Below the pieces are notes generated by a model, which made no database searches, was not told where the DNA came from, and saw nothing but the letters and a program-made list of their open reading frames with translations. From assembly GCA_963678705.1 (NCBI GenBank), contig OY783206.1:24501807-24565806 (forward strand): 64,000 nucleotides of DNA. The letters run 5' to 3'. Of this stretch, positions 1-64,000 are shown in pieces; position 1 is the first letter of the stretch, and each line of letters opens with the position of its first letter. The translations under genes were made by a program, and so were the position numbers. This stretch comes from Panorpa germanica (lineage: Eukaryota > Arthropoda > Insecta > Mecoptera > Panorpidae).

Positions 1-545
1 ATCCTGTGTATGTAATGTAAACTAATGGGATATTGCAAGTTTTGTTGGCCATTATATTCTCTTTCTATAATAAGTTAGTGAATTTCAACAGGCAGCAATC
101 CCCAAGATACTTTCGTCCAGCATAGCTCAAAAATATAGCATTTGATATTGGCATGTTTGAATTAACTCATTAATATTTAATGATATATTCTTTAATATTT
201 AGTTCTAAATGGCGTTGACCTATTTCTGGAGTACAATATTCTTCGCCATACTTGATTAGGTTTTTCATACTGCTAACAAAACCTACGAAGTCATCTTCAG
301 AATTTGAATTTATTCTATAAATACTTTGAAGAAATATTGTTGACATTAAGGTCTTAGAAGCATTAGCGAAATCGTTTGATGTCGGTCTTGTAAGCAACCT
401 CCCATATGACCAAATGGCGGCAAAAAAGTTCTCAAGATTCATTTCAAATCTTCATTCCACTTCTTTATCAAACAGAATGGTGAATTCTTGCAGTAGAAGG
501 CATGGCATGTTGTTCATATGTTCAACCACGGATTATAAAATTATG
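1..545 (-). pseudogene. P-element/THAP9-like transposase, C-terminal fragment
   Basis: The minus-strand frame 442-170 (90 residues) begins with NLENFFAAIWSYG and continues with RPTSNDFANASKTLM. This matches the C-terminal part of P-element/THAP9-like transposases, which carry a LENFF-x-x-IR-x-x-G segment followed by NPT-x-x-x-F-x-x-A. Weaker coding sequence precedes it in another frame (about 545-445, with residues like MPCLLLQEFTILFD), as expected upstream of LENFF, so a frameshift or stop separates the two. The THAP domain and catalytic core are not visible, and the fragment is cut by the repeat boundary near 541. It lies just outside the tandem array, which is notable because each unit ends in a THAP exon. 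The family call is recognition by eye. Confidence 0.6.
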
Positions 546-2109
546 CATTTCTGAAACCATAATATTTATATAGATAAATTACTATAATATTTATGGTACA
601 TATATAAAATAATAATTAAAACACTTACTTTGTGTACTAGTCAATTAATTTTCCAAAATATCCTCGTGCTTAATTCAAAATACAGAATATAGTAAAACAT
701 AACGATATTATATTTATAAAAATATATTTGAAATAAATGACAGCACAGATAATATAACAGTAAACAAATAAATTAAAAAATTTGTAGGTTAGTGTTAGCC
801 AATCTAATGTCAAAAATTCAAACATATAGATAGATTGCTTTCCTCTTACCGCTGGTCCCCTTAAATTTATACCCCTTAAATTGGATAAAATTATTTGGTC
901 ACCGAGAATCGTTTATTTATTATGTGGTTTGAGGTAATTACCAAAACATAAAATGAGCCATCTACTAAACAGTATGATATAATAGATATAAAAAATGATC
1001 TATTTCATAGATGGCAGTATTAGTCTGTAAATTACAACGCCTGATCTGTACACAACTACATAAACAATTATTTGTGTATACATGGTTGCATGCTTATCAG
1101 GCGTTAAAAATAAGGTGTTTTGCACTATATAAAACGAAAGAAGAATATACTCTTATTAAAGTTCTAAGATATGCTGTATTTTTAAATTTAGAGAAAACAA
1201 AATTTTCTTAACTTCATGGACATTTTTTTCTTAAAGAGAAATAGCATATCTTTGAAATTTTTGATGTCGTAAATGAAGCAGTTCTTTATTTTGCAGCATC
1301 ACGAACGTAACTGTATCAACAATTCTCAACGAAATGTAATTTTACAGTTTGGCATAACTGTCCATGATAATAAAAAAGGTCGCGTATATACCAAAATCGC
1401 TTCATATTTTAGAGCATAACGAATATAACTGTATCAAAAAAATTCAAAGTTAAGTTTTTCAAATTAATTATTATTCAAAATTAAGTTTTAATAGCAAAAA
1501 GTATTAACGAAAACTACTAGCGAATTGAATAAAAATAATTGGATACTTGTGGTTTTGATAGGCAACTTTCTCAATTTACAGTGCAGATTTATATAAATTC
1601 ACATATGGTTCACAACCCAATACTCGAAATTAAAATTACAAACCTTAAGTTAATGTTGTATAGACCTGTATAGATTTGATTAGAAAACAGATGGACGTGG
1701 CCATCACATAGTCGGACCTTATACCATAAAAAACATTCGAAATAATTTTTGTCAACAATAAAAATTCATTTAGTTTTGTATTAGACGAAGATACACTTTA
1801 TTAATGTTGATAAATTTTCAAATACAGAAACATATTACTTTAAAATGATTTATTAAGGTGATTAATTTTATATATCCTTTTTTTAGATTTTCTTATAATA
1901 ATAGTTCGAAATAAAGTTGACTTAGAATTGGTGCTCCTAATCCCTTAAATGAAAGATAAAACAGAAATTAACATTTGTTCATTATACAAAATACACTGTG
2001 CAGTAAAACCATACAATTTCAAATAGAATTCATGAAGTCGTATTCTTTAATTTTTTACCATATACTATATAATTAAAATTAAAAATTGAATGCTGGTAAT
2101 ACTACTTAA
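546..2109. other. Non-coding start of U1 with nested palindromes
   Basis: I see no convincing gene; the open frame at 1011-1211 is lost in the other units. The stretch 957-1106 contains nested inverted repeats, gccatcta...tagatggc and aacgcctgat...atcaggcgtt. These recur in U2 (from about 21660), U3 (34199) and U4 (48406). The region matches the start of the other units but lacks the MITE that they carry; the empty site is at 1574-1575. Confidence 0.6.
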
Positions 2110-2495
2110 GGTGAAACGATACTTGGCCATTGTTGATTCGTGAAATATAGATGGCGATACTATACAGCAGGTTAAATATTATCAAAAATACCATGTTTTT
2201 TATGTTTAAATCGTTTTATGTAAGTAACTATAAACGCGAATCAAAATCTAAAGTTAGATGAATAACGTATCTACATTTTAAGCTTTCTTCCACTGATATT
2301 TAATGAATATTGTTATATTTTCTAGTTTAATTCCAATTTTTATATGACTGGCAACATTTCCAAGAGTTTGTCATAATTTTTATAACCTTTATTATTATTC
2401 TCAAACTTACGCCTAAGACTTAAAAATATATAGAGTATTCGATAATATCGCCATCTATATTTCGCGAATCAAAAATGGCCAAGTATCGTTTCACC
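2110..2495. mobile_element. MITE with 54-bp TIRs and TTAA target duplication (U1)
   Basis: The left end starts GGTGAAACGATACTTGGCCA (2110-2163) and the right end (2442-2495) is its inverted copy with about three mismatches. The element is 386 bp and is flanked on both sides by TTAA (2106-2109 and 2496-2499). TTAA duplications are typical of piggyBac-type transposition, although the terminal bases are not the usual piggyBac CCC. There is no coding capacity, so this is a non-autonomous element. Confidence 0.85.
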
Positions 2496-2499
2496 TTAA

Positions 2500-2781
2500 G
2501 GCTATAAACAACAATACTTTGTCTAACCGAGCTATTTTCCTATATTGTTAACTGGGAAGTATATTTTTGTAAAGTTCGCTATAATATAGAGTCTTTCAAC
2601 AAGAGCGGTCATTTTAAATCAACAGAAAAATGCAATATTTCCATGGAAAGTAATGATATTTTAATTTTAATCTAAAGTACAAACTCTGAGGTTAGTAATG
2701 AAACGAAATATCTGCCAAATGTCACCAAAATATTTTGTTTTTCTATTGATTTAAAATGACCTTCATGGTTTTAGAAATTAT
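2500..2781 (-). other. 3' flank of the orphan gene, U1
   Basis: This lies between the TTAA element and exon E8. If the minus-strand gene ends at 2782, it would hold the 3' untranslated region. Two ATTAAA hexamers occur on the minus strand at 2660-2671, about 110 nt past the stop, and are possible polyadenylation signals. I see no other gene. Confidence 0.35.
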
Positions 2782-3021
2782 TTAAATGAACCTCTGCTCC
2801 ATCAACGATTCCAGACGGCGAACTCGGATGTTTCGGGGCGGTTCGCTTCCTTCTACACTTCGCTTTTTAGAACTGATCTGTCCCTAAAACAAAATTACCG
2901 TATTACTAATGGTGTTTTCGCGGCATTATGCTCAGAACTGAATGTTCCATCTTCCAACTACAGGAGTGCCCTCGCACAGGTTGACCACTTTAAAAAGTTC
3001 TCCCGTGATGTGCGGAATTGA
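2771..3021 (+). other. Antisense open frame over exon E8, U1
   Basis: On the plus strand an open frame runs from about 2779 to a TGA at 3019-3021, with residues such as NYLNEPLLHQRF early and HFKKFSRDVRN at the end. In U2-U4 the same frame (24390, 36928, 51207) stops early, after SASHPP, because about 8 bases are lost. It has no ATG in frame in U1, although a possible acceptor (ggttttag) precedes it. I regard it as the shadow of E8 plus GC-richer flank, but an antisense exon is not excluded. Confidence 0.2.
2782..2883 (-). CDS. Orphan modular gene, exon E8 (last coding exon), U1
   Basis: The minus strand shows a strong acceptor (aattttgttttag before GGACAG). A 33-residue basic reading frame follows, starting GQISSKKRSVEGSEPPRN and ending LESLMEQRFI, then TAA. 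It starts in phase 0, as required after E7. The 102 bp are identical in all four units, although sequence immediately outside has indels. The plus strand is also open here (see the antisense frame entry), but that frame is broken by an indel in U2-U4 while E8 is untouched. No homologue is recognised. Confidence 0.6.
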   Translation of the reverse strand, partial: GQISSKKRSVEGSEPPRNIRVRRLESLMEQRFI

Positions 3022-3406
3022 TACCAACTAATATGCATAAAATGTAGAAGTTCTTGATATTGTTAACAATTACTATTAATTACTATTTTCAATACCATCG
3101 CACGAAATGATTTAATACCTCTAATAATTATTATTTAGTTAAATCATAAAAATATTTTTTTAAATAAAATAAAAGTAAAATTAAATTTAAGAAATTTAGT
3201 TAAAAAATATATGAATAAATGTAAACAATTGTATGGATGAGGGTACAGATTTAAAAAGTAATGTATGTTCCAATTACCAACATTTTCATAATGCGATACA
3301 GTGTGGCACTAAGTCGCATTGTGCTCTGTAATTGGAAAACACCCGATATCTAGAATTTCTAAAAAATGGAATTTTTTTTTAAAATGATTCACAAGTCACA
3401 CTAATC

Positions 3407-4070
3407 CAGGGTGGCCACAAAAAAATTATTTCAAATTTCCATGATAATTCCACGTTTTCCAATATAGTTTTTCGTACTTTTCCCTGATTATTTTTTACCT
3501 CATTAGCTTAGTGTGCGGTTATTAACTAATTAAATACGATTCATTACTGGTTAATAAAAAGTAACTTAAATTGAAAAAGACAAAAATAAGCTAATGACTA
3601 GTATAAACTAGAACAAATTAACTCTTAATGTTTAACAGATAAAATTATTGAAGATTTTTAAATTGATCATCAATAACTTGAATTTTAGCTAAAAATTTAA
3701 TTTTTAGTTTTTTTTTTCATTTTCTGATTCATTTCATTTTGAATTTTAAATGAAATATAATATACTATATATGAAATAGTTACCACAATCAAATTTCCTG
3801 ATATTTGTTGAAATTTTCTGAAATTTCCTGACATTTCCATGATATTTCCAACCCCACAAACAATTTTGATCGGAATCCAATTAGAAGCAAATCGTATCAC
3901 TCTGAATGGTGATTGGAATCCTATTAGACATTAGTGAGACATACCCGACTACTGTCTAACTACTCTCTGATACGAGATTGCTAAGATACGACAAATTGTT
4001 TGTAGGGAGGTTGCATTAAATTCCCTGATATTCCCAGATTTCCAAGTTTTCCAGATCTGTAGCCACCTTG
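3407..4070. mobile_element. CAGGGTGGCCAC-type DNA transposon/MITE (U1)
   Basis: The left end is CAGGGTGGCCAC and the right end is the inverse of CAAGGTGGCTAC. The inside is full of ttccctgatatt and atttcctgacattt stretches, typical of a widespread arthropod non-autonomous family. The element lies in the intron between E7 and E8. A possible short target repeat (taatc) flanks it. Compared with U2-U4 it lacks about 140 bp near 3952. Superfamily (hAT-like) is inferred from the termini only. Confidence 0.6.
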
Positions 4071-4113
4071 TAATCCTATCTACGACATTGAACTTTACAA
4101 TTCTTATTATTAC

Positions 4114-4281
4114 CTTCTTCTTCGTCTGGGGCAACTCGTAATCATCATCTGATACATCACTAAAGCTACGCCACCAAGGAACTGGTACTTTCTTAGAACT
4201 ACGGCGGCGACGGTCCACCCTATGCGTACGGACATCAGGCACGGGCACGGGCACGGGCGCGGGGATGGGCAAAGGCATGTC
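4114..4281 (-). CDS. Orphan modular gene, exon E7, U1
   Basis: Acceptor aatattatag at 4282-4283, donor gtaataat at 4112-4113; 168 bp, phase 0 at both ends, 56 residues. The reading starts DMPLPIPAPVPVPVPD, then an arginine cluster (DRRRRSSKK), WWRSF, an acidic patch (DVSDDDYE) and a lysine-rich end. The Val-Pro run is coded by a GGGCAC hexanucleotide repeat on the plus strand; U2-U4 have one fewer, and also lack 12 bp in the acidic patch. Both changes keep frame, which supports coding. The basic and proline-rich composition suggests a nuclear or disordered protein; function unknown. Confidence 0.65.
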
Positions 4282-4580
4282 CTATAATATTTGTAATAAT
4301 AACAAGATATATAAATACAGCAGCATAAAACCAAGTCAAGAGTACTGCATATAAAGTCAGAAGAATTAATCCGTATCATGTGCTAGGTAAGTTTTACTAT
4401 AGATTTAAAACACAGTTAAAAATTTGTAGATAATGTTATAGCCTACAACTTTACTAATAACTCTAAATATTATTTAAATAATAGGAAACAAAGTATCACA
4501 ACAATTTTAAACATCAAGACACGGCATTCTATAACATTTTTGACCTGACTAAAAAAATGTCAAAACATATTATATGTAAT

Positions 4581-5218
4581 GGGCTTGTGTCCTATGTCTT
4601 AATTTCTATAAAAGTGTACTATATATTGATAAAGTAAAGTGGGTTACTAGAACCTCAACTGTTCAATTATTTTTTAATAACTCTTTATATGTTAAGAGAT
4701 ATTAACAATTAAAAAAGTCATTTTGTCTCTTTAATTATTAAAGGGATTCAACGTTGTACACATTCCAAGTGCATGTGACCTCACAATTCTTGTATAAGGT
4801 TACCAACCTTACAGCTCATAAATCTCTGCTATATATATTTATATATCAAAATATCAAATATTATTTACAGCTATTTCAAGGAACAATAAAATTCCAATAT
4901 TATGTCTGCCTTAACAGGGTTAAATAAAATAAAAACTTATTATTCTTTGACTTGACTTGATTATTTGACTACCAACAGCTACAGAACATTACCACAGCTC
5001 TGACCTACTCAACAAATAACTGACGTTAAAATGCATTTCACGTCATACAAATATGGCCGACCATTTCTAGCGCTAAAACTACAATTCAAATTTTTAATTG
5101 CTATATCTCCGTCAACATTTAGATATTTAATAAAATAGACACATCAATACACATTTATTAACATCAATTTCAATCAACAACTGAAAAATCGACCACTAAA
5201 AAATGAGGACACAAGCCC
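4581..5218. mobile_element. 'GGGCTTGTG' family MITE, 638 bp (U1)
   Basis: The termini are GGGCTTGTGTCCTA and the inverse, tgaggacacaagccc, flanked by AT on both sides. It is internally AT-rich with no open frame. It lies in the intron between E6 and E7. The U2-U4 deletion starts inside it, so only its first 190 bp or so survive there (26218, 38757). Related copies occur at 5731-6414 and 22617-23201, and in several other places. Confidence 0.75.
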
Positions 5219-5328
5219 ATTCCGAGATATAGTCCTTTTTTGACTGAGTTATTAACCGACTTCAAATCGTGCATTTATTATTAGGATTTAAAATTAAATT
5301 AAAAAAATATTCGAATATTGACCAATAC

Positions 5329-5451
5329 CTTTCCTGGTAACACAAAATCAGGAGGTAATACGCTAGGCTTCTCCGATTTCTTATTAAGGCTCCTGAAGAA
5401 CTTTGTGCCCTGTTTATCCAATTTCATCAATTCATCGGTAGATACCCATCT
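5329..5451 (-). CDS. Orphan modular gene, exon E6, U1 only
   Basis: Acceptor tttaaatttcag, donor gtattggt; 123 bp, phase 0 at both ends, 41 residues beginning RWVSTDELMKLDKQG and ending LPPDFVLPGK. It is basic and shows no cysteine or membrane pattern. The exon sits between two copies of the same MITE family in opposite orientation (4581-5218 and 5731-6414). U2-U4 lack it. No family is recognised. Confidence 0.55.
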
Positions 5452-5730
5452 CTGAAATTTAAATTTAAAAATAAAAAAAAAATCTTTACCACTAAATACC
5501 TGTCTAATAAGTATTATGTAGCTTGAATGTAAAACTTTACTTATAGAAACAAACGATGTAATGTAACACGAACATAACCTGTTAAACATTATTACGTGTA
5601 TTTAAGGTTATAATTTCACAAGTTTTAACTCCTACTACTTTTGTTTTGTAGTATTTATAGTGCCAATACTTTGACAGATGGTCACAGAGTTTGTAGGTTA
5701 TAATCTAAAAATAGAAATGGTAACGAGTTT

Positions 5731-6414
5731 GGGCTTGTACTCATTTTTTAGGGATCGATTTTTCAATTGCTGATTGATCTTGATGTTAATAATTGTATAT
5801 TGACGTTTCTATTTTATTAAATATCTAAATGTTGACGGAGATGTAGCAATTAAAAATTTGAATTGTACTTTTAACGGTACTGATGTCATATTTATGACGT
5901 ATCCACGTAGTGAAAAGGGTCAGTTATATGTTGATTCGGTCAGTGCTGTAGTAATGTTTTGTAGCTGTTGGTAGTCCTGTGTATCTACTACGCATGCGTT
6001 CGTTAACAAAGAATAATAGGTTTTTATTTTATTTAACCCTATTACGGCAAAAATATATTGAAATTTTTATCTATAAATAATATTTTGATATATAAATGCA
6101 TATAGCAGAGATTTATGAGCTGTAAGGTTGGTAACCTGTAAACTTGTTAGAGTACTGTCATGAATATGCTATCTTTTTATGCTCTGTTGTATAAAAGAGA
6201 TAGGAACATAGCGGACGTGTGGTCACATGTCTTGGAGTGTTCTGAAACGTTGAATCCTTTTAATAATTAAAGAGACAAAATAACTGTTTTAATTTTTAAT
6301 ATCTCATATAATATTCCGACTTATTAATCAATAATTGGACATTTGAGGTCCCTTTAGTCAACTTTGTCAATATGCAGTTTTATATAAATTTAAGAAGTTA
6401 TGGTTCACAAAGCC
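5731..6414. mobile_element. 'GGGCTTGTG' family MITE, diverged, inverse orientation (U1)
   Basis: The left end is gggcttgtactcatttttta and the right end atggttcacaaagcc. The inside matches the inverse of 4581-5218 over most of its length, for example ctgtaaggttggtaacc and the gttgaatccttttaataatt stretch, but with many changes. It is older than the U2-U4 insertion of the same family. Confidence 0.6.
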
Positions 6415-6524
6415 ATTGTTACATATGCGATTAAAATTAGAAACAAAGTTAATACAGTAACTGTGAAATTAGGGTTAAGCCCACGGAATTTTAATAAAAA
6501 ATTAAATGTATAATGTTTATTTAC

Positions 6525-6674
6525 CTTCATACTATCATGAATATCTAAGCAAGCAATCTTAGACGATTTTCTTTTTTCAGAGCTACCACTCATTCGGTTA
6601 CCATCTCGTGCGTTCCCTTGGCCTTGTCTTGACGTAGACGGTAGCGCATCTTCTACGCCGTTGTCGGACGATGT
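6525..6674 (-). CDS. Orphan modular gene, exon E5, U1 only
   Basis: Acceptor tgtaatattatttcag, donor gtaaataa; 150 bp, phase 0 at both ends, 50 residues. The reading starts TSSDNGVEDALPSTSRQGQG and continues through MSGSSEKRKSSK to CLDIHDSMK. It is serine- and charge-rich. The acceptor context and the LPSTS motif are shared with E4 (and PSTST in E3), and the intron upstream (about 6720-6905) is homologous to the intron at 12256-12450. This exon is therefore one of a family made by duplication of exon plus intron. Confidence 0.6.
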
Positions 6675-9600
6675 CTGAAATAATATTACATGTAAAATTG
6701 AAACTAGAAATGGAATCAGTGAATGTCACAGTAGGTTATGAAATATGAAGAGAAATGAATAAATAGTTTGTCGATTAGATTTCTAATCAAATCTTATGGT
6801 GCCACCCGTGTTTTGTATTTATTGATTACAAATAATAATCAGTTTTTGTGTTGTTATTAAAGTAGTACTATATTTAATGAAATGTAACCATTTTCTTTGT
6901 CAGAAAAGGTTATGGTAATTATTCGCTATAGTCACACCATTTGCTTTGAATCTTGAAAGAAACCTGCTGCATTTTTGTACGTTTTGTGACGCTTGTTGTG
7001 TAATCAAAACATGTCCAAATCACTATGTAATAGTTGTTACACCATTTCTTAATTAGAAATAGACAATATTAATGGTTAAAGTTGACATTTTAAATTTGAG
7101 GTTAGAAATAATATGACATTGTTTCATGTATAAAAGGCGTCATATTTCACATTTATTAAGTCAACTTTTCATTAAAAATGATAAAATGAATATAATGTAG
7201 TGATTTGTACATGTTTTAACTATGTTAAAAGCGCCATAGAGCATACAAAACTCCAGTAATTTTCTTATTAGTTTCAAAACAAAAGGTGTTCCAGTATCGA
7301 ATAATTATCAAAGTTATTATATTTCAAGTTTTTATAAATTCTTTCCAAATACATTGCCAAATTGTTCGATTAAGCAAAAACTGAAATGGAAGTGCATAAC
7401 CTCACTTTGTAACTGTTCAACTGGCGTTTGTTAACTTCTGACTATTTTTCAAAGGCCTATATATTCTAAATTAGACTTCTTATGATCACTCTAAGCTATT
7501 CGATTTATTTTACTCTTTAGTTAAGGTTGGTTAGTAGTTATGGTAAACTTACATAGCTTAATTAGCATACAGTATAGCCTACATAGACAATATAGGCTTT
7601 TGAAAACACGTCAAAAGAAATTACGAGTCCTAGCCTGTCCATCTGCAAATAATATCAACACCAGAGTCTACTTTAAAATAGAAGAAATTCCATTCAACTT
7701 GTCCGCTTTTAATTTTAGGTTAGTGTCATCCCTCCAACATACTTACACGTAAGGTTTATTTAACAAGAATATTTTAACTTTCACATAATTTTTTTTAGGT
7801 TAATATAATATAAGATTAGATAACAAAAGTACTGTTGATACAAATTTATGTTTTTTCGATTAATAATGTTTTTATACAAGATTATTAATTTAATATATTT
7901 GTAGAAGATTGTTAAAATCTTTTGCATTTATTTAATGATAATATAACTGAATAACGTTAAACATCGTTAAATAAGAATACGTAACGTTATGTAAAAAATA
8001 TTACAGAGGTGAAACGACTTTTTAATAGTTCCTGTTCAGGAATTTGTAAATTTAACTATTTCCAAATATCCAAATATTTTAATATTTTGCAAGAAGATGT
8101 AAGACTATAGTTAGAAGTTTTATAATAATTAATTCTTCTTCATCAAAAAGGAGGATTACATCAGTGGGAGCATCACATTTTGTGAGTTTCTGCACCAAAC
8201 ATTGCCGAAACAGAAGATTAAGTCGACTGCAATTATTTTGAACATCTTCCTGTGATACAGCAAATGTCCACAACCGAAAGTGCCAAATAAATGAAAGAAA
8301 TGCTACTACAATTAGCGAAGATATTCCAGTGAGAATTAAGCAAGAAGTTTAGTATTGGATTTAAAACACATGTGAAATTGGTGAAACTTAAAAAAGTAAG
8401 TAAAAAAAATATTTGCAGTGTTTGTTCAAAAAGTATTTTTATTTTTGACTGTTGATATAAAGCCTCATTCCCATTTACGGTTTTGATATTTAATTTACGT
8501 TTTTATTTAATATTTTAATCTAGAATTCATGTTTTCACAATAGATATTCCTTGTCACATTCGTATTTAAATTTGAGTTTAATTACTAAATTTGGTGCGCA
8601 TGCGTCGTTAGTAATATAAATTTTGACAGTTCGACAAAATTGAATATGGAATAATTAAAATTGCTGTTTTTAATAACAATTAGTAATAGAAATTGTTTTT
8701 TAGTAACAATTAGTAATAGTAGAACTGATATTGAACTTTTTTTTTAAATAAATCGTACTGCATTTTGCCAGCTTGTCACATTTTGGAGGTTATAATAGTT
8801 TTTATTAATTTACGAAATATTAGAACTTATAAGATTCAAAAACAACAAAGAAAACTTAAATTAATTCTAAATTAAAAATAGTCCAAGGAATGACTACGCA
8901 TAATCCCATATGCTATACAATTTAAATTAAGGATGTATGAGCGAGAAAATAATTTTCGATTTAAGAACTCAAATTTTTTTTACGTGTAGATTTCTGCTCA
9001 AAGAATTTACTGTTAAAATTTCAGGATAGGAAACCGTTCATATTTTGAAGAAACTAATTGTTGAAAATTGATATAAAATACATTGCTCTTATGTGATTAA
9101 AAATCAATAACAACGAGTAGGTTCTATATTGTGTCGTATTAAAAAAACTATTCATTAGAAAGGTGAATATTGGCGTGGCAGGTCAATATTTAAAAAATAC
9201 TATGTGAAAATGAAATTCAAATTATGATATTTTATAAATTATTTTTTACAATTGGCAACGTCACACTACTATAACAAGCGCCACAACACAGCGGGAAAAA
9301 CGGTATATCAAGATTTAAAAATAACCTCATTCAGAGCTGTCAAAATAAATATTACATGATAGTAACAGCAAAAATTAAATACAAAAATTAAGAAAATAGC
9401 ACACATGGTATATAGAATTAAAATATTTATAAACACTTAAATAATTTAATAACATAACATAAAAATTATAATAGTTGTGATTAAAATTTATGTAGATACA
9501 TAAAAAAATTTTTTTTTTGCAATTCTTCAAATAATGCAATTCTTGCATTATTGACTTTATAATCATTTGTTTTTTATTTTACTATGTAAATTCTTATCTA

Positions 9601-9758
9601 TTTTTAGTGGTCGTTCTTTACAAAACAATCCTTGCTTATTACGTTTTTGAGGTATATCCATCTTTACCAACAACCAAGACCAATACCAGCCGGACCTCAA
9701 ATAATTGGCGAGCAGCCCGAATAATCGAATACGCATATGTTGTCACATAACTTTTTAC
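6675..9758 (-). other. Intron between E4 and E5 with duplicated intron blocks
   Basis: I see no reliable gene. Two segments have copies inside the same gene. One is 6720-6905, homologous to 12256-12450 (shared aaaatgaataaat, ccgtgttttg and aataatcagtttttgtgtt). The other is 8040-8560, homologous to 9975-10350. The frame at 8079-8273 lies in the second duplicate and is judged incidental, although it resembles the 9984-10169 frame (shared RQCLVQK). The rest is AT-rich with no recognisable element. Confidence 0.5.
8040..8560. repeat. Intragenic duplication, copy 1
   Basis: This is homologous to 9975-10350: both hold cggcaatgtttggtgcagaa on the minus strand, flanked by similar text, and a ttttcacaata...ttccttg stretch at the right end. 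Together with the shared exon borders it suggests that an exon-intron module was duplicated in tandem to give E4 and E5. Confidence 0.65.
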
Positions 9759-9920
9759 CTGAGTAGATTGTCTTCCTCTAGACAATCCTTCAGCGGTGCT
9801 TACATTCTTTCGAATGCCTTTAGATGTAGATGGTAGCGACTTTTTTGGTTTATCAATGTCTGGCATTGAATATTGGATCAAATTGTCATACAAAGGTTCG
9901 CCTTGCTGGCAGGTCCAATC
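9759..9920 (-). CDS. Orphan modular gene, exon E4, U1 only
   Basis: Acceptor cttgtaatattatttcag, donor gtaaaaag; 162 bp, phase 0 at both ends, 54 residues. The reading starts DWTCQQGEPLYDNLIQYSMP, then KKSLPSTSKGIRKN, and ends SRGRQSTQ. Acceptor context and the LPSTS segment resemble E5. It is basic, with one cysteine. No family is recognised. Confidence 0.6.
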
Positions 9921-9974
9921 CTGAAATAATATTACAAGAAAAATTAAAGAAAAAGAAGACATTTCACTTATTTT

Positions 9975-10320
9975 ATCACAAAGTTAAACATTAAGAAGAT
10001 TATTAATAATTAATTTTTTTTCAACAGGAAGATGTACGTTATTGGGCCCCTCCCAATTTGTGAATTTCTGCACCAAACATTGCCGAACCAGAAGATTAAA
10101 TCGTCCGCAATTATTTTGGATATTTTGTGAAATTATATAAAGTGAATCAAATACAGGAAACGTCCACAAGCGGAAGCGTTCAACAAATTAAGCAAATGCT
10201 CCTACAATAGAGAAGATGAGGCTTCAAAAACTGATGAAGCTGATGAAAGTGAGTAAAAACTTAAAATTACAGTAAATATATAAAAAAAAGAAATTGTTTT
10301 TCACAATAATATCCTTGACC
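9975..10320. repeat. Intragenic duplication, copy 2
   Basis: The second copy of the 8040-8560 block, in the same orientation. It carries a minus-strand frame (9984-10169) similar to the one at 8079-8273 but with a different C-terminal half; without splice-site support in phase 0 I do not call it an exon. It is cut on the right by the insertion at about 10318. Confidence 0.6.
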
Positions 10321-11272
10321 GCGTTCACACTTGCGTGTTTGGGTTCAAACATTTCGTTTTTGTGTACGAACACGCATTAGTGGACGAAGTTCGTACTTAT
10401 GTGGCAATCATTTGAATTCCATACACGACGACATATGAGGTGCGACCAGTGGCCTAGAGGGGACTTAGAGTAAACTCTTTGACATGAAATAAACCGCTTT
10501 TGGCGACCTCTAGGAATATTATAGTTTCTATGAACTAAAATTCTCGGCAACTCAACTTAAGAAGGGAATGAAGGGTAAAGGGATTTCACTTATGTACATC
10601 CAAGTGTATTTCCTTGCTCCTCAGGCTCATCGAATAGCCTAACATGATCTCAGTAAAAGTCGCATGGTTTTAGAGACATCGTTACTTTAAAGTGTTTTTT
10701 TTTTAATTACCTATTTTTTAACATTGTTAGTGCTAGTTTTAGAGAATATATATATATGGAGAGATAGTGCTGGACCTGAAAGTGTGTCCAAAATGTGTGC
10801 GAGAGAAGTCGAAAGTGACCTTTCTCTTTCGCACACATTTTGTACACACTTTTAATCTATAGATTAGTTATTAGATTACTAAGCTCCCTGCAAAATTTAA
10901 ACCGTTTATTTTATTTTGTTTTGTGAGAAAATTAACATTTGCCATGTGTGCTATAAACCTTTTTGTCCGATTCAAATATATGGTATTTATACCATATTAT
11001 TATTATTATTTATGTTTTTTTAATTTTTTTTTGTACACATTGTAAACTATTTATTTAAATAGAAGACATAATACACTTGCAAATATTAAATCCAACAAGT
11101 GTATAGACCACTAGTATTGCTCATTTTCGAACTTTTCGCTGTAACTTATCGCTAACTTCAGCGACGTACTCAGTAGGCTATCTCTCTCTTTGCCTCGTCG
11201 CTTCCTCTTACACGCTTCCTCTATTCTTATATCTCTATGCAAATAATCGAACACGCAAGTGTAAACTCGGCT
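10318..11272. mobile_element. DNA element of about 950 bp with long TIRs (U1 only)
   Basis: The left end cgcgttcacacttgcgtgtt and the right end cgaacacgcaagtgtaaactc are inverted copies (about 20 of 23 bases). Inside are a second near-perfect palindrome at 10779-10852 (agtgtgtccaaaatgtgtgc against gcacacattttgtacacact), a short (TA)n run and no transposase. The segment 10485-10555 (accgctttt...gaactaaaatt...ctcggc) is also found at 18776-18840. The element ends 31 bp from exon E3. Confidence 0.55.
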
Positions 11273-11302
11273 TCTCTATTTGATATTGTTTTTGTATTTA
11301 AC

Positions 11303-11416
11303 CTCAAAAGCGTTCCTGTTATTGCTGTGACAAGTTGATGTAGATGGTTGATGGTGATGCTCGTGTTGATGTTGTTCTCTCGCTGTGTTAAGATTACGAA
11401 CGTTTGAAACCACATT
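11303..11416 (-). CDS. Orphan modular gene, exon E3, U1 only
   Basis: Acceptor catgtaatatattttcag, like those of E4 and E5. The donor gttaaat is weaker than the others. 114 bp, phase 0 at both ends, 38 residues: starts NVVSNVRNLNTARE, then a histidine/glutamine run (QHQHEHHHQPSTST) and ends NNRNAFE. The PSTS motif links it to E4 and E5. It is the least certain exon because of the donor. Confidence 0.45.
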
Positions 11417-12719
11417 CTGAAAATATATTACATGAGACATTAATCACTTTTTGTCCGCTAAATACATAAATAAATATACCTACAAAAACATAACCTTAAA
11501 ATATTTTTTTTTTTTGTAAATAAAGCAAAAACTTTAATTAACAAGTAAAAATGAATGATCTAGATTTAAATGTAACGGTGGTTGCAATTGATAGAAACGG
11601 TTAAAGTTAAAAGTGGGCGGTAGGGTTTCAACTTTTTTTTTCATTTTCTTTTTATTTATTTATATTATTATTGTATAAAAATTTGAAGTCGATTGGCCTA
11701 AAACTGTGACTTCTCTGGTCTGCTTTCGTGTTACTTTGAAACTTTTAAATGCGGTTTCTCACACTTAACTTTTTTAGAGTTGGTGTCCTCTCTAGCTCAA
11801 AATCTACTGAACCGATTCTTTTGAAATTTTGCACACTCTTTCTTTGCATAAATGCCGAGGTAACGCTGTCGAGTTTATTTTAATTTTTTAATTTTAGCGT
11901 ATTTTAAAATAACAAAGTTTCTGATTTTCATGAAGAATCGGTATTTTGACTTCTAAGTGCTGTAAAATACTGAAAAATCAATAAAAAAAGAAAAACTCGA
12001 CAGGACCTTCCCCCCTTACCTAAAATGCTATCAGGGGTATTATTTTTCAATAAATGAGTTTGATTTATGATTCAAGCATGCGCATAGAGAACAAATAGAA
12101 ACATATACCTTTCTCTCTCGCACACATTTTGGACGCACTTTTAATCTAAAGGAAACATAGGCTATTCACGCTCCAAAATGGCTACAAATTGCACGGTTCG
12201 ACGATTGAGTGCAGGAAACTGATGTTCAGTGGAAATATCTAGTGGAGGGGAGCGCAATAAGTGACTGTCACAGTAGCTTATGAAATATGAGGAAAAATGA
12301 ATAAATGTTAATTTGTTGATTAACCGTACAATCAAGTCAACATTTGGTCACACTTGTTATTGAGTCCGTGTTTTGCATTAGTTATTAATCATATTAATAA
12401 TTAATTCATAAGAAAAAATAATCAGTTTTTGTGTTATTTTCTTTGTCAAACGAAAAGGTTAAATGTCAAGTTTTTATAAAACTATTTCAAGTATGTTGTT
12501 ACAAAAATAAGGTAAGACTCATATAGATGTTAACCTACAATGGCGTTTTCTATGTAAGAAAAAATGTTGCCTTTACTTTAAATTCATTCTCTAAATTTTT
12601 GGCTAAGTGTACTCACTTTGGTATTCTACTAGTAGCGAGTAAAATGAAACCTACATTGTTTTAATGCCTTACATATGAAAACACCATAATGTTAGATAGA
12701 TTTCTCTTGTGTGTCTTAC
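11417..12719 (-). other. Intron between E2 and E3
   Basis: From about 11620 this matches U2 (26430), U3 (38970) and, from about 12115, U4 (52850). The block 12256-12450 is a duplicate of 6720-6905. Single copies of the palindrome arm seen at 10779-10852 occur at about 12110-12142 (cgcacacattttggacgc). No gene is seen. Confidence 0.5.
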
Positions 12720-12911
12720 CTGCATTGGAGATGCTTCTCTTGTCAATCGCCCCACGGTGTTTGTGTTGTTTCTAACATATTCGTTCGTATATGGTTCAGG
12801 ATATAGGAACGAATCCATATCTGATAATACCACTGGTGCCAATAATCCAGCAGCATACCTCTCCATGAGGCTGGCCATTCTATCACTAGTGGTATTCTCT
12901 TCCTTAATCTC
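12720..12911 (-). CDS. Orphan modular gene, exon E2, U1
   Basis: Acceptor ttgtgttactattctag, donor gtaagac (near consensus); 192 bp, phase 0 at both ends, 64 residues. The reading starts EIKEENTTSDRMASLMERYA, then APVVLSDMDSFLYPEPYTNE, and ends GRLTREASPMQ. In U2-U4 one codon (Asn) is added before PEPY, in frame. Frames on the opposite strand and in the other minus frame here are shadows. No domain is recognised. Confidence 0.65.
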
Positions 12912-13086
12912 CTAGAATAGTAACACAAATATATTAGAAACAATTCGTAAAAATCATTTATGAGCGAGAGATATTTGAGTCTACCAAATGAAATAAGGAT
13001 TTGTAGACAAAACTAGTGAAACAAGATGAAATTCAATACATGAGTATCTGTTAATTATTGGTTATTTTTCATTTCAAGAAAGGTCC
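12912..13086. other. Short intronic stretch
   Basis: An AT-rich stretch between E2 and a plus-strand open frame. It is conserved between units and nothing else is seen in it. Confidence 0.4.
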
Positions 13087-13293
13087 ATGAGTTACGAACT
13101 TTCTGGGCCTATGTCCTCAACATTTCTAAACGATGGCTCAAGATTGCTCAACTACTTATGCTCTGATACCATTGGCAGAAGATATGATGATAACGAAAAG
13201 ATAGATGTCAGAGCGTATCTAAAGAAAATAGTTGTAGAAAAAGACCAGTCGAAATTAGCAAAGATAAAAGCGGGAAGACAAGAAGATAGGTAA
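13087..13293 (+). other. Conserved plus-strand open frame of unknown status, U1
   Basis: A 68-residue charged frame, starting MSYELSGPMSS and continuing with SDTIGRRYDDNEKIDVR and VVEKDQSKLAK. It is open in all four units. Substitutions between U1 and U2 are mostly amino-acid changing (E/K, A/V, I/M, K/R), so selection is not evident. It ends at TAA in agataggtaa, which also resembles a donor. Downstream (from about 13301) the frame of GAGAGATGGGTGGCAACG would read RWVAT, similar to RWVST in E6, but the gap is only about 16 nt, too short for an intron. It may be a decayed antisense exon or a chance frame. Confidence 0.25.
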
Positions 13294-13389
13294 ATTAATA
13301 TCCAGGAGAGATGGGTGGCAACGCCACTGAAAAAAGAACGTTACAGGAAGATATTTGTTCAGTTTAAGGTAAGAGTTTTACTGGGGTTT

Positions 13390-13925
13390 GCATATCATTC
13401 CTATCCTTTCCAGAGGAAAAATCTCACTTTTTCTCATGATTTTATCGGCTAACTTACATCTCATCTTTTGGAGATAACAAAATCTGGAAACTTATCACAC
13501 CATTTGCTAAAATGTCACAATTACCCGAGCAGATTCACTACAGAGCTACACTTTCTGGCAGATTCCACACAATATCGAAGAGGTTTTCTTCATATACCGT
13601 TCAAAGAGTAGCTTTACACTAAAGATCCAGGTCATATCCAATCCATAAATTGTTCACACTCTAAGTGGTCTGCTAAATGTCCCAGTAAACAATTTGGTAA
13701 TCCAGTGGAAATCATGTTTAATGAAATCTATGAACTTTTACCGTGAAAGAGTTTGCTCATAGTCGTTCCGTATTAAATGTCTCTCTTATGGGCAACAAAT
13801 AGCGATGAGTGAGTATAGATCAATTATAGTACAACATTCCTTGTGTTCCATTTCCAATTTTCCTTATTCATCATTGACTTTAACTTTCTTGATTACTGCA
13901 GCTTCTTCATCCAAGCAAGTGACAA
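13390..13925 (-). pseudogene. Decayed DDE (mariner-like) transposase remnant, U1
   Basis: In U2-U4 the same place reads on the minus strand KKVKFNDEAHFKLNKHDNKE, matching the SDEAHF-x-L-x-G-x-x-NKQN block found in many insect DDE transposases. In U1 a deletion of about 30 bp removed the EAHF part. Further weak matches (DLDL for the PDLTPLDF block) lie at lower coordinates. Stops and frameshifts are numerous. Confidence 0.4.
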
Positions 13926-13965
13926 ATTTGAGATATTATTAGTAGCTTATCTAAACTTATAAGTG

Positions 13966-13971
13966 TTTATT
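13966..13971 (-). terminator. AATAAA polyadenylation signal after the alternative last exon, U1
   Basis: AATAAA on the minus strand, 37 nt past the stop codon at 14008. It is also present in the other units. Confidence 0.4.
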
Positions 13972-14007
13972 TAAAGTAATTACTACATGTTCTTAACTGT
14001 AATTAGT

Positions 14008-14139
14008 CTAATCGGAATGTTCTATTCGTTCTTCTGAATTGTCTTCAGCTATCTGAGAATGTGGTTCATGATGTGCTGCCTCAACTAGAATTCCGTCACT
14101 GATGCTGTTCATTACTTCAAATAGATCTGTAGCATATTC
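14008..14139 (-). CDS. Candidate alternative terminal exon (E-alt), U1
   Basis: Acceptor gaactctttcag, then a 43-residue acidic frame starting EYATDLFEVMNSISDG and ending DNSEERIEHSD before TAG, with AATAAA 37 nt on. It opens in phase 0, so it could splice directly to E1 to give a protein of about 60 residues, or it may belong to another transcript. Acidic here contrasts with the basic E7-E8 end, so the two ends would make very different products. The frame is open in all units with no indels. Confidence 0.45.
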   Translation of the reverse strand, partial: EYATDLFEVMNSISDGILVEAAHHEPHSQIAEDNSEERIEHSD

Positions 14140-15509
14140 CTGAAAGAGTTCATACTTTTTATGGTTCTTTTAGATATTCCAATTTTATTAGGTCTCTCGA
14201 TCTTGTGTTCTTCCTTAGAGCTCCCGTGTTTAATACATCTGCAAGTCCTCGTGGCTTATACCAAATAAATCTCAATCAGTCTCGTCTTCATAAGGCTATT
14301 TACCGATACCAGGCATGCCACCTGTCCTGTAGACTAAAACCATTCATTTTTCTTTACTAGTTCTATACCAAATGGAAATTTGATTAATTGTAGATCTTGC
14401 AATTGAGGTCAAATAAAGGTAGGTATCTCCACCACATTGCCTAAGAAGTATAAATCAATATGAATACGCACCAAAAACTGCCTCTTTGTAAATAAATTGT
14501 TCTTCTTCAAATATTTTATATCATATCCAAAAATTTTCCGTTTAAAATGTGTCCACAGTCGCTAAAGATGCTCTCTTTAAAAAATCTATCTTCTTCTTCC
14601 TTTTTGACAAAACTTTGGAGCTCTTATAAGTAGGTTTACATTCTTTGAAGTAATAGATCTGAAACTAGAAGTCCAACACCTTGCACTCAAGGTGACATAA
14701 AGATAGAGCCTAGCAAGATACACCTCAGTAATACCACCTGAACAAAGTACCAACCATATCTTATTTAGATTGTCTTCATTCCTAATCAGCGTTTTGCTAA
14801 TCAACATACCTTTTCAGATCAAACTGTGCCGCGTGGAGCAGTTCAACGGTTATGTTGTTGGTTCATTTTTACAATCTATCATTTCATACAAAACCAAATG
14901 ATGAAGCTAAACATCTACTATTCCCGCTATAATGGTGAGTCATTGTACAATTACTATTCCTAGCCATAAGGCTATGTCATGTTTTAATTTGTACGTTGGT
15001 TAAAAATGATCCATATTTAGTAATATTGTGCCCATGATTTTACTGATACGATATGGCAATAACTACATTATCAACGACCTATTTTTGTATGGTTGACAAA
15101 TAGATCATGATATTACAGATATTGAAGACACCCCGGCAAGCAGAGTGTTCCTGTAGGTGCCACACAAAACTCTTAAAATGTGAAGCTCCGATTTTAAACG
15201 TCACAGTAATATAATATAATATTTTCTAAAATACTAATATATAAATCATTTAAAAAATAGAAAACAATTTTAACTTTTAAAAAGTAAAACATTTAAATAA
15301 GATAATAATTTGACATTGACATTTGTGTTTATAGGAAATGGATGGCATGAAATTAGGAACAAATAAACCAAAAAAGATGTAAAATCCAAAAAGTTTGATT
15401 TCTTAAACTATAAAATTAACAATTTGCATTTTTAAAATTTAAAAATAAAAGAACATGAAAAATAAAAAAAAAATTACTTCTAAAATATTATGAATTTTTT
15501 TATACTTAC
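14140..15509. other. Intron region between E1 and E-alt with decayed coding-like pieces
   Basis: Minus-strand frames at 14586-14807 and about 14150-14260 look coding-like but are broken in the other units. On the plus strand, 29723-29877 in U2 (acceptor ccttttcag, residues CLVEQFNCYVVGSF..., donor gtgagtc in phase 0) could join a short piece after tgtgtttatag near 15335 (EMDGMKLGTNKPKKM then stop). In U1 that exon has two deletions, of about 17 and 19 nt. These may be remains of another mobile element; no call is made. Confidence 0.3.
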
Positions 15510-15560
15510 CATTTTAATATCGGAAACGTATATATTTTCCGTAATGTCGATATCTTCCAT
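15510..15560 (-). CDS. Orphan modular gene, exon E1 (start codon exon), U1
   Basis: ATG at 15560-15558, 17 residues MEDIDITENIYVSDIKM, then a near-consensus donor gtaagtat. 51 bp, so the exon ends in phase 0 and can join E2 or E-alt directly. This start was chosen because it is conserved in all units (MEEID... in U3/U4). In U2 the 17-residue reading survives eight base changes, five codons being synonymous. No signal peptide is visible, so an intracellular protein is likely. The whole U1 model (E1-E8) is about 353 residues, basic towards the C-terminus, without a recognised domain. Confidence 0.65.
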
Positions 15561-16887
15561 TCTAAGTTGATGTAATCCTTGCTATAAGAATTTGCAGCTG
15601 TTTTACTCCTGTAAACATAAATGTAAAACAGTTTAAATCGATTTTGCGAGCAGTTCGGCTGCTAAGTTGAGAACAAATTCTGTTTAGTGCCTTGAAATCT
15701 TTAATGATATGAATATACTTCCTTGCAAAAATACTTTTTTGGCGTACAACTCAAAAACGGTAAAAGAACTTAAAAAATTTCCATCTTTCTTTTTGTATAT
15801 TTTTTTATGTATTTATCATAAAATTTCATTGATTTAAATTCTCTGAATTATAGATGTAAGAAATTAAGTTGATTAACAACCATAGTAATATAAATATAAA
15901 AACAAATTAACTTAATCAATTATATTTAAGAAGCGTATGATGAAATTATCGGGACAGTTTCTTAAGGGTTACTTCCACATACTGAATTTTAGTTTAATTT
16001 CTTAATGTTTTAACCTTAAATTTTCCTTTGACAAGAATCGAATCGTTTAAGATTCGCAGTAGATTTAGAAAAATTGTTTGTAGTGAAGTACCAGCTCGTG
16101 AAATTTAATTAAATAATAATAATAATGTTATATGCATAATGCATGCTCACTAACATATTAAAATTAAAAATGAAACAGTATGTAGAAATAATGTTTAAGT
16201 AATAATTGGGGCTTGTGAACCATGCCTTGTGTCTACAAAACTGGTGTCCAATTTTTTTTTAATAAGTCGCAATATTGTTCAACAGGATTCGGATAAGCGG
16301 GGGTATTATTATATAATAATAAACGTTTAAAATTATATTATGCAATAATCAAAGAAGATATCATGTGTAAATGGATTTTGAAACGTATGTAGCAAACAAT
16401 TGACAAGCAAACAGAAATATTTTAAATAATTAGAACAATGGTAAATATAAATTTACGAATATTTTATACGAATTTTACTAATACTACGCGAGATGTATTA
16501 AGGGCGATACGTTTGCTGATTTTGTATAAAATTATGGTAAGCCCTTATTTGTGGCGGTAATTTGCTTCTAAAAATATTTTAATTCGAGTAGCCCCTAAAA
16601 CGTTAGCAGATTCCTGTTTTATTAACAATTATGATAGTAATATTAATTACTACGTTTAATTCACGAATAATGTTGGGGATATAACGGCCAAAAAATGAAC
16701 TGAAAATCGGAAATCAATTTTTCATATTAAAAAAACCGTCCATTGTTTTTAATATTAAAATCTTTAAATAATATTCAATATAAAAAGAAATAATTCATAA
16801 TCCAATATTAGAAATTAATATTAAAAATATTATTTAATTCAAGAATTAAAATAAAATTAAAAATATATAATTAAATTTAAGAAATAC
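15561..16887. other. 5' flank of E1 (U1)
   Basis: AT-rich with no open frame. It holds a hairpin-like pair around 15866-15921 (aagttgattaac and ttaacttaatcaatt) and a 'ggggcttgtgaacca' MITE end at 16208. U2 has lost most of it, while U3/U4 carry about 200 extra bases beside E1 (43044-43240, 56404-56600). Confidence 0.4.
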
Positions 16888-17132
16888 CTGATAAATAAGA
16901 TGGGTTCTTATGAGATTCTAGAACAGTCGATCCAATGTTATACTAATTTATTAGATTGTCCTTGAACAATAGGTCTGATCAGCTCGAGATCTAAAATAAT
17001 ACTAACTGAATAAAATAAAAGCGTGCAACTGGTGCAAGATCTTTTGTTTAAAACAGAGGCGAATCAAGTGGTTCCCGATCGAATCGTGGGTGATCATTGA
17101 TGCCCATTAGAACCGAGTTTCAAAAGATGGCG
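16888..17132 (-). promoter_or_regulatory. Candidate leader exon/promoter module A, U1
   Basis: On the minus strand a stretch ends at a donor (ttatcag then gtatttct at 16887-16888) and begins near CGCCATCTTTTG (17121-17132 as CAAAAGATGGCG on the plus strand), a YY1/Pho-like core. It is homologous to module B (17807-18029). Both retain the donor, the AGATCT/acaaaag text and the GATGGCG motif. I infer two alternative untranslated first exons spliced to E1; no transcript evidence. Confidence 0.35.
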
Positions 17133-17289
17133 ATACTACCCAAATTATGCAAATTAATGATGAATATTTAATTAATCAAGAAAATAACCTTGAAGAAATT
17201 AAATGTACATACATCCCTAAATGCAGTGTATTATTCTACTAAATACTGGGGCCCTCTTGTTTTTAATATTAATATCTTTCAATTAATGT

Positions 17290-17730
17290 AGAATATCCAA
17301 TATAAAACGTGCTTCACAATACAAGGGGTTTTTTTTTTAATTTTCGAATGAAATAAATGTCAATATGTTTTTACTTTCTTAAATATCCAAATGTTTACGG
17401 AGTTATAGCTATATCAAATTTGTTTTTCAGTTTTTCCTTGTGCACAACCAGCTATTAGTGTAAATGACGTATCACACACAAACTCGTATGCGTCTCTGTA
17501 GTATAAAAGACATGCCTTGTTTGCTACATGTGACGTAACAAGTATTGAAAATTTCTATAACGTTGAATCCCGTTAACAATTAAAGTGAAAAAATGACATT
17601 TTTAGTTGTTAATATCTCCTAAAATACAAGGAGTTAATAATTAATCAATTAAAAAATAATTGGACATTTGAGGTTCTTATTATACGAGTATAATTTTATA
17701 GAAATGAAAACATGAATCACAAGCCCATGG
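17290..17730. mobile_element. 'GGGCTTGTG' family MITE remnant between leader modules (U1)
   Basis: The right end is aatcacaagccc followed by AT. Internal text (gttgaatcccgttaacaatt, gacatttgaggttctt) matches the family. The left end is unclear, near acaaggggttttt. Equivalents lie at about 31540-31939, 44940-45296 and 58310-58669, so this insertion predates the unit duplications. Confidence 0.5.
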
Positions 17731-17806
17731 GAAAAAATATTATTTAATTAAAATATTTAAAAAAAAGAATATAAATTAAAAATATGTAATTAAATTTAAT
17801 AAATAC

Positions 17807-18029
17807 CTGATAGAGTTTTATGAGATTCAAAAGCAGTTAGATTCAATATTATATTAACTTGAATAAGAGGTCCTTCCTAATCAAGATCTAAATTAATACT
17901 AACGATATAAAATAAAAGCGCGCTACTAGTGCAGGAACTTTTGTTTAAAACAGAGGCGAATCAAGTGGGTGCCAATCTAATTGTGGGAGATCGTAGTTGT
18001 CCATTTAGATCGAGTTCCAAAAGATGGCG
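17807..18029 (-). promoter_or_regulatory. Candidate leader exon/promoter module B, U1
   Basis: The second copy of the leader module, about 0.9 kb further upstream on the minus strand. Donor ctatcag then gtatttat at 17806-17807; CCAAAAGATGGCG at 18017-18029. In U3 and U4 the motif reads CCAAAATATGGCG, whereas module A keeps AAGATGGCG. Confidence 0.35.
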
Positions 18030-18439
18030 TCACTATGTAATTGTGCAAATTATGAGGAAATGAAATACAAAAAATCATAAATCATTACAATTATGACTTT
18101 ATCAATGAAACTAATTTAATCTCTATATTTTAAATATTATTACTCGTATTCATAACCTATAAATGAAGTATTACAAATGTTTATAAATGTATATATTGTT
18201 TTAAGTGTTAATACCTATATAGAGTTGACGCGCTCAAATAAATATTTTAAAAGAAAACAGGTTATACCGTAGATATATAGATTGAATATCTGATATTTGT
18301 TAATATTCTTTTATTTTATTCATCCTTCCTCCAAACTTCTCTTACTTTTTATATTGTTCTTACATATTTTTGTATTATAATGATTTCTTTTGTATTTTAT
18401 TGTTTTGCACGATGGAATTATTTTGTACCACTTTGCCAT

Positions 18440-18658
18440 TGGCTGCGTTCAGGACCATTAACTGTTATAATATGTTCAACACATATTCTCTGCATATTTC
18501 TCTGTTTCAATTAATATATACTTTATTTGGAATAATTCCAAGCGCGGCTTATAGTGGTAGTCAATCAAAAGTAACGAATATTTTTAATGAGAAAAATGGC
18601 CACCGATAACTACCATTCATTTCGTTATAACAAAACAGCAATGTCCTGAACGCACCCA
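18440..18658. mobile_element. Short MITE with GGCTGCGTTCAGGAC ends (U1)
   Basis: The left end tggctgcgttcaggac and the right end gtcctgaacgcaccca are inverted repeats that extend imperfectly about 30 bp inward (tgttataa). The element is 219 bp. It is present in all units (about 32621, 46853-47060, 60239-60446), degraded at the right end in U2. The open frame at 18370-18609 runs over it and is judged incidental. Confidence 0.6.
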
Positions 18659-18904
18659 GTATTCCAACCTGAGTTACAAGAACTCTTTGATTTTGTTAAA
18701 AGACGAAAGACTCCGGCAGTAGTAGGTTACAGTATTTTAATTATAGATTTGACATTTCATATCATTTCCCATACTGAAAAAACCGCTTTCAGCGACATCA
18801 TTTATGTTGTATTTTCTATGAACTAAAATTTCTCGGTGACTCAGTACTAGGACTTTTTTCAGTATTATAAGATTTTACTTTAAGTAATGGTCCCTGTCAT
18901 TTCC

Positions 18905-18913
18905 TATATATAA
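18905..18913 (+). promoter_or_regulatory. Possible TATA box of the THAP gene (U1)
   Basis: TATATATAA about 75 bp before the THAP start codon. It is kept in all four units (33101, 47306, 60693 approximately). Confidence 0.3.
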
Positions 18914-18985
18914 CATAACGGTTTCGTTTACGAAATTACAATCGCTAATTATCTTAAAAAGATTCAAAAATAAATAAACAATAAC

Positions 18986-19274
18986 ATGAGTGCGATATGT
19001 ATGGTTAAAAATTGTGAAAGTAAAACTCAAAATCAACGTTTCCATAAATTCCCAGAACAAAGAATCTTTGCTTTAAAATGGTGTGAAGCAATAGGAAGAC
19101 AAGATTTAAAATTAATTAGAATGACTAAATTGATGGAAAAAACTATATGCTCTAATCATTTTACTAAAGGTGATTATACTTGTCGTGATGGTGAAGTGGT
19201 TTTATTAGCAACTGCTGTGCCACACATAATAGCAAACGCAAGAGTCACTGAACAAATGGATACAAAAAACAATG
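18986..19274 (+). CDS. THAP-domain exon 1, U1
   Basis: The reading starts MSAICMVKNCESK. It has a full C2CH THAP zinc finger: Cys5, Cys10, Cys55 and His58 (CSNHF), with the conserved Pro23 (HKFP), Trp32 and the AVP motif at residues 77-79. THAP domains bind DNA and form the N-terminus of P-element transposases and THAP proteins. The exon ends at a donor (aatg then gtataa, 19275), phase 1. The downstream exon found in U4 is lost here: the intron is cut at 19606 by the unit junction. Unspliced, the frame stops at 19321 after 111 residues. Only two base differences from U2 were seen in the exon. Confidence 0.8.
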
Positions 19275-19321
19275 GTATAAACATTTTAAATAATATTATA
19301 TTTTTACATTTAGTCAGATAG

Positions 19322-20250
19322 TAGAATCTTTTATACTAGATCTTTTTTATAGTAGAATAAGAAAAGACGCTTCAAATTCTATCAATTTATTATATTTTCT
19401 GTTTAACTTTTGTTATAAGTTCCACATTTATATATATAACCTAAAAATCGTTTCGTTATTCATCATTAATAAAAGTTCCATACTCTTTCAAAGATCTATT
19501 ATACTTCTAAAGTAAATATATTACGATTTGGAAAACTGCCGTTGCTTATTGTTTCCAATCAGATACATTTGATTGGAAACTAGAGAAAAAAATATTAACT
19601 TCGTATTATCCATTTCTAAAACCATAATATTTATATAGATAAATTACTATAATAATTATGGTACATATATAAAATAATATTTAAAACACTTACCCTATTT
19701 ACTAATTAATTAATTTTTCAAAATATAATCTTGCCTGAGTGAGTATAAATGAATTGCATATGTGTGTGTAGAGTATATACATGTATTTGTATATATGTGC
19801 ATTTTAGGGTAGGGAGAGAGAATGGGAACATTAAAAATCATAAATTCATTTATAACATTTATTAAAATTAATTGAATCATATAATATAATATGTATTAAC
19901 ATTAATTGAATATATATTATAGCAGTGTAATCTAATATTTTTAAAATGAAAGATCTATCGCCAGATATTGATAAAACAATATTATGCACTCTTAAGCATA
20001 ACTAAAATCTAAAGACCAACATCGTTATTGTGTATGATGTTTGCAGCATAATTTTCAAAAATACATACATACATAAATAATAAATAGAAGTTCCAGTAAA
20101 GGACATAATTGAAAATAAAAATACCAGTTACTTATTATTATTAAACGAAATATTGCTATTAAAGAATAAAAAAAATACAGCGAAGACAAAGTTGTAAGTG
20201 TTTAAGTTAATAATAAGAGTAAATAATTAAACTAAATTATTTTTATATAG
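19322..20250. other. THAP intron remnant and U1/U2 junction
   Basis: 19322-19606 matches the THAP intron of U4. At 19605 it switches to a copy of 541 onward. After about 19730 the sequence is found only in U2; it is AT-rich, with no gene visible before the P-like remnant. Confidence 0.5.
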
Positions 20251-20254
20251 TAAA

Positions 20255-21300
20255 ATGACAATTGAAGTATGAATACTTCCCGAATTCAAATCTAATAAAT
20301 CTAATAAACCAAATTATGTCGCAGTTTAAAAATCTTGAAATAAATGCAATGCTTGTAAACCCTAATAATGTACAAGTAATAAGCTAACTTTGTAAGCTGT
20401 CCGTTTAATTAAAACACTAGAAACGAGGTCCTTATGAGTGTTGAATATAAAGTTTATTTTCTTAAATACTTCTTCATGTAAAATCCTTCCTAAATCATTA
20501 AATTTAAATTTGCAATACACTCATCTCTATAATTATTAATAGGAGCAGCATGTTTAACAAATGAAATTAAATTGTTACTAGGATACAATAAATACTGCTC
20601 CTCGTGGGAATGTTCTTTGAACATTATTAATAAATTCGAATTATCGAATCAACTAAATCTAATTTACAAGTATCACATATTTTGCAAAGATTTTAGTTTT
20701 AGTGGTTTTACTACAAAACAAGCGACATAAGCGAAAGTAACGAATTTTAAATCGGTATCAAAATCAATATAACTGAAACCAGGAATATCTTCAAGCTCAA
20801 CAGTACCTTCCTCTAAAATCCTATTCCTATTATTTCTTGCTTCATATCCATTTTGACTTGGAGTTTTCGTAGCAGTGGGAATAGTGAACGAACCTATAAA
20901 ATATTATAATAAATAAAATGTACTGTATACTAATAATAATACATAAAATATGTAATATAATATAGAAAGTATTTACCTAGGACCTGGAGTTTTATTGGCT
21001 CTGCACTTTGGTTCAGACGTATGAAAATATTTGATTGGCACATTTCCTTGGTAAAAAGATCTTCACAGACTTTCAACAGATTCTTTGACAGCATATTATT
21101 AATGTTTAACTCACTGCATTTTTCTCTGTATTTCCAGACACCTAAAAACAAAATAAGTTACAGTTGGTTAAAGAATAGAAATATATTGTAATAATTACAT
21201 AAATAATACTCACATTGAATTGAAACGATGCACAGTGATAACTTGTTGATATAAAATTGGTGTTGAGGCACTGTTAATCACACATAATACAAATAAATAT
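20255..21300 (-). pseudogene. P-element-like THAP transposase remnant (U2 only)
   Basis: The minus-strand exon 21141-20977 (acceptor ttgtttttag, donor gtaaatac) reads VWKYREKCSELN... VCEDLFTKEMCQ... RLNQSAEP. This fits the second half of a THAP domain, but leucine stands where the zinc-ligand histidine of C-x2-H is expected. It joins in phase 1 to 20893-20675 (acceptor atattttatag), whose frame contains LEEGTVELEDIPGF and a YVACFVV segment resembling the YVAGFVAKK block of P-like transposases. A TGA at 20673-20675 and later frameshifts follow; further pieces (PSNNLISFVKHA near 20560) continue to about 20255. A likely first THAP piece (HRF) lies near 21230-21290. Non-functional. It differs from the plus-strand THAP gene. 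Confidence 0.5.
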
Positions 21301-22616
21301 TAGAAGCACAATGGAATCTCGAAATAAACATGATGCAGATTAAGTCTTAAATTTGTTGATGTAAAAAGACTGTAAAAGCAAAACCTTATTAATTGTTGTT
21401 TGATACGAAAAGACGCCATGACGCCATTAAAAAAAACAGAAACTTATGTCAAAGATATTATCGGATGTCTCTACTGATCTCTACCAAATAATATTCTCTC
21501 TCTTTCTGTCATACCCTGAACTATAACAAAATTTGAACTGTAAATAATAAAGCGCTAAGTTAACTTCGGTGAATTCCTCTTCCCCGCTACACAACACGTA
21601 CTAGGGTACCAGTTGGACGGCCGTGCTATTATGTTGTGTGTTGAAATAACCAAAACATAAAATGAGCCATCTACTAAACAGTAGATATAACAGATATAGT
21701 TAGTAATCTATTTCATAGATGGCCGTATTCATTTATAAATTACAACGCCTGATCATACGCAACCACATACACATTTATTTGTGTATATATGGGTGCATCC
21801 TTATCAGGTGTTTAAAATAAGATATTTTTGCACAATATAAAATGGAAAAAGAACTCTTGTTAAAATTAATAAATATGTTAAATTTTGCGAAACTAAGATT
21901 TTCTAAATTTCATGGACATATTTTTCTAAAAGAAGAATTACGTTTCTTCTAAATGTTTGATGCATTAATGTACGTTGTTATGCTCGAAAATATTTAAAAT
22001 GTTATGAACAGATCTCCATTTTAGAGCATTACGAACTTAACTGTATCAAAAAATTTAAAAGAGATGTAAATTTTCTATTAGAAAATTATCCATGAATTTA
22101 AGAACTTAGTTAAACTATTTAAAATAATTTTTAAAAATCTATGCTTCTGTTAGCGACATCTATTGAAGAGTAGCTTATAATATATATGGTCTATATGTTC
22201 AATACATGACGACCCGATTTATTTGCGCCAAGACTGTATGCAACCTAAGTAACACTGTTTGAATATTCACATGTAAAGACAATATCAGCAACGGCCTTGA
22301 AGAAAATGTTTGCCAAAACAGAGAAGCTTCGCTAATATTAGTAGACATATCTTTCAACGACATGCAAATGTTATGCAAAATGACACAAATATTTGTGCTT
22401 TTCTGACTTTAAAGCTAATATTATGTGTGCATAGAATCAATTTTAAACGCTGATTATTCGAAAACAGTGGCAGATAATTCAAATTGGTTTTCAATTTTCA
22501 AATCAGCAATAAAAACTGCATTACTGAACATATATTATTTGCCACAAAAATAAAGTTTTAAAAGCAAAAAGTATTAATGAAAACTACTAGCGAATTGAAT
22601 AAAAATAGTAGGGAAT
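21301..22616. other. Non-coding start block of U2
   Basis: Equivalent to 942-1570 of U1 with extra sequence before it. It contains the nested palindromes near 21660-21830. No gene is seen; U3 (33840-35154) and U4 (48045-49390) are near-identical. Confidence 0.5.
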
Positions 22617-23201
22617 GGGAATGTGTCCTCATTTTTAGTGCGATTTTTCAATTGTTGATTGAAATTAATGTTAATAAAGGTGTATTGGCGTGTCTATTTT
22701 ATTAAATATCTAAATGCTGACGGAGATATAGCAATTAAAAGTTTGAATTGTAGTTTTAGCGCTAGAAATGGTCGGCCATATTTTTATGACGTGAAATGCA
22801 TTTTAACTTCAGTTATTTGTTGAGTAGGTCAGTGCTGTGGTAATGTTTTGTAGCTGTTGGTAGTCAAATAATCAAGTCAAGTCTAAGAATAATAAGTTTT
22901 ATTTTATTTAACCCTGCTAAGGCAGATATAATATTTGAATTTTATTGTTCCTTGAAATAGCTGTAAATAATATTTGATATTTTGATATATAAATACATAT
23001 AGCAGAGCTTTACAAGCTGTAAGGTTGGTAACCTTACACAGGAATTGTGATGTCACATGCATTTGAAATGTGTACAACGTTAAACCCTTTACTAATTAAA
23101 GAGACAAAATGACTTTTTTAATTGTTAATATCTCTTAACATATAAGGAGTTATTAATATATAGTACACTTTTATAGAAATTAAAACATAGGACACAAGCC
23201 C
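22617..23201. mobile_element. 'GGGCTTGTG' family MITE (U2)
   Basis: Inverse orientation to 4581-5218 and closely similar to it. The left terminus is mutated (gggaatgtgtcctcattttt); the right one is ggacacaagccc followed by AT. U1 has an empty site at the equivalent position. In U2 and U3 the left flank has lost some 45 bp compared with U4. Confidence 0.75.
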
Positions 23202-23718
23202 ATTTACAGTGCAGTTTTATATTAATTCAAATATGGTTCACAACCCAATAATGTTGTATAGACCTGTATAGATTTGATTAGAAAACAGATGGGCGTGGCC
23301 ATCGCATAGTCGGACCTTATACCATAAAAAACTTTCGAAGTAATTTTTGTCATCAATAAAAATTCATTTAGTTTTGTATTAGACGAAGATACACTTTATT
23401 AATGTTGATAAATTTTCAAATACAGAAACATATTACTTTAAAATGATTTATTAAGTTGATTAGTTTTATATATTCTTTTTTTTAGATTTTCTTTGAATTG
23501 AAGTTGACTTAAGATTTAGTCATAGCAGAAGAGCCGGGGCAGCTACTAATCCCTTAAATGAAAGATAAAACAGAAATTAGCATTTGTTCATTATACAAAA
23601 TACACTGCCCAGTAAAACCATACAATTTCAAATAGAATTCACGAAGTCGTATTCTTTAATTTTTTACCATATACTATATAATTAAAATTAAAAATTGAAT
23701 GCTGGTAATACTACTTAA

Positions 23719-24129
23719 AAGAAACGATACTTGGCGAAATATAGATGGCGATACTATACAGCAGGTTAAATATTATCAAAAATACCATGTTTTTTATGTT
23801 TAAATTGTTTTATGTAAGTAACTATAAATGCGAATTAAAATCTAAAGCTGCAATTAGTTAGATGATTAACGTATCTACATTTTAAGCTTTCTCTCACTGA
23901 CTTTTAATGAGTTGGAACCGCAAAAATAACTTTTGAAAATGAATATTGTTATATTTTCTAGTTAAATTCCAATTAATAATATGACTGGCAACATTTTTAA
24001 GAGTTTGTTATAAATTTTATAACCTTTATTATTCTTAAACTTACGCCTAAGACTTAAAAATATATAGAGTATTCGATAATATCGCCATCTATATTTCGCG
24101 AATCAAAAATGGCCTTGTATCGTTTCACC
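23719..24129. mobile_element. TTAA MITE, left end eroded (U2)
   Basis: TTAA at 23715-23718 and 24130-24133. The right TIR is intact but the left reads aagaaacgatacttggcg, having lost about 15 bases (the cattgttgattcgt part) seen in U1. The plus-strand frame beginning inside its right end (24109) is incidental. Confidence 0.75.
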
Positions 24130-24416
24130 TTAAGGCTATCAACATTAATACTTTGTCTGACCGAGCTATTTTCCTATGTAGTTAACTGGGAAGTATATTT
24201 TTGTAAAGTTCGCTATAACATAGGGTCTTTCAACAAGAGCGGTCATTTTAAATCAACACAAAAATGCAATATTTCCATGGAAAGTAATGATATTTTAATT
24301 TTAATCTAAAGTACAAACTCTGAGGTTAGTAATGAAACGAAATATCTGCCAAATGTCACCAAAATATTGCGTTTTTCCATTGATTTAAATTGACCTTTCT
24401 TGTTTTTAGAAATTAT

Positions 24417-24518
24417 TTAAATGAACCTCTGCTCCATCAACGATTCCAGACGGCGAACTCGGATGTTTCGGGGCGGTTCGCTTCCTTCTACACTTCGCTT
24501 TTTAGAACTGATCTGTCC
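24417..24518 (-). CDS. Orphan modular gene, exon E8, U2
   Basis: Identical in sequence to E8 of U1 (33 residues ending LMEQRFI), same acceptor. Here E7 (25779-25928) is spliced in from an intron shortened and rearranged by MITE changes. Confidence 0.6.
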   Translation of the reverse strand, partial: GQISSKKRSVEGSEPPRNIRVRRLESLMEQRFI

Positions 24519-24940
24519 CTAAAACAAAATTACCGTATTACTAATGGTGTTTTCGCGGCATTATGCTCAGAATTGAACGTTCCAACTTCCAACTACAGGA
24601 GTGCCTCGCACCCACCTTAAAAAGTTCTCGCATGATGTGCGGAATTGATACCAACTAATATGCATAAAATGTAGAAGTTCTTGATATTGTTAACAATTAC
24701 TATTAATTACTATTTTCAATACCATCGCACGAAACGATTTAATACCTCTAATAATTATTATTTATTTAAATCATAAAAATATTTTTTTAAATAAAATAAA
24801 AGTAAAATTAAATTTAAGAAATTTAGTTAAAAAATATATGAATAAATGTAAACAAGTGTATGGATGAGGGTACAGATTTAAAAAGTAATGTATGTTCCAA
24901 TTACCAACATTTTCATAATGCGATACAGTGTGGCACTAAG

Positions 24941-25130
24941 GGCCTTATTCTGTACAGTATTTCCACCGGTGAAAAAATTTCATCGCTGTAAAATGACGTT
25001 ACAAAAGCGAGGATTTTTTTATTTTCTATTTAATACTTTGTGAGTGGTCAAATATCATGAATACCAGTTTATACTCTTTCACCACTGTACATTATAAGGG
25101 CGGTGAAAAATTTTGCATACAGAATACCAC
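24941..25130. mobile_element. 190-bp MITE replacing the left end of the CAGGGTGG element (U2)
   Basis: The left end ggccttattctgtacagta and the right end gcatacagaataccac are inverted repeats, with an inner pair ccaccggtgaaaaaattt / gggcggtgaaaaatttt. It is absent from U1, where 3346-3652 holds the original sequence. The same element is in U3 (37479) and U4 (51758). Confidence 0.6.
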
Positions 25131-25151
25131 TTTAGATATATTATATATAGA

Positions 25152-25735
25152 TTTTTAAATTGATCATCAATAACTTGAATTTTAGCTAAAAGTTTAACTT
25201 TTTTGACGCAAATTTTTTTTTTCATTAGCTACACGTTTTTTTTTTTTAATTTTCTGATTCATTTCATTTTGGATTTTAAATGAAATATAATATACTATAT
25301 ATGAAATAGTTGCCGCAATCAAATTCCCTGATATTTGTTGAAATTTTCTGAAATTTCCTGACATTTCCATGAAATTTCCAACCCTACAAACATTTTTGAT
25401 CGGAATCCAATTAGAAGCTAATCGTATCACTCTGAATGGTGATTGGAATCCTTTTAGACATTAGTGAGACATTACATGAAGCTTTGGACATCTTGGCTGC
25501 ACGGGCCGGAACGCTCCGTACCCCCTCTGATTGCCCTCCTAATACTTTCCATACGAGGTTTGCCGAGGTGCAAGTCGTGCTACTACCCAGTACTACCACA
25601 TATGTTCTCCCGACTACTGTCTAACTACTCTCTGATACGAGATTGCTAAGATACGACAAATTGTTTGTAGGGAGGTTGCATTAAATTCCCTGATATTCCC
25701 AGATTTCCAAGTTTTCCAGATCTGTAGCCACCTTG
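25152..25735. mobile_element. CAGGGTGGCCAC-type element, left end missing (U2)
   Basis: This corresponds to 3653-4070 of U1 but keeps about 140 bp that U1 lacks (around 25470-25612). That extra part is clearly richer in G+C and open on the plus strand (DISETLHEALDILAARAG..., stop at 25622-25624). It could be a scrap of the parent transposase or captured host sequence. Confidence 0.5.
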
Positions 25736-25778
25736 TAATCCTATCTACGACATTGAACTTTACAATTCTTATTATTAC

Positions 25779-25928
25779 CTTCTTCTTCGTCTGGGGCAAG
25801 TCGTAATCATCACTAAAGCTACGCCACCAAGGAACTCGTACTTTCTTAGAACTACGGCGGCGGCGGTCCACCATATGCGTACGGACATCAGGCACGGGCA
25901 CGGGCGCGGGGATGGGCAAAGGCATGTC
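25779..25928 (-). CDS. Orphan modular gene, exon E7, U2
   Basis: 150 bp, 50 residues, phase 0 at both ends. Compared with U1 it lacks one Val-Pro pair and four residues of the acidic patch (now FSDDYDLPQ), and has Met for Arg in THMVD. With E3-E6 deleted it directly follows E2. Confidence 0.6.
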
Positions 25929-26217
25929 CTATAATATTTGTAATAATAACAAGATATATAAATACAGCAGTATAAAACCAAGTCAAGAGTACTGCATATA
26001 AAGTCAGAAGAATTAATCCGTATCATGTGCTAGGTAGAGATTTAAAACACAGTTAAAAATTTGTAGATAATGTTATACCCTACAACTTTACTAATAACTC
26101 TAAATATTATCTAGATAATAGGAAACAAAGTATCACAACAATTTTAAACATCAAGACACGGCATTCTATAACATTTTTGACCTGACTAAAAAAATGTCAA
26201 AACATATTATATGTAAT

Positions 26218-26405
26218 GGGCTTGTGTCCTATGTCTTAATTTCTATAAAAGTGTACTATATATTGATAAAGTAAAGTGGGTTACTAGAACCTCAACTGAT
26301 TAATTATTTTTTAATAACTCCTTATATGTTAAGAGATATTAACAATTAAAAAAGTCATTTTGTCTCTTTAATAATTATTAAAGGGATTCAACGTTGTAAA
26401 CATTC
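26218..26405. mobile_element. Truncated 'GGGCTTGTG' MITE at the E3-E6 deletion junction (U2)
   Basis: Its first 188 bp match 4581-4765. Then the sequence jumps (near cattccccgtaacg) to the equivalent of about 11575, giving the 6.8 kb deletion. Confidence 0.7.
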
Positions 26406-27541
26406 CCCGTAACGTTAAGTTAAGCGGGCGATAAGGTTTCAACTTTTTTTTTCATTTTTTTTTTATTTATTTATATTATTACAACATATTAAGTTTATTG
26501 TGTAAAAATTTTAAGTCGATTGGAATAAAACTGTGAAAGATATAGAGTTATAAGTCTATACCTCTCTGGTCTGCTTTCGTGTTACTTTGAAACTTTTAAA
26601 TGCGGTTTCTCACACTTAGGTTTTTTAGAGTCCTCTCTAGCTCAAAATCTACTGAACCGATTCTTTTGAAATTTTGCACACTCTTTCTTTGCATAAATCC
26701 GAGGTAACGCTGTCGAGTTTATTTTAATTTTTTAATTTTAGCGTATTTTAAAATAACAAAGTTTCTGATTTTCATGAAGAATCGGTATTTTGACTTCTAA
26801 GTGCTGTAAAATACTGAATAATCAATAAAAAAAGAAAAACTCGACAGGACCTTCCCCCCTTACCTAAAATGCTATCAGGGGTATTATTTTTCAATAAATG
26901 AGTTTGATTTATGATTCAAGCATGCGCATAGAGAACAAATAGGAACATATACCTTTCTCTCTCGCACACATTTTGGACGCACTTTTAATCTAAAGGAAAC
27001 ATAGGCTATTCACGCTCCAAAATGGCTACAAATTGCACGGTTCGACGATTGAGTGCAGGAAACTGATGTTCAGTGGAAATATCTAGTGGAGGGGACGCAA
27101 TAAGTGACTGTCACAGTAGCTTATGAAATATGAGGAAAAATGAATAAATGTTAATTTGGTCACACTTGTTATTGAGTCCGTGTTTTGCGTTAGTTATTAA
27201 TCATATTAATAATTAATTTATATGAAAAAATATTCAGTTCTTGTGTTATTTTGTTACAAGGACATTTTAACAATTTTCTTTGTCAAACGAAAAGTTTTTA
27301 TAAAACTATTTCAAGTATATTGTTACAAAAATAAGGTAAGACTCATATAGATGTTAACCTACAATGGCGTTTTCTATGTAAGAAAAAATGTTGCCTTTAC
27401 TTTAAATTCATTCTCTAAATTTTTGGCTAAGTGTACTCACTTTGGTATTCTACTAGTAGCGAGTAAAATGAAACCTACATTGTTTTAATGCCTTACATAT
27501 GAAAACACCTTAATGTTAGATAGATTTCTCTTGTGTCTTAC
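26406..27541 (-). other. Intron E2-E7 in U2
   Basis: Matches U1 11575-12719. No gene is seen. It contains one arm of the gcacacattttggacgc palindrome at 26960-26990. Confidence 0.5.
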
Positions 27542-27736
27542 CTGCATTGGAGATGCTTCTCTTGTCAATCGCCCCACGGTGTTTGTGTTGTTTCTAACAT
27601 ATTCGTTCGTATATGGTTCAGGATTATATAGGAACGGATCCATATCTGATAATACCACTGGTGCCGATAATCCAGCGGCATACCTCTCCATGAGGCTGGC
27701 CATTCTATCACTAGTGGTATTCTCTTCCTTAATCTC
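27542..27736 (-). CDS. Orphan modular gene, exon E2, U2
   Basis: 195 bp, 65 residues, phase 0 at both ends. Differences from U1: LSAP for LLAP, DPFLYNPEP for DSFLYPEP. Acceptor and donor unchanged. Confidence 0.6.
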
Positions 27737-27911
27737 CTAGAATAGTAACACAAATATATTAGAAACAATTCGTAAAAATCATTTACGAGCGAGAGATATT
27801 TGAGTCTACCAAATGAAATAAGGATTTGTAGACAAAACTGGTGAAACAAGATGAAATTCAATACATGAGTATCTGTTAATTATTGATTATTTTTCATTTC
27901 AAGAAAGGTCC

Positions 27912-28118
27912 ATGAGTTACAAACTTTCTGGGCCTATGTCCTCAACATTTCTGAACGATGGCTCAAGATTGCTCAACTACTTATGCTCTGATACCATTGG
28001 CAGAAGATATGATGATAACGAAAAGATAGATGTCAGAGTGTATCTAAAGAAAATAGTTGTAGAAAAAGACCAGTCGAAATTAGCAAAGATGAGGGCGGGA
28101 AGACAAGAAGATAGGTAA
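27912..28118 (+). other. Conserved plus-strand open frame, U2
   Basis: Counterpart of 13087-13293 (starts MSYKLSGPMSS). Status unknown. Confidence 0.2.
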
Positions 28119-28676
28119 AGTAATATCAAGGAGAGATGGGTGGCAACGCCACGGAAAAAAAACAACGTTACTGGACGAGATTTGTTCAGTTTAAGGTAAA
28201 AGTTTTACTGAGTGAATTAATATAAAGTAGTCTACATCCTTATCTTCTGGTAAATCACAATTCGTTTGCATATCATTCTTATCCTTTCCAGAGGAAAAAT
28301 CTCACTTTCTGCCATGATTTTACCGGCTAACTTACATCTCATCTTTTGGAGATAACAAAATCTGGAAACTTATCACACCATTTGCTAAAATGTCACAATT
28401 ACCCGAGCAGATTCACTACAGAGCTACACTTTCTGGCAGATTCCACACAATATCGAATAGGTTTTCTTCATTAGCATATCTTTCTTCATATACCTCTTAC
28501 TTCATATACGTAGCTTTGAACTAAAGATCCAGGTCATATCCAATCCATAAATTCTTCATACTCTAAGTGGTCTGCTAAATATCCCAGTAAACAATTTGGT
28601 AATCCAGTGAAAATCATGTCCAGTGGTAAATGTCTCTCTTATGGGCAACAAATAGCGATGAGTAAGTTCAGATCAA

Positions 28677-28808
28677 TTATAGTACCACATTCCTTGTGTT
28701 CCTTTTCCAATTTTCCTTATTATCATGCTTATTCAATTTAAAATGTGCCTCATCATTGAATTTAACTTTCTTGATTACTGCAGCTTCTTCATCCAAGCAA
28801 GTGACAAA
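28677..28808 (-). pseudogene. DDE transposase fragment with EAHF motif, U2
   Basis: A 43-residue open piece reading CLDEEAAVIKKVKFNDEAHF and then KLNKHDNKENW before TAA. It fits the second-Asp region (SDEAHF) of insect mariner-like transposases. Weaker, frame-broken matches lie at 28250-28670. Confidence 0.5.
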
Positions 28809-28889
28809 TTTGAGATATTATTAGTAGCTTATCTAAACTTATAAGGATTTATTTAAAGTAACTACTACATGTTCTTAACCGTAATTAGT

Positions 28890-29021
28890 CTAATCCGAAT
28901 GTTCTATTCGTTCTTCTGAATTGTCTTCAGCTATCTGAGAATATGGTTCATGATGTTCTGCCTCAACTAGAATTTCGTCACTGATACTTTTCATTACTTC
29001 AAATAGATCTGTAGCATATTC
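28890..29021 (-). CDS. Candidate alternative terminal exon (E-alt), U2
   Basis: 43 residues, starts EYATDLFEVMKSISDE, ends IEHSD then TAG. Acceptor acactcccag. Differs from U1 by N/K, G/E, A/E and H/Y. Confidence 0.45.
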   Translation of the reverse strand, partial: EYATDLFEVMKSISDEILVEAEHHEPYSQIAEDNSEERIEHSD

Positions 29022-29722
29022 CTGGGAGTGTTTATATTTTCTATTATATATTCCAATTTCATTAGATCACTCGATCTTGTGTTCTTCGTTAGAGCTCCCG
29101 TGTTTAATACATCTGCAAGTCCTGGTGGCTTATACCAAATAAATCTCAATCAGTCTCGTCTTCATAAGGCTATTTACCGATACCAGGCATGCCACCTGTC
29201 CTGAAGACTAAAATCATTCATTTTTCTTTACTAGTTCTACCTTTTTGCACAAGTTCCATGTTATTCTTAGCTTAAAACCAAATGGAAATTTGATCAATTG
29301 AAGATCTTGCAATTGAGGTCAAATAAGGATAAGTATCTCCACCACATTGCCTAAGAAGTATAAATCAATATGAATATGCACCAAAAACTGCATCTTTGTA
29401 AATAAATTGTTCTTCTTCAAATATTTTATATCATATCCAAAATTTTTAGTCATTATCATTACGTTTCCGTTTAAAATGTGTCCACAGTCGCTAAAGATGC
29501 TTTCTTTAAAAAAACTATCTTCTTCTTCCTCTTATAAGTAGGTTTACATTCTTTGAATTAATTGATCTGAAACTAGAAGTCCAACACCTTGTATTTAAGA
29601 TGACATTAAGATAGAGCCTAGCAAGATACACCTCAGCATACCACCTGAACAAAGTACCAACCATATCTTATTTAGATTATCTTCATTCCTAATCAGCGTT
29701 TTCCTAATCAAAATACCTTTTC

Positions 29723-29877
29723 AGATCAAATTGTGCCTCGTGGAGCAGTTCAACTGTTATGTTGTTGGTTCATTTTTGTTTCACGTACATTTTTACAATC
29801 TATCATTTCATACAAAACCAAATGATGAAGCTAAACATCTACTATTCAAACGTTACAGAAATGAACCCGCTATAATG
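29723..29877 (+). other. Plus-strand exon-like frame of unknown status, U2
   Basis: Acceptor accttttcag and donor gtgagtc bound a frame with CLVEQFNCYVVGSFLF and FKRYRNEPAIM, ending in phase 0. A following acceptor (tgtttatag at 30269) opens a 15-codon frame to a stop. It is intact in U4 (55606-55760) but broken by deletions in U1 and U3, so probably not maintained. Confidence 0.25.
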
Positions 29878-30443
29878 GTGAGTCATTGTACAATTACTAT
29901 TCCTAGCCATAAGGCTATGTCATGTTTTAATTTGTACGTTGGTTAAAAATGATCCATATTTAGTAATATTGTGCCCATGATTTTACTGATACGATATGGC
30001 AATAACTACATTATCAACCACCTATTTTTGTATGGTTGACAAATGGATCATGATATTACAGATATTGAAGACACCACGGCAAGCAGAGTGTTCCTGTAGG
30101 TGCCACACAAAACTCTTAAAATGTGAAGCTCCGATTTTAAACGTCACAATAATATAATATAATATTTTCTAAAATACTAATATATAAATTATTTAAAAAA
30201 TAGAAAACAATTTTAACTTTTAAAAAGTAAAACAGATAATAATTTGACATTGACATTTGTGTTTATAGGAAATAGATGGCATGAAATTAGGAACAAATAA
30301 ACCAAAAAAGATGTAAAATCCAGAAAATTTGATTTCTTAAACTATAAAATTAACAATTTGCATTTTTAAAATTTAAAAATAAAAGAACATGAAAAATAAA
30401 AAAAAAATTACTTCTAAAATATTATGAATTTTTTTATACTTAC

Positions 30444-30494
30444 CATTTTAATATCGGCGACGTAAACGTTCTCTGTGATGTCGATATCTTCCAT
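30444..30494 (-). CDS. Orphan modular gene, exon E1, U2 (diverged version)
   Basis: 17 residues MEDIDITENVYVADIKM. Eight base changes from U1 lie within about 24 bp; five codons change synonymously (6, 7, 8, 9, 12) and two conservatively (Ile10Val, Ser13Ala). The intron side is identical to U1 over tens of bases. The pattern suggests a coding exon and a conversion tract from an unseen paralogue. Confidence 0.65.
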
Positions 30495-31097
30495 TATAAG
30501 ATGTAATCCCTGGTATAAGAATTTGCAGCTGTTTTTACTCCTGTAATAAACGTTTAAAATTATATTATGCAATAATCAAGGAAGATATCATGTGTACATG
30601 GATTTTGAAACGTATGTAGCAAACAATTGATAAGCAAACAGAAATATTTTAAATAATTAGAACAATGGTAAATATAAATTTACGAAAATTTTATACGAAT
30701 TTTACTAATACTACGCGAGATGTATTAAGGGCGACACGTTTGCTGATTTTGTATAAAATTATGGTAAGCCCTTATTTGTGGCGGTAATTTGCTAGAGTAG
30801 CCCCTAAAACGTTAGCAGATTCCTGTTTTATTAACAATTATGATAGTAATATTAATTACTACGTTTAATTCACGAATAATGTTGGGGATATAACGGCCAA
30901 AAAATGAACTGAAAATCGGAAATCAATTTTTCAAATTAAAAAAACCGTCCATTGTTTTTAATACTAACATCTTTAAATAATATTCAATATAAAAAGAAAT
31001 AATTCATAATCCAATTAACAAAAATATTATTTAATTCAAAAAAATTAAAAAAGAATTAAAATAAAATTAAAAATATATAATTAAATTTAAGAAATAC

Positions 31098-31342
31098 CTG
31101 ATAAATAAGATGGAGTCTTATGAGATTCTAGAACAGTCGATCCAATGTTATACTAATTTATTAGATTGTCCTTGAACAATAGGTCTGATCAGGTCGAGAT
31201 CTAAAATAATACTAACTGAATAAAATAAAAGCGTGCGACTAGTGCAAGATCTTTTGTTTAAAACAGAGGTGAATCAAGTGGTTTCCGAGCGAATCGTGGG
31301 TGATTATAGATGCCCATTAGAACAGAGTTTCAAAAGATGGCG
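31098..31342 (-). promoter_or_regulatory. Leader module A, U2
   Basis: Same donor (gtatttct) and CAAAAGATGGCG (31331-31342) as module A in U1. Confidence 0.3.
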
Positions 31343-32020
31343 ATAATATCCAATTATACAAATTAATGATGAATATTTAATTATTCAAGAAAATAACTTT
31401 TAAAAATCAAGAAATTAAATGTACATACAACCCTAAATGCAAAATAATTCTACTAAATACTGGGGCCATCTTGTCTTTAATATTAATATCTTTAAATTAA
31501 TGTAGAATATCCAATATAAAACGTGCTTCACAATACAAGGGGTTTTTTTTTAAATTTTCGAATGAAATAAATGTCAATATGTTTTTACTTTCTTAAATGT
31601 CCAAATGTTTACGGAGTTATCGCTATATCAAATTTGATTTTCAGTTTTTCCTTGTGCACAACCAGCTATTAGTGTAAATGACGTATCACACACAAACTCG
31701 TATGCGTCTCTGTAGTATAAAAGACATGCCTTGTTTGCTACATGTGACGTAACAAGTATTGAACATTTCTATAACGTTGAATCCCGTTAACAATTAAAGT
31801 GAAAAAATGACATTTTTAGTTGTTAATATTTCCTAAAATATAAGGAGTTAATAATTAATCAATTAAAAAATAATTGGACATTTGAGGTTCTTATTATACG
31901 AGTATAATTTTATAGAAATGAAAACATGAATCACAAGCCCATGGGAAAAAATATTATTTAATTAAAATATTTAAAAAAAAGAATATAAATTAAAAATATG
32001 TAATTAAATTTAATAAATAC

Positions 32021-32243
32021 CTGATAGAGTTTTATGAGATTCAAAAGCAGTTAGATTCAATATTATATTAACTTGAATAAGAGGTCCTTCCTAATCAAGA
32101 TCTAAATTAATACTAACGATATAAAATAAAAGCGCGCTACTAGTGCAGGAACTTTTGTTTAAAACAGAGGCGAATCAAGTGGGTGCCAATCTAATTGTGG
32201 GAGATCGTAGTTGTCCATTTAGATCGAGTTCTAAAAGATGGCG
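32021..32243 (-). promoter_or_regulatory. Leader module B, U2
   Basis: Same donor (gtatttat) and CTAAAAGATGGCG (32231-32243). Confidence 0.3.
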
Positions 32244-33181
32244 ACACTACGTAATTGTGCAAATTATGAGGAAATAAAATACAAAAAATCATAAATCAAT
32301 ACAATTATGACTTTATCAATGAAACTAATTTAATCTCTATATTTTAAATATCCTTACTCGTATTCATAACCTATAAATAAGATTACAAATGTTTATAAAT
32401 GTATATATTGTTTTAAGTGTTAATATTTTAAAAGAAAACAGGTTATACCGTAGATATATAGATTGAATATCTGATATTTGTTAATATTCTTTTATTTTAT
32501 TCATCCTTCCTCCCACCTTTTCTTACTTTTTATATTGTTCTTACATATTTTTGTATTATAATGATTTCTTTTGTATTTTATTGTTCTGCACGGTGGAATT
32601 ATTTTCTACCACTTTGCCATTGGCTGCGTTCAGGACCATTAACTGTTATAATATGTTTAACACATCCTTATTATATTTATTGCTATATATTTCTCTGTTT
32701 GAATTAACATATACATTATTTGGAATAATTCCAAGCGCGACTTATAGTGGTAGTCAATCAAAAGTAACGAATATTTTTAATGAGAAAAATGGCCACCGAT
32801 AACTACCATTCATGTCGTTATAACAAAACAGCAATGTCCTGTAGCAATGTCCAGTATTCCAACCTGAGTTACAAGAACTCTTTAAATTTGTTAAAAGACG
32901 AAAGACTCCGGCAGTAGTAGGTTACAGTATTTTAATTATAGTTTTGACATTTCATATCATTTCCCATACTGAAAAAACCGCTTTCAGCGACATCACTTAT
33001 GTCGTATCTTCTATGAACTAAAATTTCTCGGTGACTCAGTACTAGGACTTTTTTCAGTATTATAAGATTTTTACTTTAAGTAATGGTCCCTGTCATTTCC
33101 TATATATAACATAACGGTTTCGTTCACGAAATTACAATCGCTAATTATCTTAAAAAGATTCAAAAATAAATAAACAATAAC

Positions 33182-33470
33182 ATGAGTGCGATATGTATGG
33201 TTAAAAATTGTGAAACTAAAACTCAAAATCAACGTTTCCATAAATTCCCAGAACAAAGAATCTTTGCTTTAAAATGGTGTGAAGCAATAGGAAGACAAGA
33301 TTTAAAATTAATTAGAATGACTAAATTAATGGAAAAAACTATATGCTCTAATCATTTTACTAAAGGTGATTATACTTGTCGTGATGGTGAAGTGGTTTTA
33401 TTAGCAACTGCTGTGCCACACATAATAGCAAACGCAAGAGTCACTGAACAAATGGATACAAAAAACAATG
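33182..33470 (+). CDS. THAP-domain exon 1, U2
   Basis: Same as U1 except Ser12 is Thr (CETKTQ). All zinc ligands are kept. Donor intact at 33471, but the second exon is missing: the unit junction follows at 33771. Confidence 0.75.
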
Positions 33471-35154
33471 GTATAAACATTTTAAATAATATTATATTTT
33501 TACATTTATTCAGATAGTAGAATCTTTTATACTAGATCTTTTTTATAGTAGAATAAGAAAAGACGCTTCAAATTCTATCAATTTATTATATTTTATGTTT
33601 AACTTTTGTTATAAGTTCCACATTTATATACATAACCTAAAAATCGTTTCGTTATTCATCATTAATAAAAGTTCCATACTCTTTCAAAGATCTATTATAC
33701 TTCTAAAGTAAATATATTACGATTTTGAAAACTGCCGTTGCTTATTGTTTCCAATCAGATACATTTGATTGACAGTGATAACTTGTTGATATAAAATTGG
33801 TGTTGAGGCACTGTTAATCACACATAATACAAATAAATATTAGAAGCACAATGGAATCTCGAAATAAACATGATGCAGATTAAGTCTTAAATTTGTTGAT
33901 GTAAAAAGACTAAAAGCAAAACCTTATTAATTGTTGTTTGATACGAAAAGACGCCATGACGCCATTAAAAAAAACACAAACTTATGTCAAAGATATTATC
34001 GGATGTCTCTACTGATCTCTACCAAATAATATTCTCTCTCTTTCTGTCATACCCTGAACTATAACAAAATTTGAACTGTAAATAATAAAGCGCTAAGTTA
34101 AGTTCGGTGAATTCCTCTTCCCCGCTACACAACACGTACTAGGGTACCAGTTGGACGGCCGTGCTATTATGTTGTGTGTTGAAATAACCAAAACATAAAA
34201 TGAACCATCTACTAAACAGTAGATATAACAGATATAGTTAGTAATCTATTTCATAGATGGCCGTATTCATTTATAAATTACAACGCCTGATCATACGCAA
34301 CCACATACACATTTATTTGTGTATATATGGGTGCATCCTTATCAGGTGTTTAAAATAAGATATTTTTGCACAATATAAAATGGAAAAAGAACTCTTGTTA
34401 AAATTAATAAATATGTTAAATTTTGCGAAAATAAGATTTTCTAAATTTCATGGACATATTTTTCTAAAAGAAGAATTACGTTTCTTCTAAATGTTTGATG
34501 CATTAATGTACGTTGTTATGCTCGAAAATATTTAAAATGTTATGAACAGATCTCCATTTTAGAGCATTACGAACTTAACTGTATCAAAAAATTTAAAAGA
34601 GATGTAAATTTTCTATTAGAAAATTATCCATGAATTTAAGAACTTAGTTAAACTATTTAAAATAATTTTTAAAAATTTATGCTTCTGTTAGCGACATCTA
34701 TTGAAGAGTAGCTTATAATATATATGGTCTATATGTTCAATACATGACGACCCGATTTATTTGCGCCAAGACTGTATGCAACCTAAGTAACACTGTTTGA
34801 ATATTCACATGTAAAGACAATATCAGCAACGGCCTTGAAGAAAATGTTTGCCAAAACAGAGAAGCTTCCCTAATATAAGTAGACATATCTTTCAACGACA
34901 AAGAAAAGTTATGCAAAATGACACAAATATTTGTGCTTTTCTGACTTTAAAGCTAATATTATGTGTGTATAGAATCAATTTTAAACGCTGATTATTCGAA
35001 AACAGTGGCAGATAATTCAAATTGGTTTTCAATTTTCAAATCAGCAATAAAAACTGCATTATTGAACATATATTATTTGCCACAAAAATAAAGTTTTAAA
35101 AGCAAAAAGTATTAATGAAAACTACTAGCGAATTGAATAAAAATAGTAGGGAAT

Positions 35155-35739
35155 GGGAATGTGTCCTCATTTTTAGTGCGATTTTTCAATTGTTGATTGA
35201 AATTGATGTTAATAAATGTGTATTGGCGTGTCTATTTTATTAAATATCTAAATGCTGACGGAGATATAGCAATTAAAAGTTTGAATTGTAGTTTTAGCGC
35301 TAGAAATGGTCGGCCATATTTTTATGACGTGAAATGCATTTTAACTTCAGTTATTTGTTGAGTAGGTCAGTGCTGTGGTAATGTTTTGTAGCTGTTGGTA
35401 GTCAAATAATCAAGTCAAGTCTAAGAATAATAAGTTTTATTTTATTTAACCCTGCTAAGGCAGATATAATATTTGAATTTTATTGTTCCTTGAAATAGCT
35501 GTAAATAATATTTGATATTTTGATATATAAATACATATAGCAGAGCTTTACAAGCTGTAAGGTTGGTAACCTTACACAGGAATTGTGATGTCACATGCAT
35601 TTGAAATGTGTACAACGTTAAACCCTTTACTAATTAAAGAGACAAAATGACTTTTTTAATTGTTAATATCTCTTAACATATAAGGAGTTATTAATATATA
35701 GTACACTTTTATAGAAATTAAAACATAGGACACAAGCCC
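35155..35739. mobile_element. 'GGGCTTGTG' family MITE (U3)
   Basis: Same insertion as in U2, with the same shortened left flank. Confidence 0.75.
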
Positions 35740-36256
35740 ATTTACAGTGCAGTTTTATATTAATTCAAATATGGTTCACAACCCAATAATGTTGTATAGA
35801 CCTGTATAGATTTGATTAGAAAACAGATGGGCGTGGCCATCGCATAGTCGGACCTTATACCATAAAAAACTTTCGAAGTAATTTTTGTCATCAATAAAAA
35901 TTCATTTAGTTTTGTATTAGACGAAGATACACTTTATTAATGTTGATAAATTTTCAAATACAGAAACATATTACTTTAAAATGATTTATTAAGTTGATTA
36001 GTTTTATATATTCTTTTTTTTAGATTTTCTTTGAATTGAAGTTGACTTAAGATTTAGTCATAGCAGAAGAGCCGGGGCAGCTACTAATCCCTTAAATGAA
36101 AGATAAAACAGAAATTAGCATTTGTTCATTATACAAAATACACTGCCCAGTAAAACCATACAATTTCAAATAGAATTCACGAAGTCGTATTCTTTAATTT
36201 TTTACCATATACTATATAATTAAAATTAAAAATTGAATGCTGGTAATACTACTTAA

Positions 36257-36667
36257 AAGAAACGATACTTGGCGAAATATAGATGGCGATACTATACAGC
36301 AGGTTAAATATTATCAAAAATACCATGTTTTTTATCTTTAAATTGTTTTATGTAAGTAACTATAAACGCGAATTAAAATCTAAAGCTGCAATTAGTTAGA
36401 TGATTAACGTATCTACATTTTAAGCTTTCTCTCACTGACTTTTAATGAGTTGGAACCGCAAAAATAACTTTTGAAAATGAATATTGTTATATTTTCTAGT
36501 TAAATTCCAATTAATAATATGACTGGCAACATTTTTAAGAGTTTGTTATAAATTTTATAACCTTTATTATTCTTAAACTTACGCCTAAGACTTAAAAATA
36601 TATAGAGTATTCGATAATATCGCCATCTATATTTCGCGAATCAAAAATGGCCTTGTATCGTTTCACC
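36257..36667. mobile_element. TTAA MITE (U3)
   Basis: Same eroded left end as U2; TTAA on both sides. Confidence 0.75.
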
Positions 36668-36954
36668 TTAAGGCTATCAACATCAATACTTTGTCTGACC
36701 GAGCTATTTTCCTATGTAGTTAACTGGGAAGTATATTTTTGTAAAGTTCGCTATAACATAGGGTCTTTCAACAAGAGCGGTCATTTTAAATCAACACAAA
36801 AATGCAATATTTCCATGGAAAGTAATGATATTTTAATTTTAATCTAAAGTACAAACTCTGAGGTTAGTAATGAAACGAAATATCTGCCAAATGTCACCAA
36901 AATATTGCGTTTTTCCATTGATTTAAATTGACCTTTCTTGTTTTTAGAAATTAT

Positions 36955-37056
36955 TTAAATGAACCTCTGCTCCATCAACGATTCCAGACGGCGAACTCGG
37001 ATGTTTCGGGGCGGTTCGCTTCCTTCTACACTTCGCTTTTTAGAACTGATCTGTCC
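36955..37056 (-). CDS. Orphan modular gene, exon E8, U3
   Basis: Identical to E8 of U1 and U2. Confidence 0.6.
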   Translation of the reverse strand, partial: GQISSKKRSVEGSEPPRNIRVRRLESLMEQRFI

Positions 37057-37478
37057 CTAAAACAAAATTACCGTATTATTAATGGTGTTTTCGCGGCATT
37101 ATGCTCAGAATTGAACGTTCCAACTTCCAACTACAGGAGTGCCTCGCACCCACCTTAAAAAGTTCTCGCATGATGTGCGGAATTGATACCAACTAATATG
37201 CATAAAATGTAGAAGTTCTTGATATTGTTAACAATTACTATTAATTACTATTTTCAATACCATCACACGAAACGATTTAATACCTCTAATAATTATTATT
37301 TATTTAAATCATAAAAATATTTTTTTAAATAAAATAAAAGTAAAATTAAATTTAAGAAATTTAGTTAAAAAATATATGAATAAATGTAAACAAGTGTATG
37401 GATGAGGGTACAGATTTAAAAAGTAATGTATGTTCCAATTACCAACATTTTCATAATGCGATACAGTGTGGCACTAAG

Positions 37479-37668
37479 GGCCTTATTCTGTACAGTATTT
37501 CCACCGGTGAAAAAATTTCATCGCTGTAAAATGACGTTACAAAAGCGAGGATTTTTTTATTTTCTATTTAATACTTTGTGAGTGGTCAAATATCATGAAT
37601 ACCAGTTTATACTCTTTCACCACTGTACATTATAAGGGCGGTGAAAAATTTTGCATACAGAATACCAC
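37479..37668. mobile_element. 190-bp MITE (U3)
   Basis: Same as 24941-25130. Confidence 0.6.
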
Positions 37669-37690
37669 TTTAGATATATTATATAGAGAT

Positions 37691-38274
37691 TTTTAAATTG
37701 ATCATCAATAACTTGAATTTTAGCTAAAAGTTTAACTTTTTTTGACGCAAATTTTTTTTTTCATTAGCTACACGTTTTTTTTTTTTAATTTTCTGATTCA
37801 TTTCATTTTGGATTTTAAATGAAATATAATATACTATATATGAAATAGTTGCCGCAATCAAATTCCCTGATATTTGTTGAAATTTTCTGAAATTTCCTGA
37901 CATTTCCATGAAATTTCCAACCCTACAAACATTTTTGATCGGAATCCAATTAGAAGCTAATCGTATCACTCTGAATGGTGATTGGAATCCTTTTAGACAT
38001 TAGTGAGACATTACATGAAGCTTTGGACATCTTGGCTGCACGGGCCGGAACGCTCCGTACCCCCTCTGATTGCCCTCCTAATACTTTCCATACGAGGTTT
38101 GCCGAGGTGCAAGTCGTGCTACTACCCAGTACTACCACATATGTTCTCCCGACTACTGTCTAACTACTCTCTGATACGAGATTGCTAAGATACGACAAAT
38201 TGTTTGTAGGGAGGTTGCATTAAATTCCCTGATATTCCCAGATTTCCAAGTTTTCCAGATCTGTAGCCACCTTG
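37691..38274. mobile_element. CAGGGTGGCCAC-type element, left end missing (U3)
   Basis: Same as 25152-25735, including the G+C-richer 140-bp part. Confidence 0.5.
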
Positions 38275-38317
38275 TAATCCTATCTACGACATTGAACTTT
38301 ACAATTCTTATTATTAC

Positions 38318-38467
38318 CTTCTTCTTCGTCTGGGGCAAGTCGTAATCATCACTAAAGCTACGCCACCAAGGAACTCGTACTTTCTTAGAACTACGGCGGC
38401 GGCGGTCCACCATATGCGTACGGACATCAGGCACGGGCACGGGCGCGGGGATGGGCAAAGGCATGTC
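38318..38467 (-). CDS. Orphan modular gene, exon E7, U3
   Basis: 50 residues, same reading as U2, phase 0 at both ends. Confidence 0.6.
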
Positions 38468-38756
38468 CTATAATATTTGTAATAATAACAAGATATATAA
38501 ATACAGCAGTATAAAACCAAGTCAAGAGTACTGCATATAAAGTCAGAAGAATTAATCCGTATCATGTGCTAGGTAGAGATTTAAAACACAGTTAAAAATT
38601 TGTAGATAATGTTATACCCTACAACTTTACTAATAACTCTAAATATTATCTAGATAATAGGAAACAAAGTATCACAACAATTTTAAACATCAAGACACGG
38701 CATTCTATAACATTTTTGACCTGACTAAAAAAATGTCAAAACATATTATATGTAAT

Positions 38757-38944
38757 GGGCTTGTGTCCTATGTCTTAATTTCTATAAAAGTGTACTATAT
38801 ATTGATAAAGTAAAGTGGGTTACTAGAACCTCAACTGATTAATTATTTTTTAATAACTCCTTATATGTTAAGAGATATTAACAATTAAAAAAGTCATTTT
38901 GTCTCTTTAATAATTATTAAAGGGATTCAACGTTGTAAACATTC
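38757..38944. mobile_element. Truncated 'GGGCTTGTG' MITE at deletion junction (U3)
   Basis: Same junction as U2 (cattccccgtaacg). Confidence 0.7.
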
Positions 38945-40082
38945 CCCGTAACGTTAAGTTAAGCGGGCGATAAGGTTTCAACTTTTTTTTTCATTTTTTT
39001 TTTATTTATTTATATTATTACAACATATTAAGTTTATTGTGTAAAAATTTTAAGTCGATTGGAATAAAACTGTGAAAGATATAGAGTTATAAGTCTATAC
39101 CTCTCTGGTCTGCTTTCGTGTTACTTTGAAACTTTTAAATGCGGTTTCTCACACTTAGGTTTTTTAGAGTCCTCTCTAGCTCAAAATCTACTGAACCGAT
39201 TCTTTTGAAATTTTGCACACTCTTTCTTTGCATAAATCCGAGGTAACGCTGTCGAGTTTATTTTAATTTTTTAATTTTAGCGTATTTTAAAATAACAAAG
39301 TTTCTGATTTTCATGAAGAATCGGTATTTTGACTTCTAAGTGCTGTAAAATACTGAATAATCAATAAAAAAAGAAAAACTCGACAGGACCTTCCCCCCTT
39401 ACCTAAAATGCTATCAGGGGTATTATTTTTCAATAAATGAGTTTGATTTATGATTCAAGCATGCGCATAGAGAACAAATAGGAACATATACCTTTCTCTC
39501 TCGCACACATTTTGGACGCACTTTTAATCTAAAGGAAACATAGGCTATTCACGCTCCAAAATGGCTACAAATTGCACGGTTCGACGATTGAGTGCAGGAA
39601 ACTGATGTTCAGTGGAAATATTTAGTGGAGGGGACGCAATAAGTGACTGTCACAGTAGCTTATGAAATATGAGGAAAAATGAATAAATGTTAATTTGGTC
39701 ACACTTGTTATTGAGTCCGTGTTTTGCGTTAGTTATTAATCATATTAATAATTAATTTATATGAAAAAATATTCAGTTCTTGTGTTATTTTGTTACAAGG
39801 ACATTTTAACAATTTTCTTTGTCAAACGAAAAGTTTTTATAAAACTATTTCAAGTATATTGTTACAAAAATAAGGTAAGACTCATATAGATGTTAACCTA
39901 CAATGGCGTTTTCTATGTAAGAAAAAATGTTGCCTTTACTTTAAATTCATTCTCTAAATTTTTGGCTAAGTGTACTCACTTTGGTATTCTACTAGTAGCG
40001 AGTAAAATGAAACCTACATTGTTTTAATGCCTTACATATGAAAACACCTTAATGTTAGATAGATTTCTCTTGTATGTCTTAC

Positions 40083-40277
40083 CTGCATTGGAGATGCTTC
40101 TCTTGTCAATCGCCCCACGGTGTTTGTGTTGTTTCTAACATATTCGTTCGTATATGGTTCAGGATTATATAGGAACGGATCCATATCTGATAATACCACT
40201 GGTGCCGATAATCCAGCGGCATACCTCTCCATGAGGCTGGCCATTCTATCACTAGTGGTATTCTCTTCCTTAATCTC
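40083..40277 (-). CDS. Orphan modular gene, exon E2, U3
   Basis: 65 residues, same reading as U2; donor context gtaagacatac. Confidence 0.6.
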
Positions 40278-40452
40278 CTAGAATAGTAACACAAATATAT
40301 TAGAAACAATTCGTAAAAATCATTTACGAGCGAGAGATATTTGAGTCTACCAAATGAAATAAGGATTTGTAGACAAAACTGGTGAAACAAGATGAAATTC
40401 AATACATGAGTATCTGTTAATTATTGATTATTTTTCATTTCAAGAAAGGTCC

Positions 40453-40659
40453 ATGAGTTACAAACTTTCTGGGCCTATGTCCTCAACATTTCTGAACGAT
40501 GGCTCAAGATTGATCAACTACTTATGCTCTGATACCATTGGCAGAAGATATGATGATAACGAAAAGATAGATGTCAGAGTGTATCTAAAGAAAATAGTTG
40601 TAGAAAAAGACCAGTCGAAATTAGCAAAGATGAGGGCGGGAAGACAAGAAGATAGGTAA
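40453..40659 (+). other. Conserved plus-strand open frame, U3
   Basis: Counterpart of 27912-28118, one substitution (LINY for LLNY). Status unknown. Confidence 0.2.
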
Positions 40660-41217
40660 AGTAATATCAAGGAGAGATGGGTGGCAACGCCACGGAAAAA
40701 AAACAACGTTACTGGACGAGATTTGTTCAGTTTAAGGTAAAAGTTTTACTGAGTGAATTAATATAAAGTAGTCTACATCCTTATCTTCTGGTAAATCACA
40801 ATTCGTTTGCATATCATTCTTATCCTTTCCAGAGGAAAAATCTCACTTTCTGCCATGATTTTACCGGCTAACTTACATCTCATCTTTTGGAGATAACAAA
40901 ATCTGGAAACTTATCACACCATTTGCTAAAATGTCACAATTACCCGAGCAGATTCACTACAGAGCTACACTTTCTGGCAGATTCCACACAATATCGAATA
41001 GGTTTTCTTCATTAGCATATCTTTCTTCATATACCTCTTACTTCATATACGTAGCTTTGAACTAAAGATCCAGGTCATATCCAATCCATAAATTCTTCAT
41101 ACTCTAAGTGGTCTGCTAAATATCCCAGTAAACAATTTGGTAATCCAGTGAAAATCATGTCCAGTGGTAAATGTCTCTCTTATGGGCAACAAATAGCGAT
41201 GAGTAAGTTCAGATCAA

Positions 41218-41349
41218 CTATAGTACCACATTCCTTGTGTTCCTTTTCCAATTTTCCTTATTATCATGCTTATTCAATTTAAAATGTGCCTCATCATTGA
41301 ATTTAACTTTCTTGATTACTGCAGCTTCTTCATCCAAGCAAGTGACAAA
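41218..41349 (-). pseudogene. DDE transposase fragment, U3
   Basis: Same EAHF-containing piece as U2. Confidence 0.45.
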
Positions 41350-41430
41350 TTTGAGATATTATTAGTAGCTTATCTAAACTTATAAGGATTTATTTAAAGT
41401 AACTACTACATGTTCTTAACCGTAATTAGT

Positions 41431-41562
41431 CTAATCCGAATGTTCTATTCGTTCTTCTGAATTGTCTTCAGCTATCTGAGAATATGGTTCATGATGTTCT
41501 GCCTCAACTAGAATTTCGTCACTGATACTTTTCATTACTTCAAATAGATCTGTAGCATATTT
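41431..41562 (-). CDS. Candidate alternative terminal exon (E-alt), U3
   Basis: Same as U2 except the first codon is AAA (Lys for Glu); acceptor intact. Confidence 0.45.
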   Translation of the reverse strand, partial: KYATDLFEVMKSISDEILVEAEHHEPYSQIAEDNSEERIEHSD

Positions 41563-42943
41563 CTGGGAGTGTTTATATTTTCTATTATATATTCCAATTT
41601 CATTAGATCACTCGATCTTGTGTTCTTCGTTAGAGCTCCCGTGTTTAATACATCTGCAAGTCCTGGTGGCTTATACCAACTAAATCTCAATCAGTCTCGT
41701 CTTCATAAGGCTATTTACCGATACCAGGCATGCCACCTGTCCTATAGACTAAAATCATTCATTTTTCTTTACTAGTTCTACCTTTTTGCACAAGTTCCAT
41801 GTTATTCTTAGCTTAAAACCAAATGGAAATTTGATCAATTGAAGATCTTGCAATTGAGGTCAAATAAGGATAAGTATCTCCACCACATTGCCTAAGAAGT
41901 ATAAATCAATATGAATATGCACCAAAAACTGCCTCTTTGTAAATAAATTGTTCTTCTTCAAATATTTTATATCATATCCAAAATTTTTAGTCATTATCAT
42001 TACGTTTCCGTTTAAAATGTGTCCACAGTCGCTAAAGATGCTTTCTTTAAAAAAACTATCTTCTTCTTCCTCTTATAAGTAGGTTTACATTCTTTGAATT
42101 AATTGATCTGAAACTAGAAGTCCAACACCTTGTATTTAAGATGACATTAAGATAGAGCCTAGCAAGATACACCTCAGCATACCACCTGAACAAAGTACCA
42201 ACCATATCTTATTTAGATTATCTTCATTCCTAATCAGCGTTTTCCTAATCAAAATACCTTTTCAGATCAAATTGTGCCTCGTGGAGCAGTTCAACTGTTA
42301 TGTTGTTGGTTCATTTTTGTTTCACGTACATTTTTACAATCTATCATTTCATACAAAACCAAATGATGAAGCTAAACATCTACTTTTCCCGCTATAATGG
42401 TGAGTCATTGTAAAATTACTATTCCTAGCCATAAGGCTATGTCATGTTTTAATTTGTACGTTGGTTAAAAATGATCCATATTTAGTAATATTGTGCCCAT
42501 GATTTTACTGATACGATATGGCAATAACTACATTATCAACCACCTATTTTTGTATGGTTGACAAATGGATCATGATATTACAGATATTGAAGACACCACG
42601 GCAAGCAGAGTGTTCCTGTAGGTGCCACACAAAACTCTTAAAATGTGAAGCTCCTATTTTAAACGTCACAATAATATAATATAATATTTTCTAAAATACT
42701 AATATATAAATTATTTAAAAAATAGAAAACAATTTTAACTTTTAAAAAGTAAAACATTTAAATAAGATAATAATTTCACATTGACATTTGTGTTTATAGG
42801 AAATGGATGGCATGAAATTAGGAACAAATAAACCAAAAAAGATGTAAAATCCAAAAAGTTTGATTTCTTAAACTATAAAATTAACAATTTGCATTTTTAA
42901 AATTTAAAAATAAAAGAACATGAAAAATAAAAAAAAAACTTAC

Positions 42944-42994
42944 CATTTTAATATCGGAAACGTATATATTTTCCGTAATGTCGATTTCTTCCAT
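42944..42994 (-). CDS. Orphan modular gene, exon E1, U3
   Basis: Reads MEEIDITENIYVSDIKM; close to U1 (Asp3Glu), unlike U2. Donor gtaagttt. The ATG has A at -3 (taaaATG). Confidence 0.65.
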
Positions 42995-44507
42995 TTTAAG
43001 ATGTAATCCTTGCTGTAAGAATTTGCAGCTGTTTTACTACTGTAAAACTGATTCAATTGTTTTTTCACAAAGGTCACTACAAATAAAGGTAACTTTTATG
43101 CAATCTTGATGTATCTGAATCAAAAACAAAATTTGTTACATCTGGAATTTTTGGTTAATCATCTAAGTAAATATTCAATTAATATAATTTATAAAAAAAT
43201 CGAGCTAATACATTTGTCTAACCTATAATTCGATAAATGTAAAACAGTTTAAATCGATTTTGCGAGCAGTTCGGCTGCTAACTTGAGAACAAATTCTGCT
43301 TAGTGCCTTGAAATCTGTAATGATATGAATATGCTTCCTTGCAAAAATACTTTTTTGGCGTATAACTCAAAAACGGTAAAAGAATAAAAAATATTTATTT
43401 TAATATACTTAAGAAATTTCCATCTTTCTTTTTCTATATTTTTTTATGTATTTATAATAAAATTTCATTTATTTAAATTCTCTGCATTATAAATGTAAGA
43501 AATTAAGTTGATTAACAACTATTGTAATATAAATATAAAAACAAATTAACTTAATCAATTATCTCTAAGAAACGAAGATGAAATTATCGGGACAGTTTCT
43601 TAAGGGTTACTTCCACATACTGAATTTTAGTTTAATTTCTTAATGTTTTAACCTTAAATTTTCCTTTGACAAGAATCGAATCGTTTAAGATTCGCAGTAG
43701 ATTCAGAAAAATTGTTTGTAGTGAAGTACCAGCTCGTGAAATTTAATTAAATATAATAATAATGTTATATGCACAATGCATGCTCACTAACATATTAAAA
43801 TTAAAAATGAAACAGTATGTAAAAATAATGTTTAAGTAATAATTGGGGCTTGTGAACCATGCCTTGTGTCTACAAAACTGGTGTCCAATTATTTTTTAAT
43901 AAGTCGCAATATTGTTCAACAGGATTCGGATAAGCGGGGGTATTATTATATAATAATAAACGTTTAAAATTATATTATGCAATAATCAAGGAAGATATCA
44001 TGTGTAAATGGATTTTGAAACGTATGTAGCAAACAATTGACAAGCAAACAGAAATATTTTAAATAATTAGAACAATGGTAAATATAAATTTACAAAAATT
44101 TTATACGAATTTTACTAATACTACGCGAGATGGATTAAGGGCGGCACGTTTGCTGATTTTGTATAAAATTATGGTAAGCCCTTATTTGTGGCGGTAATTT
44201 GCTAGAGTTGCCCCTAAAACGTTAGCAGATTCCTGTGTTATTAACAATTATGATAGTAATATTAATTACTACGTTTAATTAACGAATAATGTAGGGGATA
44301 TAACGGCCAAAAAATGAACTGAAAATCGGAAATCAATTTTTCAAATTAAAAAAACCGTGCATTGTTTTTAATATTAACATCTTTAAATAATATTCAATAT
44401 AAAAAGAAATAATTCATAATCCAATTAACAAAAATATTATTTAATTCAAAAAAATTAAATCAGAATTAAAATAAAATTAAAAATATATAATTAAATTTAA
44501 GAAATAC

Positions 44508-44752
44508 CTGATAAATAAGATGGGTTCTTATGAGATTCTAGAACAGTCGATCCAATGTTATACTAATTTATTAGATTGTCCTTGAACAATAGGTCTGATC
44601 AGGTCGAGATCTAAAATAATACTAACTGAATAAAATAAAAGCGTGCGACTAGTGCAAGATCTTTTGTTTAAAACAGAGGCGAATCAAGTGGTTCCCGATC
44701 GAATCGTGGGTGATCATAGATGCCCATTAAAACCGAGTTCCAAAAGATGGCG
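44508..44752 (-). promoter_or_regulatory. Leader module A, U3
   Basis: Donor gtatttct; CAAAAGATGGCG at 44741-44752. Confidence 0.3.
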
Positions 44753-45373
44753 ATAATATCCAATTATGCAAATTAATGATGAATATTTAATTAATCAAGA
44801 AAATAACCTTGAAGAAATTAAATGTACATACAACCCTAAATGCAGTGTATTATTCTACTAAATACTGTGGCCATCTTGTTTTTAATATTAATATCTTTAA
44901 ATTAATGTAGAATATCCAATATAAAACGTGCTTCACAATACAAGGGGTTTTTTTAAATTTTCGAATGAAATAAATGTCAATATGTTTTTACTTTCTTAAA
45001 TATCCAAATGTTTACGGAGTTATAGCTATATCAAATTTGATTTTAAGTTTTTTCCTTGTGCACAACCAGCTGTTAGTGTAAATGACATATCACACACACA
45101 CACTCGTATGCTGCATGTGACGTAACAAATATTGAAAATTTTTATAACGTTGAATCACGTTAACAATTAAAGTGAAAAAATGACATTTTTAGTTGTTAAT
45201 ATTTCCTAAAATATAAGGAGTTAATAATTAAAAAATTTGAGGTTCTGATATACGAGTACAATTTTATAGAAATGAAAACATGAATCACAAGCCCATTGGA
45301 AAAAATATTATTTAATTAAAATTAAAAAAAAAAGAATATAAATTAAAAATATGTAATTAAATTTAATAAATAC

Positions 45374-45596
45374 CTGATAGAGTTTTATGAGATTCAAAAG
45401 CAGTTAGATTCAATATTATATTAACTTGAATAAGAGGTCCTTCCTAATCAAGATCTAAATTAATACTAACGATATAAAATAAAAGCGCGCTACTAGTGCA
45501 GGAACTTTTGTTTAAAACAGAGGCGAATCAAGTGGGTGCCAATCTAATTGTGGGAGATCGTAGTTGTCCATTTAGATCGAGTTCCAAAATATGGCG
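45374..45596 (-). promoter_or_regulatory. Leader module B, U3
   Basis: Donor gtatttat; motif altered to CCAAAATATGGCG (45584-45596). Confidence 0.3.
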
Positions 45597-45723
45597 ACAC
45601 TACGTAATTGTGCAAATTATGAGGAAATAAAATACAAAAAACCATAAATCAATACAATTATACTAAATACTGGATCCTGAACGATGTTACAATTTAAAAA
45701 TGCACTACTTTCATTAATTATGG

Positions 45724-45993
45724 TAACATGTCTGTACTATTAAGGGATAAACTCAGTTATTTGTTATATGTATAAAAGGGTTCAGTGTTAAGTATTTTAT
45801 CTCTTTTACGCTCTGTTGTATAAAAGTGAAGCCAACTTAGCGGATATAACGTTACATGTATTGGAGTTCTCTATTACATTTGATCTCTTTAATAAATATG
45901 AATAAACAAATAGAGCATAAAAGAGATAGCATATTCAACCCTGTTATCTATAGAAAAAATAACTGACCTACCCTTAATAGTACAGACATGTTA
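45724..45993. repeat. Fold-back element with perfect 23-bp arms (U3)
   Basis: The arms start taacatgtctgtactattaa (45724-45746) and the inverse is at 45971-45993. Inside, ggttcagtgttaagtatttt...ctcttttacgctct pairs imperfectly with agagcataaaagagata...ttcaaccct. It is part of the 0.9-kb block (45661-46562) absent from U1 and U2. The block ends in a gagtacacaagcc MITE terminus at about 46163, so it probably belongs to the same MITE superfamily. Confidence 0.7.
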
Positions 45994-46163
45994 CGTCATA
46001 AATATGGCCGACAACTGTAGCACTAAAACTGCAGTCCGACTTTCAATTGCTATATCTCCGTCAGCATTTAGATATTTATTTAAATAAAAACGCCAATATA
46101 CATATATTAACATCAATTTCAATCAACATCTGAAAAATTTACCCCTATAAAATGAGTACACAA

Positions 46164-46562
46164 GCCTCGAACATGATCTCGAATGGAGATGCCTCACTAA
46201 TGAACTAAATGCTCGATGTATGTTTGACATTTAGCCCCATTCCAAGTTACAGGGTTTTACTTTTAATTTTTTATTTAGACTTTTAACCTAAGTGTAAATT
46301 TCAGCTTTTGAAAGAGGAAATCATGTAACCACATGTGCCGACTTATTAACATAAGGTTCTCCACGCTGCAACACCTAACTGGCGGGTCAAACTTTTTCAG
46401 TATTATCATGAGATAAAGGTTTTATTTCAATATCTATTAATATCAGCTTATGCCGTTGTTATTCTTCAATGCTCCAAGTACTCATCGCAAAGACAACACC
46501 GTAATAAAGCCTGAAGAATATAAACAGATATTTGAAAGCAGAAAGAGTCTAAAACACCTTAT
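46164..46562. other. Extra sequence in U3 upstream of the THAP gene
   Basis: Present in U3 and U4 only; no open frame or terminal repeats recognised. It may be original sequence lost from U1/U2 or part of the insertion. Confidence 0.4.
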
Positions 46563-46852
46563 TGACTTTATCAATGAAACTATTCATAACCTATAAATGA
46601 AGTATTACAAATGTTTATAAATGTATATATTGTTTTAAGTGTTAATACCTATATAGAGTTGACGCACTCAAATAAATATTTTAAAAGAAAACAGGTTATA
46701 CCGTAGATATATAGATTGAATATCTGATATTTGTTAATATTCTTTTATTTTATTCATCCTTCCTCCAAACTTCTCTTACTTTTTATATTATAATGGTTTC
46801 TTTTGTATTTTATTGTTTTGCACGGTGGAATTATTTTCTACCATTTTGCCAT

Positions 46853-47060
46853 TGGCTGCGTTCATGACCATTAACTGTTATAATATGTTCAATACGTCAT
46901 TATTATATTTCCTGCTATATATTTCTCTGTTTCAATTAACAAATGCTTTATTTGGAATAATTCCAATCAAAAGTAACGAATATTTTTAATGAGAAAAATG
47001 GCCACCGATAACTGCCATTCATGTCGTTATAACAAAACAGCAATGTCCTGAACACACCCA
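46853..47060. mobile_element. Short GGCTGCGTTCA MITE (U3)
   Basis: Same insertion as 18440-18658, about 10 bp shorter inside. Confidence 0.55.
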
Positions 47061-47386
47061 GTATTCCAACCTGAGTTACAAGAACTCTTTAATTTTGTTA
47101 AAAGACGAAAGACTCCGGCAGTAGTAGGTTACAGTATTTAGTTATAGTTTTGACATTTCATATCATTTCCCATACTGAAAAAACCGCTTTCAGCGACATC
47201 ATTTATGTTGTATTTTCTATGAACTAAAATTTCTCGGTGACTCAGTACTAGGACTTTTTTCAGTATTATAAGATTTTACTTTAAGTAATGGTCCCTGTCA
47301 TTTCCTATATATAACATAACGGTTTCGTTTACGAAATTACAATCGCTAATTATCTTAAAAAGATTCAAAAATAAATAAACAATAAC

Positions 47387-47675
47387 ATGAGTGCGATATG
47401 TATGGTTAAAAATTGTGAAAGTAAAACTCAAAATCAACGTTTCCATAAATTCCCAGAACAAAGAATCTTTGCTTTAAAATGGTGTGAAGCAATAGGAAGA
47501 CAAGATTTAAAATTAATTAGAATGACTAAATTAATGGAAAAAACTATATGCTCTAATCATTTTACTAAAGGTGATTATACTTGTCGTGATGGTGAAGTGG
47601 TTTTATTAGCAACTGCTGTGCCACACATAATAGCAAACGCAAGAGTCACTGAACAAATGGATACAAAAAACAATG
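47387..47675 (+). CDS. THAP-domain exon 1, U3
   Basis: Same protein as U1 over the THAP domain. Second exon missing (junction at 47976). Confidence 0.75.
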
Positions 47676-49390
47676 GTATAAACATTTTAAATAATATTAT
47701 AATTTTACATTTATTCAGATAGTAGAATCTTTTATACTAGATCTTTTTTATAGTAGAATAAGAAAAGACGCTTCAAATTCTATCAATTTATTATATTTTA
47801 TGTTTAACTTTTGTTATAAGTTCCACATTTATATACATAACCTAAAAATCGTTTCGTTATTCATCATTAATAAAAGTTCCATACTCTTTCAAAGATCTAT
47901 TATACTTCTAAAGTAAATATATTACGATTTTGAAAACTGCCGTTGCTTATTGTTTCCAATCAGATACATTTGATTGACAGTGATAACTTGTTGATATAAA
48001 ATTGGTGTTGAGGCACTGTTAATCACACATAATACAAATAAATATTAGAAGCACAATGGAATCTCGAAATAAACATGATGCAGATTAAGTCTTAAATTTG
48101 TTGATGTAAAAAGACTGTAAAAGCAAAACCTTATTAATTGTTGTTTGATACGAAAAGACGCCATGACGCCATTAAAAAAAACAGAAACTTATGTCAAAGA
48201 TATTATCGGATGTCTCTACTGATCTCTACCAAATAATATTCTCTCTCTTTCTGTCATACCCTGAACTATAACAAAATTTGAACTGTAAATAATAAAGCGC
48301 TAAGTTAACTTCGGTGAATTCCTCTTCCCCGCTACACAACACGTACTAGGGTACCAGTTGGACGGCCGTGCTATTATGTTGTGTGTTGAAATAACCAAAA
48401 CATAAAATGAGCCATCTACTAAACAGTAGATATAACAGATATAGTTAGTAATCTATTTCATAGATGGCCGTATTCATTTATAAATTACAACGCCTGATCA
48501 TACGCAACCACATACACATTTATTTGTGTATATATGGGTGCATCCTTATCAGGTGTTTAAAATAAGATATTTTTGCACAATATAAAATGGAAAAAGAACT
48601 CTTGTTAAAATTAATAAATATGTTAAATTTTGCGAAACTAAGATTTTCTAAATTTCATGGACATATTTTTCTAAAAGAAGAATTACATTTCTTCTAAATG
48701 TTTGATGCATTAATGTACGTTGTTATGCTCGAAAATATTTAAAATGTTATGAACAGATCTCCATTTTAGAGCATTACGAACTTAACTGTATCAAAAAATT
48801 TAAAAGAGATGTAAATTTTCTATTAGAAAATTAACCATGAATTTAAGAACTTAGTTAAACTATTTAAAATAATTTTTAAAAATCTATGCTTCTGTTAGCG
48901 ACATCTATTGAAGAGTAGCTTATAATATATATGGTCTATATGTTCAATACATGACGACCCGATTTATTTGTGCCAAGACTGTATGCAACCTAAGTAACAC
49001 TGTTTGAATATTCACATGTAAAGACAATATCAGCAACGGCCTTGAAGAAAATGTTTGCCAAAACAGAGAAGCTTCGCTAATATTAGTAGACATATCTTTC
49101 AACGACATGCAAATGTTATGCAAAATGACACAAATATTTGTGCTTTTCTGACTTTAAAGCTAATATTATGTGTGTATAGAATCAATTTTAAACGCTGATT
49201 ATTCGAAAACAGTGGCAGATAATTCAAATTGGTTTTCAATTTTCAAATCAGCAATAAAAACTGCATTATTGAACATATATTATTTGCCACAAAAATAAAG
49301 TTTTAAAAGCAAAAAGTATTAATGAAAACTACTAGCGAATTGAATAAAAATAATTGGATACTTTTGGTTTTGATAGGCAACTTTCTCAAT

Positions 49391-50018
49391 GGGAATGTGT
49401 CCTCATTTTTAGTGCGATTTTTCAATTGTTGATTGAAATTAATGTTAATAAAGGTGTATTGGCGTGTCTATTTTATTAAATATCTAAATGCTGACGGAGA
49501 TATAGCAATTAAAAGTTTGAATTGTAGTTTTAGCGCTAGAAATGGTCGGCCATATTTTTATGACGTGAAATGCATTTTAACTTCAGTTATTTGTTGAGTA
49601 GGTCAGTGCTGTGGTAATGTTTTGTAGCTGTTGGTAGTCAAATAATCAAGTCAAGTCTAAGAATAATAAGTTTTATTTTATTTAACCCTGCTAAGGCAGA
49701 TATAATATTTGAATTTTATTGTTCCTTGAAATAGCTGTAAATAATATTTGATATTTTGATATATAAATACATATAGCAGAGCTTTACAAGCTGTAAGGTT
49801 GGTAATCTTACACAGGAATTGTGATGTCACATGCATTTGAAATGTGTACAACGTTAAACCCTTTACTAATTAAAGAGACAAAATGACTTTTTTAATTGTT
49901 AATATCTCTTAACATATAAGGAGTTATTAAAAAGTAATTGGACATTTGAGGTTCTAGTAACCCACTTTATCAATATATAGTACACTTTTATAGAAATTAA
50001 AACATAGGACACAAGCCC
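49391..50018. mobile_element. 'GGGCTTGTG' family MITE, full flanks (U4)
   Basis: Here the left flank is complete: ctttctcaat, then the element, then atttacagtgcag. U1 reads ctttctcaatttacagtgcag, so AT was duplicated on insertion. The element also retains about 40 bp (gacatttgaggttctagtaa) deleted in U2/U3. Confidence 0.85.
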
Positions 50019-50535
50019 ATTTACAGTGCAGTTTTATATTAATTCAAATATGGTTCACAACCCAATAATGTTGTATAGACCTGTATAGATTTGATTAGAA
50101 AACAGATGGGCGTGGCCATCGCATAGTCGGACCTTATACCATAAAAAACTTTCGAAGTAATTTTTGTCATCAATAAAAATTCATTTAGTTTTGTATTAGA
50201 CGAAGATACACTTTATTAATGTTGATAAATTTTCAAATACAGAAACATATTACTTTAAAATGATTTATTAAGTTGATTAGTTTTATATATTCTTTTTTTT
50301 AGTTTTTCTTTGAATTGAAGTTGACTTAAGATTTAGTCATAGCAGAAGAGCCGGGGCAGCTACTAATCCCTTAAATGAAAGATAAAACAGAAATTAGCAT
50401 TTGTTCATTATACAAAATACACTGCCCAGTAAAACCATACAATTTCAAATAGAATTCACGAAGTCGTATTCTTTAATTTTTTACCATATACTATATAATT
50501 AAAATTAAAAATTGAATGCTGGTAATACTACTTAA

Positions 50536-50946
50536 AAGAAACGATACTTGGCGAAATATAGATGGCGATACTATACAGCAGGTTAAATATTATCAAAAAT
50601 ACCATGTTTTTTATCTTTAAATTGTTTTATGTAAGTAACTATAAATGCGAATTAAAATCTAAAGCTGCAATTAGTTAGATGAATAACGTATCTACATTTT
50701 AAGCTTTCTTTCACTGACTTTTAATGAGTTGGAACCGCAAAAATAACTTTTGAAAATGAATATTGTTATATTTTCTAGTTTAATTCCAATTAATAATATG
50801 ACTGGCAACATTTTTAAGAGTTTGTTATAAATTTTATAACCTTTATTATTCTTAAACTTACGCCTAAGACTTAAAAATATATAGAGTATTCGATAATATC
50901 GCCATCTATATTTCGCGAATCAAAAATGGCCTTGTATCGTTTCACC
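50536..50946. mobile_element. TTAA MITE (U4)
   Basis: Same as U2. Confidence 0.75.
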
Positions 50947-51233
50947 TTAAGGCTATCAACATCAATACTTTGTCTGACCGAGCTATTTTCCTATGTAGTT
51001 AACTGGGAAGTATATTTTTGTAAAGTTCGCTATAACATAGGGTCTTTCAACAAGAGCGGTCATTTTAAATCAACACAAAAATGCAATATTTCCATGGAAA
51101 GTAATGATATTTTAATTTTAATCTAAAGTACAAACTCTGAGGTTAGTAATGAAACGAAATATCTGCCAAATGTCACCAAAATATTGCGTTTTTCCATTGA
51201 TTTAAATTGACCTTTCTTGTTTTTAGAAATTAT

Positions 51234-51335
51234 TTAAATGAACCTCTGCTCCATCAACGATTCCAGACGGCGAACTCGGATGTTTCGGGGCGGTTCGCTT
51301 CCTTCTACACTTCGCTTTTTAGAACTGATCTGTCC
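51234..51335 (-). CDS. Orphan modular gene, exon E8, U4
   Basis: Identical to the other units. Confidence 0.6.
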   Translation of the reverse strand, partial: GQISSKKRSVEGSEPPRNIRVRRLESLMEQRFI

Positions 51336-51757
51336 CTAAAACAAAATTACCGTATTATTAATGGTGTTTTCGCGGCATTATGCTCAGAATTGAACGTTCC
51401 AACTTCCAACTACAGGAGTGCCTCGCACCCACCTTAAAAAGTTTTCGCATGATGTGCGGAATTGATACCAACTAATATGCATAAAATGTAGAAGTTCTTG
51501 ATATTGTTAACAATTACTATTAATTACTATTTTCAATACCATCGCACGAAATGATTTAATACCTCTAATAATTATTATTTATTTAAATCATAAAAATATT
51601 TTTTTAAATAAAATAAAAGTAAAATTAAATTTAAGAAATTTAGTTAAAAAATATATGAATAAATGTAAACAAGTGTATGGATGAGGGTACAGATTTAAAA
51701 AGTAATGTATGTTCCAATTACCAACATTTTCATAATGCGATACAGTGTGGCACTAAG

Positions 51758-51947
51758 GGCCTTATTCTGTACAGTATTTCCACCGGTGAAAAAATTTCAT
51801 CGCTGTAAAATGACGTTACAAAAGCGAGGATTTTTTTATTTTCTATTTAATACTTTGTGAGTGGTCAAATATCATGAATACCAGTTTATACTCTTTCACC
51901 ACTGTACATTATAAGGGCGGTGAAAAATTTTGCATACAGAATACCAC
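51758..51947. mobile_element. 190-bp MITE (U4)
   Basis: Same as 24941-25130. Confidence 0.6.
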
Positions 51948-51969
51948 TTTAGATATATTATATATAGAT

Positions 51970-52553
51970 TTTTAAATTGATCATCAATAACTTGAATTTT
52001 AGCTAAAAGTTTAACTTTTTTTGACGCAAATTTTTTTTTTCATTAGCTACACGTTTTTTTTTTTTAATTTTCTGATTCATTTCATTTTGGATTTTAAATG
52101 AAATATAATATACTATATATGAAATAGTTGCCGCAATCAAATTCCCTGATATTTGTTGAAATTTTCTGAAATTTCCTGACATTTCCATGAAATTTCCAAC
52201 CCTACAAACATTTTTGATCGGAATCCAATTAGAAGCTAATCGTATCACTCTGAATGGTGATTGGAATCCTTTTAGACATTAGTGAGACATTACATGAAGC
52301 TTTGGACATCTTGGCTGCACCGGCCGGAACGCTCCGTACCCCCTCTGATTGCCCTCCTAATACTTTCCATACGAGGTTTGCCGAGGTGCAAGTCGTGCTA
52401 CTACCCAGTACTACCACATATGTTCTCCCGACTACTGTCTAACTACTCTCTGATACGAGATTGCTAAGATACGACAAATTGTTTGTAGGGAGGTTGCATT
52501 AAATTCCCTGATATTCCCAGATTTCCAAGTTTTCCAGATCTGTAGCCACCTTG
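51970..52553. mobile_element. CAGGGTGGCCAC-type element, left end missing (U4)
   Basis: Same as U2, with one change in the G+C-richer part (caccggccgg for cacgggccgg). Confidence 0.5.
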
Positions 52554-52596
52554 TAATCCTATCTACGACATTGAACTTTACAATTCTTATTATTAC

Positions 52597-52746
52597 CTTC
52601 TTCTTCGTCTGGGGCAAGTCGTAATCATCACTAAAGCTACGCCACCAAGGAACTCGTACTTTCTTAGAACTACGGCGGCGGCGGTCCACCATATGCGTAC
52701 GGACATCAGGCACGGGCACGGGCGCGGGGATGGGCAAAGGCATGTC
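52597..52746 (-). CDS. Orphan modular gene, exon E7, U4
   Basis: 50 residues, same as U2 and U3. Confidence 0.6.
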
Positions 52747-52839
52747 CTATAATATTTGTAATAATAACAAGATATATAAATACAGCAGTATAAAACCAAG
52801 TCAAGAGTACTGCATATAAAGTCAGAAGAATTAATCCGT

Positions 52840-53424
52840 ATCATGTGCACACATTTTGGACGCACTCTTAATCTAAAGGAAACATAGGCTATTCACGCTC
52901 CAAAATGGCTACAAATTGCACGGTTCGACGATTGAGTGCAGGAAACTGATGTTCAGTGGAAATATTTAGTGGAGGGGACGCAATAAGTGACTGTCACAGT
53001 AGCTTATGAAATATGAGGAAAAATGAATAAATGTTAATTTGGTCACACTTGTTATTGAGTCCGTGTTTTGCGTTAGTTATTAATCATATTAATAATTAAT
53101 TTATATGAAAAAATATTCAGTTCTTGTGTTATTTTGTTACAAGGACATTTTAACAATTTTCTTTGTCAAACGAAAAGTTTTTATAAAACTATTTCAAGTA
53201 TATTGTTACAAAAATAAGGTAAGACTCATATAGATGTTAACCTACAATGGCGTTTTCTATGTAAGAAAAAATGTTGCCTTTACTTTAAATTCATTCTCTA
53301 AATTTTTGGCTAAGTGTACTCACTTTGGTATTCTACTAGTAGCGAGTAAAATGAAACCTACATTGTTTTAATGCCTTACATATGAAAACACCATAATGTT
53401 AGATAGATTTCTCTTGTGTCTTAC
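52840..53424 (-). other. Shortened intron E2-E7 (U4)
   Basis: The sequence jumps from the equivalent of 26033 to that of 26964 at 52846-52850 (tatcatgtgcacacatttt). About 0.93 kb is lost, including the truncated MITE. No gene. Confidence 0.6.
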
Positions 53425-53619
53425 CTGCATTGGAGATGCTTCTCTTGTCAATCGCCCCACGGTGTTTGTGTTGTTTCTAACATATTCGTTCGTATATGGT
53501 TCAGGATTATATAGGAACGGATCCATATCTGATAATACCACTGGTGCCGATAATCCAGCGGCATACCTCTTCATGAGGCTGGCCATTCTATCACTAGTGG
53601 TATTCTCTTCCTTAATCTC
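53425..53619 (-). CDS. Orphan modular gene, exon E2, U4
   Basis: 65 residues; one change from U2/U3 (LMKRYAAG for LMERYAAG). Confidence 0.6.
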
Positions 53620-53794
53620 CTAGAATAGTAACACAAATATATTAGAAACAATTCGTAAAAATCATTTACGAGCGAGAGATATTTGAGTCTACCAAATGAA
53701 ATAAGGATTTGTAGACAAAACTGGTGAAACAAGATGAAATTCAATACATGAGTATCTGTTAATTATTGATTATTTTTCATTTCAAGAAAGGTCC

Positions 53795-54001
53795 ATGAGT
53801 TACAAACTTTCTGGGCCTATGTCCTCAACATTTCTGAACGATGGCTCAAGATTGCTCAACTACTTATGCTCTGATACCATTGGCAGAAGATATGATGATA
53901 ACGAAAAGATAGATGTCAGAGTGTATCTAAAGAAAATAGTTGTAGAAAAAGACCAGTCGAAATTAGCAAAGATGAGGGCGGGAAGACAAGAAGATAGGTA
54001 A
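53795..54001 (+). other. Conserved plus-strand open frame, U4
   Basis: Identical in reading to U2. Status unknown. Confidence 0.2.
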
Positions 54002-54559
54002 AGTAATATCAAGGAGAGATGGGTGGCAACGCCACGGAAAAAAAACAACGTTACTGGACGAGATTTGTTCAGTTTAAGGTAAAAGTTTTACTGAGTGAAT
54101 TAATATAAAGTAGTCTACATCCTTATCTTCTGGTAAATCACAATTCGTTTGCATATCATTCTTATCCTTTCCAGAGGAAAAATCTCACTTTCTGCCATGA
54201 TTTTACCGGCTAACTTACATCTCATCTTTTGGAGATAACAAAATCTGGAAACTTATCACACCATTTGCTAAAATGTCACAATTACCCGAGCAGATTCACT
54301 ACAGAGCTACACTTTCTGGCAGATTCCACACAATATCGAATAGGTTTTCTTCATTAGCATATCTTTCTTCATATACCTCTTACTTCATATACGTAGCTTT
54401 GAACTAAAGATCCAGGTCATATCCAATCCATAAATTCTTCATACTCTAAGTGGTCTGCTAAATATCCCAGTAAACAATTTGGTAATCCAGTGAAAATCAT
54501 GTCCAGTGGTAAATGTCTCTCTTATGGGCAACAAATAGCGATGAGTAAGTTCAGATCAA

Positions 54560-54691
54560 TTATAGTACCACATTCCTTGTGTTCCTTTTCCAATTTTCCT
54601 TATTATCATGCTTATTCAATTTAAAATGTGCCTCATCATTGAATTTAACTTTCTTGATTACTGCAGCTTCTTCATCCAAGCAAGTGACAAA
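54560..54691 (-). pseudogene. DDE transposase fragment, U4
   Basis: Same EAHF-containing piece as U2. Confidence 0.45.
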
Positions 54692-54772
54692 TTTGAGATA
54701 TTATTAGTAGCTTATCTAAACTTATAAGGATTTATTTAAAGTAACTACTACATGTTCTTAACCGTAATTAGT

Positions 54773-54904
54773 CTAATCCGAATGTTCTATTCGTTCTTCT
54801 GAATTGTCTTCAGCTATCTGAGAATATGGTTCATGATGTTCTGCCTCAACTAGAATTTCGTCACTGATACTTTTCATTACTTCAAATAGATCTGTAGCAT
54901 ATTC
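54773..54904 (-). CDS. Candidate alternative terminal exon (E-alt), U4
   Basis: Same reading as U2. Confidence 0.45.
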   Translation of the reverse strand, partial: EYATDLFEVMKSISDEILVEAEHHEPYSQIAEDNSEERIEHSD

Positions 54905-56304
54905 CTGGGAGTGTTTATATTTTCTATTATATATTCCAATTTCATTAGATCACTCGATCTTGTGTTCTTCGTTAGAGCTCCCGTGTTTAATACATCTGCA
55001 AGTCCTGGTGGCTTATACCAAATAAATCTCAATCAGTCTCGTCTTCATAAGGCTATTTACCGATACCAGGCATGCCACCTGTCCTGAAGACTAAAATCAT
55101 TCATTTTTCTTTACTAGTTCTACCTTTTTGCACAAGTTCCATGTTATTCTTAGCTTAAAACCAAATGGAAATTTGATCAATTGAAGATCTTGCAATTGAG
55201 GTCAAATAAGGATAAGTATCTCCACCACATTGCCTAAGAAGTATAAATCAATATGAATATGCACCAAAAACTGCATCTTTGTAAATAAATTGTTCTTCTT
55301 CAAATATTTTATATCATATCCAAAATTTTTAGTCATTATCATTACGTTTCCGTTTAAAATGTGTCCACAGTCGCTAAAGATGCTTTCTTTAAAAAAACTA
55401 TCTTCTTCTTCCTCTTATAAGTAGGTTTACATTCTTTGAATTAATTGATCTGAAACTAGAAGTCCAACACCTTGTATTTAAGATGACATTAAGATAGAGC
55501 CTAGCAAGATACACCTCAGCATACCACCTGAACAAAGTACCAACCATATCTTATTTAGATTATCTTCATTCCTAATCAGCGTTTTCCTAATCAAAATACC
55601 TTTTCAGATCAAATTGTGCCTCGTGGAGCAGTTCAACTGTTATGTTGTTGGTTCATTTTTGTTTCACGTACATTTTTACAATCTATCATTTCATACAAAA
55701 CCAAATGATGAAGCTAAACATCTACTATTCAAACGTTACAGAAATGAACCCGCTATAATGGTGAGTCATTGTACAATTACTATTCCTAGCCATAAGGGTA
55801 TGTCATGTTTTAATTTGTACGTTGGTTAAAAATGATCCATATTTAGTAATATTGTGCCCATGATTTTACTGATACGATATGGCAATAACTACATTATCAA
55901 CCACCTATTTTTGTATGGTTGACAAATGGATCATGATATTACAGATATTGAAGACACCACGGCAAGCAGAGTGTTCCTGTAGGTGCCACACAAAACTCTT
56001 AAAATGTGAAGCTCCGATTTTAAACGTCACAATAATATAATATAATATTTTCTAAAATACTAATATATAAATTATTTAAAAAATAGAAAACAATTTTAAC
56101 TTTTAAAAAGTAAAACATTTAAATAAGATAATAATTTGACATTGACATTTGTGTTTATAGGAAATGGATGGCATGAAATTAGGAACAAATAAACCAAAAA
56201 AGATGTAAAATCCAAAAAGTTTGATTTCTTAAACTATAAAATTAACAATTTGCATTTTTAAAATTTAAAAATAAAAGAACATGAAAAATAAAAAAAAAAC
56301 TTAC

Positions 56305-56355
56305 CATTTTAATATCGGAAACGTATATATTTTCCGTAATGTCGATTTCTTCCAT
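56305..56355 (-). CDS. Orphan modular gene, exon E1, U4
   Basis: Reads MEEIDITENIYVSDIKM as in U3; donor gtaagttt. Confidence 0.65.
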
Positions 56356-57888
56356 TTTAAGATGTAATCCTTGCTGTAAGAATTTGCAGCTGTTTTACTA
56401 CTGTAAAACTGATTCAATTGTTTTTTCACAAAGGTCACTACAAATAAAGGTAACTTTTATGCAATCTTGATGTATCTGAATCAAAAACAAAATTAGTTAC
56501 ATCTGAAATTTTTGGTTAATCATCTAAGTAAATATTCAATTATTATAATTTATAAAAAAATCGAGCTAATACATTTGTCTAACCTATAATTCGATAAATG
56601 TAAAACAGTTTAAATCGATTTTGCGAGCAGTTCGGCTGCTAACTTGAGAACAAATTCTGCTTAGTGCCTTGAAATCTTTAATAATATGAATATGCTTCCT
56701 TGCAAAAATACTTTTTTGGCGTACAACTCAAAAACGGTAAAAGAATAAAAAATATTTATTTTAATATACTTAGGAAATTTCCATCTTTCTTTTTCTATAT
56801 TTTTTTATGTATTTATAATAAAATTTCATTGATTTAAATTCTCTGCATTATTGATGTAAGAAATTAAGTTGATTAACAACTATTGTAATATAAATATAAA
56901 AACAAATTAACTTAATCAATTATATTTAAGAAGCGTATGATGAAATTATCGGGACAGTTTCTTAAGGGTTACTTCCACATACTGAATTTTAGTTTAATTT
57001 CTTAATGTTTTAACCTTAAATTTTCCTTTGACAAGAATCGAATCGTTTAAGATTCGCAGTAGATTCAGAAAAATTGTTTGTAGTGAAGTACCAGCTCGTG
57101 AAATTTAATTAAATAATAATAATAATGTTATATGCACAATGCATGCTCACTAACATATTAAAATTAAAAATGAAACAGTATGTAAAAATAATGTTTAAGT
57201 AACAATTGGGGCTTGTGAACCATGCCTTGTGTCTACAAAACTGGTGTCCAATTATTTTTTAATAAGTCGCAATATTGTTCAACAGGATTCGGATAAGCGG
57301 GGGTATTATTATATAATAATAAACGTTTAAAATTATATTATGCAATAATCAAGGAAGATATCATGTGTAAATGGATTTTGAAACGTATGTAGCAAACAAT
57401 TGACAAGCAAACAGAAATATTTTAAATAATTAGAACAATGGTAAATATAAATTTACGAAAATTTTATACGAATTTTACTAATACTACGCGAGATGTATTA
57501 AGGGCGACACGTTTGCTGATTTTGTATAAAATTATGGTAAGCCCTTATTTGTAGCGGTAATTTGCTTCTAAAAATATTTTAATTCGAGTAGCCCCTAAAA
57601 CGTTAGCAGATTCCTGTTTTATTAACAATTATGATAGTAATATTAATTACTACGTTTAATTAACGAATAATGTAGGGGATATAACGGCCAAAAAATGAAC
57701 TGAAAATCGGAAATCAATTTTTCAAATTAAAAAAACCGTCCATTGTTTTTAATATTAACATCTTTAAATAATATTCAATATAAAAAGAAATAATTCATAA
57801 TCCAATTAACAAAAATATTATTTAATTCAAAAAAATCAAAAAAGAATTAAAATAAAATTAAAAATATATAATTAAATTTAAGAAATAC

Positions 57889-58133
57889 CTGATAAATAAG
57901 ATGGGTTCTTTTGAGATTCTAGAACAGTCGATCCAATGTTATACTAATTTATTAGATTGTCCTTGAACAATAGGTCTGATCAGGTCGAGATCTAAAATAA
58001 TACTAACTGAATAAAATAAAAGCGTGAGACTAGTGCCAGATCTTTTGTTTAAAACAGAGGCGAATCAAGTGGTTTCCGAGCGAATCGTGGGTGATTATAG
58101 ATGCCCATCAGAACCGAGTTCCAAAAGATGGCG
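57889..58133 (-). promoter_or_regulatory. Leader module A, U4
   Basis: Donor gtatttct; CCAAAAGATGGCG at 58121-58133. Confidence 0.3.
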
Positions 58134-58746
58134 ATACTACCCAAATTATATGATGAATATTTAATTATTCAAGAAAATAACTTTAAAAAATCAAGAAATT
58201 AAATGTACATCAAACCCTAAATGCAATATAATCCTACTAAATACTGGGGCCATCTTGTTTTTAATATCTTTAAATTAATGTAGAATATCCAATATAAATA
58301 GTGCTTCACAATACAAGGGACTTTTTTTAAATTTTTGAATGAAATAAATGTCAATATGTTTTTACTTTCTTAAATATTCAAATGTTTACGGAGTTATAGC
58401 TATATCAAATTTGATTTTCAGTTTTTCCTTGTGCACAACCAGCTGTTAGTGTAAATGACATATCACACACACACACTCGTATGCTACATGTGACGTAACA
58501 AATATTGAAAATTTCTATAACGTTGAATCACGTTAACAATTAAAGTGAAAAAATGACATTTTTAGTTGTTAATATTTCCTAAAATATAAGGAGTTAATAA
58601 TTAAAAAATTTGAGGTTCTGATATACGAGTACAATTTTATAGAAATGAAAACATGAATCACAAGCCCATTGGAAAAAATATTATTTAATTAAAATTTAAA
58701 AAAAAAGAATATAAATTAAAAATATGTAATTAAATTTAATAAATAC

Positions 58747-58969
58747 CTGATAGAGTTTTATGAGATTCAAAAGCAGTTAGATTCAATATTATATTAACTT
58801 GAATAAGAGGTCCTTCCTAATCAAGATCTAAATTAATACTAACGATATAAAATAAAAGCGCGTTACTAGTGCAGGAACTTTTGTTTAAAACAGAGGCGAA
58901 TCAAGTGGGTGCCAATCTAATTGTGGGAGATCGTAGTTGTCCATTTAGATCGAGTTCCAAAATATGGCG
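58747..58969 (-). promoter_or_regulatory. Leader module B, U4
   Basis: Donor gtatttat; motif CCAAAATATGGCG (58957-58969) as in U3. Confidence 0.3.
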
Positions 58970-59096
58970 ACACTACGTAATTGTGCAAATTATGAGGAAA
59001 TAAAATACAAAAAACCATAAATCAATACAATTATACTAAATACTGGATCCTGAAAGATGTTACAATTTAAAAATGCACTACTTTCATTAATTATGG

Positions 59097-59366
59097 TAAC
59101 ATGTCTGTACTATTAAGGGATAAACTCAGTTATTTGTTATATGTATAAAAGGGTTCAGTGTTAAGTATTTTATCTCTTTTACGCTCTGTTGTATAAAAGT
59201 GAAGCCAACTTAGCGGATATAACGTTACATGTATTGGAATTCTCTATTACGTTTGATCTCTTTAATAAATATGAATAAACAAATAGAGCATAAAAGAGAT
59301 AGCATATTCAACCCTGTTATCTATAGAAAAAATAACTGACCTACCCTTAATAGTACAGACATGTTA
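59097..59366. repeat. Fold-back element with perfect 23-bp arms (U4)
   Basis: Same element as 45724-45993, arms at 59097-59119 and 59344-59366. Confidence 0.7.
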
Positions 59367-60238
59367 CGTCATAAATATGGCCGACAACTGTAGCACTAAA
59401 ACTGCAGTCCGAATTTTTAATTGCTATATCTCCGTGAGCATTTATTAACATCAATTTCAATCAACATTTGAAAAATTGACCCCTATAAAATGAGTACACA
59501 AGCCCATTATAATGCAGATAAAATTGTCAAATGATCTCGAATGGAGATGCCTCACTAATGAACTAAATGCTCGATGTATGTTTGACATTTAGCCCCATTC
59601 CAAGTTACAGGGTTTTACTTTTAATTTTTTATTTAGATTTTTAACCTAAATGTAAATTTCAGCTTTGAAAGAGGAAATCATGTAACCACATGTGCCGACG
59701 TATTAACGTAAGGTTCTCCACGCTGCAACACCTAACTGGCGGGTCAAACTTTTTCAGTAGGGTGTATTTAAGTTTTCCCCTTTAGTTCACATTATGAGAT
59801 AAAGGTTTTATTTCAATATCTATTAATATCAGCTTATGCCGTTGTTATTCTTCAATGCTCCAAGTACTCATCGCAGAGACAACACCGTAATAAAGCCTGA
59901 AGAATATAAACAGATATTTGAAAGCAGAAAGAGTCTAAAACACCTTATTGACTTTATCAATGAAACTATTCATAACCTATAAATGAAGTATTACAAATGT
60001 TTATAAATGTATATATTGTTTTAAGTGTTAATACCTATATTGAGTTGACGCACTCAAATAAATATTTTAAAAGAAAACAGGTTATACCGTAGATATATAG
60101 ATTGAATATCTGATATTTGTTAATATTCTTTTATTTTAATCATCCTTCCTCTCAACTTCTCTTACTTTTTATATTATAATGGTTTCTTTTGTATTTTATT
60201 GTTTTGCACGGTGGAATTATTTTCTACCATTTTGCCAT

Positions 60239-60446
60239 TGGCTGCGTTCATGACCATTAACTGTTATAATATGTTCAACACATCATTATTATATTTCCTG
60301 CTATATATTTCTCTGTTTCAATTAACAAATGCTTTATTTGGAATAATTCCAATCAAAAGTAGCGAATATTTTTAATGAGAAAAATGGCCACCGATAACTG
60401 CCATTCATGTCGTTATAACAAAACAGCAATGTCCTGAACGCACCCA
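60239..60446. mobile_element. Short GGCTGCGTTCA MITE (U4)
   Basis: Same insertion as in U1; both ends intact. Confidence 0.55.
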
Positions 60447-60773
60447 GTATTCCAACCTGAGTTACAAGAACTCTTTAATTTTGTTAAAAGACGAAAGACT
60501 CCGGCAGTAGTAGGTTACAGTATTTTAATTATAGTTTTGACATTTCATATCATTTCCCATACTGAAAAAACCGCTTTCAGCGACATCACTTATGTCGTAT
60601 CTTCTATGAACTAAAATTTCTCGGTGACTCAGTACTAGGACTTTTTTCAGTATTATAAGATTTTACTTTAAGTAATGGTCCCTGTCATTTCCTATATATA
60701 ACATAACGGTTTCGTTTACGAAATTACAATCGCTAATTATCTTAAAAAGATTCAAAAATAAATAAACAATAAC

Positions 60774-61062
60774 ATGAGTGCGATATGTATGGTTAAAAAT
60801 TGTGAAAGTAAAACTCAAAATCAACGTTTCCATAAATTCCCAGAACAAAGAATCTTTGCTTTAAAATGGTGTGAAGCAATAGGAAGACAAGATTTAAAAT
60901 TAATTAGAATGACTAAATTAATGGAAAAAACTATATGCTCTAATCATTTTACTAAAGGTGATTATACTTGTCGTGATGGTGAAGTGGTTTTATTAGCAAC
61001 TGCTGTGCCACACATAATAGCAAACGCAAGAGTCACTGAACAAATGGATACAAAAAACAATG
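60774..61062 (+). CDS. THAP-domain gene, exon 1, U4 (complete gene)
   Basis: A C2CH THAP DNA-binding domain (Cys5, Cys10, Cys55, His58; HKFP, Trp32, AVP at 77-79) in the first 85 residues. The exon ends after one base of a codon at donor gtataa (61063). In this unit alone exon 2 follows, 411 bp on, in the correct phase. The product is about 164 residues, far shorter than a P transposase (typically about 750), with no catalytic domain. It could act only as a DNA-binding factor, possibly a repressor of related transposons. That role is inference from known truncated P-element proteins. Confidence 0.8.
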
Positions 61063-61473
61063 GTATAAACATTTTAAATAATATTATAATTTTACATTTA
61101 TTCAGATAGTAGAATCTTTTATACTAGATCTTTTTTATAGTAGAATAAGAAAAGACGCTTCAAATTCTATCAATTTATTATATTTTATGTTTAACTTTTG
61201 TTATAAGTTCCACATTTATATACATAACCTAAAAATCGTTTCGTTATTCATCATTAATAAAAGTTCCATACTCTTTCAAAGATCTATTATACTTCTAAAG
61301 TAAATATATTACGATTTTGAAAACTGCCGTTGCTTATTGTTTCCAATCAGATACATTTGATTGGAAACTAGAGAAAAAAATATTAACTTCGTATAAAGTT
61401 TTTTTATTAATAGTCATATTAAATATGAAGTCAAGCAATAGTAAACTATGTAACAAAGATGTTTTTATTTCAG

Positions 61474-61679
61474 GCACAAAATTAAAAAAAGCAACACTTA
61501 TCACAGAAAATGGTACAACATCCAATCAAGTTGACGAAGTATCTGAAAGTTTATTACAAAATTACATAAAGGTTGAAGTCACTGCAGATGGAACAAAGTG
61601 GGCAATAGAATTTGATGAGAATAGATATGAAATGAGTAATGATACTAAAAATGGGCGAATAAAGAGTAATAAAAAATAA
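61474..61679 (+). CDS. THAP-domain gene, exon 2, U4
   Basis: Acceptor gatgtttttatttcag, then a frame completing the split Gly codon: TKLKKATLITENGTTSNQVD, later NYIKVEVTADGTKWAIEFDE, ending in a lysine-rich tail before TAA. AATAAA follows at 61691-61696. No known domain. The upstream part of the same frame (61317-61473) is open but is intron, because it does not connect in frame to the THAP exon without splicing. Confidence 0.65.
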
Positions 61680-61690
61680 TATCTTATTAA

Positions 61691-61696
61691 AATAAA
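61691..61696 (+). terminator. AATAAA polyadenylation signal of the U4 THAP gene
   Basis: 12 nt past the stop codon of exon 2. Confidence 0.4.
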
Positions 61697-63204
61697 TTAT
61701 GTTTTAACCCCATTTCGTTTTGGGTTAGTTTTTTTAATCCGTTTTAAGTTATTATCACACACATCGTACAGGTTAGGAAATTAAAAGATTGACAGAAGTA
61801 AATTAAGACATGAAAAATTTAGCTGAAATTGAATTGAAATTTGAGGTTATAATTCGCACTCGCTCGAAACGAGGTTTTCTTGCTTGGGGAAAACATAATA
61901 ATATTAACCACAAATACCAAATATTATAATGCCTCTACGTTTATTTGTAACTTGAAAGAAAATTGCGATTTATGAAAACACCTTTTGGTTTTATCGGCAT
62001 ATTTTTTTGAAACGATTTTATTTTTACTATTTAATATATTTTATATTTAGGTGAAATAAGTTAATTGACTTTTAAAGGGAAATATTCTTATTTTGAAAGA
62101 TAAATACTCTTAAAATTCTAAGTAAGTTATTATTAGGTAGTTAATTGGTTCTAAAAGCTGAGAACAGAGCTTTAGTTAAAGGCAGCTTTTTCTTTTAAAT
62201 TGGTTTCTCTCAAATTATGTCAATTTTTAAGACTGCATTATTTATCCCTGCAGCATATTGTTGGTCATCTCATATCTATCAAAGCACGTTAAATATAACC
62301 TTTTTTTTATCGATACCAATTTTGGTTCTAAAGTATTTTGTTTCAATTTAATTAATTTGTTCCTTCTAAATTGATTGCCTTATTCGTTAAAGTTTATTTT
62401 TAAAAAATGCGATTATTTTTATTTTCAAATACTAATTTGCAAACAAAATTGTTTATATAATTTGAATATATTCTTAGCTACTCTAATTATTTAATTATAT
62501 CAACTAACTTAAAATTAAGGTTTTGAGGACTAGGAGAATATTTCTGTAAATAAGCAATAACGTATTTATTTGTTTTTCAAATGTGGGTGCTAAATTTTAC
62601 AATAAATTATTTTGTTTTAACATTTTGTAATTATAAAAATAATAAATTAATTTTATATAAAATACAATTTGGTTTTTATTTTATAAGAAAACAGGAAACT
62701 GTTAGTAGTAACCGACGAATCATACGCAGTCGTATGCGTCTCTGTTGTATGAAAGAGATGGCATATTTGCTAAATGTGATATACCATGCATTGGAATTTT
62801 CTACAACGTTGTATCTCCTGTTATAATAATATCTTCTAAAATATAATTGAATCATTTAAGATTCTGGGAACCAACTTTCCCAGTCTGTAGTACAGTTTTT
62901 TACAAATTAAGATATGGTTGACAAGCCCATTTTCTATGATTGTTGTTCTGAACCATGTTTAATTTCTATAATAGTCAAAAATATGCACTTTAATGCAGCA
63001 AATGGGTTTGTAACTTTGGGTTATTAACTTATTTCTACATATTGATAAAGTAGACTATCATAACCTTAAATGTTCAATTATTTTTTAATAACTCCTTATA
63101 TTTTAGAAGACGTAGGTGTCGACAAATAACGATATAAACAAATATGGCTTATTTGCAGTTTTATTTTTATATTAACAATTACTTTATTGTTTAATTTTAA
63201 TACT
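61697..63204. other. Unique right flank with MITE remnants
   Basis: No gene is recognised; the frame at 62581-62826 is AT-rich and judged incidental. 62700-62935 resembles the 'GGGCTTGTG' family (cgtatgcgtctctgttgtat, right end ggttgacaagcccat). 62994-63115 resembles its other end (aaatgggtttgtaactttgg, ttattttttaataactcctt). Confidence 0.5.
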
Positions 63205-64000
63205 AATGCTTGGAAAATATTATTAGAGACACTCCTTCTGACTCGAATCCTACCCGTTATTGAGGCAAAACACATAATTCCTGATCACCAATTCGGATTT
63301 AGATGTAAACACTCAACAATTGATCAGGTACATCGTCTGGTAGACAAAATAATGAAATCACTCGAAGCCAAAGCATACTGTGCCAGTGCATTCTTAGACA
63401 TATCTCAGGCATTCGACCGTGTTTGGCATGAAGGATTGCTGTACAAAACCAAAAAGGCGATGCCAGGCTACTTATATCAAATAGTTAAATCCTTTGTGGA
63501 AAACAGCACTTCCTCACCCAATGCGGGGACGCTATTACAGGTCTTTGTCCCATCCAAGCGGGAGTTTCACAGGGTAGTGTTATGGGCCCAATTCTTTATC
63601 TTCTCTTTACATCGGATCTACCCACTTCAAAACTGATTACAACCGGGACCTTTGCAGACGATACTGCCATATTGGCTTCCCATAATGACCCAGAAATGGC
63701 TTCTGCCACACTACAAGACGGACTCGACTCCATATCAAGTTGGCTTAAGAAGTGGAGAATCAAAGCCAACGAGACCAAATCCATAAATGTGACTTTCAGT
63801 CTTAGAAGAGGTCTTTGCCCTCCAGTAAAATTGAATAATACGGAGATTCCACAAGCAGAACATGTCAGATATCTCGGCTTACACCTTGATAAGAGACTTA
63901 CCTGGCAGAAGCATATATTCACCAAAAGGAAACAACTAGGCTTGGAAATGAGAAAACTATACTGGCTCCTCGGTCAAAAATCACAACTTTCGTTAGAGAA
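63205..64000 (+). pseudogene. Jockey-clade non-LTR retrotransposon reverse transcriptase, 5'-truncated, frameshifted
   Basis: The first frame (63205-about 63525) carries RT blocks IIPDHQFGFRCKHSTIDQ and FLDISQAFDRVWHEGLLYK (motif A with FLD). After a frameshift at about 63520-63527 a second frame continues with QAGVSQGSVMGPILYLLF and the catalytic FADDTAIL (63650-63675), then LGLHLDKRLTWQKH. The start lacks ORF1, the endonuclease and the N-terminal RT. It is cut by the window end, so the 3' part is not seen. Typical dead LINE copy. The minus-strand frame 63596-63925 is its shadow. Confidence 0.85.

Follow-up and report, generated by a model that had tools for sequence, protein, structure and literature searches.

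Introduction

Micro-exon genes of Schistosoma consist mainly of very short symmetric exons, under about 36 bp, and the loss of such exons keeps the reading frame. Insect regulatory proteins of the THAP, zf-AD and MADF/BESS types carry SUMO-type IKxE motifs and acidic IK-E linkers. The bicycle proteins of aphids are secreted and bear an N-terminal signal sequence. Bicycle genes have about 17 exons on average, their internal exons are almost all in phase 2 and many of them are highly expressed in salivary glands (PMC9168663).

Here we analysed a window of 64,000 nucleotides from Panorpa germanica (the whole stretch of DNA under study), which quite likely holds a protein-coding gene without known relative, predicted to be spliced and tandemly amplified to four units, the long form being ancestral. 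The gene is similar to micro-exon genes in its symmetric exons and in a frame that survives exon loss, and the acidic IK-E linkers of its product are like those of the THAP, zf-AD and MADF/BESS proteins. With bicycle genes it shares that it is an insect gene with many exons in one phase that eludes sequence similarity (PMC9168663).

Results

The minus strand of the window carries an eight-exon gene with coding exons of 51, 192, 114, 162, 150, 123, 168 and 102 bp (unit 1, Table 1). The seven introns are each bordered by GT and AG and the seven joins are all in phase 0; the joined exons form a reading frame of 353 amino acids followed by a TAA. The sequence-only reading had proposed eight minus-strand exons of these lengths, with GT/AG borders, phase-0 joins and about 353 residues, and it proved exact to the base. 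The e3 donor, gttaaa, is weak. On the 5′ side of e1, an upstream non-coding first exon is likely because an acceptor-like TTTACAG precedes the ATG by 48 nt. Units 1, 3 and 4 have an in-frame stop 24 to 42 nt upstream of this ATG, within the exon, and the unit 2 frame stays open upstream of the ATG as far as the acceptor-like border.

Table 1. Coordinates of the exons, candidate exon and deleted block in the window
Feature	Position	Strand	Description	Basis or remark
Unit 1 e8	2782..2883	-	last exon, 33 aa + TAA	codon model
Unit 1 e7	4114..4281	-	56 aa, Pro-Val run and basic cluster	codon model, exon scan
Block with e3-e6	4767..11601	.	missing from units 2 and 3	unit 4 deletion larger
Unit 1 e6	5329..5451	-	41 aa, unit 1 only	codon model, exon scan
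Unit 1 e5	6525..6674	-	50 aa, unit 1 only	codon model, exon scan
Candidate exon 4b	8160..8249	-	phase 0/0, EDVQNNCSRLNLLFRQCLVQKLTKCDAPTD, weak donor	exon scan; outside the sequence-only model
Unit 1 e4	9759..9920	-	54 aa, unit 1 only	codon model, exon scan
Unit 1 e3	11303..11416	-	38 aa, weak donor, unit 1 only	codon model, scan of block
Unit 1 e2	12720..12911	-	64 aa	codon model, exon scan, lone-sequence fold
Unit 1 e1	15510..15560	-	coding part with start ATG, MEDIDITENIYVSDIKM	exon start probably 15608, after TTTACAG
Unit 2 e8	24417..24518	-	same as unit 1	copy alignment
Unit 2 e7	25779..25928	-	frame kept, 6 and 12 nt shorter than in unit 1	
Unit 2 e2	27542..27736	-	frame kept, 3 nt longer than in unit 1	
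Unit 2 e1	30444..30494	-	6 of its 8 differences from unit 1 synonymous	
Unit 3 e8	36955..37056	-		
Unit 3 e7	38318..38467	-		
Unit 3 e2	40083..40277	-		
Unit 3 e1	42944..42994	-		
Unit 4 e8	51234..51335	-		
Unit 4 e7	52597..52746	-		
Unit 4 e2	53425..53619	-		
Unit 4 e1	56305..56355	-		

The exons were evaluated with a codon model and with an exon scan. The codon model had a small training set, 2816 codons taken from seven ORFs nearby, and the splice matrices of the scan were generic. In the codon-model test, e1 to e8 were each open in the stated frame, and out of 30000 draws of open non-coding segments, between 0 and 24 reached the codon score of each exon from e2 to e8 and 465 that of e1. 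When every phase was allowed, the five best minus-strand candidates of the scan between 2700 and 16500 were e2, e5, e7, e4 and e6, scoring 22.1 to 10.2 bits and all in phase 0/0; the candidate ranked fifth scored 10.2 in unit 1 and at most 7.2 in any of 200 random sequences. High-scoring exon candidates were also present on the plus strand of this region. The exons had been described as individually weak, a view contradicted by five of the six internal exons, which are these five best candidates, and applicable to e3 taken alone. The score of e3 (7.2) was matched by at least one candidate in 119 of 200 null sequences and lies within chance by itself, so that the e3 call depends on its context. 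Within the block 4767-11601, the five best candidates were e5, e4, e6, 8160-8249 and e3, all of them 0/0, and four candidates at 7.2 or more appeared in 2 of 500 nulls. Altogether, the exon chain exceeds chance. It is extremely improbable that open segments of AT-rich DNA line up as this chain by chance, given that the top five minus-strand candidates match the model and share phase 0/0 while the nulls fall short, even if e3 and candidate 4b are weak individually, the codon training set is small and one of the eight non-coding control strands gave a top candidate of 9.2 bits.

A ninth phase-0 exon at 8160-8249 (exon 4b) is plausible. A decayed duplicate of it is located inside 9994-10217, and over 81 aligned bases the two differ at 5, 2 and 6 sites in codon positions 1, 2 and 3, a spread that gives no clear coding signal. 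The DNA at 9990-10260 was found only at its own site and as a 72% duplicate. Plus-strand segments were noted at 10157-10248 and 13179-13289. The intron end TGTAATATTATTTCAG is common to the upstream sides of e4 and e5, and the PSTS motif occurs once in each of e3, e4 and e5; the shared intron ends and the motif are suggestive only of an origin of e3-e5 by exon duplication.

The locus is a tandem array of four units, one long copy and three shortened ones. In every unit, exons e1, e2, e7 and e8 have open frames and retain their splice sites intact, and e8 is identical across the four. Units 2-4 are devoid of e3-e6 and their e2 joins e7 in frame, resulting in 165 residues; e3-e6 are present in unit 1 only, and comparisons between units are confined to the other four exons. 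At the deletion junction of units 2 and 3 a repeat is cut off that continues in unit 1 and in all five other aligned copies, and the long form is therefore older: the direction in these two units is from long to short. We infer that unit 4 derives from the same first deletion, and the array is a record of a block deletion, probably enlarged in unit 4. The frame was kept because the exit phase of e2 equals the entry phase of e7, and nothing more was required. The array had been thought to show modules gained, lost and skipped. In-frame loss of internal exons is indeed seen in units 2-4, but as the deletion of a four-exon block, not as gain or as the loss or skipping of single modules.

Exon lengths differ between units by 3, 6 and 12 nt, all three multiples of three, and the same holds for 6 of the 22 gaps when the non-coding flanks of units 1 and 3 are aligned. 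The 6-nt difference in e7 sits in a hexamer repeat, so slippage by itself would preserve the frame. Divergence between units 1 and 3 was 8/495 in exons versus 116/3172 in non-coding DNA (p=0.016). Of the changes that separate unit 2 e1 from that of unit 1, 6 are synonymous and 2 non-synonymous (p about 1e-4, site counts being rounded), and across the four shared exons dN/dS between these units was about 0.25, due to e1 alone. Between unit 1 and units 3 and 4, the same exons showed 2 synonymous and 6 and 7 non-synonymous changes, with dN/dS near 1. These values do not demonstrate selection on the recent copies, and the signs of purifying selection on the gene are mixed. A dN/dS near 1 would be expected if the gene was once real, its array copies are now pseudogenes and the open frames reflect recent duplication; the THAP copies of units 1-3, apparently without 3′ exon, and the sequences upstream of the gene, which differ from unit to unit, point the same way. 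We nevertheless regard this as unlikely, since all four copies retain every splice site and the frame across 165 or more codons, all exon length differences are in frame and the changes in unit 2 e1 are mostly synonymous.

Searches with the 353-aa protein returned no Pfam family at E up to 1 and no relative in the PDB, which bears out, for Pfam and the PDB, the earlier view that no family with these segments is known. In viral contigs, two stretches fit a pattern and none was a relative. Across the 464 Mb genome, where match counts are lower bounds, the 353-aa protein, e8 (32 aa) and e2 found nothing beyond the four units, the e6 protein matched unit 1 alone and the e7 DNA gave four matches, the four units themselves; e8, e2 and e6 were the single-exon protein queries. 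The literature search, limited as the gene has no name to look up, did not find it named. THAP and MADF/BESS genes surround the locus, and repeats and a reverse-transcriptase fragment lie close to it. A further neighbour is a bromodomain ORF, at about 74.5-76.3 kb when counted in window coordinates. The nearby repeats and reverse-transcriptase fragment, the acceptor-like 5′ border at e1 and the frame of unit 2 open from the ATG to that border would fit exons that make up the 3′ portion of a larger gene or that remain from a transposable element or virus. Such an origin is very unlikely considering that the exons were found only in these four units of the genome, unlike a dispersed element, that the viral contigs hold no relative and that units 1, 3 and 4 have an in-frame stop before the ATG. 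The left neighbour, a 335-aa ORF that is single-copy in the genome and without a Pfam match at E up to 0.1, contains IRVRKIETLL, which aligned with IRVRRLESLM of e8 (E=0.027 in a two-sequence comparison); a possible relationship to e8 is a lead.

Exons e1 and e2 each encode a net charge of -4, and e6, e7 and e8 each encode one of +4. The 353-aa protein has low mean hydropathy and contains SUMO-type and basic motifs. Its N-terminus is acidic (MEDIDITENIYV), hydropathy peaks in the 19-mer that begins at residue 29 (mean 1.14), and by this measure there is no hydrophobic N-terminus. Two adjacent SUMO-type motifs, IKMEIKEE, lie at the e1/e2 junction, and the RxxSLME motif of e2 is repeated in e8. 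Modelled as a lone sequence, e2 showed a helix at residues 8-20 and a second short helix at 33-36, with low confidence (mean pLDDT 60.2, pTM 0.27). Judged by its composition, the product would be a nuclear-type protein, basic and for the most part disordered.

Discussion

The findings presented here indicate that the locus very probably contains a real insect protein gene, previously unplaced, with symmetric exons throughout and one long and three short tandem copies. It appears to be an ordinary lineage-restricted gene for a nuclear-type protein, although we infer its splicing, expression, nuclear site and function from sequence. Unit 1 would retain the ancestral long form of 353 aa, or 383 aa with exon 4b, while units 2-4 would descend from a copy that lost e3-e6 via a deletion between intron sites, leaving a putative 165-aa short form with e2 joined to e7. 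The protein may be nuclear and mostly disordered, with an acidic start, SUMO-type motifs, a short helix in e2, PSTS motifs and a basic tail, and most likely a protein-protein or chromatin adaptor whose essential binding would be by its ends. The short copies, which keep both ends without the middle, could then alter dosage or compete with the long form. It seems quite unlikely that the transcript can freely include or omit any single exon and that the tandem copies were fixed as a long form with short partners, which compete with it via both kept terminal motifs (RxxSLME in e2 and e8), for example in a copy-number-driving genetic conflict.

Genes that have been amplified recently and lack known relatives easily escape notice; here, codon and splice signals sufficed to find one in a single genome, with no RNA. 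The locus provides a directed case in which an ancestral long gene gave rise to a derived short form by a frame-keeping, intron-to-intron deletion and, if it is expressed, the role of the lost middle exons is directly testable.

Compared with known systems, the Panorpa gene differs from the Schistosoma micro-exon genes in that its symmetric exons measure 51-192 bp and the change is a genomic deletion, not skipping. Unlike the THAP, zf-AD and MADF/BESS proteins, its product has no DNA-binding domain or other Pfam match at E up to 1. A dispersed element would occupy many unlinked sites, whereas the four units lie at one locus (by lower-bound counts). Finally, in contrast to bicycle genes with internal exons nearly all in phase 2, all joins are in phase 0 between eight or nine ordinary-sized exons, and the N-terminus is acidic, without a hydrophobic stretch and, by composition and hydropathy, without a signal sequence.

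Gene model and coding signal

On sequence evidence, the gene on the minus strand is real. Its eight exons (e1 to e8) fall where the sequence-only reading had placed them. The introns have GT/AG borders, all seven joins are in phase 0, and the product is 353 residues followed by TAA. Codon log-odds were trained on 2816 codons from seven ORFs around the window (one with MADF/BESS, one with a bromodomain, three that look zinc-finger-like by eye and two without a firm match) and contrasted with local non-coding DNA. Equal-length open non-coding segments matched the codon score of each exon from e2 to e8 in 0 to 24 out of 30000 draws, and that of e1, which has 17 codons, in 465 out of 30000. The GC content of e1 (0.29) was close to background (0.28), while the remaining exons ranged from 0.41 to 0.57. 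For e3 and e8, a different frame exceeded the assigned one in codon score but contained stops.

Internal exons were scanned with any phase allowed, using generic splice matrices. The five top minus-strand candidates in 2700-16500 were e2 (22.1 bits), e5 (19.1), e7 (18.2), e4 (17.2) and e6 (10.2), all entered and left in phase 0, followed by candidate exon 4b (7.5 bits) and e3 (7.2 bits). Throughout 200 Markov sequences of equal length, the fourth-ranked score was at most 8.4 and the fifth-ranked at most 7.2; at least one candidate reached 7.2 bits or more in 119 of them, so e3 depends on context for support. As a control, four non-coding stretches gave top candidates of 1.6 to 9.2 bits on both strands. 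Within the block holding e3 to e6, the five top candidates were all in phase 0/0 and the sixth dropped to -0.7 bits. Second-order nulls for this block yielded four candidates of at least 7.2 bits in 2 out of 500 sequences, three of at least 10.2 bits in 2 out of 500, and three such candidates all in phase 0/0 in 0 out of 500. Together, the codon scores and the scan ranks against null sequences indicate that the exon chain is a real pattern. Strong candidates also occurred on the plus strand of 2700-16500, namely the segment beside the duplication (20.5 bits) and that in the e1-e2 intron of unit 1 (14.2 bits), showing that a high score alone does not pick out this gene. Exon 4b is a plausible ninth exon, and its comparison with its duplicate gave no clear coding signal. 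The duplicated segments are 72% identical and a genome search returned no other place.

Features of the gene and its surroundings (window coordinates)
Feature	Position	Strand	Remark
e1	15510-15560	-	51 bp
e2	12720-12911	-	192 bp
e3	11303-11416	-	114 bp
e4	9759-9920	-	162 bp
e5	6525-6674	-	150 bp
e6	5329-5451	-	123 bp
e7	4114-4281	-	168 bp
e8	2782-2883	-	102 bp
Block holding e3-e6	4767-11601
Candidate exon 4b	8160-8249	-
Duplicated segment within the gene	8113-8322, 9994-10217
Segment adjoining the 9994-10217 duplicate	10157-10248	+	Strong coding score (KRPQAEAFNKLSKCSYNREDEASKTDEADE)
Coding-like segment, e1-e2 intron of every unit	13179-13289, 28004-28114, 40545-40655, 53887-53997	+	RYDDNEKIDVRAYLKKIVVEKDQSKLAKIKAGRQED and close copies
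THAP-domain exon, one per unit	18986-19321, 33182-33517, 47387-47722, 60774-61109	+	PF05485 for unit-1 copy
Likely second coding exon of THAP gene	61474-61597		Only after last unit
Diverged e1 of unit 2	30444-30494	-
Reverse-transcriptase fragment, two frames	63130-64334	+	Immediately right of array; PF00078 for first piece
L018, single-copy ORF	-6226 to -5222	-	335 aa

All four units are similar from an acceptor-like TTACAG, 45 to 48 nt upstream of the ATG. Immediately upstream of it, unit 1, unit 2 and units 3/4 differ, and farther out unit 1 re-aligns with the others. In-frame stops lie inside the exon 24 nt (unit 1) and 42 nt (units 3 and 4) upstream of the ATG; that of unit 2 closest to the ATG is 84 nt away, past the acceptor, with no second ATG in between. 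The shared site and these stops make a non-coding first exon upstream of e1 likely. In all four units, poly(A)-type hexamers lie about 110 and 387 nt past the stop.

Predicted protein

The earlier reading had recognised no family in these segments, and this held for the libraries searched: Pfam, at E up to 1, returned no family and PDB no relative (best E 0.74). The long form has a pI of 9.2 and a mean hydropathy of 0.392, under the charge-hydropathy boundary of 0.42, and the short form lies close to its boundary (0.408 versus 0.418). Of three SUMO-type motifs, two stand side by side where e1 joins e2 and one lies in e6; PSTS occurs once each in e3, e4 and e5, basic clusters in e5, e7 and e8, and RxxSLME in both e2 and e8. 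A lone-sequence structure model of e2 predicted helices at residues 8-20 and 33-36 (mean pLDDT 60). Composition, motifs and this model would fit a disordered nuclear adaptor.

Tandem array and block deletion

Self-comparison of the window revealed four tandem units. Every unit has e1, e2, e7 and e8 as open exons, and e3 to e6 are confined to unit 1; units 2-4 read 165 aa. The scan's three top minus-strand candidates in units 2, 3 and 4 alike were e2, e7 and the e1-containing exon, the last with an acceptor nearer than the one preferred here. Units 2 and 3 have no counterpart of the e3-e6 block. A repeat element breaks off at their deletion junction and continues in unit 1 and in all five other aligned repeat copies, so the deletion is derived and the long form older. 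Unit 4 carries a bigger deletion in the same intron, extending about 0.93 kb beyond that of unit 3; given its 97 to 98% identity with units 2 and 3, this is probably an enlargement of the first deletion, whose junction is no longer visible there. The array may contain an assembly error. Searching the genome (464 Mb, 249 contigs) for the exons outside the four units found none, match counts being lower bounds. The locus clearly reads as the record of an in-frame block deletion, and the ongoing modular gain, loss and skipping proposed earlier were not borne out.

Among the neighbouring sequences, three of the four THAP exon copies are identical across 104 aa and the remaining copy is 99% identical. 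Since the likely second THAP exon is present only past the last unit, the copies of units 1-3 are probably 3′-truncated, whereas the gene studied is complete in each unit. Right of the array come a bromodomain ORF, a MADF/BESS ORF and ORFs of zinc-finger-like type. The left side has one zinc-finger-like ORF, a zf-AD match too weak for the cut-off (E 0.01) and L018, in which IRVRKIETLL resembles IRVRRLESLM at the end of e8 (E=0.027, two-sequence comparison). Elsewhere in the genome, 19 out of 20 cox1 matches among those listed fell outside the mitochondrial contig (contigs C1, C3, which holds the window at 24501807-24565806, C5, C16, C21 and others); these are nuclear copies of mitochondrial DNA. 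The mitochondrial contig itself shows insect-like proteins and gene order, on which the host is taken as an insect.

Selection between copies

The unit copies are too similar to give a strong selection test. Units 1 and 3 differed at 8 out of 495 exon sites and 116 out of 3172 flanking non-coding sites (Fisher p=0.016), a figure omitting units 2 and 4, whose flanks are partly unalignable (0.56 and 0.57 identity). Exon lengths differed in three places, by 3, 6 and 12 nt. Of 22 gaps between units 3 and 1 in flanking non-coding sequence, 6 were divisible by three, some of them being alignment-edge gaps. The dN/dS was near 1 for unit 1 versus 3 (2 synonymous, 6 non-synonymous changes) and versus 4 (2 and 7), which counts against purifying selection. 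It was about 0.25 for unit 1 versus 2 (8 and 7), owing to e1 of unit 2, with 6 synonymous changes on about 9 sites and 2 non-synonymous on about 42 (p ~1e-4, a test picked post hoc). These eight changes are clustered and the adjoining intron is 98% identical, as if e1 had been copied from a more distant paralog; a genome search for a donor returned only the four units.

Exon phase

Near one half of introns are in phase 0, and at this rate about 1 in 130 seven-intron genes would have every intron in this phase. The seven phase-0 joins are therefore unusual, not extraordinary. A passage of PMC1626468 gives phase 0 as the most frequent intron phase in proteins without signal peptides, and one in PMC9168663, citing others, describes many-exon genes with similar exon size and a single phase as rare.
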